Assembly: GCF_025717065.2 (NCBI RefSeq)
Contig: NZ_JAOVZO020000014.1
Span: 310,001-374,000, forward strand
Length of the DNA stretch: 64,000 nucleotides
Source: Tahibacter soli
GTDB lineage: Bacteria; Pseudomonadota; Gammaproteobacteria; Xanthomonadales; Rhodanobacteraceae
Direction of reading: 5' to 3'
In this document: positions 1 to 64,000 of the stretch, in pieces
How positions within the stretch are numbered: the first letter of the stretch is position 1
Layout of the letters: each line of letters opens with the position of its first letter
The notes under the pieces: generated by a model
What the model was told of the DNA's origin: nothing
Databases searched by the model: none
What the model saw: only the letters and a program-made list of their open reading frames with translations
Translations under genes and position numbers: made by a program

Positions 1-293
1 TCCACCACGATAGTGCGATCGGCGCAGCCCGACAGGATCATGCGGGCGACGTCCGGCTGCTTCTCGATGAAGCGGCTGAGAAACTCGATGCCCGTGAGGA
101 ACGGCATGCGGTAGTCGCAGATGACGAGGTCGTAGCGGCGGCACGTCGCGGTGGCCAGCGCATCGAGCGGCGAGCTGTAGCCGACGATGTCGAGCGGTTC
201 GCCGTCCAGGTCTTCGAGCGGAATGCGCGCGAGCGAACGCTTCAATGCGTTGATCACGTTGGGTTCGTCGTCGACGAGAAGTATCCGGAACAT
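1..293 (-). CDS. response regulator receiver domain (3' truncated by window edge)
   Basis: Only the first ~97 residues are in the window, all of them a CheY-like receiver domain. The acidic pair D8-D9 lies in LLVDDE and the likely phospho-acceptor is D60 in LVICDYRMP. The ATG at 293 has a good ribosome site (GGGGAG, 5 nt away). It follows the histidine kinase gene by 10 bp, so it is very probably that kinase's partner in the flgM-flgN operon. The output domain lies beyond the window; receivers with a DYRMP motif are often fused to HD-type or HDOD domains, but nothing here shows which. Confidence 0.9.
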   Translation of the reverse strand, partial: MFRILLVDDEPNVINALKRSLARIPLEDLDGEPLDIVGYSSPLDALATATCRRYDLVICDYRMPFLTGIEFLSRFIEKQPDVARMILSGCADRTIVV

Positions 294-303
294 GGCACTC
301 CCC

Positions 304-1626
304 TTACTCGGCCGCGGGTGCGGCCGGTTGTTTGACCGGCAGGACGATGCGGAACATCGAGCCCTGGCCCGGCGTGCTGGTCACGTCGATGCGCCCGTTG
401 TGCTTGGCGACGATGCCGTAGGAGATCGCAAGTCCGAGTCCGGTGCCCTTGCCGACCGGCTTGGTGGTGAAGAACGGATCGAAGATGCGCAACAGGTTCG
501 TCTCGGGGATGCCCTCGCCGTCGTCGCCGATCGCGACCCAGACGTGGCCGCCGTCGCTGCCCGTGCTGATGGTGATGATGCCCTGATCGCTGATGGCCTG
601 GGCGGCGTTCATGAGGATGTTCATGAACACCTGGTTGAGTTCCGACGGCAGGCATTCGATGGCGGGAAGGTCGCCGAACGACTTGACGATCTGGCCCTTG
701 TACTTGATCTCGTTCCAGACGATGTTGAGCGTCGAATCGAGGCCGCGGTGGATGTCGGCGACCACCCAGCCGTCGCCGCGGTCGCTGCGGGAAAAGTCCT
801 TGAGGTCCTGCACGATCTTGCGTACGCGCTCGATGCCTTCGCGCGATTCGGACAGGAGCGCCGGCAGGTCGTCCACGACGAAGTCGATGTCGAAGCGGCG
901 GCGCAGCTCGGCGATCTCGGCGGTCGCGGCGGGTCCGGGCGAACGCAGCGCCTCCTCGTAGGTGCCGATCAGGGTCAGGAGGTGGCGCGAATAGTCGGCC
1001 AGCGTGCCGAGATTCGAATGCACGTAGCCGATCGGATTGTTGATCTCGTGCGCCACGCCCGCGGCGAGCTGGCCGATGGAGGCGAGCTTTTCCGACTGGA
1101 TCAGCTGCTCCTGCGCGCCCTTGAGCTTGCGATAAGCCTCTTTGAGTTCGGCGTTGCGGTTGCTGAGCTCGTCGCGACGGGCATGATCGGCCGAGACGTC
1201 GCGCGCGACGAACCCGTAGCGCGCTTCGCCGGCCGACCGCAGCGCCACCAGTTGCACGCGCAGCGCGATCGGATGCGCCTCGCTCATGGCGGGCAGCGAG
1301 ACCTCCCCCACCCATTCGCCTTCGGTCGCCGCCACCGCGAGCGCCGCCGGCGATACGAGGTCGGGGTGCCACGCGCCGACCACGTCGAGCGGCGCAGGCG
1401 TCGCGCCGTGCAGGCGAGCCACGAGCTGGAACGCCGCATCGTTCGCGTACAGCACGCGCAGGCCGGCGTCGAAGACCAGCATCGGATCGTGAAGAGCGTC
1501 GGCGAGAGAATCGAGCAAATCCGCGCCTTCGCTTCGGGAGCCGTTGACGAATCGCATCGCGCCTCTGGGCTTTTGGACCTGCGTCCGTTCGGACAGGTCC
1601 ACATGTTCAGTACCGTACGCGATCAT
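304..1626 (-). CDS. PAS-containing sensor histidine kinase
   Basis: A soluble histidine kinase of 440 residues with no membrane segment. A PAS-like domain covers about residues 40-145 and a charged coiled coil 146-182. The H-box is GVAHEINNP with H193. The ATPase domain shows an N-box ([13 protein letters not shown]), a G1 box (DDGEGI) and GTGLGLA. The ATG at 1626 lies 7 bp after flgN; an in-frame ATG at 1557 is an alternative start. It sits between flgN and a response regulator in one tight operon, so it should be made late, with FliA-dependent genes. The HEINNP kinase core resembles kinases paired with diverse outputs. The signal it senses cannot be read from the sequence. Confidence 0.9.
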
Positions 1627-1632
1627 GGCATG

Positions 1633-1992
1633 TCAGGCCTCCGCCTTCACACGTCCGTGACGAAGGGCGCTGGCGCCGTCGAGGGCGCCGCGCGCGTCGT
1701 AACCGCCCGCGGCGTTCTCGAGGCCGAGCGCGCGCAAGGTCCAGGCGACTTCGCTGCGGCGCCGGGCCAGCAAGGCGCCGTTCGCCCGGTTGAGCTCGTC
1801 GAGTGCGCGAATGCGCTCGCGCATCGCGGGGTCGTCGTCGCCGCTGCAGGTGCCGACCGCGGCGCGCAAGGCCGCCAGCTTGGCCGTGCCCGCGGCGCCG
1901 AGGGCCTCGGTGTCGCGCGACACGAGCGCGTTGCGTTCGTCCAGGAGCGCCGCCTCGAGTTCGGCCAGCGCCGCCGTCGCGCGGGGATTCAC
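1633..1992 (-). CDS. flgN: FlgN, export chaperone for hook-junction proteins
   Basis: A 119-residue, almost all-helical protein of the size and character of FlgN. FlgN escorts FlgK and FlgL to the flagellar export gate in the cytoplasm. The Ala/Leu/Arg-rich heptads and the conserved-looking stretch ending in LNRANGALLARRRSE fit the family (LN..N..LL motif). It starts with GTG overlapping the flgM stop, the standard flgM-flgN arrangement. Its clients flgK and flgL are encoded on the other strand at 11.3-14.4 kb. The call rests on context plus weak sequence similarity, as FlgN is poorly conserved. Confidence 0.82.
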   Translation of the reverse strand: MNPRATAALAELEAALLDERNALVSRDTEALGAAGTAKLAALRAAVGTCSGDDDPAMRERIRALDELNRANGALLARRRSEVAWTLRALGLENAAGGYDARGALDGASALRHGRVKAEA

Positions 1993-2288
1993 GGCAGTGC
2001 CTTGTCGATGTCGATGAGGCGGGAGGCGATCGCCTGGGGGTCGACCTTGTAGGTGCCGCTCTCGATCGCCGAACGCAGGCTGGCGACCTTCGCGTGGTCG
2101 AACGGCGCCGGCTGGGCGGCCGCGCTGTACCGCGTGACGGCGAGGTTCTGCGCGTCCACGGTGAGTGCCACGCGGTCGGGGGAGGCGACGGCCGGCGTGT
2201 CGGCAGTACGGGCGGAGGCGACGCGCGTGGGCGTGGGGTCCGGCTGGCGCATGCCGGCGGCGGTAAGGCTGTCGATCTTCGAGGTCAT
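1989..2288 (-). CDS. flgM: FlgM, anti-sigma-28 factor
   Basis: About 99 residues, with a disordered Ala/Thr/Pro-rich N-terminal half and a helical C-terminal half. The C-terminal half (KVASLRSAIESGTYKVD, then AIASRLI) is the FliA-binding signature of the FlgM family. FlgM holds FliA inactive until the hook is finished and it is exported. The ATG at 2288 was chosen over a GTG at 2294 because only the ATG has usable spacing from an upstream GACGGA. A sigma-28 promoter lies about 30 bp upstream, giving the usual feedback on its own target. Confidence 0.93.
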   Translation of the reverse strand: MTSKIDSLTAAGMRQPDPTPTRVASARTADTPAVASPDRVALTVDAQNLAVTRYSAAAQPAPFDHAKVASLRSAIESGTYKVDPQAIASRLIDIDKALP

Positions 2289-2318
2289 GGCCACAGATCC
2301 GTCAATGTTCTGACGAGA

Positions 2319-2345
2319 CTATCGACCGCCGCGACGGAAACTTTA
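2319..2345 (-). promoter_or_regulatory. sigma-28 (FliA) promoter of flgM
   Basis: Read on the minus strand, TAAA (2345-2342) is followed by exactly 15 nt and then GTCGATAG (2326-2319). The FliA consensus is TAAA-N15-GCCGATAA, so the -10 matches at 6 of 8 positions. It lies between flgA and flgM and would drive flgM, flgN, the kinase and the regulator. The -35 lies downstream of the true flgA stop at 2387. Confidence 0.8.
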
Positions 2346-2386
2346 GTCGTGCGGTTCGCGACCTTCAGGGCGGCGTGCCGATGGCG

Positions 2387-3056
2387 TCAAAGGGCGACGA
2401 GCACTTCGCCGGATGCGGCCACGACGCCTTGCAGCACGCGCCGGGTCGTCGTGTTCTCGACGCTGACGCGCTCGTCCACGCCGGCGTCCGACAGGGCCCG
2501 GCCGGATGCGCGCACCTCGAGGGATCCGGCGCGCGCGACGAGGACGATCAGGTCGCCGCGACGGATCGCGCGCGGCGCGACGAGATCGGGCGGCGCGACC
2601 AGGCTGCCCGCGACCAGCGTGCGGGCTGCCGCGCGCCCGACCGCGGCAGCCGGATCGGCCAGCGTCGCGCCCGCGGCGCCGGCGATGTTGCGGGTTTCGA
2701 CGACGATCGCATCGGCGGAAACGGTTTCGCCCGCGGCGACGGTGCGCGTCGTCACCAGTACCTGTGCCAGGCGCGTCGTCCTCACCGGCACGTATACCCG
2801 CCACGGCGACGGCGCCGTGCATTCGACCAGTGCGACGCCGCGCGACGACTACGCGTGCAGAGAGTTCCGCCTCGCAGCGCGGCAGGCGCAGCGCGCCGTC
2901 GAGTGTCGCGACGGCCCGCAGGTTGGGATCTTCGCCGGCATCCGGCGCGACTACCGAAATGGCGGCGGCGCGAATGCCGTCGGCCGGCTGCCAGGCATCC
3001 TGCGCGAACGTGGCGGTCGCGATAAAAGCGGTCAGCGTGGCGGCGATGCGGCGCAT
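2387..3056 (-). pseudogene. flgA: flgA, P-ring assembly chaperone, with an apparent frameshift
   Basis: FlgA is a periplasmic chaperone for P-ring (FlgI) assembly. The ATG at 3056 opens a signal peptide (MRRIAATLTAFIATATFA) and the FlgA N-terminal domain up to LRLPRCEAELSA. The rest of FlgA (VECTAPSPWRVYVPV, then the SAF-like domain with AIRRGD and the final GVVAASGEVLVAL) is in a different frame ending at 2387. Joining the frames needs one extra base, somewhere about 2825-2850, to be skipped; an in-frame TAG at 2851-2849 bounds the site. The joined protein would be about 222 residues, normal for FlgA. Either flgA is broken or this is a sequencing error. Its sigma-54 promoter and ribosome site (ACGGAG) look intact. 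Confidence 0.88.
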
Positions 3057-3089
3057 GGCGAAACTCCGTTACGGGCACGATGCACCGAG

Positions 3090-3105
3090 GCAAGCCTCGT
3101 GCCGC
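3090..3105 (-). promoter_or_regulatory. sigma-54 promoter of flgA
   Basis: On the minus strand GGCAC-GAGGC-TTGC has the -24 GG and -12 GC elements exactly 12 bp apart, as RpoN requires. The predicted start is about 20-25 bp before the flgA ATG. The RpoN and FleQ genes are in the same locus. Confidence 0.82.
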
Positions 3106-3148
3106 GGCGCCGCTCAAGTTTTCGCCCCCGGCGCCGATGCGTTTCGTC

Positions 3149-4075
3149 ATGACCTCGCAACTCATCGACCGCATCGACCAGCGCACCCGGCTCGCGGGCC
3201 ACAACCGGCTCGCCCTGCTCCTGTTTCGCCTCGGCGGTCGCCAACTTTTTGGCGTGAACGTGTTCAAGGTGCAGGAAGTGCTGCGCCGTCCCCCGGTGTA
3301 CCCGCTGCCGGGCTCGGCCGGTCCGCTGCTCGGCGTCGCCGACGTGCGCGGCCGGTCGATTCCCGTGCTCGACCTCGGCAGCGCCATCGCGCATCCGGAA
3401 GCCGACGCCGCCGCTTGCGAATTTCTCGTCGTCGCGGAGTTCAACCGTTCGGTGCAGGGCTTCCTCGTGGCCGCCGTGGATCGCATCGTCAACGTGCCGG
3501 TGGAGGAATTGCGCTCGCCGCCGGACTACGGCGGTCCGCCGCTGCTCACCGCCGTCACCCGCGTCGGCGGCGAGCTGGTCCAGCTGATCGACGTCGAGAA
3601 GGTGCTGGCCGACGTGGCCGGCGTTTCGATCGAGATATCGTCCGTTCTGGTCGAGCGGGCCGTGCGGCCAGGCGCGGCCCGGGTGCTGGTGGTCGACGAC
3701 TCGCGCGTCGCCCGCGCGCAGATCCGCACGATGCTCCAGCAGCTGGGCGCCGAATGCGTGCTGCTGCCCGACGGCCGCCAGGCGCTGGCGCACCTCAAGG
3801 AACTCGCGCAACGGGGCATCGTTCCGTCCGAGTACTACGCGCTCGTCGTGTCGGACATCGAGATGCCGGAGATGGACGGCTACACGCTGACGACGGAAAT
3901 CCGACGCGATCCCGCGCTCGCCGGCTGCTGGGTACTTCTGCACACGTCGCTTTCCGGCGTTTTCAACAATGCGATGGTCGAGCGAGTTGGCGCCAACGCG
4001 TTCGTTCCCAAGTACAGCCCCGACGAGCTGGCCGAGTGCGTGCTGTCCCGCTTCGCCTCCCTCGGTATCGCCTGA
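3149..4075 (+). CDS. cheV: CheV, CheW-receiver fusion chemotaxis protein
   Basis: CheV couples receptors to CheA and tunes the response through its receiver. The protein of 308 residues has a CheW-like domain (about 15-165; FGVNVFKVQEV, DVRGRSIPVLDL) followed by a receiver domain (about 180-300; VLVVDDSR, then VVSDIEMPEMDG with the phospho-acceptor Asp). The ATG at 3149 (MTSQLIDRIDQRT) matches how CheV proteins begin; an in-frame ATG at 3137 is possible. It is divergent from flgA and upstream of flgB, its usual place in Pseudomonas-type loci. A poor sigma-28-like site (TAAA-N15-GGCGATGC, 3023-3049) inside flgA could serve it but is unconvincing. Confidence 0.95.
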   Translation: MTSQLIDRIDQRTRLAGHNRLALLLFRLGGRQLFGVNVFKVQEVLRRPPVYPLPGSAGPLLGVADVRGRSIPVLDLGSAIAHPEADAAACEFLVVAEFNRSVQGFLVAAVDRIVNVPVEELRSPPDYGGPPLLTAVTRVGGELVQLIDVEKVLADVAGVSIEISSVLVERAVRPGAARVLVVDDSRVARAQIRTMLQQLGAECVLLPDGRQALAHLKELAQRGIVPSEYYALVVSDIEMPEMDGYTLTTEIRRDPALAGCWVLLHTSLSGVFNNAMVERVGANAFVPKYSPDELAECVLSRFASLGIA

Positions 4076-4087
4076 CCTCCACCGCCG

Positions 4088-4103
4088 CGGCACGCGGCTT
4101 GCC
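4088..4103 (+). promoter_or_regulatory. sigma-54 promoter of the flgB operon
   Basis: GGCAC-GCGGC-TTGC has GG at 4089-4090 and GC at 4101-4102, 12 bp apart, a clean RpoN -24/-12 element. The predicted start is near 4114, about 22 bp before the flgB ATG. It should drive flgB through at least flgJ. Confidence 0.88.
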
Positions 4104-4111
4104 TGATCGTT

Positions 4112-4125
4112 CCGTCAAACGACGG
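4112..4125 (+). promoter_or_regulatory. inverted repeat in the flgB leader (candidate regulator site)
   Basis: CCGTC-AAAC-GACGG is a perfect 5-bp inverted repeat overlapping the predicted transcription start. A closely related sequence, CCGTCAAACGGACG, sits at the same place before fliE. FleQ of Pseudomonas binds leader DNA of some flagellar promoters, so a FleQ site is a reasonable guess, not shown. Confidence 0.4.
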
Positions 4126-4135
4126 AGAGTCGCTC

Positions 4136-4534
4136 ATGGCAGGCAGCATCGACAGCATGTTCGGCATCCACGGGGCCGCGCTCGCCCTGCGCGAGGAGCG
4201 CCTGTCGCTGATCGCATCGAACATCGCGAACGCCGACACCCCGAACTACCGGGCGCGCGACCTCGACTTCGACGCCGCCCTGCGCCGCGCCGGGGGAGAG
4301 GCCGGCGGGCTCGATGCCACGAGCGCCGCGCACTACAAGGTCGCGGACTCCGCCGGAAATCCCGGCGCCGCCCAGGTCTACCGCGTGCCGATGCAGGCGA
4401 GCCTCGACGGCAACACCGTCGACACCGATTTCGAGAACGCCGCCTTCGCGCGGGCCGCGCTGGAGTACCGCGCGAGCCTGTCGTTCGTAGAGGGCCGCGT
4501 GCGCACGCTGCTCGCCGCGATCGGAGGCGAATGA
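4136..4534 (+). CDS. flgB: FlgB, proximal rod protein
   Basis: FlgB forms the lowest part of the rod, joined to the MS-ring by FliE. The protein of 132 residues has the N-terminal rod signature (RLSLIASNIANADTPNYRARD) and the C-terminal helix with ALEYRASLSFVEGR. The ATG follows a GGAGAG site. It opens the operon flgBCDEFGHIJKL, and its stop overlaps the flgC start region. Confidence 0.97.
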   Translation: MAGSIDSMFGIHGAALALREERLSLIASNIANADTPNYRARDLDFDAALRRAGGEAGGLDATSAAHYKVADSAGNPGAAQVYRVPMQASLDGNTVDTDFENAAFARAALEYRASLSFVEGRVRTLLAAIGGE

Positions 4535-4941
4535 TGTCCGGCCTGCCGATCTTCGACGTCGCCGGCTCGGCGCTCGCCGCGCAGTCGGTGCGGCTCAACA
4601 CCGTCGCGAGCAATCTCGCCAACGTCGACAGCACGAGCGGCGACCCGGCCAAGGTCTACCGCGCGCGCGAGCCGGTGTTCGCCGCCTTTCAGGTCGGCGA
4701 CGACCCTTCGCTCGCCGGCGTGCAGGTCACGCGCGTCGACGAAAGCCGATCGCCGCCGCTCAAGCGCTACGAGCCGGGCAACCCCGCGGCCGATGCGCAA
4801 GGCTACGTGTACGCGCCGGACATCGACCCGGTGGCGCAGCTGGTCAACATGATCTCGGCATCGCGCGCCTACCAGGCCGACGTCGAGATGGTGAACACCG
4901 CGAAGGAACTCGCGCTGTCGACCCTCAATCTCGGCCGCTGA
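4534..4941 (+). CDS. flgC: FlgC, proximal rod protein
   Basis: FlgC is a rod protein of 135 residues. The rod/hook signature RLNTVASNLANVDS is near residue 23. The C-terminal signature is VNMISASRAYQADVEMVNTAKEL. Two ATG codons stand in tandem at 4531 and 4534; 4534 was chosen because it is 6 nt from GGAGG, while 4531 is only 3 nt away. It overlaps the end of flgB, so translation is probably coupled. Confidence 0.97.
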   Translation: MSGLPIFDVAGSALAAQSVRLNTVASNLANVDSTSGDPAKVYRAREPVFAAFQVGDDPSLAGVQVTRVDESRSPPLKRYEPGNPAADAQGYVYAPDIDPVAQLVNMISASRAYQADVEMVNTAKELALSTLNLGR

Positions 4942-4964
4942 CGGCCGCCTCCACGGACAACGAC

Positions 4965-5633
4965 ATGACCGTAACCTCGACCAATCCCTACGCGCAGCTC
5001 GGCATCGCGCAGCAGGGCATCGTCACGACGCCGCGCAGGACCGAGCTCGGCCAGGACGATTTCCTGCGCCTCATGGCCGAGCAGATGAGAAATCAGGATC
5101 CGACCAAGCCGCTCGACAGCACCGGCTTCCTGGCCCAGCTCGCCCAGTTCTCGACCGTCAAGGGCATCCAGGGCGTCAACGACTCGCTGCTGGGCGTCGG
5201 CGCGATGCTCGGCGAAAGCCAGGCGCTGCAGGCCGCCTCGATGGTGGGACGCGACGCCTATCTCTCCACCGATCACGTCACGCTCGATGCGCCCGTCGCG
5301 AACGCGCCGCGCGAGATCCGCGGCGTCGCGACGGCCGGCGCGGCCGGGCCGGTCGTGGTGACCATCAAGAACGCGGCCGGCCAGGTGGTACGCACGCTGA
5401 CCGTGGAGGCGACAGGCGCCGGCGACGTCGACTTCTCCTGGGACGGCAAGGGCGACGACGGCACGGCGCTGCCGGCCGGCGAATACAAGTTCTCCGCCAC
5501 ATCGGGAGGCACGGATGCGGCGCTGCAGTTCGCCGCCCGCATCGACAGCGTCTCGTTCACCCCGCAAGGCATGGTTCTCAACGTCCACGGCCAGGGCGCC
5601 GTGACCTTCGATCGCATCACCCGCATCGCGTGA
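4965..5633 (+). CDS. flgD: FlgD, hook-capping protein
   Basis: FlgD is the scaffold at the growing hook tip and is later shed. The 222 residues show the conserved N-terminal part (LGQDDFLRLMAEQMRNQDP, DSTGFLAQLAQFSTVKG) and the C-terminal FlgD Ig-like/tudor region (FSWDGKGDDGTALPAGEY). This is a typical length. It lies between flgC and flgE with a 23-bp gap upstream. Confidence 0.97.
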   Translation: MTVTSTNPYAQLGIAQQGIVTTPRRTELGQDDFLRLMAEQMRNQDPTKPLDSTGFLAQLAQFSTVKGIQGVNDSLLGVGAMLGESQALQAASMVGRDAYLSTDHVTLDAPVANAPREIRGVATAGAAGPVVVTIKNAAGQVVRTLTVEATGAGDVDFSWDGKGDDGTALPAGEYKFSATSGGTDAALQFAARIDSVSFTPQGMVLNVHGQGAVTFDRITRIA

Positions 5634-5643
5634 GGAAAACCGT

Positions 5644-6876
5644 ATGACTTTTCGCATCGCACTGAGCGGCCTCAACGCCGCGACCGCCGACCTCAACGTC
5701 ACCGCCAACAACATCGCGAACGTCAACACGCCGGGCTTCAAGCGCTCGCGCGCGGAGTTCTCCGACCTCTTCGCGGTGTCGCCCTACGGCCTCGCCAAGA
5801 ACGAGATCGGTGCGGGCGTGAAGGTGTCGCGGATCTCGCAGCAGTTCGCGCAGGGCAACATCGACTTCACCGACAACAGCCTCGACATGGCGATTTCCGG
5901 CGAAGGCTTTTTCACGCTGTCCCGCAACGGCGCGCACGTCTATTCGCGGGCCGGCAACTTCAGCGTCGACCGCAACGGCTACGTGGTCAACAACACCGGC
6001 GATCGCCTGCAGGCCTTTCCCGCGGTGCCGGGACTGCCGGGCGCGGCGCCGACATTCAACACCGGCGCGCTCGGCGACCTGCACCTGTCGGTCGCCGATG
6101 CGCCGCCCTCGGCGACGCAGAACGCCACCGTCGGCACCAATCTGCCGGCCAACGCGACGGCGCCGACGGTGACGCCGTTCAGCGCGACGAATGCACAAAG
6201 CTACAATCAGTCGACGTCGATGTCGTTTTACGATTCGCTCGGCGTCGAGCACACCGCGACGTTCTACTACGTCAAGACCGCCAATCCGAACGAGTGGCAG
6301 ATGTATTCGACGGTCGACGGCACGGCGGTCGGCGGCGCCAACACGCTGCAATACGACACCAGCGGCGCGCTCATCGCGCCGGCGGGCGGCACGCTCGCGC
6401 TGCCGGCGTACGCGCCGACCAACGGCGCCGCGCCGATGAACGTCACGCTCGACCTGTCGACCTCGACGCAATTCGGCTCGTCGTTCGCCGTCAACAAGCT
6501 GACGCAGGACGGCTACGCCGCCGGCCAGCTTTCCGGCGTGGACGTGAGCGACGAGGGCGTCGTCACGGCGCGCTACACGAACGGCCAGGCCGTCCCGCTG
6601 GGCCAGGTGGCGCTCACCGGCTTCGCCAACCCGCAAGGCCTGCAGCAGCTCGGCGACACCATCTGGGCCGAAACCTACGACTCCGGCCAGCCCTTGCTCG
6701 GCGCCGCCGGCACGTCGGCGTTCGGAAAGGTGCAGTCCGGCGCGCTGGAGGCGTCCAACGTCGACCTGACCGAGCAACTGGTCAACATGATCACCGCGCA
6801 GCGCGACTTCCAGGCGAACGCGCAGATGATCTCGACGGCCGACCAGGTCACCCAGACCATCATCAACATCCGCTGA
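5644..6876 (+). CDS. flgE: FlgE, hook protein
   Basis: FlgE polymerises into the flexible hook. The protein of 410 residues is typical for the family. The N-terminal rod/hook motif is LNVTANNIANVNTPGFKRSR; the middle has YDSLGVEHTATFYYVK of the FlgE D2 domain. The C-terminus ends in EQLVNMITAQRDFQANAQMI. A short GAGG ribosome site precedes the ATG. Confidence 0.97.
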   Translation: MTFRIALSGLNAATADLNVTANNIANVNTPGFKRSRAEFSDLFAVSPYGLAKNEIGAGVKVSRISQQFAQGNIDFTDNSLDMAISGEGFFTLSRNGAHVYSRAGNFSVDRNGYVVNNTGDRLQAFPAVPGLPGAAPTFNTGALGDLHLSVADAPPSATQNATVGTNLPANATAPTVTPFSATNAQSYNQSTSMSFYDSLGVEHTATFYYVKTANPNEWQMYSTVDGTAVGGANTLQYDTSGALIAPAGGTLALPAYAPTNGAAPMNVTLDLSTSTQFGSSFAVNKLTQDGYAAGQLSGVDVSDEGVVTARYTNGQAVPLGQVALTGFANPQGLQQLGDTIWAETYDSGQPLLGAAGTSAFGKVQSGALEASNVDLTEQLVNMITAQRDFQANAQMISTADQVTQTIINIR

Positions 6877-6910
6877 CCCCGGCGACGCCGCAGCGTAAAG
6901 GAATCCCATC

Positions 6911-7654
6911 GTGGACAAAGGCATTTATGTCGCGATGACCGGTGCCGCCGCCACGCTCAAGGCGCAGACGGCGGTCTCGCACAACCTCGCCAACATCGAC
7001 ACCGCCGGCTTCAAGGCGATGCTCGTGCGCACCGATCCGTACTATGTCGACCCGACGCCGGGCGCCGCCAGCCGCGTCGACGCGACATCGGCGATCGGCG
7101 GCGTCGACACGTCTTCCGGTCCGCTGATTCAGACCGGCGGCGCGCTCGACGTCGCGCTCGCGCCCGACCGCTGGCTCGCGGTGCAGGATTCCGCCGGCAA
7201 CGAGGCGTACACGCGCGCCGGCGATTTGACGCTGACGCCCAACGGAATCCTGACGACCGCGTCCGGCCGGCCCGTGCTCGGCGCGTCGGGCCCGCTCACG
7301 CTGCCGCCGCATGCGTCGGTCAGCGTCGGCGCCGACGGCACCGTCTCGATCGTGCCGCAGGGCGAGGCGCCCGATGCACAGGCGGTGATCGGCCGCCTGC
7401 GCGTGGTCGACGCGAGTGCCGTAGCGCTCGAGCGCGGCGAGGACGGACTGATGCGCGCCCCCGCCGGCACCACGCTCGAGCCGGCCGCCGGCAAAGTGCT
7501 GACCTCGGGCGCCATCGAGGGCTCGAACGTCGGCGCCGCGCAGTCGCTCGTCACCATGATCGCGCTGTCGCGCCAGTTCGAAATGCAGGTCCGGGTCTTG
7601 CAGACATCCGACGAGAACGCGCGGTCGGCCAATTCGCTGCTGCGTCCGAGCTGA
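6911..7654 (+). CDS. flgF: FlgF, proximal rod protein
   Basis: FlgF is a rod protein, here 247 residues. It begins MDKGIYVAMTGAA, typical of FlgF, followed by VSHNLANIDTAGFKA. The C-terminal SLVTMIALSRQFEMQVRVL is also characteristic. The start is GTG. It lies between flgE and flgG, as in Pseudomonas and Salmonella. Confidence 0.97.
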   Translation: MDKGIYVAMTGAAATLKAQTAVSHNLANIDTAGFKAMLVRTDPYYVDPTPGAASRVDATSAIGGVDTSSGPLIQTGGALDVALAPDRWLAVQDSAGNEAYTRAGDLTLTPNGILTTASGRPVLGASGPLTLPPHASVSVGADGTVSIVPQGEAPDAQAVIGRLRVVDASAVALERGEDGLMRAPAGTTLEPAAGKVLTSGAIEGSNVGAAQSLVTMIALSRQFEMQVRVLQTSDENARSANSLLRPS

Positions 7655-7669
7655 CGGAGGATACGAATC

Positions 7670-8455
7670 GTGAACCAGGCACTATGGGTCGCCAAGACCG
7701 GACTCGACGCGCAGCAGACGCGCATGAGCGTCGTGTCGAACAATCTCGCCAACGTGAACACGACCGGCTTCAAGCGCGGTCGCGCGAGCTTCGAGGACCT
7801 GCTCTATCAGAACGTGCGCCAGCCCGGCGGCGCGACCTCGCAGGATACGCAGCTGCCCTCGGGCGTGAGCCTCGGCACCGGCGTGCGGGTGGTCTCGACG
7901 GAAAAGTCGTTCGCGCAGGGCAACCTGCTGCAGACCGGCAACGCCCTCGACCTCGCCGTGCAGGGCCGCGGCTTCTTCGAGGTGCGCATGCCCGACGGCA
8001 GTTCGGGCTATACGCGCGACGGCAGCTTCCAGGTCAATTCGCAGGGCGCGCTGGTCACCTCGTCGGGCTACGCGGTGGAGCCCGGCATCCAGATTCCCGA
8101 AGGCGCGCAAAGCGTCACCGTCGGCGCCGACGGCACGGTCAGCGTGCAGGTGGCGGGACAGGCGCAGCCGGTGCAGGTGGGCGCGCTCACGCTGGCCGAT
8201 TTCATCAATCCGGCCGGCCTGCAGGCGAAGGGCGAAAACTTCTACGTCGAGACCGCCGCGAGCGGGCCCGCGCAATCGGCGGCGCCCGGCGTGCAGGGCC
8301 TCGGTACGTTGCAGCAAGGCTCGCTCGAAAGCTCGAACGTCAACGTGGTCGAAGAACTGGTCAACATGATCGAGACGCAGCGAGCGTACGAGATGAACGC
8401 CAAAGCGATCTCGACCACCGACCAGATGCTCGGCCACCTGACCAACAACCTGTGA
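7670..8455 (+). CDS. flgG: FlgG, distal rod protein
   Basis: FlgG builds the distal rod that crosses the peptidoglycan and outer membrane. The 261 residues are almost exactly the usual length. The N-terminus has [18 protein letters not shown]. The C-terminus has [22 protein letters not shown]. It starts with GTG after a GGAGGA site. Confidence 0.98.
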
Positions 8456-8463
8456 GCGCGACC

Positions 8464-9144
8464 ATGAACCGCCTTCTCCGCTTCGCCACGTTCGCCGCCC
8501 TCGCCGCCCTCGCCGGGTGCGCCGCCGGACCGCAGCCGCTGCCGCTCGCCGACATGACGCCGACGCAGCCCGTGGCCCTGGCTCCGCCGCCGGCGACGCC
8601 GGGCGCGATCTACCGGGCCGGCGGCGACATCGCATTGTTCCAGGACCAGAAGGCGCGCAACCCGGGCGACCTCATCACGATACTGCTGGTCGAGCGTACC
8701 AATGCGACGACGAGCGCGAAGACGAAGACCTCGAAGAACACCAAGACCGACACGGCCGTGTCCTCGCTGTTCGGCGGCGCCGTCACGCTCGGCGGCCGCG
8801 CGCTGCTCGACAACTCGCTCTCCGGCGCCAACAGCTTCGAGGGTTCCGGCGACTCGACCCAGGGCAACCGTCTCGACGGCAGCGTGACCGTGACGGTCGC
8901 GCAGCGCCTGGCCAACGGCAACCTGGTGGTGCGCGGCCAGAAGCGCCTGCGGCTGAACCAGGGCGACGAATACGTGCAGGTGCAGGGCATCGTGCGCGGC
9001 GCCGACATCGCGCCGGACAACACCGTCCCGTCGAACCGCGTGGCCGACGCGCAGATCGTCTACGGCGGCCGCGGGCCGATCGCGAAATCCAACGCGATGG
9101 GCTGGCTGACGCGCTTTTTCCAATCTTCCGTTTCTCCCTATTGA
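8464..9144 (+). CDS. flgH: FlgH, L-ring lipoprotein
   Basis: FlgH forms the outer-membrane L-ring bushing. The protein of 226 residues starts with a lipoprotein signal whose lipobox LAGC places the lipidated Cys near residue 19. Conserved L-ring segments include [34 protein letters not shown] and the C-terminal [10 protein letters not shown]. It lies 8 bp after flgG. Confidence 0.98.
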
Positions 9145-9154
9145 GGCATCCGGC

Positions 9155-10249
9155 ATGCGCGCGCTCGTTCTGTTGCTGTTGATCGCCTACGCTGCGGCCG
9201 CGCCGGCCGAACGCATCAAGGACCTCGCGCAGGTCGGCGGCGTGCGCGGCAACCCGCTGGTCGGCTACGGCCTCGTGGTCGGGCTCGACGGCACCGGCGA
9301 CCAGACCAGCCAGGCGCCCTTCACCGTTCAGAGCCTCAAGAACATGCTCACGCAACTGGGCGTGACGATGCCGCCGAACGTCAATCCGCAGCTGAAGAAC
9401 GTCGCGGCGGTGGCGGTGCACGCCACCCTGCCGGCATTCGCCAAGCCCGGCCAGCCGATCGACGTCACGGTGGCGTCGATCGGCAACGCCGGCAGCCTGC
9501 GCGGCGGCCTGCTGCTGATGACGCCGCTGCGCGGCGCCGACGGCGAGACCTACGCCATCGCGCAGGGCAACCTCGTGGTCGGCGGCTTCGGCGTCTCCGG
9601 CAAGGACGGTTCGCGCGTTGCCGTGAACGTTCCCAGCGCCGGCCGCATTCCGAACGGCGCGACGGTGGAGCGCGCGGTGCCGGGCGCGCTCGACGCCGGC
9701 GGCGACGTCACGCTCAACCTCAACTCCCCCGACTTCACGACCATGCAGCGCATGGTGGACGCCATCAACCGCGACGCCGGCCCCGGCGCGGCGCACGCCG
9801 TCGACGCGGTCACCGCCGCCGTACGCGCCCCGGCCGACCCGTCCGAACGCATCGGCTTCATCGCGCGGCTGGAAAACCTCGAACTCGTCGGTGCCGATGC
9901 GCCGGCCAGGGTCATCGTCAACTCGCGCACCGGCACCGTCGTGATCGGCGCGCGCGTGCGGGTCACACCCGCGGCCGTCTCGCACGGCTCGCTCGTGGTG
10001 TCGATCGCCGAGCGCGCGGCGGTGTCGCAGCCGGCGCCGCTTTCGCAGGGCGAAACCGTCGCCGTACCGCGTTCCACCGTCGAGGTGTCGCAGGAAGGCA
10101 GCCGCATGTTCCTGTTCGCCGGCGGCGTTTCGCTGGACGAGATCGTGCGCGCGGTGAACCAGGTGGGTGCCGCGCCGGGCGATCTCGTCGCGATACTCGA
10201 AGCGCTCAAGGAAGCCGGCGCGTTGCGCGCCGAGCTCGACGTCATCTGA
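9155..10249 (+). CDS. flgI: FlgI, P-ring protein
   Basis: FlgI forms the periplasmic P-ring around the rod. The 364 residues start with a signal peptide ending near APA, then [15 protein letters not shown] and [17 protein letters not shown], the family hallmark. The C-terminal [20 protein letters not shown] is typical. Its assembly normally needs FlgA, which appears frameshifted here. Confidence 0.98.
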
Positions 10250-10261
10250 CCGCGCACGACG

Positions 10262-11317
10262 ATGGATACGCGCCTCGTTCCCGTCGATGCGATGCAGACG
10301 AGCCTGTCGTCGCTCAAGGCGGCCGCAGCCTCGCGCGATCCGCGCGCCGCGGCCGCGACGGCACGCCAGCTCGAAAGCGTGTTCGCCGAGCACCTGGTCA
10401 AGAGCATGCGCAGCGCCAGCGGCGGCAACAGCCTGTTTCCGGCTCAGAATCCGCTGTACCAGGAAATGTACGATCGCCAGATTGCGCAAAAGCTGGCGCA
10501 GGGCCGCGGCCTCGGACTTGCCGGCGTGGTCGAGCGCAGCCTCGGCGGCTCGGCGGCACCGGCCGCGGACGGCGTCCCGGCGCGCACCGCCGCGGGGCGC
10601 GCCTACTCGCTCGCCGCGTACGCCCGCACGCTGCCGCCGCAGCGCGCGATGCCGGCTCAGGAAATGCCGCGACCGGCCGATAAACCCGATACGACCGAAC
10701 CACCGATTTCCCCCACCGGTCCGGCGTCCAGCGCGTCGTCCAGCGCGAATACCCCGTTCGCGGACGACGCCTCGCCGGGCCGGCTTTCTCCTTCCGCGGG
10801 CACTGCCCGTTACGACTCGCCGGACGAATTCGTCGCGGCCGTCTGGCCGCATGCGGTGCGCACCGCCGCCGAACTCGGCGTCAGCCCGCGCATCCTGGTG
10901 GCACAGGCCGCGCTCGAAACCGGCTGGGGCCGGCACGTGCCCCGCGCCGACGACGGCAGCGGCAGCCACAACCTGTTCGGCATCAAGGCCGGCGCGAGCT
11001 GGAACGGCGAACGCACCACCACCACGACGCAGGAATACGCCGACGGCGCGATGAAGCGCACGACGGCGCAGTTCCGCGCCTACGGCGACGTCGGCGCGAG
11101 CTTCGACGACTACGCGCGCCTGCTCAAATCGAGCCGGCGCTACGCCGGCGCGCTCGCCGCGGGCACGGACGAGGCGAACTTCGCCCACGCCCTGCAGCGC
11201 GCGGGCTACGCCACCGACCCGGCCTACGCGGCCAAGCTCGTCGGCATCGCCAACGGCCCGGCGCTCGAACGCGCGCTCAAGAATGCCGACGACGAGCCGC
11301 TAGTGGCTGCGAGATAG
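10262..11317 (+). CDS. flgJ: FlgJ, rod cap and peptidoglycan hydrolase
   Basis: FlgJ caps the growing rod and cuts a hole in peptidoglycan. The protein of 351 residues has the rod-binding domain (about 1-95; LESVFAEHLVKSMR), a Pro/Ala/Ser-rich linker (about 100-185) and a glucosaminidase domain (about 185-340). E219 in AALETGWGRH is the likely catalytic Glu, followed by NLFGIKAG. It is the two-domain form found in beta- and gammaproteobacteria. A sigma-28-like site lies inside the linker-coding region. Confidence 0.97.
   Translation: MDTRLVPVDAMQTSLSSLKAAAASRDPRAAAATARQLESVFAEHLVKSMRSASGGNSLFPAQNPLYQEMYDRQIAQKLAQGRGLGLAGVVERSLGGSAAPAADGVPARTAAGRAYSLAAYARTLPPQRAMPAQEMPRPADKPDTTEPPISPTGPASSASSSANTPFADDASPGRLSPSAGTARYDSPDEFVAAVWPHAVRTAAELGVSPRILVAQAALETGWGRHVPRADDGSGSHNLFGIKAGASWNGERTTTTTQEYADGAMKRTTAQFRAYGDVGASFDDYARLLKSSRRYAGALAAGTDEANFAHALQRAGYATDPAYAAKLVGIANGPALERALKNADDEPLVAAR
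10657..10683 (+). promoter_or_regulatory. possible internal sigma-28 promoter within flgJ
   Basis: TCAG (10657-10660), 15 nt, then GCCGATAA (10676-10683), a perfect FliA -10 with a partial -35. It sits in the linker of flgJ, about 650 bp before flgK. It could give extra FliA-dependent flgK-flgL transcription, but may be a chance match inside a coding region. Confidence 0.35.
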
Positions 11318-11332
11318 CCGAAGGAGACGCTC

Positions 11333-13219
11333 ATGCCGGACATTCTCTCCACCGGCTCGTCGGCACTGCTCGCCTTCCAGCGCGCGCTGTCGACGATCAG
11401 CCACAACGTCGCGAACGCCAACACGCCCGGCTATACGCGCCAGCGCGTGGAGCTGGCCGCACGGCCGGGCCAGCACTACGGCTTCGGCTTCGTGGGCGGC
11501 GGCGTGCAGGCGCAGTCGGTGCGCCGGGTGATCGACGACCTCGCCGCCTCGCGCACGCTCGCGAGCGCGGGCGAGCTCGGGCGTCTGTCGCAGCTCGCCG
11601 CCTCGGCGCAGCGGCTCGATGCCGCCTTCACTTCCAGCGCCACCGGCATCGCCGCGCCGCTGTCGAATTTCTTCGACGCCGCGCAGTCGGTGTCGGCCAA
11701 CCCCTCGTCGCCGGCCGCACGCCAGGGCCTCATCGCCAACGCGCAGGCGCTCGCCACGCGCTTCCGTTCGCTCGATACGCAGGCCCAGTCGCTCGACCGC
11801 GAGAACGAGCAGCGCCTCGCCGCCGGCGTGGAAGACGTCAACCGGCTCTCCGCGCAGATTGCACAAATGAACGATGCGATCGCGCGACAGACCGGCGCGG
11901 CAAACGGCAATCCGCCGAACGACCTGTTGGACCGCCGCGACGAACTCGTGCGCACGCTGGCCGGCAAGATCGGCGTGACCACGGCGATGCAGGACGACGG
12001 CTCGCTCAACGTCACCACGCAGGGCGGCCAGGCGCTCGTCGCGGGCAGGCAGTCGCAACGCCTCTCGCTCGTCGCCGATGCGTACCAGCCGACCCGCAGC
12101 CACGTGATGCTGGCGGGCGACTCCGCCCCGCTGCCCGATGCGATGCTCGGCGGCGAGCTCGGCGGCCTGATGGCCTTCCGCCGCGATGTGATCGATCCTG
12201 CCCGGCAGCAGCTCGGCCGGCTCGCGGCGGGACTCGCGCAAACGTTCAACGCGCAGCATCGCCTCGGCGTCGACCAGTACGGACAGCCGGGCTCGGATTT
12301 CTTCACCGGCGTCGCACCGTCCGTACTCGCCGCGTCGACCAACGCCGGCAGCGGCGCGGTCGCGGCGTCCATCGCCGATCCCGCCGCGCTGGACGGCGCA
12401 GACATCGTGATGGCCTTCGACGGCTCGGCCTGGCGCGCGCGCGACGCGGGCACCGGTGCCACGCTGGCGATGACCGGCAGCGGCACCGCGGCCGATCCGT
12501 TTCGCGTCGGCGGCCTGGCGCTCACGACGTCCGGCGGCGCGGTCGCCGGCGACACGTTCCTGGTACGGCCGACCGCGAGCGCCGCTTCGCAGATCGGCGT
12601 CGCGACGACCGACCCGGCCCGCATCGCGGCGGCCTCCGCCCTGCGCGCGTCGGCGGCAACCGGCAACACCGGCAGCGGTGTCGCGGGCAGCGTAACGATC
12701 GCCGACCCGTCGGATCCGCGCCTGCGCGATCCGGTCACCGTCGCGTTCACCGGCCCGAACACGTATTCGATCAACGGCAGCGGCAGCTACACGTATACCC
12801 CGGGGTCGCCGATCGCGGCGAACGGCTGGCGGTTCGATCTCTCGGGCACGCCGGCCGCCGGCGACAGCTTCGCGGTCGGGCCGAACGATCCGCGCTCCGG
12901 CGACAACGGTAATGCGCGCGCCCTCGCGGGACTGGGCGAGGCCGGCCTGTTCGGGCAAGGCATGCAATCGCTGACGCAGGCGACCGCGCAACTTACCTCG
13001 ACGATCGGCAGCGCCGCGCGCCAGGCCGACCTCGCGCTCGACGCGCAGCAGGCGATCGACACGCAGATCGCCGACGAGCGCGCCGCCGTGTCCGGCGTCA
13101 ATCTCGACGAGGAAGCGGCCAACCTCGTGCGCTACCAGCAAGCCTACCAGGCCGCGGCGCAGGTGATCTCGATCGCCAACGAGAATTTCCAGACGCTGCT
13201 CGGAGCGGTGCATCGATGA
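11333..13219 (+). CDS. flgK: FlgK, hook-filament junction protein 1
   Basis: FlgK joins hook to filament. The 628 residues carry the N-terminal motif LSTISHNVANANTPGYTRQR and the C-terminal SGVNLDEEAANLVRYQQAYQAAAQVI. The central region is long and Ala/Gly-rich and includes repeated-looking beta segments around 370-540. The ATG follows AAGGAG. Its stop overlaps the flgL ATG (ATGA). Confidence 0.97.
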   Translation: MPDILSTGSSALLAFQRALSTISHNVANANTPGYTRQRVELAARPGQHYGFGFVGGGVQAQSVRRVIDDLAASRTLASAGELGRLSQLAASAQRLDAAFTSSATGIAAPLSNFFDAAQSVSANPSSPAARQGLIANAQALATRFRSLDTQAQSLDRENEQRLAAGVEDVNRLSAQIAQMNDAIARQTGAANGNPPNDLLDRRDELVRTLAGKIGVTTAMQDDGSLNVTTQGGQALVAGRQSQRLSLVADAYQPTRSHVMLAGDSAPLPDAMLGGELGGLMAFRRDVIDPARQQLGRLAAGLAQTFNAQHRLGVDQYGQPGSDFFTGVAPSVLAASTNAGSGAVAASIADPAALDGADIVMAFDGSAWRARDAGTGATLAMTGSGTAADPFRVGGLALTTSGGAVAGDTFLVRPTASAASQIGVATTDPARIAAASALRASAATGNTGSGVAGSVTIADPSDPRLRDPVTVAFTGPNTYSINGSGSYTYTPGSPIAANGWRFDLSGTPAAGDSFAVGPNDPRSGDNGNARALAGLGEAGLFGQGMQSLTQATAQLTSTIGSAARQADLALDAQQAIDTQIADERAAVSGVNLDEEAANLVRYQQAYQAAAQVISIANENFQTLLGAVHR

Positions 13220-14412
13220 ACCTCAGGATCGCGACTTCCACGCTGTACGACCAGGGCGTCGCCGCCATGCTGCGGCGGCAGGCCGAGATCGCGCGCACGC
13301 AGTCCGAACTCACCGGCGGCTCGCGCATCGGTCGCGCCGGCGACGACCCGCTCGCCGCCGGCCTCGCCGTCTCCCTCGATCGCGCGCAGGCACGGCTCGC
13401 GCAGTTCGGCGAGAACGCGCAGGCGCTCGAGCAGCGCCTCGGCATGGCCGAGAACGCGCTGTCCGGCTTCACCTCGCGTCTCACCCAGGTTCGCGAACTC
13501 GCGCTGCGCGCGTCGAACGACACGCTCTCGCCCGCCGACCGGCAGGTCATCGCCGGCCAGCTGCGCGACCAGTACGACGCGCTCGTCGCGCTGGCCAACA
13601 GCGGCGACGGCACCGGGCGCTATCTGTTCGGGGGAGGCCAGGACGCGGATCCGCCGTTCGTGCGCGGCGTGGCCGTGACCTATGCCGGCGACGATCTTCG
13701 CCGCAGCGTCGACGTCGGGCCGGACACCGCGCTGGCGGACGTGCCGCCGGGCAGCGACGTGTTCCAGCGCATCCCTACGGGCAACGGCACCTTCGCCGTG
13801 CGCGCCGCCGCGGGCAACACCGGCAGCGCGACGCTGGCGTCCACCGGCACCTCGTCCACCGGCAGCTGGGACGGCGGCAGCTACCGGCTGCGCTTCGACG
13901 GCGCCGGCGGCTACGCCGTACTCGACGGCGCCGGCGCGACGGTCGCCTCGGGCAGCTACACGCCCGGCGCCGCGATGGCGTTCAAAGGCGTGCAAGTAAC
14001 GATCAACGGGCAGCCCGGCACGGGCGACGAGTTCAGCGTGCGCGCGGCTCCGCCGCAGGACGCGTTCGCCACCGTGAAGAGCCTGGCCGACGCCATAGAT
14101 GCGAGCGGCGGCGCCGTTCTGAGCGCCGCCGGGCGCAACGCGGTGTTCGCCGGGCTCGAAGATCTCGAGCAGGCGCAGCAGCACGTCACCTCGGCGCGAG
14201 CCTCGATCGGCGGCCGCCTCGCCGCGCTCGATGCCGCCGCCGACGAGCGAAGCGCGAACGCGCTGGCACTGTCCGGGACGCTCTCGCAACTGCGCGAAAC
14301 CGATTACGCCGAGGCCGCGTCGCGGCTCTCGCAGCAACTGGTGGGGCTACAGGCGGCGCAGCAGACGTTCGTCAAAGTACAGAACGCCTCGTTGTTCGAC
14401 TTCCTGCGCTGA
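13216..14412 (+). CDS. flgL: FlgL, hook-filament junction protein 3
   Basis: FlgL is the second junction protein, of 398 residues. It begins MNLRIATSTLYDQGVAAM, typical of FlgL, with the flagellin-like helix GSRIGRAGDDPLAAGLAVSL. The C-terminal helix has YAEAASRLSQQLVGLQAAQQTF. It overlaps flgK by 4 bp and ends the flg operon. The next promoter, for fliC, starts 16 bp further on. Confidence 0.97.
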   Translation: MNLRIATSTLYDQGVAAMLRRQAEIARTQSELTGGSRIGRAGDDPLAAGLAVSLDRAQARLAQFGENAQALEQRLGMAENALSGFTSRLTQVRELALRASNDTLSPADRQVIAGQLRDQYDALVALANSGDGTGRYLFGGGQDADPPFVRGVAVTYAGDDLRRSVDVGPDTALADVPPGSDVFQRIPTGNGTFAVRAAAGNTGSATLASTGTSSTGSWDGGSYRLRFDGAGGYAVLDGAGATVASGSYTPGAAMAFKGVQVTINGQPGTGDEFSVRAAPPQDAFATVKSLADAIDASGGAVLSAAGRNAVFAGLEDLEQAQQHVTSARASIGGRLAALDAAADERSANALALSGTLSQLRETDYAEAASRLSQQLVGLQAAQQTFVKVQNASLFDFLR

Positions 14413-14427
14413 GCCGAACGGCCGGGC

Positions 14428-14454
14428 TAAAGGTTTTCGCGACGCGACCGATAA
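14428..14454 (+). promoter_or_regulatory. sigma-28 (FliA) promoter of fliC
   Basis: TAAA (14428-14431), 15 nt, then ACCGATAA (14447-14454). This matches the FliA consensus TAAA-N15-GCCGATAA at all but one position. The predicted start is about 14461, leaving an untranslated leader of about 95 nt before fliC. Confidence 0.92.
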
Positions 14455-14556
14455 CTTCAACAGCAGCGGCAAACGTCTCGGACGCCCGAACGGCCCTGCG
14501 GATTCCCGGAGCGGCGCGTCGCCGTACCCGGTTACCGTCCTTCCGAGGAGATCGTC

Positions 14557-15711
14557 ATGCAAGTCATCAACACCAACGTGGCCTCGCTCAACGCGCAGCG
14601 CAACCTGTCGTCGTCGCAGTCGGCCCTTTCCACGTCGCTCCAGCGCCTGTCGTCCGGCCTGCGCATCAACAGCGCGAAGGACGACGCCGCGGGCCTCGCC
14701 ATTTCCGAACGCTTCACCTCGCAGATCCGCGGCATGGACCAGGCCAGCCGCAACGCCAACGACGGCATCTCGCTGGCGCAGACGGCCGAAGGCGCGATCG
14801 GCGAGATCGGCAACAACCTGCAGCGCATCCGCGAACTGGCGGTGCAGTCGGCCAACGCGACCAATTCGTCCACCGACCGCGCGGCGCTGCAGACCGAGGC
14901 GAGCCAGCTGCTCGCCGAAATCGACCGCGTGGCGAACCAGACGCAGTTCAACGGCGTCAAGCTGATCGACGGCAGCTTCACCTCGGCCGTCTTCCAGGTC
15001 GGCGCGAATGCCAACGAAACGATCACCGTGCCGTCCTTCGTCGACGCCAACATCGCGGCGCTCGGCAACGTCACTTCGGCCAGCGGCCAGTCGAGCTCCG
15101 TCACGGGCATCTCGAGCCTGGGTGCGGTCGGCGCGGGCGCGCTCGTGATCAACGGCACCGACGTCGGCGCCTCGATCGGCGCGGCCGGTTCGAGCCAGCA
15201 GCGCGTCTCGCAGGTGGTCGACGCGATCAACAACTACTCGACCACGACCGGCGTGAACGCCGCGTTCGACTCGACCACGGGCCGCATCGTGCTCTCGTCC
15301 GGCGCCAACATCGCCGTCACGGGCACCGACGACGGCACGGCCACCGGTTTCGACGTGGGCGGCGGCGACGGCTCGGCCACCGCGACCTCGACGACCGGCC
15401 TGACCTCGCTCAGCGTCGCCTCGTTCGCGGGCGCGACGCTCGCGATCCAGCAGGTCGACAGCGCCCTGTCGCAGGTGAACTCGGCACGCGCGTCGCTCGG
15501 CGCGATCCAGAACCGCTTCAGCTCGGTCGTCGCCAACCTCAACACGAGCTCCGAAAACCTGTCCGCCTCGCGCAGCCGCATCCAGGATACGGACTTCGCC
15601 AAGGAGACCGCCGAGCTGACCCGCACGCAGATCCTGCAGCAGGCCGGCACCGCGATGCTGGCCCAGGCCAACCAGGCCCCGCAGGGCGTGCTCTCCCTCC
15701 TGCGCGGCTGA
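14557..15711 (+). CDS. fliC: FliC, flagellin
   Basis: Flagellin, the filament subunit, of 384 residues. The conserved N-terminal D0/D1 helices (MQVINTNVASLNAQRNL, LQRLSSGLRINSAKDDAAGLAI) and C-terminal helices (SRIQDTDFAKETAELTR, ILQQAGTAMLAQANQ) are intact. The segment LQRIRELAVQSAN corresponds to the D1 helix recognised by TLR5 in typical gamma- and betaproteobacterial flagellins. The central variable region is short and Ser/Thr/Gly-rich. GAGGAG lies before the ATG. It is the only flagellin gene in the window. Confidence 0.98.
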   Translation: MQVINTNVASLNAQRNLSSSQSALSTSLQRLSSGLRINSAKDDAAGLAISERFTSQIRGMDQASRNANDGISLAQTAEGAIGEIGNNLQRIRELAVQSANATNSSTDRAALQTEASQLLAEIDRVANQTQFNGVKLIDGSFTSAVFQVGANANETITVPSFVDANIAALGNVTSASGQSSSVTGISSLGAVGAGALVINGTDVGASIGAAGSSQQRVSQVVDAINNYSTTTGVNAAFDSTTGRIVLSSGANIAVTGTDDGTATGFDVGGGDGSATATSTTGLTSLSVASFAGATLAIQQVDSALSQVNSARASLGAIQNRFSSVVANLNTSSENLSASRSRIQDTDFAKETAELTRTQILQQAGTAMLAQANQAPQGVLSLLRG

Positions 15712-15759
15712 CGCGTCCGCGGGGGCGTGCGGCGAACAAGGCGCCGCGCGTCTCCTCCC

Positions 15760-15829
15760 CCGCCCGTGCCGGCAAGGCAGGGCGCGGCGCCCACTCCCCG
15801 GGGGTGTCGCGAACTGCCGGCACGGGCGG
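15760..15829 (+). terminator. long inverted repeat between fliC and fliD (possible terminator or mRNA-stabilising hairpin)
   Basis: CCGCCCGTGCCGGCA (15760-15774) pairs perfectly with TGCCGGCACGGGCGG (15815-15829), a 15-bp GC-rich stem. Its 40-nt loop contains a nested hairpin GGGCGC-G-GCGCCC (15780-15792). No T-run follows, so it is not a classical intrinsic terminator. It may end or attenuate fliC transcription, or protect the abundant fliC transcript. Confidence 0.6.
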
Positions 15830-15868
15830 CACTCCCGCAACGGATCCTGACGCGACACCACGACCGCC

Positions 15869-17212
15869 ATGACGATCACCACCAGCACAGGGCTCGGCTC
15901 GGGACTGGACATCGGCAGCCTGGTCTCGCAGCTGGTCACCGCGGAACGCACGCCCTCGGACAACCGCCTCAACGCCGTCTCGACGGCAGCGAAGGCCCAG
16001 CTGAGCGCGTTCGGTTCGCTCAAGGCGGCGCTCGGCGGCGTTTCCACGGCGCTCGCCGCGCTGACCGGCGACGATTCCGCCTTCGAAACGCGCGTGGCCG
16101 CGTCGGCCAAGCCCGAGGTGTTCGGCGCCACCGCGTCGCCCGGCGCGGCCGTCGGCCGCTACGCGATCGAGGTGCGCCAGCTCGCCACCGCGCACAAGGT
16201 GTCGACCGGCGCCTTCGCTTCCGCCGATACGCGGGTCGGCACCGGCACGCTGCACGTCGCGGTCGGCGACCACGCCTTCGACGTGGCGATCGGCAGCGGC
16301 GACGCCACGTTGGCGGGCATTCGCTCGGCGATCAACGCCGCCGCGGGCAATGCCGACGTCGATGCCGCCATCGTGCGCACCGACGACGGCGCACGCCTCA
16401 CCCTCACCTCGCGCCGTACCGGCGCGGCCCAGGCGATCTCCGTCACCGCGACCGGGGGCGACGGCGGCCTCGCCGCGCTCGGCGCCATGAGCGACGTGGT
16501 ACCGCCGCAGGACGCCGTGCTGCGCATCGACGGCCGCACGCGTACGAGCGCGTCGAACGTCGTCGCCGACGCGATCGACGGCGTTTCGCTCAACCTCGTT
16601 GCCGCGCAGCCGGATTCGAGCTTCGACCTCGCCGTCTCGCGCGACGCCACGGCGCCGCGACGGGCCGTTGAAAAATTCGTGCAGTCGTACAACGCGCTCG
16701 TCAACGTGATCAACGCGGCGACTCGCTACGACGCTTCCACCCGCAAGGCGTCGGTGCTGACCGGCGATGCGCTGGTCGGCGGGCTGTCGGCGGCGCTGCG
16801 CTCGGCCCTCGGCACCGCCGCGGGCCACGGCGCGCCGTCGCTCGCCGAGGCGGGCGTGACGACGCAGGCCGACGGCACGCTCGCCCTCGACGGCGCCCGG
16901 TTCGACGCGGCCGCCGCGTCGAACGGCGACGGCGTGGCGCGGCTGTTCGCGCCGGGCGGACCGGCGGCCGCGGTCGCCGCGGCGGTGGGGCGCTACGCGG
17001 ACGACGGCGGCATCCTCGCCGACCGCACCGACGCGATCAGCCGCCGGCTGACGGACGTCGACCGCCAGCGCACCGCGCTCGACGCGCGCATGAACGCCAT
17101 GGAATCGCGCTACCGCACGCAATTCGCCGCTCTCGACGCGCTCATCGGCCAGATGCGCACCACGTCGAGCTTCCTGACGCAACAACTTGCCGCGCTCCCC
17201 GGCGCCGGCTGA
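15869..17212 (+). CDS. fliD: FliD, filament cap protein
   Basis: FliD caps the filament tip and folds flagellin into place. The protein of 447 residues starts with the family signature STGLGSGLDIGSLVSQLVTAE. It has FliD_C features (AVEKFVQSYNALVNVIN) and a C-terminal coiled coil (RLTDVDRQRTALDARMNAMESRYRTQF, in part). It heads fliD-fliS-fliT-pilZ. No consensus sigma-28 or sigma-54 site was found directly before it. Confidence 0.97.
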   Translation: MTITTSTGLGSGLDIGSLVSQLVTAERTPSDNRLNAVSTAAKAQLSAFGSLKAALGGVSTALAALTGDDSAFETRVAASAKPEVFGATASPGAAVGRYAIEVRQLATAHKVSTGAFASADTRVGTGTLHVAVGDHAFDVAIGSGDATLAGIRSAINAAAGNADVDAAIVRTDDGARLTLTSRRTGAAQAISVTATGGDGGLAALGAMSDVVPPQDAVLRIDGRTRTSASNVVADAIDGVSLNLVAAQPDSSFDLAVSRDATAPRRAVEKFVQSYNALVNVINAATRYDASTRKASVLTGDALVGGLSAALRSALGTAAGHGAPSLAEAGVTTQADGTLALDGARFDAAAASNGDGVARLFAPGGPAAAVAAAVGRYADDGGILADRTDAISRRLTDVDRQRTALDARMNAMESRYRTQFAALDALIGQMRTTSSFLTQQLAALPGAG

Positions 17213-17225
17213 AGGACGCCTTCCC

Positions 17226-17639
17226 GTGCACGCCCAACGCTATCTCGACATGTACCGCTCCGCCGGCGTCGCCGGTGCCGTCGCCGACGCCGACCCGCAC
17301 GCGCTCATCGCCCTGCTCTATCGCGGCGCGCGCGAACGCATCCGCACCGCGCGCGCCGCCCTGCAGCGCGGCGACGTGCCGCGCAAGCTGGCCGCCGTGG
17401 AATCCGCCTGCTCCATCGTCGACGGACTGCGCATGAGCCTCGATCATGCCGCCGGCGGTGCGATCGCCGCGCAGCTGGACGCGCTGTACGACTACGCCGT
17501 GCGGCGGCTCGTCGAGGCGAACTCCGGCAACGACGACGCCAAGCTGGCCGAGGTCGACGCGCTGATCGAAAGCGTGGAATCGGGCTGGCAGGCCATCCGT
17601 CCGGCCGCGACCGCGAGGGCGTCCGCATGCGCCGGCTGA
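17226..17639 (+). CDS. fliS: FliS, flagellin export chaperone
   Basis: FliS binds flagellin's C-terminus and prevents early polymerisation. The GTG at 17226 gives 137 residues starting MHAQRYLDMYRSAGV, matching the FliS N-terminus; ADPHALIALLYRGARERI is the conserved helix. An AAGGA lies about 10 nt upstream. It follows fliD by 13 bp and overlaps fliT by 13 bp. Confidence 0.94.
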   Translation: MHAQRYLDMYRSAGVAGAVADADPHALIALLYRGARERIRTARAALQRGDVPRKLAAVESACSIVDGLRMSLDHAAGGAIAAQLDALYDYAVRRLVEANSGNDDAKLAEVDALIESVESGWQAIRPAATARASACAG

Positions 17640-17896
17640 TCGACGATCTCGCCGATGCCTCGGCGCTGCTCGATGCGGGCCGCGTGGAAGAGGCCGTCGC
17701 CGGCTTCAGCGACGTCGAACGCCGCGTACGCGACGAGGTTCCCGCCGAGATCGCCGCCCTGCGCGACCTGGCCGCGGCCTACTCCGCCTGCCTCGAACGC
17801 CTGGTGGCGCGGCGCGACTCGCTGGCGGAAGGCCGCGCCGGCGAAAGCCGCGGCATCGCCGTCGCCCGCCGCTACCTCGACGGCGCACGCGCGTGA
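17627..17896 (+). CDS. fliT: FliT-like flagellar chaperone
   Basis: A small helical protein of 89 residues, the usual size for FliT, which chaperones FliD. The sequence itself is weakly conserved; position after fliS is the main evidence. The ATG overlaps the fliS end by 13 bp. Its stop overlaps the GTG start of the PilZ gene, so the four genes fliD-fliS-fliT-pilZ are likely one translationally coupled unit. Confidence 0.75.
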   Translation: MRRLIDDLADASALLDAGRVEEAVAGFSDVERRVRDEVPAEIAALRDLAAAYSACLERLVARRDSLAEGRAGESRGIAVARRYLDGARA

Positions 17897-18414
17897 CCGC
17901 GCCGGACCCCGTCTTCGGCGAAGGGCTCGTCGGCGAGGAATACCTGCCGGCCGCCTTCGTGCCGCGCGCGCTCGACGCCGCGGCGGGCGAGCGCCTGGTT
18001 CAGCGCGCCGTGCGGCTGCTCGCCGTCGACGCGCTGCTCGAGGAGGAACCGGTCGACGAGGACGAAGACCCGCGCCTGGCCCGGATCGAAGCCAAGCTGG
18101 GCCTCGCGCTCGAGATGCTCGGTACCCTTGCCGCCCGCGAGGCGCTGCCCGACGTCCTGCTGCGCTGGTCGTCGCAGGGCGTAGAGCTGCCGCTCGATGG
18201 GCCCGTGGCGCCCGGCACCGCGGGCGTCGTGCGCATCGCGCTCATGCCCGGCCTGCCGCTGGCGCTCGAACTGCCGGGCAACGTCGTGCGCTGCGACGCC
18301 GGCCGCGCCGGCATCCGCTACGCGCACGCCGACGAGGCGTTCGAATCCGCGCTGGCGCGGCGCGTGTTCCGCGCCCACCGCCGCGCGGTCGCGCAGGCCC
18401 GCCGGCAGCGCTGA
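17893..18414 (+). CDS. PilZ-domain protein in the flagellar cluster
   Basis: The protein of 173 residues has an acidic N-terminal half and a C-terminal PilZ-like beta barrel (about 85-160; LRWSSQGVELPLDG, GVVRIALMPGLPLALELPGNVVR). PilZ domains bind c-di-GMP, but the usual RxxxR and D/NxSxxG motifs are not clear here, so binding is uncertain. A PilZ gene right after fliS/fliT is typical of Xanthomonas and Lysobacter relatives. A motility or FleQ-linked role is inferred. The start is GTG. Confidence 0.72.
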   Translation: MTAPDPVFGEGLVGEEYLPAAFVPRALDAAAGERLVQRAVRLLAVDALLEEEPVDEDEDPRLARIEAKLGLALEMLGTLAAREALPDVLLRWSSQGVELPLDGPVAPGTAGVVRIALMPGLPLALELPGNVVRCDAGRAGIRYAHADEAFESALARRVFRAHRRAVAQARRQR

Positions 18415-18505
18415 GCCCTCCGTGCGCGCAGCGGGCGAATTTGTCCTTTCTTCCATTCCTGACATCGGTTAGCTTCGGTGTACGCATACGTCTGGAGGAG
18501 ACCGC

Positions 18506-19135
18506 ATGCGCGTCCTCTTGGCTGACGACCACACGCTGGTACGCGCGGGCATCCGCCGGCTGCTCGAATCGGTCGAAGACATCGAGGTGGTCGCGGAAGC
18601 CGACAACGGCAACGCGGTGTCGGACCTCGTCGCGCTGAAGCATCCCGACGTCGCGCTGATCGACCTGTCCATGCCCGGCAAGAACGGCCTGGAAGTGGCG
18701 GCCGAGCTGCGCCGGCGCTTTCCCGAGACCGTGGTCGTCATCATGTCGATGCACGCCGACGTCAGCTACGTGCGCACCGCGCTCGACAACGGCGCCGCCG
18801 GCTTCGTCGTCAAGGAGGCGGCACCCGCCGAGCTCGAGCTCGCCCTGCGCGCCGCGTGCGCCGGCCAGACGTTCCTCAGCCCGAAGGTGTCGTCGCGGAT
18901 GCTCGACACCTACGTGCGCCGCGGCCGCGCGAGCGGGCTCGACGCGCTCTCGCCGCGGCAGCGCGAGATCCTCGCGCTCATGGCCCGCGGCCGCGCCACC
19001 AAGGAGATCGCCGCCGACCTCGGCATCAGCGCGAAGACGGTGGAAACCCATCGGGCCCGCATGATGGAGATCCTCGGCGTGCGCCGCAGCGCCGAGCTGC
19101 TGCGCCTCGCCGTGCAATCGTCGCTGGGCGGCTGA
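18506..19135 (+). CDS. NarL/LuxR-type response regulator
   Basis: The protein of 209 residues has a receiver domain (LLADDHT, phospho-acceptor D53 in ALIDLSMPG, K103 in VVKEAAPAE) and a C-terminal LuxR-type helix-turn-helix (about 145-205; LSPRQREILALMARG, TKEIAADLGISAKTVETHR). A strong GGAGGAG precedes the ATG. It stands alone between pilZ and rpoN2, without an adjacent kinase. The NarX-type kinase at 53.7 kb is one possible partner. Its targets are unknown; the position suggests control of rpoN2-fleQ or motility. Confidence 0.93.
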   Translation: MRVLLADDHTLVRAGIRRLLESVEDIEVVAEADNGNAVSDLVALKHPDVALIDLSMPGKNGLEVAAELRRRFPETVVVIMSMHADVSYVRTALDNGAAGFVVKEAAPAELELALRAACAGQTFLSPKVSSRMLDTYVRRGRASGLDALSPRQREILALMARGRATKEIAADLGISAKTVETHRARMMEILGVRRSAELLRLAVQSSLGG

Positions 19136-19160
19136 CGCCCGTCGAAAAACCGGCATTGTC

Positions 19161-19171
19161 GGGAAATTCCC
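19161..19171 (+). promoter_or_regulatory. short palindrome upstream of rpoN2
   Basis: GGGAA-A-TTCCC, a perfect 5-bp inverted repeat with a 1-nt centre, 105 bp before the rpoN2 start. It could be an operator for the adjacent regulator. Nothing ties it to a known protein and no clear -35/-10 pair was found in the 140-bp gap. Confidence 0.25.
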
Positions 19172-19275
19172 TACAGCGCATTCTGGATTTTCCCCACACC
19201 GGCCGGCAAAGCCCCGATTCCTGCGTTGACGCGTGCTATCCACAATGGCTGCCACGGACAGACAGGGGGCACGCC

Positions 19276-20655
19276 ATGAAAACGACGCTACGCGCACACA
19301 TGTCGCAGCAGATCGGGCTGACGCCGCAGCTGCTGCAATCGATACGACTGCTGCAGGTGGATGCGGCGACGCTGGATGCCGAGATCGCACGGGCGCTCGA
19401 CGAGAACCCGATGCTCGAACGCGTCGACGAAACGACGCCGACGATCGACGCCAGCCTCGCCGGCAGCGCCTACGGCGCCGCCCAGATGTACGACTTCCGC
19501 GGCGCCGGCCACGGCGACACCGATCCGCTGGCCGCCGTGGCGCAGCCCGCCTCCACCGACCGCCGAGTGCAAGTGCTCGATGCGCTGTCGCCGAACCTGG
19601 ACGAAGCCGACCTCGCCATCGCCGCGTGGATCCTCGATCACGTCGGCGACGCCGGCTACCTCGAGGTGCCGCACGACGAACTGCTCGCCGCCGGCGCGCG
19701 GGCGTTCGAGACGACGACCCGCCATGTCGAGTCGCTGCGCCGTCGCATCGTGTGCGGCGAGATCGCCGGCTACGCGGCGCGCGACCTCGCCGAGTGCCTG
19801 GCCGCGCAGCTCGACGACGTCGCTCCGGACGCCCGGGGTCTCGCCCTGGCGCGCCGCATCGTCGGATCCTGCCTGGCAGATTTCGCGCAGGGCGACGACG
19901 CCAGCCTCGCGTACCGGCTCGGCGCGAACGAGGCCGAGTTCGGCCATGCGGCCCGCCTGATCCGTTCGCTGGATCCGAAGCCGGGCGAGCTGCCGGGCGG
20001 CGACAGGTCGGTCGCGATGATTCCCGAGGTGGTCGCGGTGCGCGGCAACGGCGGCTGGCAGGTGGCGCTGAACCCGCACACCGCGCCGCGCCTGCGCGTC
20101 AACGCCGGCTACGAGAACCTGCTCGCCGGCGCCGGCGACACGCCCGGCACGCAGCGCCTGCGCAACCTCGCCGGCGAAGCCCGCTGGATGGCGCGCGCGG
20201 TCGCGATGCGGTGCGACACGCTGCTGCGCACCGCCCAGGCGCTGGTCGAGCGCCAGGTCGCGTTTCTCGAACGCGGCGAGGAGGGCCTCGTGCCGCTGAC
20301 CCTGCGCGAAGTCGCCGACGCGATCGGCATGCACGAGTCGACCGTCTCGCGCATCACCACCGGCAAGTACATCGCCACGCCGCGGGGCACGTTCGAGCTG
20401 AAGGCGTTCTTCGCCGTGCGCCTCGACGGCGCCGCGGTGTCGGGTGCGGCCGTTCGCGCCATGGTCCGCCGGCTCATCGACGGCGAAAGCCCGGTCGCGC
20501 CCCTGCACGACGACGCGATCGTGTCGCTCCTGGCGCGCCAGGGCGTTTCGGTGGCGCGACGCACCGTCGCGAAGTATCGCGATCTCATGAACATCGCGCC
20601 GGCCAAGCTGCGCCACGGGGGCTTCGCGCCGCCGGCGCGCATGGTCGCTTGCTGA
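19276..20655 (+). CDS. rpoN: RNA polymerase sigma-54 factor (RpoN2 type)
   Basis: Sigma-54 directs polymerase to -24/-12 promoters and needs an AAA+ activator. The protein of 459 residues has region I (MSQQIGLTPQLLQSIRLLQ), the core-binding domain, the HTH (LREVADAIGMHESTVSRIT) and the RpoN box ARRTVAKYR near residue 430. It carries a short tail of about 24 residues after the box, unlike typical RpoN, which ends closer to it. An acidic region II is short. Its place before a receiver-only regulator and fleQ marks it as the flagellar RpoN2 of Xanthomonas-like genomes; a housekeeping rpoN probably exists elsewhere. Confidence 0.95.
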   Translation: MKTTLRAHMSQQIGLTPQLLQSIRLLQVDAATLDAEIARALDENPMLERVDETTPTIDASLAGSAYGAAQMYDFRGAGHGDTDPLAAVAQPASTDRRVQVLDALSPNLDEADLAIAAWILDHVGDAGYLEVPHDELLAAGARAFETTTRHVESLRRRIVCGEIAGYAARDLAECLAAQLDDVAPDARGLALARRIVGSCLADFAQGDDASLAYRLGANEAEFGHAARLIRSLDPKPGELPGGDRSVAMIPEVVAVRGNGGWQVALNPHTAPRLRVNAGYENLLAGAGDTPGTQRLRNLAGEARWMARAVAMRCDTLLRTAQALVERQVAFLERGEEGLVPLTLREVADAIGMHESTVSRITTGKYIATPRGTFELKAFFAVRLDGAAVSGAAVRAMVRRLIDGESPVAPLHDDAIVSLLARQGVSVARRTVAKYRDLMNIAPAKLRHGGFAPPARMVAC

Positions 20656-20669
20656 AGAGGGCTGCTTCC

Positions 20670-21045
20670 ATGAACAGGCTGTCCGTACTGCTGGTGGACG
20701 ATCACGAGGGTTTCCTCAACGCCGCGATGCGCCACTTCCGCCAGGTGTCGTGGCTCGACATCGTCGGCCGCGCCTACGACGGCCTGCAGGCCATCGAGCG
20801 CACCGAGTCGCTGCGGCCCGCCGTCGTGCTGATGGACCTCGCGATGCCGGAAATGGGCGGCTTGCAGGCGACGCGCCTGATCAAGGCCCAGACGGCGCCG
20901 CCCTACGTCGTCATCGCCAGCCACTTCGACGACGCGGAACACCGCGAACATGCAGCCCGCGCGGGCGCCGACGCATTCGTCAGCAAGCTCAACTACGTCC
21001 AGGAAGTCATGCCGATCCTCGAACGCGTCGCCGCGGAGCCCCGCC

Positions 21046-21053
<8 letters not shown>
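20670..21053 (+). CDS. vemR: VemR-like receiver-only response regulator
   Basis: A receiver domain alone, 127 residues: acidic D10-D11, phospho-acceptor D56 in [10 protein letters not shown], Ser84 in the switch position and K106. Gene order rpoN2-vemR-fleQ is that of Xanthomonas, where VemR affects motility and virulence and works with RpoN2 and FleQ. It overlaps fleQ by 8 bp, which suggests equal dosage with FleQ. The naming rests on gene order and domain content. Confidence 0.82.
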
Positions 21054-22470
<1,417 letters not shown>

Positions 22471-22478
22471 CGCTGCCG

Positions 22479-22494
22479 CGGTACGCGCCTTGCA
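22479..22494 (+). promoter_or_regulatory. sigma-54 promoter of the fliE operon
   Basis: GGTAC-GCGCC-TTGC has GG at 22480-22481 and GC at 22492-22493, 12 bp apart. The predicted start is about 22505, some 23 bp before fliE. The element is nearly identical to that before fliL (one base differs in the spacer). Confidence 0.87.
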
Positions 22495-22499
22495 GAAGG

Positions 22500-22513
22500 C
22501 CGTCAAACGGACG
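22500..22513 (+). promoter_or_regulatory. inverted repeat in the fliE leader (candidate regulator site)
   Basis: C-CGTC-AAACG-GACG, an inverted repeat of 4 bp with a 5-nt centre, overlapping the predicted start. It shares the run CCGTCAAACG with the flgB leader. A FleQ or other activator/repressor site is inferred only. Confidence 0.4.
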
Positions 22514-22527
22514 ACACGGGGGCAACC

Positions 22528-22860
22528 ATGAGCGATATCGGCATCAACGCGATACTGGCGCAGATCCGCGCGCTCAAGGGCGATGCGGCAGGCGGCGTCG
22601 GCACCGCCGCGCAAACCGGCGCGGCGCCCGCCGGAGGCACGAGCTTCGCCGATACGCTCGCCCGCGCCGCGACCCGCGTGAGCGATGCGCAGCACCAGGC
22701 GTCCGATCTTGCCCGGTCGTTCGAACTCGGCGACCGCAACGTGAGCCTGGCGCGCGTGATGATCGCGCAGCAGGAGGCGCAGGTGGGCTTCAAGGCGGCG
22801 ATCGAGGTGCGCAACCGGCTGGTGCGGGCGTACCAGGACGTCATGAACATGCCGCTGTAA
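22528..22860 (+). CDS. fliE: FliE, MS-ring/rod junction protein
   Basis: FliE links the MS-ring to the proximal rod. The protein of 110 residues ends in the conserved block RVMIAQQEAQVGFKAAIEVR and LVRAYQDVMNMPL. The N-terminus (SDIGINAILAQIRALK) is also typical. The ATG follows GGGGG. First gene of the fliEFGHIJK operon. Confidence 0.97.
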   Translation: MSDIGINAILAQIRALKGDAAGGVGTAAQTGAAPAGGTSFADTLARAATRVSDAQHQASDLARSFELGDRNVSLARVMIAQQEAQVGFKAAIEVRNRLVRAYQDVMNMPL

Positions 22861-22902
22861 AGAATTTCCCTAAACCACTACCGAACTTCCGGACAAAGCC
22901 CC

Positions 22903-24492
22903 ATGGCCTCTGCGCTCGAACGCCTGCAGGACATTCCCGGCCTGCGCCAGCTCGCGATGCTCGTCGCGCTCGCCGCCGCCGTCGCCGTGGGCGTCGGCGC
23001 GTACTTCTGGGCGCAGAAACCGGAGTACCTGCCGCTCTACAGCGGCCTGGCCGACAAGGACGCCGCCAACGTCGTCGACGCGCTGCGCGCCGCGGGGGTC
23101 GACTTCCGCATCGACGCGGCGAGCGGCGCCATCTCGGTGGTCGAGCCTGCGCTGCACGAGGCGCGCATGAAGCTCGCGGCGCAGGGCCTGCCGGAACAGT
23201 CTCGCCTGGGCCTGGAATTCATCGAGAAGGACCAGGGCTTCGGCGTCAGCCAGTTCGTCGAGAACGCCCGCTACCAGCACGCGCTCGAAAACGAGCTCGC
23301 GCGCACCATCGCGCAGCTCAAGCCGGTACGCGACGCGCGCGTGCACCTGGCGGTGCCCAAGCCCAGCGCGTTCGCGCGCGGCCGCGACGCCGCCAGCGCC
23401 TCGGTGCTGGTCGAGCTGCAGCCCGGCCGTCCGCTCGAGAGCGAGCAGGTCGCCGCCGTCGTGCATCTCGTCGCGTCGAGCATTCCCGATCTCGCGCCGG
23501 AACGCGTCTCGGTCGTCGACCAGACCGGCCGGCTGCTGACCGACGCGGATCCGGACAGCGACAACGCCGTCGCCGCCGCGCAGTTCGCGCAGCAGCGCCG
23601 GCTCGAGGCCGCCTACGTGCAGCGCGTGCAGGAACTGCTCGAGCCGCTCGTCGGCCGCGGCCGCGTCAGCGCGCAGGTGGCGGTGGACATGGACTTCACC
23701 GTCGTCGAGGAAGCGAAGGAATCGTTCACGCCCGACCCCGCCAAGGTGCGCAGCGAGCAGGTCGCCGAAGCCACCGGCGCCGCCAACGCGCCGCCGCAGG
23801 GCGTGCCGGGCGCGACCAGCAACACGCCGCCCGGCACGGGCGCGACGCCCGCGTCGTCGATCGCCGCCGGTGCGGTCGCGCCGAACTCGACCAAGAGCGC
23901 GACCCGCAACTTCGAGCTCGACCGCTCGGTGAGCCATACGCGGCAGCCGCCGGGCCGGGTTCGCCGCGTCAACGTCGCGGTGATCGTCGACACGGTTCCT
24001 ACCGTTGAAGCCGGCGCCGACGGCAAGCCGGGCAAGACCGTCGAGCAGGCGTTGACCGCGGACCAGCTCAAGCAGGTCGAGGCGCTGGTGCGCCAGGCCG
24101 TGGGTTTCGACGAGAAGCGCGGCGACGGCGTTTCGGTGGTCAACGCCTCGTTCGCGCGCGTCGCGGACGTCGGCGCCGACGAAGCCACTCCCTGGTGGCG
24201 CCAGCCGGTGCTGCGCGACGTCGCGCGGCTGGGCGTGGGTGCGGCGATCGTGCTGCTCCTCGTCTTCACCGTGCTGCGCCCGACCCTGCGCGCCCTGGTG
24301 GGACCGGCTCGCTCCCCCGCCGCGGACGAGCCCGTGATCGTCGACGCCGACGTGATCGATTCCTCCCCGGCGCTGCCGCCGGCGACGGCGAACGGATGGG
24401 AGGACCGCCTGCGCCTGGCGAAGGCCGCGGTCGGCCAGGATCCGAAGAAGGTGGCGCAGGTCGTCAAGAATTGGGTGGCCAACGATGCCTGA
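22903..24492 (+). CDS. fliF: FliF, MS-ring protein
   Basis: FliF forms the inner-membrane MS-ring. The protein of 529 residues has a TM segment at about 18-38, the ring-building motifs (EYLPLYSGLADKDA, VHLAVPKPSAFAR, ASVLVELQPG), a Gly/Pro-rich region around 290-325, and a second TM near 440-460. The C-terminal tail (ENRLRLAK-like KAAVGQDPKKVAQVVKNWV) is the FliG-binding region. A 42-bp gap separates it from fliE. Its end overlaps fliG by 8 bp. Confidence 0.97.
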   Translation: MASALERLQDIPGLRQLAMLVALAAAVAVGVGAYFWAQKPEYLPLYSGLADKDAANVVDALRAAGVDFRIDAASGAISVVEPALHEARMKLAAQGLPEQSRLGLEFIEKDQGFGVSQFVENARYQHALENELARTIAQLKPVRDARVHLAVPKPSAFARGRDAASASVLVELQPGRPLESEQVAAVVHLVASSIPDLAPERVSVVDQTGRLLTDADPDSDNAVAAAQFAQQRRLEAAYVQRVQELLEPLVGRGRVSAQVAVDMDFTVVEEAKESFTPDPAKVRSEQVAEATGAANAPPQGVPGATSNTPPGTGATPASSIAAGAVAPNSTKSATRNFELDRSVSHTRQPPGRVRRVNVAVIVDTVPTVEAGADGKPGKTVEQALTADQLKQVEALVRQAVGFDEKRGDGVSVVNASFARVADVGADEATPWWRQPVLRDVARLGVGAAIVLLLVFTVLRPTLRALVGPARSPAADEPVIVDADVIDSSPALPPATANGWEDRLRLAKAAVGQDPKKVAQVVKNWVANDA

Positions 24493-25489
24493 GATCGAAA
24501 CCCTGAGCGGCACGCAGCGCGCGGCCGTGTTCCTGATGGCGCTGGGCGAGCAGGAGGCGGCCGAAGTGCTGCGCCAGCTCGGCGCGAAGGAAGTGCAGAA
24601 GCTCGGCAGCGCGATGGCGACCATCAAGAGCGTCTCGCGCGAGCAGCTCGACGACGTCATGTCGTCGTTCTCCGACGCCTTCGACAGCGAGACCTCGCTC
24701 GGCATGGGCGCGGACGACTACGTGCGCAAGGTGCTCGTCCAGGCGCTGGGCGAGGACAAGGCGGGCGGCCTGATCGACCGCATCCTCGTGGGCCGCAACA
24801 CCAAGGGCCTCGAAACCCTCAAGTGGATGGAGCCGCGCGCGGTCGCGGATCTGATCCGCAACGAGCACCCGCAGATCATGGCCATCGTGCTCGCCTATCT
24901 CGACAGCGACCAGGCGGCCGAGGTGATCAAGCAGCTGCCGGTGCGCGTGCGCACCGACGTGCTGCTGCGCATCGCCACGCTCGACGGCATCCCGCCGTCG
25001 GCGCTCAACGAACTCAACGAGATCATGGAGCGCCAGTTCACCGGCGCTCAGAACCGCGGCGCGGCGAATGTCGGCGGCGTCAAGGTGGCGGCGAACATCT
25101 TGAACTTCATGGATTCGACGAACGAGCAGCAGATCCTGGGATCGATCCGCGATCTCGACGGCGAGCTCGGCAACCGCATCCAGGAGCTGATGTTCGTCTT
25201 CGACAACCTGGCCGAGCTCGACGATCCCACGATCCAGACGCTGCTGCGCGACGTACCCGGCGACAAGCTCGGCGTCGCGCTGCGCGGCGCCGATCCGCGC
25301 GTGAAGGACAAGGTCCTGCGCAACATGTCCGAGCGCGCCGCCACCATCCTCGCCGAGGACATGGAAGCGCGCGGTCCGGTGCGGCTGTCGGACGTCGAGG
25401 CGGCGCAACGCGAAATCCTCGCCACCGTGCGCAGGCTGGCCGACGCCGGCACGATCCAGCTCGGCGGCAAGGGCGAGTCGTTCGTATGA
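24485..25489 (+). CDS. fliG: FliG, motor switch protein
   Basis: FliG transmits torque and sits on the MS-ring. The protein of 334 residues has the N-domain ([14 protein letters not shown]), the middle domain EHPQ motif ([14 protein letters not shown]) and the C-terminal torque helix with charged residues ([32 protein letters not shown]). These charges would interact with MotA/MotC loops. Its length is normal. Confidence 0.98.
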
Positions 25490-26082
25490 GCCTCGCCGAC
25501 GGCAGCACCGATGCCGGCGTCGCCGCCCGTCCGTGGCGTGCGCCGTCGCTCGACCCGCCGCCGCCCGCGCCGGCGCCGCCGAGCGTGGCCGAACTGGAAG
25601 GCATCGCGGCCGCGGCACGGGCCGAGGGCTACGCACGCGGCCACGAGGAAGGTCTCGCGCAGTCGCTCGGCGAACAGCGCCGCCTCGCCGCGCAACTCGC
25701 CGGCGTGATCGACGCGTTCGCCCGTCCGCTCGGCGAACTCGGGCACGACGTGCAGAACGTGCTCGGCGCCGCCGCGGCGCAGATCGCCGGCGCGCTGCTG
25801 CGCCGCGAGTACGTGGCCGAACCCGCGCTGCTCGCGGCGCTGGTCGCCGAAGCCCTGGCGGCCGTCGGCGACCGCGACCGCAAGGTCGAGGTACGCCTGC
25901 ACCCGGACGATCTCGCCGCCGTGCTGCCGCTCGTCGCCGCCGATCCGCTCGCCAGGCTCGCCGCCGACGCCACCCTCGCCCGCGGCGACGTGCGCGTGCA
26001 TGCCGACAACCTGCGTCTCGACGCCCGCCTGGCCACGCGGCTGGACGCCGTCGTCGCCGGTCTCGCACGGAGCGCGCCATGA
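25486..26082 (+). CDS. fliH: FliH, export ATPase regulator
   Basis: FliH tethers and restrains the FliI ATPase. The protein of 198 residues has a Pro-rich N-terminus, then the [20 protein letters not shown] segment with the GxxxG-like helix typical of FliH. A C-terminal domain follows with [19 protein letters not shown] overlaps join it to fliG and fliI. Confidence 0.93.
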
Positions 26083-27446
26083 ACCTGCGCACCGAATGGC
26101 AGGACCGGCGCGACGCCCGCATCGTCGAACGGCTGTCTTTGATTTCAACGCGGCCGCCGGCGCGCGAATTCGTGCGCGAGGGCGTCCTCAAGCGCGTGGT
26201 CGGCCTGACCGTGGAAGCGGCCGGCTGCGAGGTGCCGCTGGGTGCGCAATGCCGCGTCGAGACCGCCGACGGATCGTGGATCGAAGCCGAGGTGGTCGGT
26301 TTCTCCGGCGACCGCACCTTCCTCATGCCGAGCGGCGAGCTGCACGGGCTGATCCCGAACGCGCGCGTCGTGCCTTCGCCCGGCGACGGGCTCGTGGGCG
26401 TCGGCGAGGCGCTGCTCGGTCGGGTGATCGACGGCGAGGGCGTGCCGCTCGACGGTCGCGGCGAGCCGCACCTGACGGGTGCCGTACCGCTGCAGGGACC
26501 GTCGATCAATCCGCTCCAGCGCGAGCCGATCAGCGCGCCGCTGGACGTGGGTGTGCGCGCGATCAACGCGCTGCTGCCGATCGGCCGCGGACAACGCGTC
26601 GGGCTGTTCGCCGGATCCGGCGTCGGCAAGTCGACGCTGCTCGGCATGATGACGCGCCATACCACCGCCGACGTCATCGTGGTGGGACTGATCGGCGAAC
26701 GCGGACGCGAAGTGCGCGACTTCGTCGAGCGCACGCTGGGCCAGATGGGGCTCAGCCGCGCCGTGGTCGTGGCGACGCCGGCCGACCGGCCGCCGCTCGC
26801 GCGCCTGCACGGCGCCTGGCGCGCGACCGCCATCGCCGAGTGGTTCCGCAGCCGCGGCAACAACGTGCTCCTCCTGATGGATTCGCTGACGCGCTTCGCC
26901 CAGGCGCAGCGCGAGATCGGCCTGTCGGTCGGCGAGCCCCCCACCACGCGCGGCTATCCGCCGTCGGTGTTCGCGCGGCTGCCGCAGCTCGTCGAGCGCG
27001 CCGGCAACGGCAACGCGGGCGAAGGCTCGATCACCGCGTTCTACACCGTGCTGACCGAAGGCGACGACCCGCACGAGCCCATTTCCGATGCGGCCCGCGC
27101 GATCCTCGACGGCCACATCGTGCTCTCGCGCGCCGTCGCCGAGAGCGGCCGCTATCCGGCGATCGACGTCGAGGCGTCGATCAGCCGCCTCGCGTCCGAA
27201 CTCACCGACCCCGCCTGGCGCGACCGCATCCGCCGCGTGCGCCGGCTCATGTCGGCCTATTCCTCCAATCGCGACCTGATTGCCATCGGCGCCTATCAGC
27301 GCGGCGCCGATCCGCGCGTCGACGAGGCGCTGCGGCGCTGGCCGGCGCTGACCGCCTTCCTCGAGCAGGACGTCGAGGAAGCCGCGGACGTGGCCGGCAG
27401 CCGGGCCGCCCTCGCCCGCCTCATCGACGACGAAGGTGCCGCATGA
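26079..27446 (+). CDS. fliI: FliI, flagellar export ATPase
   Basis: FliI is the F1-beta-like ATPase of the flagellar type III export system. The protein of 455 residues has Walker [10 protein letters not shown] (178-186), the [15 protein letters not shown] segment, Walker [19 protein letters not shown], and the type III ATPase hallmark [18 protein letters not shown]. It lies between fliH and fliJ, overlapping both by 4 bp. Confidence 0.98.
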
Positions 27447-27877
27447 ATTCCCGACGACTCAAGACGATCCGGCAACTGGCGGACCTGCGCGAGCGCGAGC
27501 AGGCGCGGCGCTACGCCGCCGAGCAGCGCGTCGCCGAGGCGCAGGCCCGCCGGCTGGACGACATCGAGCGCTACATCGCCGAATACGAGGGCGCGAGACT
27601 CGGGACCCTGGCGCCCGCGTTGCTCGCCAATCACCTGGCGTTCGTGGCGCAGCTCGGCGAGGCGCGCGAACAGCAGCGCCGCCAGGTGGCGAATGCCGCG
27701 CTCGCCTGCGAGGCGGAGCGCGGACGCCTGGTGGAAGCCCGTCGCGGCGCCGCGGTCTACGAGCGCCTCTCCGACACGCTCGCCGCGCGCGAACGCGCCG
27801 AGGCCGAAAGCCGCGCGCAAGGAGAGCTCGACGAGCACGGTCAGCACCCGCGCACCCCGACCGACCAGCGCCGATGA
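27443..27877 (+). CDS. fliJ: FliJ, export chaperone-escort stalk
   Basis: FliJ sits in the FliI hexamer pore and helps couple it to the export gate. The protein of 144 residues is an Arg/Ala/Glu-rich coiled coil ([19 protein letters not shown]) as expected. Its sequence is otherwise poorly conserved, so position between fliI and fliK carries weight. Overlaps of 4 bp on both sides. Confidence 0.9.
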
Positions 27878-29214
27878 GCGTCGCCGTGAAGCCGGCCGTC
27901 GTAACGTCCCCCGCCGCCGCGCCATCGGCAAGGGCCGCCGCCGGAAGCCTCGACGCGGCTTTTGCCCTGTTGCTGGGCACCGCGGCGCCTGCCGGTATTT
28001 CCGCGGACGCGGGCGCGCCACTGCAGAAAGAAGGCAGCGACGGGGGAGACGAGGCGGCTGCCGGCGACGGCGGCTCCGCGCCGCTGCCGGTGGCTGCCTG
28101 GCTGTATGCGCCGCCCGCGCCGATGATCGCCGCATCCGACGTGAAACCCGCGGCGCCGCCACGCGCGTCGGCACCGCCTTGCGCGTCGCCGCCGTCCGCC
28201 GCTGCGCCAACGGCACCGGCGCCCGCGCCGGCGTCCGAACCGCCTTCCGCGGCGGCGACCACCATGGCGCTGCTCGATGCGTCGCGATCGCTCGCAGCGT
28301 CGATGCCGGCGGCTGCGCCGGTTCCCGCCCGGCGGAGCCCGACGGCGGAAGCGTCCGGGCAAACGTCGCCGTCGCCGTCGCCCGCAACGGCGTCGCCGGC
28401 GATCGTCCCGGCCGAACCTGTATTTCCGGACTTTTCCACACTGCCGGCACGGAACTGCGCCCTGCCGGAGAGCCTTGTCGCAGCCGCGCCGGCGTCGCCT
28501 GCGCCCGAAGCGACCGCCTCGCCGCAGCCGCCGACTCGCGGAACGCACCGGCACGCCCCCGTGCCGGAGGTTTCGGCCGCCGACACCTTGGCTGCCGCGG
28601 CCGCGCCGGCACCGACCGCGGACGCCGGTACCGCCGCACCCGCACCGTCTCCCGATACGGCGGCGCAAGTCGCCGTCGTGCCTGCCCCGGATGCGCCGCC
28701 GCACGTCGACTTCACACCGGCCGCTGCCGCGCCGCTGCCCGAGGCGCGCGCGCCGGCGGCAGCGCCGCCCGTCCGCGAACCGCCGCAGCTGCCGCCACCG
28801 GTGGTGCACTCGCCGCAGTTCGGCGACGCGTTCGGCGGCCACGTCACCTGGCTCGCCGAACAGCGCGTCGGCGAGGCGCAGATCCGCGTGTCGCCCGACG
28901 ACCTTGGTCCGATCGACATCCGCCTGCGCTTCGAGGGCGATCGCGTGCATGCCGAATTCGGCAGTGCGCACGCCGAGGTGCGGGCGGCGATCGAAACGCA
29001 CCTGCCCCGCCTGCGCGAACTCCTGGGCACGCAGGGGCTCGAGCTCTCCGGCGCCGGGGTCGGCGGCAGCCTGGGCCAGGCGCCGCAGCAGTCGCGCGCC
29101 GCGCCGCCGGCGCACACCGACGCCGCTGCCGATACCGACGCCGCAGACGCGCCGCAGGCGGCGGCCGCCGTGCGCACGATCGCGGCACGCGGACTTTTTG
29201 ACGCCTGGGCCTGA
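27874..29214 (+). CDS. fliK: FliK, hook-length control protein
   Basis: FliK measures hook length and switches export specificity through FlhB. The protein of 446 residues is a long Ala/Pro-rich, low-complexity ruler region (about 1-300). The C-terminal Flg_hook domain follows (about 305-400; WLAEQRVGEAQIRVSPDDLG, IDIRLRFEGDRVHAEF, LPRLRELLGTQGLEL). It ends the fliEFGHIJK run; a new sigma-54 promoter lies about 30 bp after it. Confidence 0.94.
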   Translation: MSVAVKPAVVTSPAAAPSARAAAGSLDAAFALLLGTAAPAGISADAGAPLQKEGSDGGDEAAAGDGGSAPLPVAAWLYAPPAPMIAASDVKPAAPPRASAPPCASPPSAAAPTAPAPAPASEPPSAAATTMALLDASRSLAASMPAAAPVPARRSPTAEASGQTSPSPSPATASPAIVPAEPVFPDFSTLPARNCALPESLVAAAPASPAPEATASPQPPTRGTHRHAPVPEVSAADTLAAAAAPAPTADAGTAAPAPSPDTAAQVAVVPAPDAPPHVDFTPAAAAPLPEARAPAAAPPVREPPQLPPPVVHSPQFGDAFGGHVTWLAEQRVGEAQIRVSPDDLGPIDIRLRFEGDRVHAEFGSAHAEVRAAIETHLPRLRELLGTQGLELSGAGVGGSLGQAPQQSRAAPPAHTDAAADTDAADAPQAAAAVRTIAARGLFDAWA

Positions 29215-29245
29215 CCGCCCGCCGCCAATTTTCCGCCGCCGTGCG

Positions 29246-29261
29246 CGGTACACGCCTTGCA
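29246..29261 (+). promoter_or_regulatory. sigma-54 promoter of the fliL operon
   Basis: GGTAC-ACGCC-TTGC has GG at 29247-29248 and GC at 29259-29260, 12 bp apart. The start should fall about 18 bp before the fliL ATG. It would drive fliLMNOPQR-flhB-flhA and perhaps flhF-flhG-fliA. Confidence 0.87.
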
Positions 29262-29289
29262 GCCGGGAAGCATCCATCCTGGAGGTCGC

Positions 29290-29817
29290 ATGGCCAAGCC
29301 CGTCGAAAAACCCGGCATGCCCGCGCCCGCGCCGCGCCGCGGATTTCCGTTCCTGCTCGTCCTCGTGTGCCTGCTGCTGGGCGCCGGCGGCGGTGCCGGA
29401 GGCTGGTACTTCCTCTCCCGCAACGCCGCCGCGCACGCCGGCGCCGAAGAAGCGCCGGCGCACGAAGAAGAGGGCCACGACGCGCCCAAGCGCGCGAAGG
29501 GCTCGGCGGAGTACGTCTCGCTCGAACCCGCGTTCGTGGTGAACCTCGCCGACGGCGACGCCGAACGCTATCTGCAGACCGACATCCAGCTGCTCCTGCG
29601 CGGCGGCTCGGCCGACGCGGTGAAGCAGCATGCGCCGCAGATCCGCAACAACCTGCTGCTGCTCTTCGCGCAGCAGACCAGCGCCGGCCTGCGCGAGCGC
29701 GGCGGCCGCGAAAAGCTGCAGGCCGACGCCCTCGCCGAGGTGCGCAAGGTGCTCGAGACCGAGACCGGCAAGCCGATGGTCGAGGCGCTGTACTTCACGA
29801 GCTTCGTGATGCAATGA
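29290..29817 (+). CDS. fliL: FliL, stator-associated basal-body protein
   Basis: FliL rings stators and supports torque. The protein of 175 residues has one N-terminal TM helix (about 19-40; FPFLLVLVCLLLGAGG), an acidic linker and a periplasmic domain (EPAFVVNL, RYLQTDIQLLLR, VEALYFTSFVMQ). The ATG follows GGAGG. Its end overlaps fliM by 4 bp. Confidence 0.96.
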   Translation: MAKPVEKPGMPAPAPRRGFPFLLVLVCLLLGAGGGAGGWYFLSRNAAAHAGAEEAPAHEEEGHDAPKRAKGSAEYVSLEPAFVVNLADGDAERYLQTDIQLLLRGGSADAVKQHAPQIRNNLLLLFAQQTSAGLRERGGREKLQADALAEVRKVLETETGKPMVEALYFTSFVMQ

Positions 29818-30809
29818 GCAACGACCTTCTCTCCCAGGACGAAATCGACGCGCTGCTGCACGGCGTCGGCTCCGGCGACGTCGACACCTCGCCGCCGCCG
29901 GCGCGCGGCGAGGCGCGCAACTACGACTTCGCCACGCAGGATCGCATCGTCCGCGGCCGCATGCCGACGCTCGAGATGATCAACGAGCGTTTCGCGCGGC
30001 TCGTGCGCATCGGCATCTTCAACCTGCTGCGCCGCGCGCCGGAGATCTCCGTGCGCGGCATCGAGCTGGTCAAGTTCGGCGCCTACACGCATTCGCTGCT
30101 GGTACCGACGAACCTCAACCTGGTGCGCATCCGGTCGCTGCGCGGCACCGCGCTGATCGTGTTCGAGCCGATGCTCGTCTTCACGGCGGTCGACACGTTC
30201 TTCGGCGGAGACGGACGGTTTCACACGAAGATCGAGGGCCGCGAGTTCACCGCGACCGAGATGCGCGTGATCCGCCTCCTGCTTGCGCAGGTGTTCGCCG
30301 ACCTCGTCGAAGCCTGGGCGCCGGTCATGCCGGTGGAGTTCGAGTACGTGGGCTCCGAGGTGAATCCGCACTTCGCCACGATCGTGACGCCGCGCGAGTA
30401 CGTCGTCGTCTCGAAATTCCACGTCGATTTCGACGGCGCGGCCGGCGACATCCACGTGACGTTCCCCTATTCGATGCTCGAACCGCTGCGCGAGATCCTC
30501 GACGCCGGCGTGCAGAGCGATCGTGCCGAACGCGACGAACGCTGGGCGGGCGCGCTGCGCGGCCGCATCCAGGATGCCGACGTCGAGCTCTCGAGCACGC
30601 TCGCCCACGCGACGATCGACCTGCGGCGGCTCATGTCGCTGCGCGCGGGCGACGTGCTGCCGATCGACCTGCCGCCGCGCGTCGACCTGTGCGTCGAGCG
30701 CGTGCCGGTCTTCCGCGGCGAATTCGGCCTCTCGAACGGCCGGCGCGCCGTGAAGATCACGCAGGTGCTGCCTTCCTCCACCGATTCTTCTCCGCGGATG
30801 CCCCCATGA
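29814..30809 (+). CDS. fliM: FliM, motor switch protein
   Basis: FliM is the C-ring protein that binds CheY-P. The protein of 331 residues starts with the CheY-binding peptide LLSQDEIDALLHGV. The middle domain has RIGIFNLLRRAPEI, and the FliN-like C-terminal domain has RAGDVLPIDLPPRV. Its length is normal and it overlaps fliN by 4 bp. Confidence 0.98.
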   Translation: MSNDLLSQDEIDALLHGVGSGDVDTSPPPARGEARNYDFATQDRIVRGRMPTLEMINERFARLVRIGIFNLLRRAPEISVRGIELVKFGAYTHSLLVPTNLNLVRIRSLRGTALIVFEPMLVFTAVDTFFGGDGRFHTKIEGREFTATEMRVIRLLLAQVFADLVEAWAPVMPVEFEYVGSEVNPHFATIVTPREYVVVSKFHVDFDGAAGDIHVTFPYSMLEPLREILDAGVQSDRAERDERWAGALRGRIQDADVELSSTLAHATIDLRRLMSLRAGDVLPIDLPPRVDLCVERVPVFRGEFGLSNGRRAVKITQVLPSSTDSSPRMPP

Positions 30810-31141
30810 CGATCACCGATACCGCCGCACCCGCCCCGGCCGCCTTCGACACGCTCAGGGCCGAACCGTCGGGCGGCGCCGACATGAATCTCGACGTCAT
30901 CCTCGACGTCACCGTCACCGTGGCCCTCGAGGTCGGCCGCACGCGCGTGCCGATCCGCAACCTGCTGCAGCTCAACCCCGGCTCGGTGGTGGAGCTCGAG
31001 CGCGATGCGGGCGACCCGCTCGACGTCTACGTCAACGGCATGCTCGTCGCGCACGGCGAGGTGGTGGTGGTGAACGACCGCTTCGGCGTGCGCCTGACCG
31101 ACGTGGTCAGCCCGGCCGAGCGCATCCGGAGGCTGCGGTGA
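30806..31141 (+). CDS. fliN: FliN, motor switch protein
   Basis: FliN completes the C-ring and gives FliH a docking site. The 111 residues contain the SpoA domain: ILDVTVTVALEVGRTRVPI, LLQLNPGSVVEL, DVYVNGMLVAHGEVVVVN and RFGVRLTDVVSPAERI. Overlaps of 4 bp with fliM and fliO. Confidence 0.98.
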   Translation: MTITDTAAPAPAAFDTLRAEPSGGADMNLDVILDVTVTVALEVGRTRVPIRNLLQLNPGSVVELERDAGDPLDVYVNGMLVAHGEVVVVNDRFGVRLTDVVSPAERIRRLR

Positions 31142-31497
31142 GCGCCGCGGCACCGCTCGCCGCCGCGGCGCCGTCGCTCGCGGGCTCGGTCGGCAGCTTC
31201 GTCTTCGTCATCGCGCTGATCGTGGGCCTCGCCTGGATCGCGCGCCGTCTCGCCCGCGCGGGCGTGCGCCGCGACGCGCCGATGCGCGTGCGCGCCACGC
31301 TGCCGCTCGGCGCCAAGGAGCGTCTCGTGCTGGTCGAGGCCGCCGGCGAGCACCTGCTGCTGGCGATCGGCGCGAACGGCGTGCATTGTGTACACCGCTA
31401 CGATGCGGCACCGCTGCTGCCGGTCGCGCCGGAGCCCGCGGCTCCGGCCTTCGCCGAGCAACTGCTGCGATCGCTCGGAGCGCAGTCCCGTGCGTAG
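31138..31497 (+). CDS. fliO: FliO, export-gate assembly protein
   Basis: FliO helps assemble the FliP ring. The protein of 119 residues has one TM helix near the N-terminus (about 18-38; GSFVFVIALIVGLAWIA) and a cytoplasmic beta-rich domain (RVRATLPLGAKERLVLVEA, HLLLAIGANGV). GTG start overlapping fliN; its end overlaps fliP by 8 bp. Confidence 0.92.
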   Translation: MSAAAPLAAAAPSLAGSVGSFVFVIALIVGLAWIARRLARAGVRRDAPMRVRATLPLGAKERLVLVEAAGEHLLLAIGANGVHCVHRYDAAPLLPVAPEPAAPAFAEQLLRSLGAQSRA

Positions 31498-32227
31498 CCT
31501 GCGCATCGCCGCGGCCTGCGCGGCGCTGGCGGCGATGCCCCCGGCGTTCGCGGCCGCGGTACCGGATGTCACAGTGGCCAGCGTCGGCGGCCAGACGGTG
31601 AGCGTGCCGCTGCAGATCCTCGCGCTGATGACGTCGCTGACGGTGCTGCCGGCCGCGCTGCTCGCGCTCACCGGCTTCACCCGCATCATCATCGTGCTGG
31701 GCCTGCTGCGCCAGGCACTCGGCACCGGCCAGACGCCGTCCAACCAGGTGCTGATCGGCCTCGCGCTCGCGCTGACGGTGCTCGTGATGGCGCCGGTGTT
31801 CGACCAGGCCTGGACCGCCGGCATCGCGCCCTATCTCGACGGCAAGGCCGGGTTCGAGCCGTCGCTGCGCGCCGCCGTCGCGCCGCTGCGCGTGTTCATG
31901 CTGGCGCAGGTGCGCGACAACGACCTTGCGACCTTCGCCGGCCTCGCCGGCAACGCTCCGTACGCGTCGCCCGACGACGTGCCGTTCGCCGTGCTGTCGG
32001 CGAGCTTCGTCACCAGCGAGCTCAAGACCGCGTTCGAGATCGGCTTCCTGCTGTTCGTGCCGTTCGTCGTCATCGATCTCGTGGTGTCGAGCGTGCTCAT
32101 GTCGATGGGCATGATGATGCTGTCGCCGATGCTGATCTCGGCGCCGTTCAAGATCCTCCTCTTCGTGCTGGTCGACGGCTGGACGCTGGTCGTGGGCTCG
32201 CTGGCCGGAAGCTTCCACCCGACATGA
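31490..32227 (+). CDS. fliP: FliP, export-gate membrane protein
   Basis: FliP pentamers form the export pore. The GTG at 31490 gives 245 residues with a cleavable signal peptide (RSLRIAAACAALAAM, cut near AFA), as expected for FliP. An upstream in-frame ATG was rejected because it would add unrelated residues inside fliO. Family motifs present: FTRIIIVLGLLRQALGT, PPNQVL-like TPSNQVLIGLALALT and LMSMGMMMLSP. Confidence 0.96.
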   Translation: MRSLRIAAACAALAAMPPAFAAAVPDVTVASVGGQTVSVPLQILALMTSLTVLPAALLALTGFTRIIIVLGLLRQALGTGQTPSNQVLIGLALALTVLVMAPVFDQAWTAGIAPYLDGKAGFEPSLRAAVAPLRVFMLAQVRDNDLATFAGLAGNAPYASPDDVPFAVLSASFVTSELKTAFEIGFLLFVPFVVIDLVVSSVLMSMGMMMLSPMLISAPFKILLFVLVDGWTLVVGSLAGSFHPT

Positions 32228-32493
32228 CGCCCGAAACCGCCATGGCCCAATTGCAGGGCGCGCTGCAAGTCGCCCTGATCGTCGCCGCGCCGATGCTCGT
32301 CGCCGCGCTCGTGGTCGGCGTGGTCGTGGGCCTGCTGCAGGCCGCGACGCAGGTGAGCGAGCCGAGCATCGCCTTCGTCGCCAAGCTGGTCGCGCTGATG
32401 GCGGTGCTCGCCGGCACCGGCGCCTGGATGCTCGCGCGCCTCGTGCAGTTCACCGCGGCGCTGATCCAGGGCATTCCGCAGCTGGTGGGCTGA
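32224..32493 (+). CDS. fliQ: FliQ, export-gate membrane protein
   Basis: FliQ is part of the FliPQR gate. The 89 residues form two TM helices with the conserved LIVAAPMLVAALVVGVVVG and LLQAATQVSEPSIAFVAKL segments. Overlaps fliP by 4 bp and fliR by 1 bp. Confidence 0.98.
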   Translation: MTPETAMAQLQGALQVALIVAAPMLVAALVVGVVVGLLQAATQVSEPSIAFVAKLVALMAVLAGTGAWMLARLVQFTAALIQGIPQLVG

Positions 32494-33290
32494 TGGATAC
32501 GCCGGCCGCGACGATGCTCGATGCGACGCAGTGGCTCGGCGAGCTGCGCAGCACCTGGTTCGCTTCCCTGCGCGTGGGCGCGATGTTCATGGCCGCGCCG
32601 CTGACCGGTTCGCGCGCCGTGCCGGTGACGGTGCGGCTGGTGCTGACCCTCGCGCTGTGCCTTTCGCTGGGACAGGTGCTGCCGGTACCGCCGCAGGCAA
32701 CGTCCGGCGCGATCGACGGCCGTCTCGTACTCGCGATCGGGCGCGAGCTCGCCATCGGTGTGGCACTCGGCTTCTTCTACCGCATCGCCTTCGAGGCGGC
32801 GGCGCTCGCCGGCGAACTCGTGTCGCAGAGCGTGGGGCTGTCGTTCGCCCAGTGGATCGATCCGCTGCGCGGCGCATCCAGCGGCGTGATGGGACAGTGG
32901 TTCTGGCTCGCCGCCGGGTTCATGTTCTTCGCGTTGGACGGCCATCTCGCGCTGGTGCGGCTCGTCGCCGAGAGCTGGCGCGTGCTGCCGCCCGGCGCGG
33001 GCGCCGAGGGACTCGCGCCGCTCGCCGGCGCGCTGCCGGCGTTTCTCGCCCGGGCGCTCGTCGCGGGCGTGGGCCTTGCGCTGCCCATCGTCATCGCCCT
33101 GCTCATCGTCAACCTCGGCTTCGGCGTGCTCGCCCGCACCGCACCCTCGCTCAACCCGATCGCGATCGGCCTGCCCGCCACGCTGCTGGCCGGACTCGTC
33201 CTTCTGGGCGCCCTGCTGCCGCGGCTGGCGACGCCCTTCGCCGCGCTGTTCGAAGCGGCAGCCGGCATGCTGCCCGCGCCGGTGCCGTGA
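32493..33290 (+). CDS. fliR: FliR, export-gate membrane protein
   Basis: FliR joins FliP and FliQ in the gate complex. The protein of 265 residues is very hydrophobic with about six TM helices. Family motifs are RVGAMFMAAPLTGSRAVPV and the loop AGELVSQSVGLSFAQWIDP. The ATG overlaps the fliQ stop by one base, and its own stop overlaps the flhB ATG. Confidence 0.97.
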   Translation: MDTPAATMLDATQWLGELRSTWFASLRVGAMFMAAPLTGSRAVPVTVRLVLTLALCLSLGQVLPVPPQATSGAIDGRLVLAIGRELAIGVALGFFYRIAFEAAALAGELVSQSVGLSFAQWIDPLRGASSGVMGQWFWLAAGFMFFALDGHLALVRLVAESWRVLPPGAGAEGLAPLAGALPAFLARALVAGVGLALPIVIALLIVNLGFGVLARTAPSLNPIAIGLPATLLAGLVLLGALLPRLATPFAALFEAAAGMLPAPVP

Positions 33291-34441
33291 TGGCCGACGC
33301 CGACGCCGAAGACCGCACCGAACAACCGACCGCCAAGCGCCTGCGCGAGGCGCGCGAGCGCGGCCAGATCGCGCGTTCTCGCGAACTCGGCGCGGCCGCG
33401 GCGCTCGGTGCCGGCACGCTGGCGCTGGCATCGACCGGCCCCTCGCTCGCCGCGGCCTGCGCGAGCTGGCTGCGCGGCGCGTTGTCGTTCACGCGCGCCG
33501 GCCTCGCCGAGCCCGACCTCGCCGCGCACGCGGGCCGGCTCGCACTCGATCTTTTCCTCATCGTCGCACCGCTGGTCGCCGCCGCGGTGTTCGCGGCGCT
33601 GGTCGCGCCGCTGGCGATGGGCGGCCTCGCCTTCAGCGTCAAGGCGATGACGCCGGATTTCTCGCGCCTGAATCCCGTCGCCGGACTGCGGCGGCTGGTC
33701 GAGCCGCGCGCGCTCGCCGAACTCGCCAAGGCGCTGCTGCGCGTCGCGCTGGTCGGCGCCGTGGCGTGGTTCGCGCTGCGCGCGCGCATCGTCGAGTTCC
33801 TGTCGCTCGCGGCCGTGCCGGTGCCGCTCGCGATCGCTCATGGCGCGTCGCTCGTGCTGTTCGCGCTCGCCGCGCTGACGCTCGCGCTGGTCGGGATCGC
33901 CGCGATCGACGTGCCCTACCAGCTGTGGCGGCACCGGCGCGATCTGCGCATGACGCGCGAGGAAATCCGCGACGAGCTGAAGGAGAGCGAGGGACGCCCC
34001 GAGGTGAAGGGCCGCATTCGGCGCCTGCAGCACCAGATGGCGAATCGCCGCATGCTCGAAGCGGTCCCGCGCGCGGACGCCGTCGTGGTGAACCCGACGC
34101 ACTACGCCGTCGCGCTCGCCTACGACGGCAAGCGCATGCGCGCGCCGCGCGTCGTCGCCAAGGGCGTCGACCTGATCGCGCAGGCGATCCGCGAAACGGC
34201 ACAGCGCCACGGCGTCGCGATCGTCGAAGCGCCTTCCCTGGCACGCGCCTTGTATCGGCAGGTGGAGCTCGATCGCGAAGTCCCGGTTGCGCTCTACGCC
34301 GCCGTCGCGCAGGTGCTGACCTTCATTTACCAGCTGCGCGCCTGGCGCCGGCACGGCGGACGCATGCCACAGCCGCCGACGCTCGGCCCCGGCGAAACGC
34401 CGGGCGGCGAAGCCGACCCCGATTCCAAACCCGATCTGTGA
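33290..34441 (+). CDS. flhB: FlhB, export substrate-specificity switch
   Basis: FlhB switches export from rod/hook to filament subunits. The protein of 383 residues has four TM helices, and a cytoplasmic domain with the self-cleavage motif NPTHY (Asn268-Pro269). The N-terminus EDRTEQPTAKRLREARERGQ is characteristic. The C-terminal tail is Pro/Gly/Asp-rich. A GTG at 33287 immediately before the ATG is a less likely start. Confidence 0.98.
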   Translation: MADADAEDRTEQPTAKRLREARERGQIARSRELGAAAALGAGTLALASTGPSLAAACASWLRGALSFTRAGLAEPDLAAHAGRLALDLFLIVAPLVAAAVFAALVAPLAMGGLAFSVKAMTPDFSRLNPVAGLRRLVEPRALAELAKALLRVALVGAVAWFALRARIVEFLSLAAVPVPLAIAHGASLVLFALAALTLALVGIAAIDVPYQLWRHRRDLRMTREEIRDELKESEGRPEVKGRIRRLQHQMANRRMLEAVPRADAVVVNPTHYAVALAYDGKRMRAPRVVAKGVDLIAQAIRETAQRHGVAIVEAPSLARALYRQVELDREVPVALYAAVAQVLTFIYQLRAWRRHGGRMPQPPTLGPGETPGGEADPDSKPDL

Positions 34442-34473
34442 CGCGCGGTCCGCCGCGCGAAGGCGAACCGCGC

Positions 34474-36537
34474 ATGGCCGACCTCACCGCAAGCCGCATC
34501 CGTCTGATCGAAGTGCTGCGCCACGGACTCGGGGTGCCGCTCGTCATCGTCGCGCTGCTCGCGATGATCGTCGTGCCGCTGCCGACGCCGCTGCTCGACG
34601 CGCTCTTCAGCTTCAACATCGCCTTGTCGATGCTGATCCTGCTGGCGGTGGTGTACGTGCAGCGCCCGCTCGAACTGGCGGTGTTCCCGACCGTGCTGCT
34701 GATCGTCACGCTGCTGCGGCTCTCGCTCAACGTGGCATCCACGCGCGTGGTGCTGCTCCACGGCCACACCGGTCACGGCGCGGCGGGCCGCGTGATCGAG
34801 GCGTTCGGCGAATTCGTGATCGGCGGCAACTACGCGGTGGGCTTCGTCGTGTTCGCGATCCTCACCATCATCAACTTCGTGGTTGTGACGAAGGGCTCGG
34901 GCCGCATCTCGGAAGTGTCCGCGCGCTTCGTGCTCGATGCGCTGCCCGGCAAGCAGATGGCGATCGACGCCGACCTCAACGCCGGACTCCTGACGCGCGA
35001 GGAAGCGCGCGTCAGGCGCGACGAAGTGCGCGAAGAAGCGGACTTCTACGGTTCGATGGACGGCGCCAGCAAGTTCATCCGCGGCGACGCGATCGCCGGC
35101 ATCCTGATCCTCTTCATCAACGTGCTGGGCGGCCTCGGCATCGGCGTGATCCAGCACGGCCTCGCCTTCGGCGACGCCGCGCGCACCTACACGCTGCTGG
35201 CGATCGGCGACGGACTCGTCGCGCAGCTCCCGGCGCTGCTCACCTCCACCGCGGTGGCGATCCTCGTTACCCGCGTGTCGAAGGCGCAGGACATGGGGCG
35301 CACGCTGGTCGGCGTGTTCGGCCACCAGAAGGCGATGGCCGTGACGGCGGCGGTGATCGGCGCGGTGGGCCTCGTGCCCGGCATGCCGAACGTCGCGTTC
35401 CTGCTGCTGGCGGCCGTGATCGGCTATCTCGCCTGGCGCATGGCGCGCAAGGCGCGTCCCGCCCAGGCCGCAGGCGCCGCCGCGGCCGCCCTGCCGCCGC
35501 CCGCGCCGCCGGAGCTGTCGTGGGAAGACGTCGCCCCGCACGACGCGCTGGGGCTCGAACTCGGCTATCGCCTGATCGCGCTGGTCGACCGAGACCACGG
35601 CGGCGAACTGATGGCGCGCATCAAGGGCGTGCGCCGCAAGCTCACCCAGGACCTCGGCTTCCTCGTGCCCTCGGTGCACATCCGGGACAACCTCGAGCTG
35701 GCGCCGACGGCCTACCGCCTGCTGCTGCACGGCGTGGCCGTCGCCGGCGGCGAGGTATACGTCGACCGCGAGCTCGCGCTCAACGCCGGTCGGCAGGCCT
35801 TCGGCATCGACGGCATCCCCACGCGAGACCCGGCATTCGGCCTGGAGGCGCTGTGGATCGCGCCGTCGTCGCGCGCCGCGGCGGAGGCCCAAGGCATGAC
35901 CGTGGTGGATCCGGCGACGGTGATCGCCACGCATCTGTCGCACGTGGTGCGCGGGCACGCCGCCGACCTCATGGGACACGAGGAGGCCCTGCAGCTCGTC
36001 GCGACGCTCGCGCGTGCAGCGCCGAAGCTCGCCGAGGACCTGACGCCGAAGACGCTGCCGCTCGCGGTCGTGGTGCGGGTGCTGCAGAACCTGCTGGTCG
36101 AGAACGTGCCGTTGCGGCAGATGCGCCGCATCGCCGAGGCGCTCGTCGAGCACGGGGCGCACAGTCAGGATCCCGGCGCGCTCACCGCGGCGGTCCGAAC
36201 CGCGCTCGGTCGCTTCATTGTGCAGGAAATCAACGGCTTGGCGCCGGAACTGGCGATTTATACATTGTCGCCGACACTGGAACGCGTGTTGCAGGAATCG
36301 GTCAGCGTCAACGCATCATCGCTGGAGCCGAACCTTGCGAAACGTCTGCACCAGGCACTCGAAGAGTGCGTCAAGCGGCAGGAACTCGCCGGCGAACCCG
36401 CCGTCGTGGTCGTCCCCGGCGTCGTGCGCTCGCTCGTCGCGAAACTCGCGCGGCACAGCATCCCCGGCCTGCACGTGCTGGCCTACCACGAAATTCCCGA
36501 CGACAAGCGTCTGCGTCTCGTCGGCACCTTGGGCTGA
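34474..36537 (+). CDS. flhA: FlhA, export-gate receptor
   Basis: FlhA forms the nonameric ring that receives export substrates and chaperones. The protein of 687 residues has about eight TM helices (1-320) with FNIALSMLILLAVVYVQRPLE-type sequence, LRLSLNVASTRVVLLHGH and the FHIPEP-region loop (FVLDALPGKQMAIDADLNAG). The large cytoplasmic domain (about 345-687) ends in RHSIPGLHVLAYHEIP. A 32-bp gap follows flhB and the ribosome site is weak. Confidence 0.98.
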   Translation: MADLTASRIRLIEVLRHGLGVPLVIVALLAMIVVPLPTPLLDALFSFNIALSMLILLAVVYVQRPLELAVFPTVLLIVTLLRLSLNVASTRVVLLHGHTGHGAAGRVIEAFGEFVIGGNYAVGFVVFAILTIINFVVVTKGSGRISEVSARFVLDALPGKQMAIDADLNAGLLTREEARVRRDEVREEADFYGSMDGASKFIRGDAIAGILILFINVLGGLGIGVIQHGLAFGDAARTYTLLAIGDGLVAQLPALLTSTAVAILVTRVSKAQDMGRTLVGVFGHQKAMAVTAAVIGAVGLVPGMPNVAFLLLAAVIGYLAWRMARKARPAQAAGAAAAALPPPAPPELSWEDVAPHDALGLELGYRLIALVDRDHGGELMARIKGVRRKLTQDLGFLVPSVHIRDNLELAPTAYRLLLHGVAVAGGEVYVDRELALNAGRQAFGIDGIPTRDPAFGLEALWIAPSSRAAAEAQGMTVVDPATVIATHLSHVVRGHAADLMGHEEALQLVATLARAAPKLAEDLTPKTLPLAVVVRVLQNLLVENVPLRQMRRIAEALVEHGAHSQDPGALTAAVRTALGRFIVQEINGLAPELAIYTLSPTLERVLQESVSVNASSLEPNLAKRLHQALEECVKRQELAGEPAVVVVPGVVRSLVAKLARHSIPGLHVLAYHEIPDDKRLRLVGTLG

Positions 36538-36543
36538 CCTGCC

Positions 36544-37755
36544 ATGAAGATCAAGCGATTCGTCGCCCCGGACATGCGTTCGGCGCTCGCCCAGGTGCGC
36601 GACGAGCAAGGCCCCGACGCGGTCATCCTCTCCAATCGCCGCGTCGACGGCGGCATCGAGGTGGTAGCCGCGACCGACTTCGACGAAGCGCTCGTGCGGC
36701 AGGCGTCCCGGGCGTTCGCACCGCCCGCTGCGCCGCCCGTCGAACGCCAGGCCGCGCGACCCGCGGAGCGGCCCTCCGCACCGCCGGCGACGGCGCCCGT
36801 ACAGGTGCCCGTTGCGATGCCGGCCGCGACCCAGGCCGCTGCCGCCGGTGCGTCCGCGTCCGACGCCGTCATCGGCGAGCTGCGCCGCGAACTCGTCGCG
36901 ATGCGCGCGATGTTCGAGCGCGAGGTCGCGCGCTTCAGCGACGAACGCCTGCGCGCCGCACCCGGCCGCGCCGCGGCGCTGGAAGACCTCGACGGTTGCG
37001 GCTGCGACGCCGAGGTGGCGCGCGGCATCGTCGACAAGATCCCGGCGGATGCCGATCCGCGGCGGGCGCGCGCCTTTCAGCTCGCGATCCTCGCCAAGTC
37101 GCTGACCACGCCGGTCCGCGAACCCATCGCCGACGGCGGCGTGATCGCCCTGGTCGGGCCCACCGGCGTCGGCAAGACCACGACGCTCGCCAAGCTCGCC
37201 GCCCGCTACGCCCACACTCACGGCACGCGCGACGTGGCGCTCGTGACGACCGACGCGTTTCGCATCGGCGCGCGCGAGCAACTGCACACCTACGGCCGCC
37301 TGCTTGGCATGCCCGTGGCCGAAGCTTCCAGCGAAGCCGAAATCGCCGCCGCGCTCGAGCGCCTGTCCGACTACCGGCTCGTCCTGGTCGACACGGCCGG
37401 CATGAGCCAGCGCGACCGCGCGCTCGCCGCCCAGCTTTCGTGGCTGGCGCGAGACCGGCGCATCCGCAGCTACCTCGTGATGCCGGCGAACGCGCAGCCG
37501 GCCGACCTCGACGACGTCGTGCGCCGTTTCGCGCCCGCGTCGCCCGCCGGCGTGGTGCTGACCAAGCTCGACGAAACCAGCCGCCTCGGCGCGGTGCTGT
37601 CGGTGACGATCCGTCATCGCCTGCCGATCGCCTACGTCACCGACGGCCAGCGCGTACCCGAAGACCTCTACCCCGCAGAGCCGCAGCGGCTCGCCCTGCG
37701 TGTCCGCGAACTGCGCCGGTCGGCGCTCGAGGAAACCCGCCATGCCGCAGCGTGA
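36544..37755 (+). CDS. flhF: FlhF, SRP-type GTPase for polar flagellum placement
   Basis: FlhF marks the pole where the flagellum is built. The protein of 403 residues starts MKIKRFVAPDMRSAL. It has an Ala/Pro-rich B domain (about 40-110) and an NG GTPase domain with P-loop GPTGVGKTT (near 205-213), TTDAFRIGAREQL, VLVDTAGMSQRD and LTKLDET. It lies 6 bp after flhA and overlaps flhG by 14 bp. A polar flagellum is inferred. Confidence 0.97.
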   Translation: MKIKRFVAPDMRSALAQVRDEQGPDAVILSNRRVDGGIEVVAATDFDEALVRQASRAFAPPAAPPVERQAARPAERPSAPPATAPVQVPVAMPAATQAAAAGASASDAVIGELRRELVAMRAMFEREVARFSDERLRAAPGRAAALEDLDGCGCDAEVARGIVDKIPADADPRRARAFQLAILAKSLTTPVREPIADGGVIALVGPTGVGKTTTLAKLAARYAHTHGTRDVALVTTDAFRIGAREQLHTYGRLLGMPVAEASSEAEIAAALERLSDYRLVLVDTAGMSQRDRALAAQLSWLARDRRIRSYLVMPANAQPADLDDVVRRFAPASPAGVVLTKLDETSRLGAVLSVTIRHRLPIAYVTDGQRVPEDLYPAEPQRLALRVRELRRSALEETRHAAA

Positions 37756-38614
37756 AACGACCCTGCCCGGCCAGGCCGAGGGCCTGTCGCTCCAGCGCCG
37801 CCCCGTGCGCGTCGTCGCCGTCGCCAGCGGCAAGGGCGGCGTCGGCAAGACCTGCGTGTCGGTCAACCTCGCCGTCGCGCTCGCCGGCGCGGGACAGCGC
37901 ACCCTGCTGTTCGACGCCGACCTCGGCCTCGCCAACGTCGACGTGCTGCTCGGACTGCAGCCGCGCTACACGCTCGCCGACGTGCTCGAAGGGCGCTGCA
38001 CGGTGGACGACGCGGTGATCGAAGGCCCGCGCGGCCTCGCCGTGGTGCCCGCGGCTTCCGGCAAGCGGCGCATGGCCGAGCTCTCCACCGGCGAACACGT
38101 CGGCGTCGTCCGCGCCTTCTCCGAGATGCGCCGCGACGTCGACGTCATGATCGTCGACACCGCCGCGGGCATCTGCGACAGCGTGCTGACGTTCGGCCAG
38201 GCGGCGCAGGACGTCGTCGTGGTCGTGTGCAACGAACCGGCTTCGATCACCGACGCTTACGCGCTGATCAAGGTGCTGTCGCGCGAACGCGGCGTCGCCC
38301 GGGTGCAGGTGCTGGCGAACATGGTGCGCGGCGCCGACGAGGGCCGCGAGCTGTTCGGCAAGCTCGTGCGCGTCAGCGAACGCTTCCTCGACGTCACCCT
38401 GAGCCACCTCGGCAGCGTGCCGCACGACGAATGGATGCGCCGCGCGGTACAGCGTCAGCAGGCCGCCGTCGAAGCCTATCCCGGTTGCGCCTCCTCGCGC
38501 GCGCTCGCCGACGTCGCGCGACGCATAGGCCAGTGGCGCCCGCCGCAAGGCGCGCGCGGGCCGGTCGAATTCTTCGTCGAGCGCCTGGTCACCAGCGCCG
38601 GAGTTTCCGCATGA
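37742..38614 (+). CDS. flhG: FlhG (FleN), MinD-like flagellar number ATPase
   Basis: FlhG limits flagellar number and antagonises FlhF/FleQ. The protein of 290 residues has the deviant Walker A KGGVGKT (31-37), [16 protein letters not shown] and the switch [12 protein letters not shown]. The N-terminal activator helix, usually DQAxxLR, reads [10 protein letters not shown] here, lacking the Asp and Arg. The ATG lies inside the end of flhF. Overlaps fliA by 4 bp. Confidence 0.96.
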
Positions 38615-39387
38615 ACGCAATGCCTTTCCCTCTCGGAACCCCTCGGGCACACGCCCACGCGGAATACCGCGCCGCAGGCCGCGACAGTCTCGCGGAACTC
38701 GTGGAACGGCACACCGCGCTCGTGTCGCGCCTGGCGCACCACCTCTGCGCGCGCCTGCCGGCGAACGTCGATGTCGGCGATCTCGTGCAGGCCGGCATGA
38801 TCGGGCTGATCGAAGCCTCGCGCAGCTACGACGCCGCGCAGGGCGCGTCGTTCGAAACCTACGCCTCGATCCGCATCCGCGGCGCGATGCTCGACGAAGT
38901 GCGCAAGGGCGACTGGATGCCCCGCTCGGTGCACCGCCGCGCGCGCGAGGCGGCCCAGGCCGTGCGGGACATCGAGCAGCGCACCGGGCGCGCCGCCGCG
39001 CCGGCCGATGTCGCGCGCGCGCTGGGCATGTCGCGCGAGGACTACGATCACCTGCTCGAGGACGCCGTCCGCGGCCAGGTGCTGAGCCTCGATATGCACG
39101 TGGAGGAGCACGGCGACGCGCGCCTGCCCGCGCTCCAGGCCGACGCGAGCCCGTCCGGCCGCTACGAGAGCGCGAAGTTCAGCGCGGCGCTGGCCGAGGC
39201 CATCGGCGGGCTGCCCGAGCGCGAGGCGCTCGTGCTCTCGCTCTATTACGAACAGGAACTCAACCTGCGCGAGATCGGCGCGACGCTCGGCGTCTCCGAA
39301 TCCCGCGTCTGCCAGATCCACGGCCAGGCACTGCTGCGCGTGCGTTCGCGCCTGGCCGGCTGGATCGACGACACCGCTTGCGCCTGA
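38611..39387 (+). CDS. fliA: FliA, sigma-28 flagellar sigma factor
   Basis: FliA transcribes late flagellar genes. The protein of 258 residues has region 2 ([44 protein letters not shown]), region 3 and region 4 ([21 protein letters not shown]). It is the predicted reader of the four TAAA/TCAA-N15-GCCGATAA sites in this window, and the target of FlgM. ATGA overlap with flhG. Confidence 0.98.
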
Positions 39388-39401
39388 CCCCGGACCCCGC
39401 C

Positions 39402-39794
39402 ATGGACAAGAAAATCAAGATACTCATCGTCGACGACTTCTCCACAATGCGCCGCATCGTGAAGAACCTCCTCAACGACCTCGGGTTCTCCGATACCGCC
39501 GAGGCGGAGGACGGCCAGGGCGCGCTGGCGCACCTGCGGTCGAACCGCTGCGATCTCGTGGTGACCGACTGGAACATGCCCGGCATGAGCGGCATCGAGC
39601 TCTTGCGCGCGATCCGCGCCGACGCCCAGTTCGCCAAGCTGCCGGTGCTCATGGTCACCGCCGAGGCGAACCGCGACCAGATCATCGAGGCGGCGCGCTG
39701 CGGCGTGAACGGCTACATCATCAAGCCGTTCACGGCGAACACGCTGGAGGAAAAACTCACCAAGATCTTCGAACGCCTGGAGGCCGCAGCATGA
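39402..39794 (+). CDS. cheY: CheY, chemotaxis response regulator
   Basis: CheY-P binds FliM and changes motor direction. A receiver of 130 residues: [16 protein letters not shown], phospho-acceptor D56 in [12 protein letters not shown], Thr in MVTAEA and Lys in IIKPFTA. The ATG at 39402 ([10 protein letters not shown]) was chosen over an upstream one with no matching N-terminus. Overlaps cheZ by 4 bp; this is the canonical motor CheY. Confidence 0.97.
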
Positions 39795-40435
39795 ACGCCC
39801 CCGCCCCCGTCCCGGCCGCGCCGATCGAAGACCCCGCGCGCATCGTCGAACTGCTCACCCGCGCGCTGCATGCGGTCGAAGCGGACGACGCCGCCCGCTA
39901 CCGCGAATGCATCGACGCGCTCGCCGAATGGCGCACGCGCCCTCTTTACGCCACCTTCGGCCGCCTCGCCCGCGAGATCGCCGAGGCCATGTCGTCGCTG
40001 CCCGTCGATTCGCGCCTGGGCGCGCTCGCCGGCTGCGAGCTGCCCGATGCGCGGGCACGGCTCGACTTCGTCACGCACATGACGGAAGAAGCGACGCACC
40101 GCACGCTCGACCTCGTCGAGGAGAACCGCCGCCTGCTCGACGAGATCGACGCGGCGACCGATCCCGCCGCGGTGCACGCCGCGGTGCTCGCGCTGCGCGC
40201 CAACCTCTCGCAGATGGCGCTGGCGCAGGAATACCAGGACCTGACCGGGCAGATCATCCGCCGGGTCACCGAAATCGTGGGACGTGTCGAGACCGCGCTT
40301 GCCGACTGCGGCGTGACCTTCGAGCCCGCCGCGCGTTCGCCGGTGCGTTCGTTCGGTCCGGCCATCAAGCATCTCGACGCGCCCGCCGTCTCGCAGAACG
40401 ACGCCGACGCGCTGCTGTCGGACCTCGGCTTCTGA
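39791..40435 (+). CDS. cheZ: CheZ, CheY-P phosphatase
   Basis: CheZ speeds removal of phosphate from CheY. The protein of 214 residues has the catalytic helix with [14 protein letters not shown] (Gln-Asp-Gln region) and the C-terminal CheY-binding tail ending ALLSDLGF. Between cheY and cheA, overlapping both. Confidence 0.96.
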
Positions 40436-42129
40436 TGAGCGGCCACGCCTCCGACGTCGTCGCCGACTTCATCGTCGAAGCGAACGAGATCGTCGATCGC
40501 CTCGGTGAGGATCTCGTCTCGCTCGAGCAGCGCCCGGGCGACCGCGAACTCCTCAATGCGATCTTCCGCGGCTTCCACACGATCAAGGGCGGTGCCGGCT
40601 TTTTCGATTTCGCGCCGCTCGTCGCCGTCTGCCACGGCGTGGAGGAACTCTTCAACCGCCTGCGCGCGGGCAACGGCGAGGTCGACCGCGGCGTGTTCGA
40701 CGCGGCGCAGGCTTCGCTCGACGCCGTCGCCGGCATGATGCGTTCGATCGCGGCCGGCACCGCGCCGGGCTCCGCGCCGCCGGCGCTGCTCGACGCGCTC
40801 CAGGCCGCCACGATGCAGGCCTGCCCGCCCGCACCGGCCGCCGCGGCGTCGTCTTCCGCGCCCGTCAGCGACGAGGAGTTCGACCGGCTGCTGGACGCTT
40901 TCCACAACGCGCCGTCCCCGTCCGTGCCGGCTGCGGCCGTTTCCGTCCCGGAAGCGGCGGCCGAACCGCCGCGCGCCGCCGCGGTGCAACCCTCGACGCG
41001 CGTCGAAACGCACCGGCTGGACAGCCTCATGAATCTTGCCGGCGAACTCGTGCTCGCGAGCAACCGGCTCAAGTCGCTGCGCCGGCGCTTTCGCGACGAG
41101 GCGCTCGAGCGCGCCGTCGGCAATCTCGACGTGGTCACCGGCCGCCTGCAAAACGCCGTGATGCGGCTGCGCATGCAGCCGGTCGGCCGCGCTTTTTCCC
41201 GGTTTCCGAAAGTGGTGCGCGACGTCGCGCGGCAGCTGCACAAGGAAGTCGCGCTCGTGCTCGCGGGCGAAGAGACGGAACTCGACAAGAACGTCGTCGA
41301 GGCGCTCGCCGATCCGCTGGTGCACCTCGTGCGCAATGCGATAGACCACGGCATCGAACCGCCCGACGTTCGCGAACGCCGCGGCAAGCCGCGGCAAGGC
41401 CGGCTCGAACTGTCCGCGTCGCAGGAGGGCGACCACATCCTCGTCGTCGTCGCCGACGACGGCGGCGGCATCGACCCCGAGGCGCTGCGCGAAGAGGCGC
41501 GTGCGCGCGGCCTGGTCGACGCCGAGAGCGCCGCGCGCATGAGCACCGAGGACTGCTACGACCTGATCTTCCTGCCCGGCTTTTCCACCCGCGAGGCGGT
41601 CAGCGAGATCTCCGGCCGCGGCGTCGGCATGGACGTGGTGAAGACCCGCATCGCCGCCGTCAGCGGCCGCGTGGCGGTGCGCAGCGACCTCGGCCGCGGC
41701 ACGCGATTCGAGATCCGCGTGCCGCTGACGCTCGCCGTGCTGCCGACGCTGCTGGTCGCCTGCGCGAAGCGCGTCTACGCGTTGCCGCTCGCGTCCGTGC
41801 AGGAGGTATTCACGTTCGCGCCCTCGCAGCGACGGTGGCTCCAAGGCCGCGAGGTGCTCGATACACGCGGCGAGGCGCTGCCGCTGGTCGCGCTGGGCAT
41901 GTGGCTCGATACCGCCGGCACGCGCTCGGGCGAGGCGTTCGTCGTCGTCGTCGGCCAGGGCGGACGGCGCGTGGGGCTGCTGGTCGACGAAGTGCACGGG
42001 CGCGAGGACGTCGTTATCAAGCCGCTGCCCGGACTGGTGCACGGCACCGCGGGCTATGCCGGCGCGGCGATCATCGGCGACGGCAGGCTCGCGCCGATCC
42101 TCGACGCCGAGACGTTCCTGGCCGCCTGA
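40435..42129 (+). CDS. cheA: CheA, chemotaxis histidine kinase (cluster 1)
   Basis: CheA phosphorylates CheY and CheB under receptor control. The protein of 564 residues has an HPt domain with H48 in FHTIKGG, a variable linker without an evident CheY-binding P2 domain, dimerisation P3 (about 185), kinase P4 ([22 protein letters not shown]) and a CheW-like P5. It sits with cheY and cheZ and before motC. It is the shorter of two CheA proteins in the locus. Confidence 0.97.
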   Translation: MSGHASDVVADFIVEANEIVDRLGEDLVSLEQRPGDRELLNAIFRGFHTIKGGAGFFDFAPLVAVCHGVEELFNRLRAGNGEVDRGVFDAAQASLDAVAGMMRSIAAGTAPGSAPPALLDALQAATMQACPPAPAAAASSSAPVSDEEFDRLLDAFHNAPSPSVPAAAVSVPEAAAEPPRAAAVQPSTRVETHRLDSLMNLAGELVLASNRLKSLRRRFRDEALERAVGNLDVVTGRLQNAVMRLRMQPVGRAFSRFPKVVRDVARQLHKEVALVLAGEETELDKNVVEALADPLVHLVRNAIDHGIEPPDVRERRGKPRQGRLELSASQEGDHILVVVADDGGGIDPEALREEARARGLVDAESAARMSTEDCYDLIFLPGFSTREAVSEISGRGVGMDVVKTRIAAVSGRVAVRSDLGRGTRFEIRVPLTLAVLPTLLVACAKRVYALPLASVQEVFTFAPSQRRWLQGREVLDTRGEALPLVALGMWLDTAGTRSGEAFVVVVGQGGRRVGLLVDEVHGREDVVIKPLPGLVHGTAGYAGAAIIGDGRLAPILDAETFLAA

Positions 42130-42133
42130 CGGC

Positions 42134-42160
42134 TCAAGCCGCCGGCGATCCTGCCGATAT
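42134..42160 (+). promoter_or_regulatory. sigma-28 promoter abutting motC
   Basis: TCAA (42134-42137), 15 nt, then GCCGATAT (42153-42160), seven of eight consensus positions in the -10. The predicted start is about 42167, one base before the motC ATG at 42168. The transcript would then be nearly leaderless. No Shine-Dalgarno precedes that ATG. Confidence 0.72.
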
Positions 42161-42167
42161 TCCACAC

Positions 42168-42908
42168 ATGGACATCCTCACTCTCGTCGGCCTCGTACTC
42201 GCGCTGGTGGCGCTCCTGGTGGGCGCCGTGCTCAAGGGCGCGGGCCTCAGCGCGCTGTGGTCTTCCGCGGCGTTCGTGATCGTGATCATCGGCACGCTCG
42301 CGGCCATCTTCGTGCAGACGCCGATGTCGACCTTCAAGCGCGCGCTCGGCATCGTCGCCTGGGTGTTCAAGCCGCCGGCCAGCGGCGCCGAGGCGCTGAT
42401 CGCGCAAGTGGTCGAGTGGAGCGGCGTCGCGCGCAAGCAGGGCCTTCTGGGCCTCGAGAACCAGATCGCCTCGCAGGACGACCCCTTCGTCAAGCGCGGC
42501 CTGCAGATGCTGGTGGATGGCAGCGAACCCGACGCGATCCGCGACACGCTCGAAACCGACATGTCCACGACCGAGCACGCCGACCTCGCCGCCGCCAAAG
42601 TGTTCGAAGGCATGGGCATCTACTCGCCCACGCTCGGCATCATCGGCGCCGTGCTCGGCCTCATCGCGGTGATGAAGAATCTCGCCGACCCGAGCAAGCT
42701 CGGGCACGGCATCGCCGCCGCGTTCACCGCCACGATCTACGGCATCGGCGCCGCAAATCTTGTATTTCTTCCTTTTGCAAACAAGTTGAAAGGCGTCGTC
42801 GCGCAGCGCACGCGCGAACGCGAACTGCTCGTCGCGGGCCTCATCGCCATCGCTCACGGCGAGAACCCGCGGAACATCGAAGCCAAGCTGCAGGCTTTCC
42901 TGCACTGA
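42168..42908 (+). CDS. motC: MotC (MotA-like), flagellar stator proton channel
   Basis: MotC pairs with MotD as one of the stator units of Pseudomonas-type motors. The protein of 246 residues has four TM helices, the MotA loop (ETDMSTTEHADLAAAKVFEGMG, in part) and the TM3-TM4 region with PTLGIIGAVLGLIAVMKNL and IAAAFTATIYGIG. Start as in MotC of Pseudomonas (MDILTLVGLVLA). It follows cheA and precedes motD. The window holds no motA/motB pair. Confidence 0.95.
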   Translation: MDILTLVGLVLALVALLVGAVLKGAGLSALWSSAAFVIVIIGTLAAIFVQTPMSTFKRALGIVAWVFKPPASGAEALIAQVVEWSGVARKQGLLGLENQIASQDDPFVKRGLQMLVDGSEPDAIRDTLETDMSTTEHADLAAAKVFEGMGIYSPTLGIIGAVLGLIAVMKNLADPSKLGHGIAAAFTATIYGIGAANLVFLPFANKLKGVVAQRTRERELLVAGLIAIAHGENPRNIEAKLQAFLH

Positions 42909-42915
42909 GACCGCC

Positions 42916-43818
42916 ATGGCGCGCAAGAAGCACCACGAGGAACATGCCAACCACGAGGCCTGGGCGATCCCCTACGGCGACCTCGTGACCCTGCTGCTCG
43001 CCTTCTTCGTCGTGATGTATTCCATCTCGTCGGTGAACGAGGGCAAGTACCGCGTGCTGGCCGACTCGCTGTCCGAAGCGTTCGGCGGTCCGCCGCGCTC
43101 GGTCAAGCCCTTGCAGCTCGGCCGCGTGCAGCAGCGCGGTTCGCAGAACGAATCCGCCACTATGGTGGCCAACAAGCTGCCGCGCAGCGCCCTCGCCTCG
43201 CGCATGATCAGCGACCTGCCGACGCGACCGCAGATGCGGCTCGCCGTCGAGACCGGCTCGCCCGACGCCGCCACGGCACGCTACGCGCGGGCGCGCGAAA
43301 AGCTCGAGACGATCGCCGTGCGCGTGGAAGAAGCGCTCGCGCCGCTGATCCGCGCCGATCTCGTCGTCGTCACCCGCACGCCGCTGTGGCTCGAGGTGGA
43401 GGTGAAGGCGGACATCCTGTTCGACTCGGGTTCCGCCGCGCCGCGCGAGGACGCGTGCGCGACGATCGCGCGGCTCGGCCAGACGCTGGCGCCGTTCCCG
43501 AACGGCATCCGCATCGAGGGACACACCGACGACCGCCCGATCGCCACGGCCGCGTTTCCGTCCAACTGGGAGCTCTCGGCCGCGCGTGCCGCGAGCGTCG
43601 TGCGCCTGTTCGCGGCCGAAGGCGTCGCGCCGGCGCGCATGACGGTGATCGGCTACGGCCAGGAACGTCCGAAGGCCGACAACGCCGACATCGACGGCCG
43701 CAGCGAGAACCGGCGCGTCGTGCTGGCCATCCTCGCCACGCCCGACGAACCCGGCACGAGCGCGGCCGAAACGACCACCGCGCAAGCGTCGGTCGCGCGT
43801 TCCGGCGAGGCCGGCTGA
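42916..43818 (+). CDS. motD: MotD (MotB-like), peptidoglycan-anchored stator protein
   Basis: MotD anchors the stator to the cell wall. The protein of 300 residues has an N-terminal cytoplasmic Lys/His-rich stretch, one TM with the proton-binding Asp22 in YGDLVTLLLAFFVVMYS, a periplasmic linker and an OmpA-like domain (IEGHTDDRPI, NWELSAARAASVVR, GYGQERPKADN, SENRRVVL). It lies 7 bp after motC. Confidence 0.96.
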   Translation: MARKKHHEEHANHEAWAIPYGDLVTLLLAFFVVMYSISSVNEGKYRVLADSLSEAFGGPPRSVKPLQLGRVQQRGSQNESATMVANKLPRSALASRMISDLPTRPQMRLAVETGSPDAATARYARAREKLETIAVRVEEALAPLIRADLVVVTRTPLWLEVEVKADILFDSGSAAPREDACATIARLGQTLAPFPNGIRIEGHTDDRPIATAAFPSNWELSAARAASVVRLFAAEGVAPARMTVIGYGQERPKADNADIDGRSENRRVVLAILATPDEPGTSAAETTTAQASVARSGEAG

Positions 43819-43819
43819 C

Positions 43820-44284
43820 GTGGCCGCCTGCGCCTTTCGCGCCAGCGCCGCCTCGTCCGCCGCGAGCCGCGAACAGCGCTGGCTGCTGCTGCGCGCGGGC
43901 GACCGCACCTGCGCCGTCGAGCTGCTGGCGGTGCAGGAAGTGCAGCGCGTGAGCGACATCGTGCCGCTGCGCGGGGTCCGCGGCGACATCGTCGGCATCG
44001 TCAACCTGCGCGGGCAGATCGTGCCCGTGATCGATCTCGCGCGGCGGCTGTGCTTCGAACGCGCCGCGATCGACGACGCCTCGCGCATCGTCGTGCTCGA
44101 ACGCGGCGGCGCCCTGGCCGGGCTGCTGGTTTCCGCCGTCACGGAAGTCGTCACGTTTCCCGACGCGGCGCTCGAGCGCCTGTCGACGCCCTTCAACGAA
44201 ATCTCCGACCCGTCGCTCGCCGGCCTGACGCGCCACGGCGGCGCCTTCGCGCTGCTGCTCGACGCCGACGCGCTGGTGCGCTGA
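43820..44284 (+). CDS. cheW: CheW-domain coupling protein (cluster 1)
   Basis: CheW bridges MCPs and CheA. The protein of 154 residues has the CheW fold with CAVELLAVQEVQ, GDIVGIVNLRGQIVPVIDL and a C-terminal segment ending LLLDADALVR. GTG start, one base after motD. In Pseudomonas the same position also holds parC and parP; those genes are absent here. Confidence 0.9.
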   Translation: MAACAFRASAASSAASREQRWLLLRAGDRTCAVELLAVQEVQRVSDIVPLRGVRGDIVGIVNLRGQIVPVIDLARRLCFERAAIDDASRIVVLERGGALAGLLVSAVTEVVTFPDAALERLSTPFNEISDPSLAGLTRHGGAFALLLDADALVR

Positions 44285-44318
44285 GCGCGACGCCGTGTTT
44301 GAAAATTTCCGCATCCGC

Positions 44319-44345
44319 TCAAGTCGCGCGCGATGCGGCCGATAC
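44319..44345 (+). promoter_or_regulatory. sigma-28 promoter of the second chemosensory cluster
   Basis: TCAA (44319-44322), 15 nt, then GCCGATAC (44338-44345). It uses the same TCAA -35 as the motC site. The predicted start, about 44352, leaves a 24-nt leader with GAGGA before the ATG at 44376. Confidence 0.75.
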
Positions 44346-44375
44346 ACCCCTCAACGCATGTCGAACGAGGACGCC

Positions 44376-44660
44376 ATGAACCGCCTCACGCTGGAATCCG
44401 ACCTGGGCATCGAATCCGTCGATGCCCTCAAGCACACGCTGATGCCGCTGGTGGCCGAGCACGACGTGGTCGTGCTCGACGCCAGCGGCGTCGACCGCAT
44501 CCACAGCGCCGCGCTGCAGACCCTGTGCGCGTTCGCGCTCGAACGCCGCGCCGCCGGCCGCGCCCTGCGCTATGACGGCGTCGCGCCGGAGTTCGCGGAC
44601 GCCGCACGCCTGCTCGCCCTCGACGTGCCGCTGGGACTCGCGGCCGGAGGCGTGTCGTGA
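44376..44660 (+). CDS. STAS-domain protein heading the second chemosensory cluster
   Basis: A single STAS domain of 94 residues, like anti-sigma-factor antagonists and the lipid-asymmetry protein MlaB. The core is VVVLDASGVDRIHSAALQTL, with Ser at the usual phosphorylation position (HSAAL). The ATG at 44376 has GAGGA 4 nt upstream; one at 44358 lacks a ribosome site. It overlaps the following cheY by 4 bp. No anti-sigma kinase partner is in the window; a link to array or kinase signalling is inferred from position. Confidence 0.88.
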   Translation: MNRLTLESDLGIESVDALKHTLMPLVAEHDVVVLDASGVDRIHSAALQTLCAFALERRAAGRALRYDGVAPEFADAARLLALDVPLGLAAGGVS

Positions 44661-45025
44661 GCGCGCTGCGCGTGCTGGCGGTGGACGACTCGCCGACCAT
44701 GCGGCAGATGGTGGCCTTCTCGCTGCGCGAGGCCGGCTTCGAGGTGAGCGAGGCCGAGGACGGCGCCGATGCGCTGGCCAAGGCACGGCAGGAAAAATAC
44801 TCCTGCGTCGTCGCCGACGTGAACATGCCGAAGATGGACGGCATCACGCTGATCCGCGAACTGCGGCGGCTGCCGGACTATCGCTTCACGCCGCTGCTCA
44901 TGCTCACCACCGAGTCGGGCGGCGAGAAGAAGCTCGAAGGCAAGGCCGCCGGCGCCACCGGCTGGATCGTCAAGCCGTTCGACCCGCAGCAGCTGGTCGC
45001 GACGATCCGCAAGGTGCTGGGCTGA
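44657..45025 (+). CDS. cheY: CheY-like receiver (cluster 2)
   Basis: A receiver of 122 residues: VLAVDDSPTMRQMV, phospho-acceptor D54 in VVADVNMPKMDG, Thr in MLTTES and Lys in IVKPFDPQQL. This resembles the CheY of cheY-cheA-cheW-mcp-cheRDB clusters rather than the motor CheY. It starts with GTG and is followed 2 bp later by cheA. It may act as a phosphate sink or drive a non-flagellar output. Confidence 0.94.
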   Translation: MSALRVLAVDDSPTMRQMVAFSLREAGFEVSEAEDGADALAKARQEKYSCVVADVNMPKMDGITLIRELRRLPDYRFTPLLMLTTESGGEKKLEGKAAGATGWIVKPFDPQQLVATIRKVLG

Positions 45026-45027
45026 CC

Positions 45028-46983
45028 ATGGCCGCGATCGATCTTGCGCAGTTCCAGGCGACGTTCTTCGCCGAAAGCCGCGAGGGACTGGACGCGATGG
45101 AGGCGGGCCTGCTCGCGCTGGAAAGCGGCGCGGCGAATGCCGAGACGATCAACACGGTGTTCCGCGCCGCGCATTCGATGAAGGGCGGCGCCGCCACGTT
45201 CGGATTCACCGCGATCACCGACACCACGCACCTCGCCGAGACGCTGCTCGACCAGCTGCGCGCCGGCAGGCGTGCCGCGGACGCGGCGTTCGTCGACGCG
45301 CTGCTGGCGACGGTGGACGCGCTGCGGGCAATGCTCGATGCGGCCGAACGCGGCCTCGACGCGCCGGCCGGCATCGTGCGCGCGACCTGCTCCCGGCTCG
45401 ACGGCCTGCTCGGCGCCGCATCGGCGCCGGCCGCCTCCGCGGCTGCCGCGCCGCCGACCGGTGGCTGGCGCATCCACTTTCGGCCGCGACCGGGGCTCTA
45501 CGCGAGCGGCAATGATCCCTCGCGCCTCCTGCGCGAGCTCGACGCGCTCGGCCGCGCGCGCGTGACCTGCGACCTGGCCGACCTGCCGCCGCTCTCCGCG
45601 CTCGACCCGGTCGAAGCGCGCCTGGCCTGGCGCATCGACCTCGAAGGCGACATACCGCGCGACGCGGTCGACGGCGTCTTCGCCTGGGTCGACACCGAAT
45701 GCGACCTCGACATCGCACCGCTACCCGCGATCGCCACGCCCGCGGCGGCGCCTCCCGCCGACGCCCCCGAAACGCGCGCCGCCGGGTCGGGCGCCATCGA
45801 ACCGGGCGAGCACGCCGAGACGTCGATGCGCGTGGCCGTGCCGAAGATCGACGCGTTGATCAACCTCGTCGGCGAGCTGGTGATCAACCAGGCGTCGCTC
45901 AAGCAGCGCGCGAGCCTGCTCGACGCCGCGGCCGCCGAATCGCTCGGCGCCTGCCTCGACGAGATCGAGCGCAACACGCGCGACCTGCAGGAAGCCGTGA
46001 TGGCCGTGCGCATGGTGCCGGTCGAAGCGCTGTTCTCGCGCTTCCCGCGCCTGGTGCGCGACCTCGCCGCGCGCCTTTCCAAAAAAGTGCAATTGCAGAC
46101 TTCTGGAGAAGGCACCGAACTCGACAAGGGCGTCATCGAGCGCATCGTCGATCCGCTCGTGCACCTCGTCCGCAATGCGCTGGACCACGGCCTCGAGCCG
46201 CCGGAGGACCGGCTTCGCGCCGGCAAGCCGGCTGCGGGCACGATTTCGCTGTCCGCGTCGCACCAGGGCGGCAGCATCGTCATCGAAGTGACCGACGACG
46301 GCCGCGGCATCGATCGCGCGCGCCTCGTCGCGAAAGCGGCCGAACGCGGCATCGCGGTCGATCCCGGCGCGTCCGACGCGGAAATCTGGCAGCTGGTGTT
46401 CCATCCCGGACTGTCGACGGCCGGCGCGATCACCGACATCTCCGGCCGCGGCGTCGGCATGGACGTGGTGCGCCGGAACATCCTCGCGCTCGGCGGCGAA
46501 GTCGCCATCGCCAGCGAGCCCGGCGCGGGAACCCGCGTCACCGTGCGCCTGCCGCTCACGCTCGCGATCCTCGACGGCATGTCGGTCGCGGTCGACGGCG
46601 AGACCTACGTCCTGCCGCTCGGCTACGTCGTCGAGTCGCTGCAGGTGCGGCCGGCCGACGTGAACCTCGTCGCCGCCCGGCATCGCGTTTTGCGCGTGCG
46701 CGGCGAGTACCTGCCGTTGCTGGCGATGCGCGAGCTGTTCGGCAGCCCCGGCGCGGCCGGTGCGCAGCGCCAGCCGGTCGCGGTCGTCGTGGAAAGCGAC
46801 GGGCGCAAGCTCGCGCTCGAGATCGACGAACTGGTCGGCCAGCAGCAGGTGGTGGTCAAGAGCATCGAATCGAACTACCGGCGCGTCGACGGCGTATCCG
46901 GCGCGACGATCCTGGGCGACGGCCGCGTCGCGCTGATCGTCGACGTCGGCGGCCTCGCCCGCCGCTACGCACGCGTCGCCTGA
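45028..46983 (+). CDS. cheA: CheA histidine kinase (cluster 2)
   Basis: A second CheA, 651 residues: HPt with H49 in AAHSMKGGA, a central domain (about 145-230; [35 protein letters not shown]) common in this CheA subfamily in place of a P2, P3 (near 265-330), kinase P4 ([22 protein letters not shown]) and CheW-like P5. Its own cheY, cheW, MCP and cheRDB follow, so it forms a complete second pathway. Confidence 0.97.
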
Positions 46984-46995
46984 AGGAGCCCACGC

Positions 46996-47541
46996 ATGAT
47001 CGACATCGACAAACCCTCGCCGCCCGCGCGCGGCATGCCGGCGCCGCCGCGCGAGTTCCTCACGTTCACGCTCGCGGGCGAGGAATACGGCATCGACATT
47101 CTCAAGGTGCAGGAAATCCGCGGCTACGACGCCGTCACGCGGATACCGAACGCGCCCGACTTCGTCCGCGGCGTGATCAACCTGCGCGGCACCATCGTGC
47201 CGGTCGTCGACCTGCGCACGAAGTTCCGCCTGCCCGACGCGCGCTACGACGAGTTCACCGCGATGATCGTGGTCAACGCCGCGCGCCGCGTGGTCGGCGT
47301 CGTCGTCGACGGCGTCTGCGACGTGGCGCCGCTGGCGCGCGACGAAATCCATATCGCGCCCGAATTCGGCGGCGCGATCGACGGCCGCTTTCTCACCGGC
47401 ATCGGCACGCGCGACGGCCGCATGCTGATCCTGCTCGACATCGAGGGCTTGCTCGGCAGCACCGAGTTCGGCCTCACCGCTACCTACGGCGCGGACGCGC
47501 CGATCAATCAGGAATCGCCCACATGCCACGCCTCTCCTTGA
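46996..47541 (+). CDS. cheW: CheW coupling protein (cluster 2)
   Basis: The protein of 181 residues is a full CheW with [41 protein letters not shown] and [12 protein letters not shown]. The ATG follows GAAGGAG. It couples the adjacent CheA2 and MCP; its last codons overlap the MCP start by 19 bp. Confidence 0.97.
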
Positions 47542-49781
47542 ACATCGGGTCGCGCCTCGCCCTCGGCTTCGCGGTCACGTTGCTGCTCTGCGCCGGGCTG
47601 CTGCTGCATGCGCTGTTCTCCTGGCGCCACATGCAGACCTCGGAGATGGCGACGACCCAGAACGACATCTCGTCGATAACGATCAGCTACGACCTGCTCG
47701 GGACGAACCTCATCCAGCAGCGGCGCGTCGCCGAAATGCTGCTCGCCAGCGATCGTGCCACCCTCGAATCGATCGCCGACCAGATCAAGGCGACCCGCGA
47801 CGCGAACAACGCGCTGCTCGCCAAGCTGAAGTCGCAGCTCGACACGCCCGAAGACGTCGCCGCGATGGCCAGGCTCGAGAAGACGCGCGAGGCCTGGATC
47901 GGCGAGCGCAACCGCTTCATCGAGAAACTGCTCTCCGGCGCGCAGCAGAACGAAGTGGAATATTTCACCAAGACGCTGCTGCCGCTCGGCCAGACGTACA
48001 ACGACGCGGTGCGCGGGCTGGTCGACCTGCAGGTCGAGGCTTCGCGGAGCACCGCGATCCGGCTCGAGGCGGCGTGGTGGTCCACGATGTACTCCGAGCT
48101 TTCGATTCTCATCGTGTGCCTGCTGCTCGGCGGCGGGTTCGCCTGGTGGATATCGCGCAGCATCACGCGGCCCCTCGGACGCCTCGCGGCCGCCGCCGCC
48201 GCCGTGTCGCGCGGCGACCTCGACCGGCGCATCGACATCGACCGCAAGGACGAAGTCGGCCGGGTGCAGGCGGCGCTCGACGGCATCGCCAGGACCGTGC
48301 GCGCGTTCATCAGCGCGCAGCAGAACGTCGCGCAGCGGCATGCCGAGGGCTTCGTGTCGCAGCGCATCGCGACCGAAGAGTTCGAGGGCGCCTTCCGCCA
48401 GGTGGCGGAGGAGTTCAACGCGCTGGTGCACACGCACGTCGAGGAGAAGTCGCGCATGATCGAGGTGGTCGGACGCTACGCCGTCGGCGACTTCGACGTC
48501 GTGATGGATCGCCTGCCGAACGAGAAGGCGATCGTCACCGAGACGATGGACCGCGCCCAGGCGAACCTGCGCGCGATGAACGAGGAGATCGTCGCGATGG
48601 TCGCCGCCGCGACGCAGGGCGACCTTGAGCGGCGCGGCAACGCCGACCGCTTCGAATACCGCTTCCGCGAGATGATCGGCGGCGTGAACCGCACGCTCGA
48701 CGCGATCGCCGCGCCGATCGGCGAGCTGTCGCGCATGCTCGCGGCGATGGCGGGCGGCGACCTCGACGTGCGCATCGACGCGACCTACCAGGGCGCGTTC
48801 GAGAAACTGCGCAACGACGCCAACGCGACGGTCGCGCAGCTTGCCTCCATCGTCGGCGGCATCAAGCTCGCTTCCGACACCATCGGCACCGCGGCGGGCG
48901 AGATCGCCTCGGGCAACGCCGACCTGTCGAACCGCACCGAACAGCAGGCCGCCTCGCTCGAGGAGACCGCCTCGTCGATGGAGGAACTCACCTCCACCGT
49001 GAAGCAGAACGCCGAAAACGCGCGTCAGGCAAACCAGCTCGTGCTCGGCGCCTCCGACGTGGCGACGCGCGGCGGCGCCGTGGTCGGCGAGGTGGTGGCG
49101 ACGATGCGCGAGATCGACGCGGCGTCGCGCAAGATCGCCGACATCATCGGCGCCATCGACGGCATCGCGTTCCAGACCAACATCCTCGCGCTGAACGCGG
49201 CGGTCGAGGCCGCACGCGCCGGCGAGCAGGGCCGCGGTTTCGCGGTCGTCGCCTCGGAAGTGCGCAGCCTCGCGCAGCGCTCGGCGAACGCCGCCAAGGA
49301 GATCAAGGCGCTGATCGCCGATTCGGTGAACAAGGTGTCGGCCGGCTCCGCGCTCGTCGAGCAGGCCGGCGCGACGATGGGCGAAGTCGTCAACAGCGTG
49401 CGGCGCGTCACCGACATCATGGCCGAGATCTCGGCGGCCTCGCAGGAACAAAGCAGCGGCATCGAGCAGGTCAACCGCACGATCGCGCAGATGGACGAGA
49501 CGACCCAGCAGAACGCCGCGCTGGTCGAGGAAGCCAGCGCCGCCGCGCGCAGCCTCGAACGCCAGGCGCAGAACCTCGCGCAGGCCGTGGCCGCGTTCAA
49601 GCTGGACGCGAAAGCGGCCGGCACGCACGAGCCCGTCCGCGCCGTCGCGGTAGCGGCGTCCGCGACCGTCGCCCCCCTGCCCGCCGCCGCGCGCGGCGGA
49701 CGCCGCGGGGCCTCCGCGGCCGCCCGCAAGGTGGCGAACGGCAGCGCGATGCCGGCCGACCAGCACTGGCAGGAGTTCTGA
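47523..49781 (+). CDS. methyl-accepting chemotaxis protein with several HAMP-like repeats
   Basis: A receptor of 752 residues: TM1 (about 9-30), a helical four-helix-bundle-like periplasmic domain (31-190), TM2 (about 193-214), HAMP ([20 protein letters not shown]), then further HAMP-like units ([35 protein letters not shown]). The signalling tip is [21 protein letters not shown] long Ala-rich tail ends in HWQEF, matching the xWxxF pentapeptide that docks CheR/CheB. It lies between cheW and cheR. The ligand is unknown. Confidence 0.95.
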
Positions 49782-49787
49782 TCCGCC

Positions 49788-50639
49788 ATGGACGCCGTCG
49801 CCGACCGCGAATTCACGTTCACCGACCGCGACTTCCATCGCGTCTGCGGGCTGATCCGCGAGCGCGCCGGAATCGCCCTGTCGCCGGGCAAGCGCGACAT
49901 GGTCTACAGCCGCGTGGTACGCCGCGTGCGCGCACGCGGCTGCGCCTCGTTCACCGACTACCTCGACCGGCTCGCCGCCGGTGACGACGCCGCCGAGTGG
50001 CAGCAGTTCACCAACGCGCTCACCACCAACCTCACGGCATTCTTCCGCGAGGCCCACCATTTCGGCGTGCTCGAGCGCCTGCTGCGCGAACGCCGCGCGC
50101 AGGCGCCGCTGTCGGTGTGGTGCTGCGCGGCGTCGACCGGCGAGGAGCCCTATTCGATCGCCATGACCGCGTGCGAGGCGTTCGATTCGCCGTCGCCGCC
50201 GGTGCGCGTGCTCGCGACCGACATCGACACCAACGTGCTCGCCACCGCCGAGGCCGGCGAGTATCCGATCGAGCGCATCGAGACGATCGGCGAGGCGCGG
50301 CGCAAGCGCTTCTTCCTGCGCGGCACCGGCCCCAACGCCGGGCGCTGCCGCGTCACGCCGGCGCTGCGGCGGCTGGTCGAGTTCGGGTCGGTGAACCTGA
50401 TCGACGACGCCGCGGCGATGCCGGCCGGGCGCTTCGACGCGATCTTCTGCCGCAACGTGATGATCTACTTCGACAAGGAAACGCAGTACGACGTGTTGCG
50501 CCGCCTGCAGTCGCGGCTGGCGCCCGGCGGACTGTTCTTCGCGGGCCACTCGGAAAACCTGCTGCACGCGCACGACCTGTTCCGCCCGTGCGGCGGCACG
50601 GTCTATCGCAGTGCCGCGGACGCCGGAGCGCGCGCGTGA
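49788..50639 (+). CDS. cheR: CheR, MCP methyltransferase
   Basis: CheR methylates receptor glutamates with SAM. The protein of 283 residues has the N-terminal helical domain and the SAM-binding domain: [51 protein letters not shown]. The beta-subdomain that grips the pentapeptide is present. 6 bp after the MCP. Overlaps cheD by 4 bp. Confidence 0.97.
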
Positions 50640-51244
50640 AGCCCGCGCCGCACGTCCGAGCGCTCGGCGTCGGCGCGCCCCTGCACTACCACGACGACCG
50701 CTTCGACATCGCCGCGGTGAAGCTGCTGCCGGCCGACTACTACGTGACGCGCGACGACGTCGCGCTCGTCACCGTGCTCGGCTCGTGCGTGTCCGCCTGC
50801 CTGCGCGACGGCACGGCCGGCGTCGGCGGCATGAACCATTTCCTGCTGCCGGACGGCGACTGCGCCGACGCGCCGGCCCGCTACGGCACCAACGCGATGG
50901 AACTCCTCGTCAACGGCTTGCTCGCCGCCGGCGCCAGCCGTCAGCGGCTGGAAGCCAAGGTGTTCGGCGGCGGCAACGTGCTCAAGAGCTTCTCGTCGCA
51001 ACCGGTGGGCACGCGCAACGCGCAGTTCGTCATCGACTACCTCGCGACCGAGGGCATCCCCGTGCTCTCGAGCGACCTGATGGGTCCGCATCCGCGCAAG
51101 ATCTGGTTCTTTCCGTCGAGCGGGCGCGTCGTGGTGCGCCGGCTGCCCTCGACCAGCGACGCACGCGTGCGCTCCGAAGAACAGCGCTATCGGGCACGCA
51201 TCTCCGCCACCCCCGTTTCCGGCAATGTGGAGCTGTTCACATGA
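50636..51244 (+). CDS. cheD: CheD, receptor glutamine deamidase
   Basis: CheD deamidates MCP glutamines. The protein of 202 residues has the catalytic Cys in [12 protein letters not shown] and His in [19 protein letters not shown] is also conserved. GTG start overlapping cheR, end overlapping cheB by 4 bp. CheD is usual in this type of cluster. Confidence 0.97.
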
Positions 51245-52347
51245 ATACAATCCGCGTGCCTCATGGTCCGCGCAAGCGCGTGCTGGTGGTCGACGATTCG
51301 GCGCTCGTGCGCCAGATGCTGACCGAAGTGCTCGGCCGCGACCCCGGCCTCGTCGTCGTCGGCGCCGCGCCCGACCCGTACGTCGCGCGCGAAATGATCA
51401 AGCGGCTGGAACCCGACGTCGTCACGCTCGACGTGGAGATGCCGCGCATGGACGGGCTCACGTTCCTCGACAACCTGATGCGCCTGCATCCCTTGCCGGT
51501 GGTCATGGTCTCGTCGCTGACCGAGGCCGGCGCGGAGGCCACGCTCGACGCGCTCGAACTCGGCGCCGTCGACTACGTCGCCAAGCCGAAGTCCGCCGTC
51601 GCGCACGGCATCGAAGCCTATGCCGACGAGTTGCGCGCGAAGGTGCGCGCCGCGGCCGGGGCCCGGCCGCAGCGCCGCCGCGCGGCGACGACCGTCCGGC
51701 CGGCCGCCACAGCGCTGGGCTACCGCACCACCGATCGCCTGATCGCCATCGGCGCTTCGGCCGGCGGCACCGAGGCGATACGCGTCGTGCTGCAGAACAT
51801 GCCGGCGGACGCCCCCGCGATCGTCGTGACCCAGCACATCCCGGCGACCTTCAGCCGCGCCTTCGCCGAGCGCATGGACCGGTCGACCGCGATGTCGGTC
51901 TGCGAAGCCGCCGACGGCCAGCAGATCGTGCCCGGCCACTGCTACATCGCGCCGGGCGACCGGCACCTCGTCATCGAGCGCAGCGGCGCGCGCTGGTGCT
52001 GCCGGCTGTCGGACGCGGCGCCGGAACACCATCACCGCCCGAGCGTGGACGTGATGTTCCGTTCCGTCGCGCAGAACGTCGGACGCAACGCGGTGGCGGC
52101 GATCCTCACCGGCATGGGCGAGGACGGCGCGCGCGGACTGCTCCAGCTGTGCGACGCGGGCGTGCCCACGGTGGCCCAGAACGAAGCCACGAGCGTGGTC
52201 TGGGGAATGCCCGGCGCCGCGGTCCGGATGGGCGCCGTGCGCGAGGTGCTGCCGCTCGATCGCATCGCCGGATGGCTGCTGCAGGCCGCCGGCGCCAAGC
52301 CGGCCGATGCGCCCGCGGCCTCAACCCGCGCCGGAATCGGCCGCTAA
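51241..52347 (+). CDS. cheB: CheB, MCP methylesterase
   Basis: CheB demethylates receptors when phosphorylated by CheA. The protein of 368 residues has a receiver with D64 in [12 protein letters not shown], and a C-terminal esterase domain with the catalytic Ser in [10 protein letters not shown], His in [10 protein letters not shown] and Asp in GMGEDGA. Closes the cheRDB trio. Confidence 0.98.
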
Positions 52348-52395
52348 CTCTTTCAACGACCTCGATACGTCCCCCGAAGGACGACGGAACTCGCC

Positions 52396-53583
52396 ATGCA
52401 TCCCCGCTCCCTGATCCGACTCACGCCCGCGATCGTTCTCACCCTGCTCCACATCGTTGCCGAATTCGCCGCCTGGTCGCCCTCGGTGCGGCAGGCCATC
52501 ACCACGACCGCGCTGCTCGCCTGGCTCGTCTTCGGCGGCTGGCTCGTCGTCTCCATCCGCCGCACCGGCGCGGGAGACGGCTCGATACTGCGCGAACAGA
52601 ACCGGCTGCTCGAAGAACTGCGCTCGTACGTGGCGCAGGAGATCGACGGCTCCCGCCAGGAAGTGGAGCGCGCGCGCGGCCTCGTACAGCAGGCGGTCGG
52701 CCAGCTGTCGGCGAGCTTCGAGGACATGAACCAGAACTCGCGCACGCAGAGCCTCGCCATCTCGCGCCTCGTCGACCAGACGGGCGACGGCGAGCGCAGC
52801 GGCATCGACATGCGCCGCTTCGCGCGCGAGACCGGCCAGCACATCGGCGAACTCACCGAGGTGCTCGCCCAGGTGAGCGAGCAGAGCACCGCGGCAGTCG
52901 GCAACATCGATTCGATGGCGACCCAGCTCGACGAGATCTTCGCGCTGCTCGAAGACGTCAAGTCGATCGCCGACCAGACGAACCTCCTCGCGCTGAACGC
53001 CGCGATCGAGGCGGCTCGTGCCGGCGAAGCCGGCCGCGGCTTCGCGGTGGTGGCCGACGAGGTGCGCAATCTCTCCGAGCGGTCGACGGCCTTCAACGAC
53101 CAGATCCGCAAGCTCGCCGGCAACGCCAAGGAGTCGGTCAGCAAGGTGCGCGGCGCCGTCGTGCAGATGGCCACCCGCGATTCGACGCGCTCGCGCGAGG
53201 CGAAGAACGACGCGACGCGCCTGTCGCAGCACGCCGAATCGATGAACGACGCGCTCGCCGCCGGCGTCGCCGACGTCGCCTCGTGCAGCAAGAAGATGGA
53301 GCGCGCGGTGTCCGATGCCGTGCGGTCGCTGCAGTTCGAGGACATCGCCACGCAGGCGCTCGGCGCCGCCGACGTGCACCTCGCGCGGCTGGTGTCGGTC
53401 AACCACGAGGCGTCGTCGCTGCAGGCCCTGGTCGCGCGCGCGCTGTCGCACGACCGCGGCGCGGTCGACGCGCTCGCCGCCTTCGGCCGCCGCCTGCGCG
53501 AAAACCGGCAGGAGTGGGAGACGCCGCCGCACAAGCCGGTGAGCCAGGTCTGCCTCGACACCGGCAGCGTGCAGCTGTTCTAG
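52396..53583 (+). CDS. short methyl-accepting chemotaxis-like protein without periplasmic sensor
   Basis: The protein of 395 residues has two close TM segments (about 8-26 and 35-52) with almost no periplasmic loop, then a helical stalk and the MCP tip ([34 protein letters not shown]). After the stalk comes [11 protein letters not shown], a motif seen in this MCP subfamily and like the CheZ helix QFxD. There is no HAMP domain. It probably senses membrane or cytoplasmic state. It lies 48 bp after cheB with a GAAGGACGG ribosome region. Confidence 0.92.
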
Positions 53584-53675
53584 CCACCGCCCGCCGCTGG
53601 TGTTCCGCACCGGCACCGCGCCGCTGTAAACTGGTGCCATTGTCGCAAAGCTCTCTTTTTTTACGGACGAGGGGC

Positions 53676-54797
53676 GTGGACAGGGGCGACGACGACATCC
53701 TCACCGGCAGCCGTGCCGAAGACTGGAACCGGCTCAGCCGATTCGCGCTCGGTGCGTTCGGCGCGAGCCTCGCGCTGTGGATGCGCGACTTCGATACCGG
53801 CCGCCTCTACCTTTCCGCGCGCTGCGTCGCCCTGCTCGGCTTCGCGCCGGACGATGCTGCGCCCGGTGCCGAATTTTTCATGCCGCGCGTGCACCCGGAC
53901 GACGTCGCGGCGATTCCCGATGCGCTCGCCCGGCACCTCGTGGACGACGCGCCCTACGACATCGAGCTGCGCCTGCGCCACCGCGACGGAAGCTACCGCT
54001 GGTTCCGCTCGGTCGGAAGCGCGCTGCGCGACGATGCCGGACAGCCCCGTGTGATGGCCGGGCTGCTCACCGACATCGATGCGCTCAAGACCGCGCTCGA
54101 CCGCGTCGAAACGCAACGCGGCGAGCTGGAAGCGACCAACGCACGGCTCACCGAGCTGTCGCAGCGCCTGGTCAACGTGCAGGAGGACGAGCGCCGGCAC
54201 CTCGCGCGCGAGCTGCACGACGAGATCGGGCAGTCGCTGACCGCCGCGATCCTCACGCTCGAGATGAATGCCGACGGGCCGCTCGACCCGGCCGATCGCC
54301 GCGCCGCGGCCGAGGAGATCCGCCGCGCGCTCGGCGATGTCCGTGCGATGACACTGCGGCTGCGCCCGCCGCTGATCGACGAGCTGGGGCTGGAAGCGGC
54401 GCTGCGCTGGTACCTCGACAAGCAGGCCGCGGCGGGAAAGTTCGAGGCGCACCTGTCGGTCGAAGGACTCGGCCGGCGTCCGCCGCCGGTCATCGAACTG
54501 ACCGCGTTCCGGCTCGTGCAGGAAGCCGTGACGAACATCCTGCGTCACGCGCGGGCGCGGCACGTCGACGTGGCGATCAAGGTGACGGCAACCGAGCTGG
54601 CCCTGCGCATCAGCGAGGACGGCGTGGGTTTCGATCCCGTCGCCGCGAGCGAACGCGCGGCGGGCGGCGAGAGCCTGGGCGTTCTGGGCATGCAGGAACG
54701 CGCCGCGCTCGCGGGCGGTCGTTGCGAAATCGTCTCGACGCCGGGAATGGGGAGCGTACTGCTGGCGCGGTTGCCGCTGGCGCCGCGGCAGCAATAG
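53676..54797 (+). CDS. PAS-domain NarX-type sensor histidine kinase
   Basis: A soluble kinase of 373 residues: a PAS domain (about 25-135; RVHPDDVAAI, HRDGSYRWFRSVG), a coiled coil (138-170), HisKA_3 with H181 in LARELHDEIGQSL, and HATPase (FRLVQEAVTNILRHA, LGVLGMQERAAL). HisKA_3 kinases act on NarL-type regulators; two such regulators are in the window, at 18.5 and 55.6 kb. The GTG at 53676 is the only start giving a whole PAS domain, but its ribosome site is poor. It ends 2 bp from a convergent gene. Confidence 0.92.
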   Translation: MDRGDDDILTGSRAEDWNRLSRFALGAFGASLALWMRDFDTGRLYLSARCVALLGFAPDDAAPGAEFFMPRVHPDDVAAIPDALARHLVDDAPYDIELRLRHRDGSYRWFRSVGSALRDDAGQPRVMAGLLTDIDALKTALDRVETQRGELEATNARLTELSQRLVNVQEDERRHLARELHDEIGQSLTAAILTLEMNADGPLDPADRRAAAEEIRRALGDVRAMTLRLRPPLIDELGLEAALRWYLDKQAAAGKFEAHLSVEGLGRRPPPVIELTAFRLVQEAVTNILRHARARHVDVAIKVTATELALRISEDGVGFDPVAASERAAGGESLGVLGMQERAALAGGRCEIVSTPGMGSVLLARLPLAPRQQ

Positions 54798-54799
54798 CT

Positions 54800-55126
54800 T
54801 CAGTAGCCGACCTGTATGACCGGCGTGTCGACGAGCTCGACGGTGCGGGCCATGCGGCGGCGGCGCGCGGCCTCCGGCGACTGCGCCTCGGCGCGCTCCG
54901 CGGCCCGGCGCATTGCCGCCTGCCGCACGCGCTCGTCGGCGGCCGGATCGGGCGGTTCGAGCCCCTGGGCACGCCGCCAGGCGTGCAATATCTCTTCGGA
55001 ATCGGCGCTCAGCGTGATCCGCAAGGTCACGCCCACGCCCTGGGCACGCGGGGGCGAGACGGTCGGCAACAGCAGTGCGGCGCAGAGCAACAAATGGCGG
55101 AAGGTGGATCGGCGACTTGGCAACAT
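54800..55126 (-). CDS. small secreted hypothetical protein
   Basis: The protein of 108 residues opens with a clear signal peptide (RSTFRHLLLCAALLLPTV, then PPRAQG as a cleavage region). The mature part is Arg/Ala/Glu-rich and predicted helical, ending in VELVDTPVIQVGY. It has no recognisable domain. It runs convergent with the kinase gene, with only 2 bp between stop codons, so it is either a real late addition or a chance frame; the signal peptide and codon use favour a gene. Function unknown. Confidence 0.6.
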   Translation of the reverse strand: MLPSRRSTFRHLLLCAALLLPTVSPPRAQGVGVTLRITLSADSEEILHAWRRAQGLEPPDPAADERVRQAAMRRAAERAEAQSPEAARRRRMARTVELVDTPVIQVGY

Positions 55127-55584
55127 GTCCCTTCCTCCAGTTTTCGGCTCCGTATCGAGAGGCGCGCAGCGCGCGTCGCTCGAAACAGATATCGGCAGCG
55201 CGCCCCGCGACTGAAGCCGCCGATGCCGCGGCGAACGAAGCAGATCCGGCGCGCTGTGCGTCCCTCGCGACGCATCGCCCTGCGCGGCCTGCGGCCAGGC
55301 GCGCTGCCGTCGCCCGGCCCGCGGCGCAGTCGGCTTTGTTCGCGCCGATCAGGTAGCCGGCCAACGCCGCCGCGGCGCCCGTGCAGCCGGCCGGGGGCGT
55401 ATTCAGAGGGTCGGCGTTTCGACCCGTTCGCAGGCGGGGCACTGTTTCGGTCGCATCCGCGGGTCGATGGCGACGACTTGGGTTCAACCCCGACGCCCGG
55501 TCGTGCCCATGCGGTACGCCTCCCCGCGTACTAATCCGAATGAACTAGCCCAAAAGCGCCCGCCGCAATGCCAGACTCGCGGTC
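55127..55584. other. 458-bp intergenic gap, no gene recognised
   Basis: No convincing coding frame, RNA gene or repeat family was seen. The left part must hold the promoter of the minus-strand secreted protein. The right part holds an AT-richer stretch (TACTAATCCGAATGAACTAG, 55529-55548) before the regulator at 55585. A minus-strand open frame crosses it but is the extension of a shadow frame. Confidence 0.5.
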
Positions 55585-56223
55585 ATGAGCGCGCCCGCCA
55601 TCCTCGTCGCCGACGACCATCCGATGTTCCGTTCGGCCGTGCTGCATGCGCTGCGCGAGGCGCTGCCGCAGGCCACGGTATTCGAGGCCGCCAGTGCGGC
55701 CACGCTCGATCAGGTGCTCGCGGCGCAACCGCAGATCGAGCTCGTGCTGCTCGATCTGGCGATGCCCGGCGCACGCGGCTTCTCCGCGCTGCTGCACGTG
55801 CGCGGCGAGCGGCCCGAGATTCCCGTCGTCATCATCTCGTCGAACGACCATCCGCGCGTGATTCGCCGCGCGCAGCAATTCGGCGCGGTCGGGTTCATTC
55901 CGAAATCCTCGCCGGCCGACGCGATCGGACAGGCCGTCGCGGCGGTGCTCGACGGCGGCGCCTGGTTTCCGGCACTGACCGCGGAGCGTTCCGAGGAGGA
56001 CGCGCAGCTCGCCGCGCGCCTCGCGCAGCTCACGCCGCAGCAGTTCCGCGTGCTGCTCTGTCTCGCCGACGGCCTGCTCAACAAGCAGATCGCGCACGAA
56101 CTCGGGCTGGCCGAGAACACGGTCAAGGTGCACGTCACCGCGATCCTGAAGAAACTCAACTGCCACAGCCGCACCCAGGCGGCAGTGCTGGTCCGCGCGC
56201 TGGAGCCCGAAGCGATGCCGTGA
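55585..56223 (+). CDS. NarL/LuxR-type response regulator (ErdR/CrbR-like)
   Basis: The protein of 212 residues has a receiver (VADDHPMFR, Asp in LLDLAMPGARG, Lys in FIPKSSPADA) and a LuxR-type HTH (LTPQQFRVLLCLADG, NKQIAHELGLAENTVKVH). The GAVGFIPKSSP segment resembles the ErdR/CrbR regulators that pair with hybrid kinases in acetate or alcohol use. It is convergent with the hybrid kinase at 56.3-58.9 kb, 32 bp apart, and is that kinase's most likely partner. The NarX-type kinase upstream is an alternative. Confidence 0.92.
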   Translation: MSAPAILVADDHPMFRSAVLHALREALPQATVFEAASAATLDQVLAAQPQIELVLLDLAMPGARGFSALLHVRGERPEIPVVIISSNDHPRVIRRAQQFGAVGFIPKSSPADAIGQAVAAVLDGGAWFPALTAERSEEDAQLAARLAQLTPQQFRVLLCLADGLLNKQIAHELGLAENTVKVHVTAILKKLNCHSRTQAAVLVRALEPEAMP

Positions 56224-56255
56224 CGCTTCAGCCGTGACACTTCAGCCCTGACGTT

Positions 56256-58898
56256 TCAGCCGCGGCGCAGCAGCAACTGCGTCATCAGCGCACGCAGCGC
56301 CGGCGGACGCACCGGCTTCAGCAGAAAGCCCCATCCGTTGCGTCTCGCCTGTTCGCGCAACGCCTCGTCGCGCCCGGCCGTGACGAGGATGACCGGCGGC
56401 CGGCACTGCCAGCGCTCGCACAGGCGCGGGTACAGCGCGGGGCCGTCGAGATCGCCGGCCAGGTGGATGTCGAGCAGGACCAGGTCGGGCGCGCCGGCCG
56501 CGTCGGCGGCGGCCAGCGCCGCGTCCGCGGCGCCGGCGAGGCCGACCGTGCATTCCCAGCGCTGCAGCAACGCGCGCGTGGCCTCGCAGACGCGCGGATC
56601 GTCGTCGACGCACCAGACCTCGCAGCCGCGCAGCGACGAGTCGGCGCCGGGATCGGCCGCTGCGGCCGGCTCCGGCACGTCGGCCGCGAGCGCGTCGCCG
56701 CACGGCAGCGTGACGCAGAACACGGTGCCGCGGCCCAGGCGCGAGCGCAGCCCGATCGGATGGCCGAGCAGGCGGCCGATGCGTTCGACGATCGCGAGGC
56801 CGAGACCGGCGCCGCGATCGTTCGCGACACCGTCGTCGAGGCGGCGGAACTCCTCGAAGATTTCGGTGTGCAGGCGTTCGGGAATGCCGGGGCCCTGGTC
56901 GTGCACTTCGATCTTGAGCGCGGCGCCGTCGCGGCGGACGCCGAGCAGGATGCGCCCGCGCGGCGTGTAGCGGATCGCGTTGGAGAGGAAGTTCTGCAGG
57001 ATGCGCCGCAAGAGCGCCTCGTCGCTGCGCACGACGGCCCGCGTCGGCACGCGTTCGAGCGCGAGCCCGCGGCTTTGCGCGACGATGCCGAATTCGCGGC
57101 CGAGCGTATCGAGCAGCGGTTCCAGGCGGAAGTCGCGTACGCGGGTCTGCAAGGTGCCGGCCTCCAGCCGCGCGATGTCGAGCAGGCTGTTGAGGATGGC
57201 GTCCTGCGCGGCCAGCGCGTTGTCGGTGTGGCCGGCGATCTCGCGTTCGTCGTCGTCGCGCAGCCGGCCGCGCAGCGCGGACAGGAACATGCGCGCGGCG
57301 TTCAGCGGCTGCAGCAGGTCGTGCACGGCCGCGGCGACGAAGCGGGTCTTGTAGCGGTTCGCTTTTTCCGCGTCGGCCTTGGCCTCGGCCAGCGCGCGCG
57401 TGCGCTCTTCCACGCGGCGTTCCAGCGCGTCGGCGAGCGAGCGCAGTTCGCGCGCGGCGTTCGCGTAGCTCGTGATGTCGGCATAGCTCGTGACGAAGCC
57501 GCCCTCGGGCAGCGGATTGCCGCGGATCTCGAGCACGGTGCCGTCGTCCTTCTCGCTTTCGCGCAGGTGCGGTTTGCCGCTGCGCAGGAAATCGAGGCGG
57601 CGCTGGATCGAGTCCTCGACCGGGCCGGGACCGAGCAGGCCGCGGCGCGCGTTGTGGCGGAACAGGTCCTCGATCGGACGCCCGACCTTGAGCAGTTCGG
57701 GCGGGAACCGGAACAGCTCGACGTAGCGCGAATTCCAGGCAACGAGTCGCAGCGCCGCATCGATGATGACGACGCCCTGCGGCAGATGCTCGAGGCTGCG
57801 GCTGAGCCCGCTGTCGGCCTGCTGCGCGGCCTGGACGAGTCCGTCCTGCGCCGTGCGCAGCTCCTGCGCGTGCTGGCGCAGCACGGTTTCGAGTTCCTCG
57901 CGACTGCGCTGGCGGTGCGCGGACAGCCGCCGGCGCTGCTGCACGAACAGCACGAGGAAGATCAGCGCGAGCCAGGCGCCGCCGGCGGCGAGCGCGGCGC
58001 TGCGGCTCGCCGCGCCGACGACGCCGGCGTCGTGCAGCAGGTGCAGGCGCCAATGGTTTTCGCCGAGCGCGACGGTCTGCCAGAGCACCGGCCCTGCGAG
58101 CGGCGGCGATTCGAGCCGCGCCATGCGCGCGTCCGGGCCGAGCTCGCGCAGGATTTCCAGGCGCAGCGGCACCAGCGCCTCGTCGGCGTACTGGCGCACC
58201 GTGCGCAGTTCGTCGCGGTCGACCGGCGTCAGCGGGCGCAGCGTGCGGTAGCGCCATTCTTCGCGGCTCGCGAGAAACACGACGTCGTGCGCGTCGCTGA
58301 CGAGCACGATGTCGGCGGTGCTCAGCCATTCGCGTTCGAGCGCGCCGAGTTCGATCTTGATGACGACGACGCCGAGCGCGGCACCGGCCTCGTCGCGGAT
58401 CGCCTGCGAAAGGAAATACCCCGGCTCCCCCGTCGTCACGCCGACGCCGTAGAAGCGACCGCTGCCTTCCGACAGTGCCTGGCGCACGTACGGGCGAAAG
58501 CTGTAGTCGCGGCCGACGTTGCTCGACGGTTCGCGCCAGTTGCTGGCGGCCAGCGCGATGCCGTCGCGGCCGATCAGCGTCAGCGTCGACGCGCGCGTGA
58601 CGCTGTTGGCGCGCTCGAGCTTGAGGTTCAGCGCGTCGTGCCGCGCCGGTTCCGGCTGCGATACGGCGGCGCGCAGTTCCGGGTCGAGCGCGAGCACCTG
58701 CGGCAGCGTGCGGTAGCGGTCGATGCGCTGTTGCAGCGCCTGCGCGTAGAGGTCGAGCTGACGCTGCACCTGCGCCTGCTCGGCGCGCAGCGAGCCGTCG
58801 CCGGCGATATGCCAGGCGGCCGACATCGCAAGCGCCATGACGCCGCCGCCGACGGCCAGCAGCAGTAGCGTCGAGCGATGTTTGCGCGTGATGTGCAT
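56256..58898 (-). CDS. hybrid sensor histidine kinase with DctB-like periplasmic sensor
   Basis: The ATG at 58898 gives 880 residues. TM1 is at about 9-28. A periplasmic double-Cache-type sensor like DctB ([21 protein letters not shown], in part; [28 protein letters not shown]) runs to TM2 at about 303-319. A PAS domain (370-475), coiled coil, HisKA with H526 in [12 protein letters not shown], HATPase ([16 protein letters not shown]) and a C-terminal receiver ([20 protein letters not shown]) follow. In DctB this sensor binds C4-dicarboxylates; a divergent dctA supports the same ligand. A start 96 bp upstream is less likely, as it adds a charged, atypical leader. Confidence 0.92.
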
Positions 58899-58933
58899 GC
58901 GCCGGAGTGTAGGGCGCCGCGCGCATGCTCGTG

Positions 58934-58950
58934 CTAGTACGAATAGGTTA
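58934..58950. promoter_or_regulatory. AT-rich element in the kinase/dctA divergent promoter region
   Basis: CTAGTACGAATAGGTTA is the only AT-richer stretch in the 127-bp gap between the two divergent genes. It has loose similarity to TACTAATCCGAATGAACTAG (55529-55548) upstream of the NarL-type regulator, which suggests a shared site. No firm -35/-10 pair can be named. Confidence 0.3.
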
Positions 58951-59025
58951 TCGGCGCGGCGGACGCGGCACGGTACAAAGACGCGCCGCCGCATCCCGCC
59001 GCGGCCATGCCGTTCCGGAGCCGCA

Positions 59026-60363
59026 ATGTACGACGCCGCCGCGCCGCTGCCTTTCTACCGCCACCTCTACGTGCAGGTGCTGGCCGCCATCGTGCTGGGC
59101 GTGCTGCTCGGCCACTTCGAGCCGGCCTGGGGCGAGGCGATGAAGCCGCTCGGCGATGCGTTCATCAAGCTCGTGAAGATGATCATCGCGCCGGTGATCT
59201 TCCTGACCATCGTCAACGGCATCGCCGGCATGCCGCAGCTGCACCGCGTCGGCCGCGTGTTCCTGAAGGCGATGGCGTACTTCCTGTTCTTCTCGACGCT
59301 CGCGCTCGTCGTCGGCCTCGTCGTCGCGCACGTGGTGCAGCCCGGCGCCGGCATGCACGCGAACGTGGCGGACCTCGACCAGGGCGCCGTCCGCGACTAC
59401 GTCAACAAGTCGCACGAGCTGAGCCTCACCGGCTTCGTGCTCGACGTCATTCCGCGCACGCTGCTCGGCGCGCTCGTCGGCGACAACATCCTGCAGGTGC
59501 TGTTCGTCGCCGTGCTGTTCGGCATCGCGCTGGCGCAGTGCGGCGAACGCGGCCGGCCCGTCGTCGCGCTGCTCGATACGCTGACCGCGCCGGTGTTCCG
59601 CCTCGTGCACCTGCTCATGCGCGCGGCGCCCGTCGGCGCGTTCGGCGCGATCGCGTTCACGATCGGCAAATACGGCCTCGACGTGCTGACCAACCTCGCC
59701 TGGCTCGTCGGCTCGTTCTACCTGACCTCGCTGCTGTTCGTACTCGTCGTGCTCGGCGCCGTCGCGCGGATCGCCGGCTTCTCGGTGCTCAAGCTGATCC
59801 GCTACCTCAAGGCCGAACTGCTGCTCGTGCTCGGCACGTCCTCGTCCGAGTCGGCGCTGCCGTCGCTGATGGAAAAGATGGAACGCGCCGGCTGCGGCAG
59901 GTCCGTCGTCGGGCTCGTCGTGCCGACCGGGTATTCGTTCAACCTCGACGGGACGAACATCTACATGACGCTGGCGGCACTGTTCATCGCGCAGGCCACC
60001 GACACGCCGCTGACGCTCGGCAACCAGATCGCGCTGCTGCTGGTCGCGATGCTCAGCTCCAAGGGCGCGGCGGGCGTGACCGGCGCCGGTTTCGTCACGC
60101 TCGCGGCCACGCTCGCGGTCGTGCCGGACGTGCCGGTGGCCGGCATGGCACTGATCCTCGGTGTCGACCGCTTCATGAGCGAATGCCGCTCGCTGACCAA
60201 TTTCATCGGCAACGCCGTGGCCACGGTCGTCGTCGCACGCTGGGAGGGCGAACTCGACCGCGACGCGCTGGCACGCGCGCTCGACGCCCGGCCGCGCCCC
60301 ATCGCCGCCGCGCCAGACACCGCGGCCGGCCCCGGCGATCCGGGCGTTCTTGCCGCCGACTGA
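59026..60363 (+). CDS. dctA: DctA-type C4-dicarboxylate:cation symporter
   Basis: An inner-membrane symporter for succinate, fumarate and malate. The protein of 445 residues has about eight TM helices plus re-entrant loops. The family signatures are [42 protein letters not shown] and [13 protein letters not shown]. The ATG follows CCGGAG. It is divergent from the DctB-like kinase, which probably controls it. Glutamate transport (GltP type) is less likely given the context. Confidence 0.95.
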
Positions 60364-60410
60364 CAGCGGCCATTCGAGCCGCAGCACCATATTCAAGGGG
60401 AGGAAACACC

Positions 60411-63400
60411 ATGCGCCAGATTCATCGTCCGACACTGCTGGCCGGCGCCGTCGCCGCCGCGCTATGGGCCGCCGCACTGCCCGCCCGCGCGCAGACCGCG
60501 CCGGCCGCCGAGGCCGCGCCGACCGACGCGCCGCCGAAAACCGCGGCGCCGGAAGACGCGGTCCGCATCGAGGAAATCGTCGTCGTCGGCACGCACATCA
60601 AAGGCGCGCAGACCACGGCCGCCCTGCCCGTCGTCGTCGTCGGGCAGGAGCAGATCGACGCCGCCGCGGCCGTGTCCGGGGACGAGCTGTTCCGTTTCAT
60701 CCCGCAGATGGGCGACGTGCTGTTCGACGCGTCGAACAACCCGCAGACCAGCAACGCCGCGCGCGGCGACGTGAACTCGGTCAACCTGCGCTCGCTCGGC
60801 GTCGGCAACACGCTGGTGCTGCTCAACGGTCGGCGCCTCGTGCAGCATCCGACCAGCCAGGGCACGTCCGACACCGGCACCGTGCCGGTGCAGAGCTTCA
60901 ATTCCAACGCGATTCCGGTCAGCGGGCTGGAGCGGCTCGAAATCCTGCTCGACGGCGCGGCCGCGATCTACGGCGCCGACGCCGTCGCCGGCGTGGTCAA
61001 CACCGTGCTGCAGGAAGATTTCGACGGCGTCACGCTCAGCACGCGCTACGGCACCGCCGAAGGCACGCGCATGAACGAGTTCGAGACCAACGTGCTCGCC
61101 GGGAAGACCGGGGAGCGCGGCAACGTGTCGGTATTCCTGAACTACGTCGACCGCAGCGCGCTGTGGGCCGCCGACCAGGACTACACCGCGAGCGACGACC
61201 TGCGTCCGCTGTTCGCCGACGAGCCCGGCTACGCGGGACTCGCGAGCCTCGACGGCCGCGCCTCGAACACGCCGTGGGCGCGGCTGACGGTCGGCGCGCG
61301 GCCGGTGATCCGTTCCGGCGGCACGGCCGTCACCGCCAGCGCCGGCACGTTCCACGTGCAGCCCGACAGCTTCGGCGGCTGCGGCGTCGCGTTCGGCGAC
61401 GGCCTGTGCCTCGCCAGCGGCAACCACAACTTCAACACGACGCACCGCGACATGCGCTTCGACACGCGCGTCGGCACCACGGTGCGGCCCTCGGTCGAGC
61501 GCATCAACACCTACCTCACCGGCCACTACGAACTGACGCCCGCGATCGAGGCGTTCGGCGAGCTCGGCTACTACCGCGCGGTCAGCGAGGCGGTGCAGCC
61601 GGCCGTCGTCAATCTCAACAGCATCTGGATTCCGGCCGGCAACTACTGGAACCCGTTCGGCCCGGTCGCGTTCGCCGACGGCACGCCGAACCCGAACCGC
61701 CTGCCGAACCTCACCGGCGTGCCGAACGAAGGCCTGCCGGTGCAGATGTCGAACTACCGCTACGTCGACGCGGGCTTCCAGAACGTGCGCGTGGAGAACT
61801 ACCAGTCGCGCTTCGTCGGCGGCCTGCGCGGCACCTGGGGCGGCTTCGACTGGGAATCGGCGCTGGTCTATTCCGAGGCCGAGGCCGAGGACCGCTCGCC
61901 GAACGTCAACATGACCGCGCTGCAGCGCCAGCTCGCGCTGTCCACGCCCGACGCGTACAACCCGTTCAGCGGCGGCTGCGCCGGCACGCCGTCCTACGGC
62001 GACTGCTCGCCGAGTTCGGCGGCGGCGATCGATGCGATCGTGTTCGATCTCGTGCGCACGTCGCGCACGACGCTGAGCATGGCCGACTTCCGCATGAACC
62101 GCGCCGACCTGTTCGAGCTGCCGGCCGGATCGGCCGGCATCGCGTTCGGCGTCGAGGCGCGGCGCGAGACCCAGAGCGACGACCGCGACGCGAACGTCGA
62201 CGGCACCTACACGTTCACCGACAGCGTGACCGGCGCCACGAACCTCAGCAACGTCGCGGCGGTCAGCCCGAATCCGGACACCGAAGGCTCGCGCACGGTC
62301 GGTTCGGGCTATGTCGAATTCGCGCTGCCGCTGGTGGCGCCGGCGATGGACGTGCCGCTGGTGCACCGCCTCGACATGCAGCTCGCCGCACGCTACGAGC
62401 ACTATTCCGACTTCGGCTCGGTGGCCAAGCCGAAGATCGCGCTCGCCTGGGACCTCGTCGACGGTTTGCGCCTGCGCGGCTCGTATTCCGAAGGCTTCCG
62501 CGCGCCGAACCTCGAACAGACCCATGCGACGCAGTACTCGCGCCTCGCCAACGGCGTCGACCACGTTCGCTGCGAGGCCGACCTGCGCGCCGGCCGCATC
62601 GCTTCGTTCGCCGACTGCACGCAGACCACGTCGGGCGTGTCGCTGCTCGTCGCCGGCAATCCGGACCTCGAGCCCGAAGAGAGCAAGAGCACGTCGTTCG
62701 GCTTCGTCTTCCAGCCGGGCTTCGTGCCCGAGGAATACGGCCGCATCACGCTGACCGCCGACCGCTGGCGCATCGAGCAGGAGCAGATCGTGGGCCTGCT
62801 CGGCGCGCAGACGGCGCTGACGCTCGACTATCTGAACCGCGTCGGCGGCGGCGCGAACCCGCTGGTCGTACGCGCGGCGCCGACCGCCGAGGACATCGCG
62901 CTGTTCGCCGGCACCGGCATCGATCCGGTCGGCCAGGCCATCTCGGTCTCCGACCGCTTCATCAACCTGCAGCCGCAGACCGCGGGCGGCCTCGACTTCG
63001 GCCTGAACTGGGTGCTGCGCGGTACGCGCTTCGGCAACTTCAGCGTCGACCTCAACGCGACCAAACTGCTCGAGTTCACGCGCGACCCGGGCCCCGTCGT
63101 CGCCGCGCTCTACGCCGCGCGCGCGGCCGGCACGATCGACGCCGGCACGCCCCTGCCCGACCCGACGCAGCTGATCGGCCAGAACGGGCGGCCGCGCTGG
63201 CGCGCGAGCGGTTCTTTGACCTGGAGCCGCGGCCCCTGGCGCGCCGGCATCTCGTCGCAGTACATGAGCAGCTTCGAACAGGCGCAGCTCCTCAGCGAAT
63301 CGGGCGTACCGTTCAAGGTCGACGACCGGCTCATCACGAACCTCTTCGGGCAGTATCGTTTCTACAACGAGACCACGGTGCGCGTGGGCGTGCGCGACGT

Positions 63401-63500
63401 CACCGACGAGGGCCCGGCGCTGGCCGACGGCGGCTATCGCGGCTCGCTGCACAATCCCTGGGGTCGCTACTGGTACGTGAGCGTCAGCAAGACGTTCTGA
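60411..63500 (+). CDS. TonB-dependent outer-membrane receptor
   Basis: A receptor of 1029 residues: signal peptide (cut near ARA), a TonB-box-like segment EEIVVVGTHIKG, the plug (LVLLNGRRLV, GLERLEILLDGAAAIYGADAVAGVVN) and a beta-barrel ending in VSVSKTF with the terminal Phe needed for insertion. It belongs to the large TonB receptors common in Lysobacterales. The substrate is unknown; it lies 47 bp after dctA behind a GGGGAGG site. A role in uptake of a substrate linked to the hydrolase and DctA is inferred. Confidence 0.95.
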   Translation: MRQIHRPTLLAGAVAAALWAAALPARAQTAPAAEAAPTDAPPKTAAPEDAVRIEEIVVVGTHIKGAQTTAALPVVVVGQEQIDAAAAVSGDELFRFIPQMGDVLFDASNNPQTSNAARGDVNSVNLRSLGVGNTLVLLNGRRLVQHPTSQGTSDTGTVPVQSFNSNAIPVSGLERLEILLDGAAAIYGADAVAGVVNTVLQEDFDGVTLSTRYGTAEGTRMNEFETNVLAGKTGERGNVSVFLNYVDRSALWAADQDYTASDDLRPLFADEPGYAGLASLDGRASNTPWARLTVGARPVIRSGGTAVTASAGTFHVQPDSFGGCGVAFGDGLCLASGNHNFNTTHRDMRFDTRVGTTVRPSVERINTYLTGHYELTPAIEAFGELGYYRAVSEAVQPAVVNLNSIWIPAGNYWNPFGPVAFADGTPNPNRLPNLTGVPNEGLPVQMSNYRYVDAGFQNVRVENYQSRFVGGLRGTWGGFDWESALVYSEAEAEDRSPNVNMTALQRQLALSTPDAYNPFSGGCAGTPSYGDCSPSSAAAIDAIVFDLVRTSRTTLSMADFRMNRADLFELPAGSAGIAFGVEARRETQSDDRDANVDGTYTFTDSVTGATNLSNVAAVSPNPDTEGSRTVGSGYVEFALPLVAPAMDVPLVHRLDMQLAARYEHYSDFGSVAKPKIALAWDLVDGLRLRGSYSEGFRAPNLEQTHATQYSRLANGVDHVRCEADLRAGRIASFADCTQTTSGVSLLVAGNPDLEPEESKSTSFGFVFQPGFVPEEYGRITLTADRWRIEQEQIVGLLGAQTALTLDYLNRVGGGANPLVVRAAPTAEDIALFAGTGIDPVGQAISVSDRFINLQPQTAGGLDFGLNWVLRGTRFGNFSVDLNATKLLEFTRDPGPVVAALYAARAAGTIDAGTPLPDPTQLIGQNGRPRWRASGSLTWSRGPWRAGISSQYMSSFEQAQLLSESGVPFKVDDRLITNLFGQYRFYNETTVRVGVRDVTDEGPALADGGYRGSLHNPWGRYWYVSVSKTF

Positions 63501-63513
63501 CGGAGGCTTGGGA

Positions 63514-64000
63514 ATGCGCGGAAAGACGATCGGATGCGTGCTCGCGGCGCTGCTGGCCGCTTCGGCGGCGCGGGCGGCGGACAAGGCGCCCGAGGCGACG
63601 GCTTTTTCGGCCGTCGCCTGTCCCGCGGCGGTCGCGCCGTTCGCCGACTGCTTCAGCGCGCCCGACGGACACGGCGCGTGGCTGCTCGCCGCGATGCCGC
63701 GCCAGTGGAACAAGCGGCTCGTCGTCCACGCGCACGGCGGGCCGCGCCTGGGCGAGCCGCAGGCCGGCGATTCGGCCGAAGACCTCGCGCGTTTCGCGGT
63801 GATGGTCGAAAGCGGCTACGCCTGGATCGGGTCGACCTACCGGCGCGGTGGCTACGGCGTGCGCATGGCCGCGGCCGGCGTCGACGAGAGCCGCCGCCTG
63901 TTCTGGGCGCGGTGGGGCCGGCCCGAGCGCACGCTGCTGCACGGTCAGTCGTGGGGCGGCAACGTGGCGGCCAAGACGGCCGAGCTCTATGCGCTCGACG
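63514..64000 (+). CDS. secreted alpha/beta hydrolase (3' truncated by window edge)
   Basis: The first 162 residues only. A signal peptide (VLAALLAASAARA) is followed by the start of an alpha/beta-hydrolase fold: an oxyanion-loop HAHGGP and the nucleophile elbow HGQSWGG (GxSxG type). The ATG follows CGGAGG, 13 bp after the TonB receptor, so they are probably co-transcribed. The esterase or peptidase substrate cannot be told from this part. Confidence 0.88.
   Translation, partial: MRGKTIGCVLAALLAASAARAADKAPEATAFSAVACPAAVAPFADCFSAPDGHGAWLLAAMPRQWNKRLVVHAHGGPRLGEPQAGDSAEDLARFAVMVESGYAWIGSTYRRGGYGVRMAAAGVDESRRLFWARWGRPERTLLHGQSWGGNVAAKTAELYALD

Follow-up and report, generated by a model that had tools for sequence, protein, structure and literature searches.

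In the 64,000-nucleotide stretch of DNA analyzed here (the window), flgA, the gene for the FlgA P-ring chaperone, lies on the minus strand with its coding sequence divided between two frames, as an initial annotation had observed from the sequence. We consider it very probable, at roughly nine chances in ten, that an otherwise normal flgA has been split by a one-base insertion of an ordinary, unselected kind, reflecting either an error in the assembly or a mutation that arose very recently, for which the chances are about even. The split is beyond chance, with length, cysteine spacing, gene order and codon bias all concordant, and frames and profile scores likewise bear out its description as a one-base split with two recognizable halves. 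The gene comprises three parts:

2851–3056, minus strand: flgA N-terminal part, in the frame of the ATG at 3056, with a hydrophobic start followed by the first domain up to the break
2826–2850, minus strand: flgA break stretch, in which a one-base skip rejoins the frames and the longest run of one base is 2
2387–2848, minus strand: flgA C-terminal part (ChapFlgA), in the +1 frame, which stays open between 2848 and 2390

On the upstream side, an in-frame TAG at 2851–2849 closes the second frame (minus strand) and limits the site as had been claimed, while the lower limit of the break stretch is given by join scores, which drop below position 2829 with a profile of the nearest-kind relatives. 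The frame from the ATG at 3056, with GGAG seven bases upstream, lacks an early stop; its stop codon ends only at 2343, so that the product is 237 aa long and carries a tail read out of frame. Its N terminus is hydrophobic and signal-like as judged by eye, representing a putative export signal. No clear ribosome site was recognized by eye for a GTG at 2791. Rejoining the frames by one skipped base yields 222 aa, the normal length that had been predicted. The C-terminal part matched the ChapFlgA profile PF13144 over residues 10–132 of 134 (E = 9.4e-25; 87.5 bits, curated cut-off 23.8 bits) and TIGR03170 over residues 2–132 (107 bits, curated cut-off 54.65 bits). Like known FlgA chaperones (PF13144, TIGR03170; Salmonella FlgA), it thus covers nearly the whole family profile, and the gene likewise neighbors flgM and flgN and adjoins cheV and flgB. 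A Pfam search with the N-terminal part gave no FlgA match. Unlike in these chaperones, a single break interrupts the frame within the first domain, upstream of the family profile, and the N- and C-terminal regions, expected in the same frame for the FlgA family, lie in different ones.

For comparison, a FlgA profile was built from six nearest-kind relatives (L054–L057, L013 and L015); the profile run used 14 of 23 rows, comprising these 6 and 8 others. With the nearest-kind profile, the N-terminal part (scored to 2826) reached 37 bits and the C-terminal part 175 bits, while joins with one base skipped scored up to 218.5 bits, the best lying at 2850 to 2829. Skipping one base places the cysteines that flank the break 18 residues apart, and re-reading two bases places them 19 apart. 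The same spacing is 18 in all six nearest-kind relatives; among the 17 rows beyond them, where L005 and L029 represent one gene, it is 24 in 16 and 22 in one (L011). Because the 18-residue spacing is shared by the join and every nearest-kind relative, one extra base is the simplest reading. In these relatives, to which the initial annotation had proposed a comparison, flgA is intact and a single open frame across the break region (6/6), providing, together with the single disabling indel, the features of a frameshift pseudogene.

Both halves retain a frame-specific codon bias. Codon log-odds for the N-terminal part were +8.9 in its own frame versus −40.2 and −31.3 in the alternative frames, and for the C-terminal part (2791–2390) +27.9 versus −58.0 and −74.6. 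The break is, therefore, recent or false. Retained bias in both halves would also suit programmed or tolerated +1 frameshifting that makes FlgA from the split gene, as would the rare codon GTA at the site (2.5 per 1000 codons). However, the first frame is open to 2343 with no stop near the site and thus no release-factor pause, no known +1 or slippery motif was recognized, and the split is not conserved, flgA occupying one frame in six of six nearest-kind relatives. A ribosomal frame shift, previously raised as a rescue, is for these reasons very improbable. We assign similarly little weight to a long-standing flgA pseudogene with its role taken over or unneeded. FlgI is intact, as this scenario would allow, but the retained coding bias opposes it, and the whole genome (6.65 Mb, 23 contigs) contains one ChapFlgA match and no second FlgA, which also tells against a replacement chaperone of this family, a possibility that had been suggested. 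Furthermore, flgA is reported to be needed for motility in Shewanella oneidensis (PMC3120886), and Salmonella is reported to be non-motile once the FlgI-binding domain is lost (PMC4895218).

The flagellar cluster around flgA is arranged as follows:

304–1626, minus strand: histidine kinase bordering the cluster on the left, next to flgN in 5/5 relatives and retained in congener G005
1633–1992, minus strand: flgN, by position and 45–48% identity to the gene at the flgN position in 5/5 relatives
1989–2294, minus strand: flgM, anti-sigma factor, downstream of flgA (TIGR03824, 56 bits, cut-off 40.75)
3137–4075, plus strand: cheV-like gene, CheW plus receiver
4136–14412, plus strand: flgBCDEFGHIJKL, every gene one open frame
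9155–10249, plus strand: flgI, P-ring protein and FlgA client (PF02119, 465.8 bits, profile 1–343 of 343)
14557–17639, plus strand: fliC, fliD and fliS, by family matches
18506–22470, plus strand: regulator block with LuxR-type regulator, rpoN2, vemR-like receiver and fleQ-like activator
22528–43818, plus strand: fliE–R, flhBAF, fleN-like gene, fliA and motAB
43820–53583, plus strand: chemotaxis block with cheW, cheY, cheA, cheW, MCP, cheR, cheD, cheB and MCP
53676–54797, plus strand: PAS histidine kinase, right border of the cluster, retained in G005 beside its fleQ-like gene

The order histidine kinase–flgN–flgM–flgA–cheV–flgB is common to all five relatives compared. No NCBIfam family matched flgN. 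The rest of the locus is intact, as had been stated: 35 other flagellar proteins scanned in the window (FlgB–L, FlgM, FliC, FliD, FliS, FliE–R, FlhA, FlhB, FlhF, FliA, MotA and MotB) each have a single open frame and match a family, for FliK only through the hook domain, and no decay of further flagellar genes was found in the window. flgI is the sole PF02119 match in the genome. Twelve same-strand frame switches in the window were considered as frameshifts and rejected as overlapping genes, with starts at most 11 bases from the upstream stop. Separately, on the right-hand side of the cluster, two very long adjoining frames (L071:2839–15024; 2045 and 2015 aa) have polyketide synthase-like starts, named by eye.

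An assembly error, in which the consensus is one base too long and the strain's flgA is intact, has close to an even chance. All other flagellar genes tested are intact, and two rRNA stretches (5,493 bases, 99.93% identity, longest identical segment 5,270 bases) lie on one contig without any N in either 20-kb stretch around them. Such near-identical stretches within one contig suggest a long-read assembly. Long-read consensus errors are mostly indels. Precedent exists in S. oneidensis, in which two flgK frameshifts are reported as suspected sequencing errors (PMC3120886). Against an assembly error, no run exceeds 2 at the site, which is atypical for long-read errors. The initial annotation had correctly noted this lack of a homopolymer (longest run of 2 from 2870 to 2815), but its argument that a sequencing slip was, therefore, not obvious is not supported, given the contig structure and other frameshift-like sites in the genome, one of which (L112:12423) likewise lacks a long run.

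These other sites came from a codon-bias scan covering 788,327 bases of this genome, with two pieces excluded (one all N, one foreign). We detected five frameshift-like sites (L082:13586, L085:729, L111:1463, L112:12423 and L113:10891) at a planted-shift sensitivity of 42/60, corresponding to a corrected rate of about 0.9 per 100 kb. Four of the five are located at or near runs of 3–7 bases as judged by eye, including two at A6 and A7, these two being in line with an assembly error. L082:13586 falls in a protein judged by eye to be RHS-like and rich in repeats. flgA itself was not flagged, its N-terminal part being too short for the scan. A retrained codon model was dropped since it locked onto the antisense strand for this genome, giving 167 false sites, and the first model was kept. 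In G005, a single-contig congener, four sites, themselves uninspected, were counted in 400,000 bases at a sensitivity of 25/60; the sampled rate in the window's genome is not above this, a further point against an assembly error. With roughly 0.4 sites expected per 43-kb cluster, a single break there is unremarkable. A rough family census using the C-terminal part as query and counting open frames stop to stop gave matches in 137 of 233 genomes, with a short or split frame in two, this one (153 aa) and G094 (two pieces), and open frames of at least 230 aa in the remaining listed genomes. The G094 split (L194, G094:C1:4717391–4717784) is a second case in another genus of the family, near the C end, with the shift seen in the sequence. 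Unrelated to these counts, a contig of 5,932 bases in the window's genome (L080, G000:C16; 51.5% GC) carries tRNA-Ala, tRNA-Ile and a 16S rRNA gene with just 84.7% similarity to the two others in the genome, and is probably a contaminant.

About equally likely is a real loss-of-function mutation of recent origin, whether natural or acquired during laboratory passage, in what would be the last flagellated branch of an otherwise flagellum-less genus. Short indels are the commonest reported cause of pseudogenes in a xanthomonad, Xanthomonas fuscans 4834-R, accounting for 81 of 137 (PMC3826837), and flagella are dispensable in the genus, given that FlgA, FlgI and flagellin are absent from seven of seven congeners; the stripped cluster of G005, described below, points the same way. 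A real mutation, however, is opposed by the lack of a second broken flagellar gene and by the undecayed codon bias, and a break in an otherwise whole, conserved cluster must have been caught very early.

If the break is real, translation from the ATG at 3056 would yield a 237-aa protein consisting of signal peptide, first domain and an unrelated tail, with the FlgI-binding part missing, and a product from the GTG at 2791 would lack the export signal. A P-ring would then not be expected to form, and without it the flagellum would neither cross the outer membrane nor work. A Salmonella FlgA variant without the FlgI-binding domain was reportedly exported but did not restore motility (PMC4895218). 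We infer that FlgA function would be lost, with the break being recent. As the frame of the ATG at 3056 ends at 2343, short of flgM, little polarity on flgM and flgN would be expected.

Across the genus, FlgA, FlgI and flagellin were matched in one of eight genomes, that of the window's species, and were absent from all seven other congeners, one of which is only 87% complete. This distribution suggests that the window's species is the last flagellated branch of the genus. In G005, positions 11066–17846 of a 20-kb stretch (L192) mirror window positions 304–1626, 18506–22470 and 53676–54797 in the same order (left kinase, LuxR-type regulator, rpoN2, vemR-like gene, fleQ-like gene and right PAS kinase) with 46–76% identity between the genes. 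The regulator block is the only part of the cluster interior retained; segments matching about 1.6–18.5 kb and 22.5–53.7 kb of the window are missing from the locus. A search for flg remnants in these two gaps gave weak matches only (best E = 0.002), which were not called. Residues 1–441 of the fleQ-like gene are matched in G005 at 67%, while the other six congeners have partial matches at no more than 52%, none of them full-length. These data suggest that G005 carries a stripped flagellar locus, with regulators between the same bordering kinases and without FlgA, FlgI and flagellin. In addition, the LuxR-type regulator (18506–19135) and the PAS/HisKA_3 kinase (53676–54797) may form one two-component pair, separated by 35 kb in the window versus about 4 kb in G005.

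Trees of single proteins were in conflict. FlhA (window 34474–36537) grouped with the Stenotrophomonas side (support 100/100), while RpoB placed the genus with its own family (92/83) and the window's genome as sister to the other five congeners amenable to inclusion (98/95). Either an early transfer into the stem of the genus or a replacement among the other members of the family could account for this. From the tree conflict and the absence of FlgA, FlgI and flagellin in all seven congeners, we also considered whether the window's species alone had acquired the cluster horizontally. We rejected this for this branch because the cluster's borders are colinear in G005 and its regulators persist there, and because the bordering kinase adjoins flgN in five of five relatives. 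The simplest account, suggested by the one remnant in G005, is an ancestral cluster removed by two large deletions. More tentatively, and with appreciable doubt, the genus may be seen at three steps of loss: the window's species with the whole cluster minus flgA by one base, G005 with structural and chemotaxis genes lost by two deletions and regulators kept for other uses, and the other six congeners without a full-length fleQ-like match.

Parallels have been reported in related bacteria. X. fuscans 4834-R, from the same bacterial order, has genes broken by short indels and recurring flagellar loss, but its cluster lost several genes, whereas the window is affected by one base in one gene (PMC3826837). 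The non-flagellated relative Lysobacter enzymogenes similarly lost its flagellar cluster stepwise, but with fleQ lost and some export genes kept (PMC9927559); G005 shows the reverse, with rpoN2, vemR-like and fleQ-like genes kept and FlgA, FlgI and flagellin gone. The fleQ–vemR–rpoN2 operon of Xanthomonas citri comprises the same three genes that adjoin in the window and in G005, with the difference that the G005 genome has no FlgA, FlgI or flagellin genes anywhere (PMC6637908).

The flgA break by itself serves as a caution against reading a lone frameshift as biology, and the genus setting is of greater value than the break itself. Should the extra base prove real, the window would hold a nearly complete flagellar system at its first inactivating step, beside a sister lineage with the regulators only. 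It would then be possible to test directly in which order the events of flagellar loss occurred and what role a FleQ–RpoN2–VemR block plays in the absence of a flagellum.
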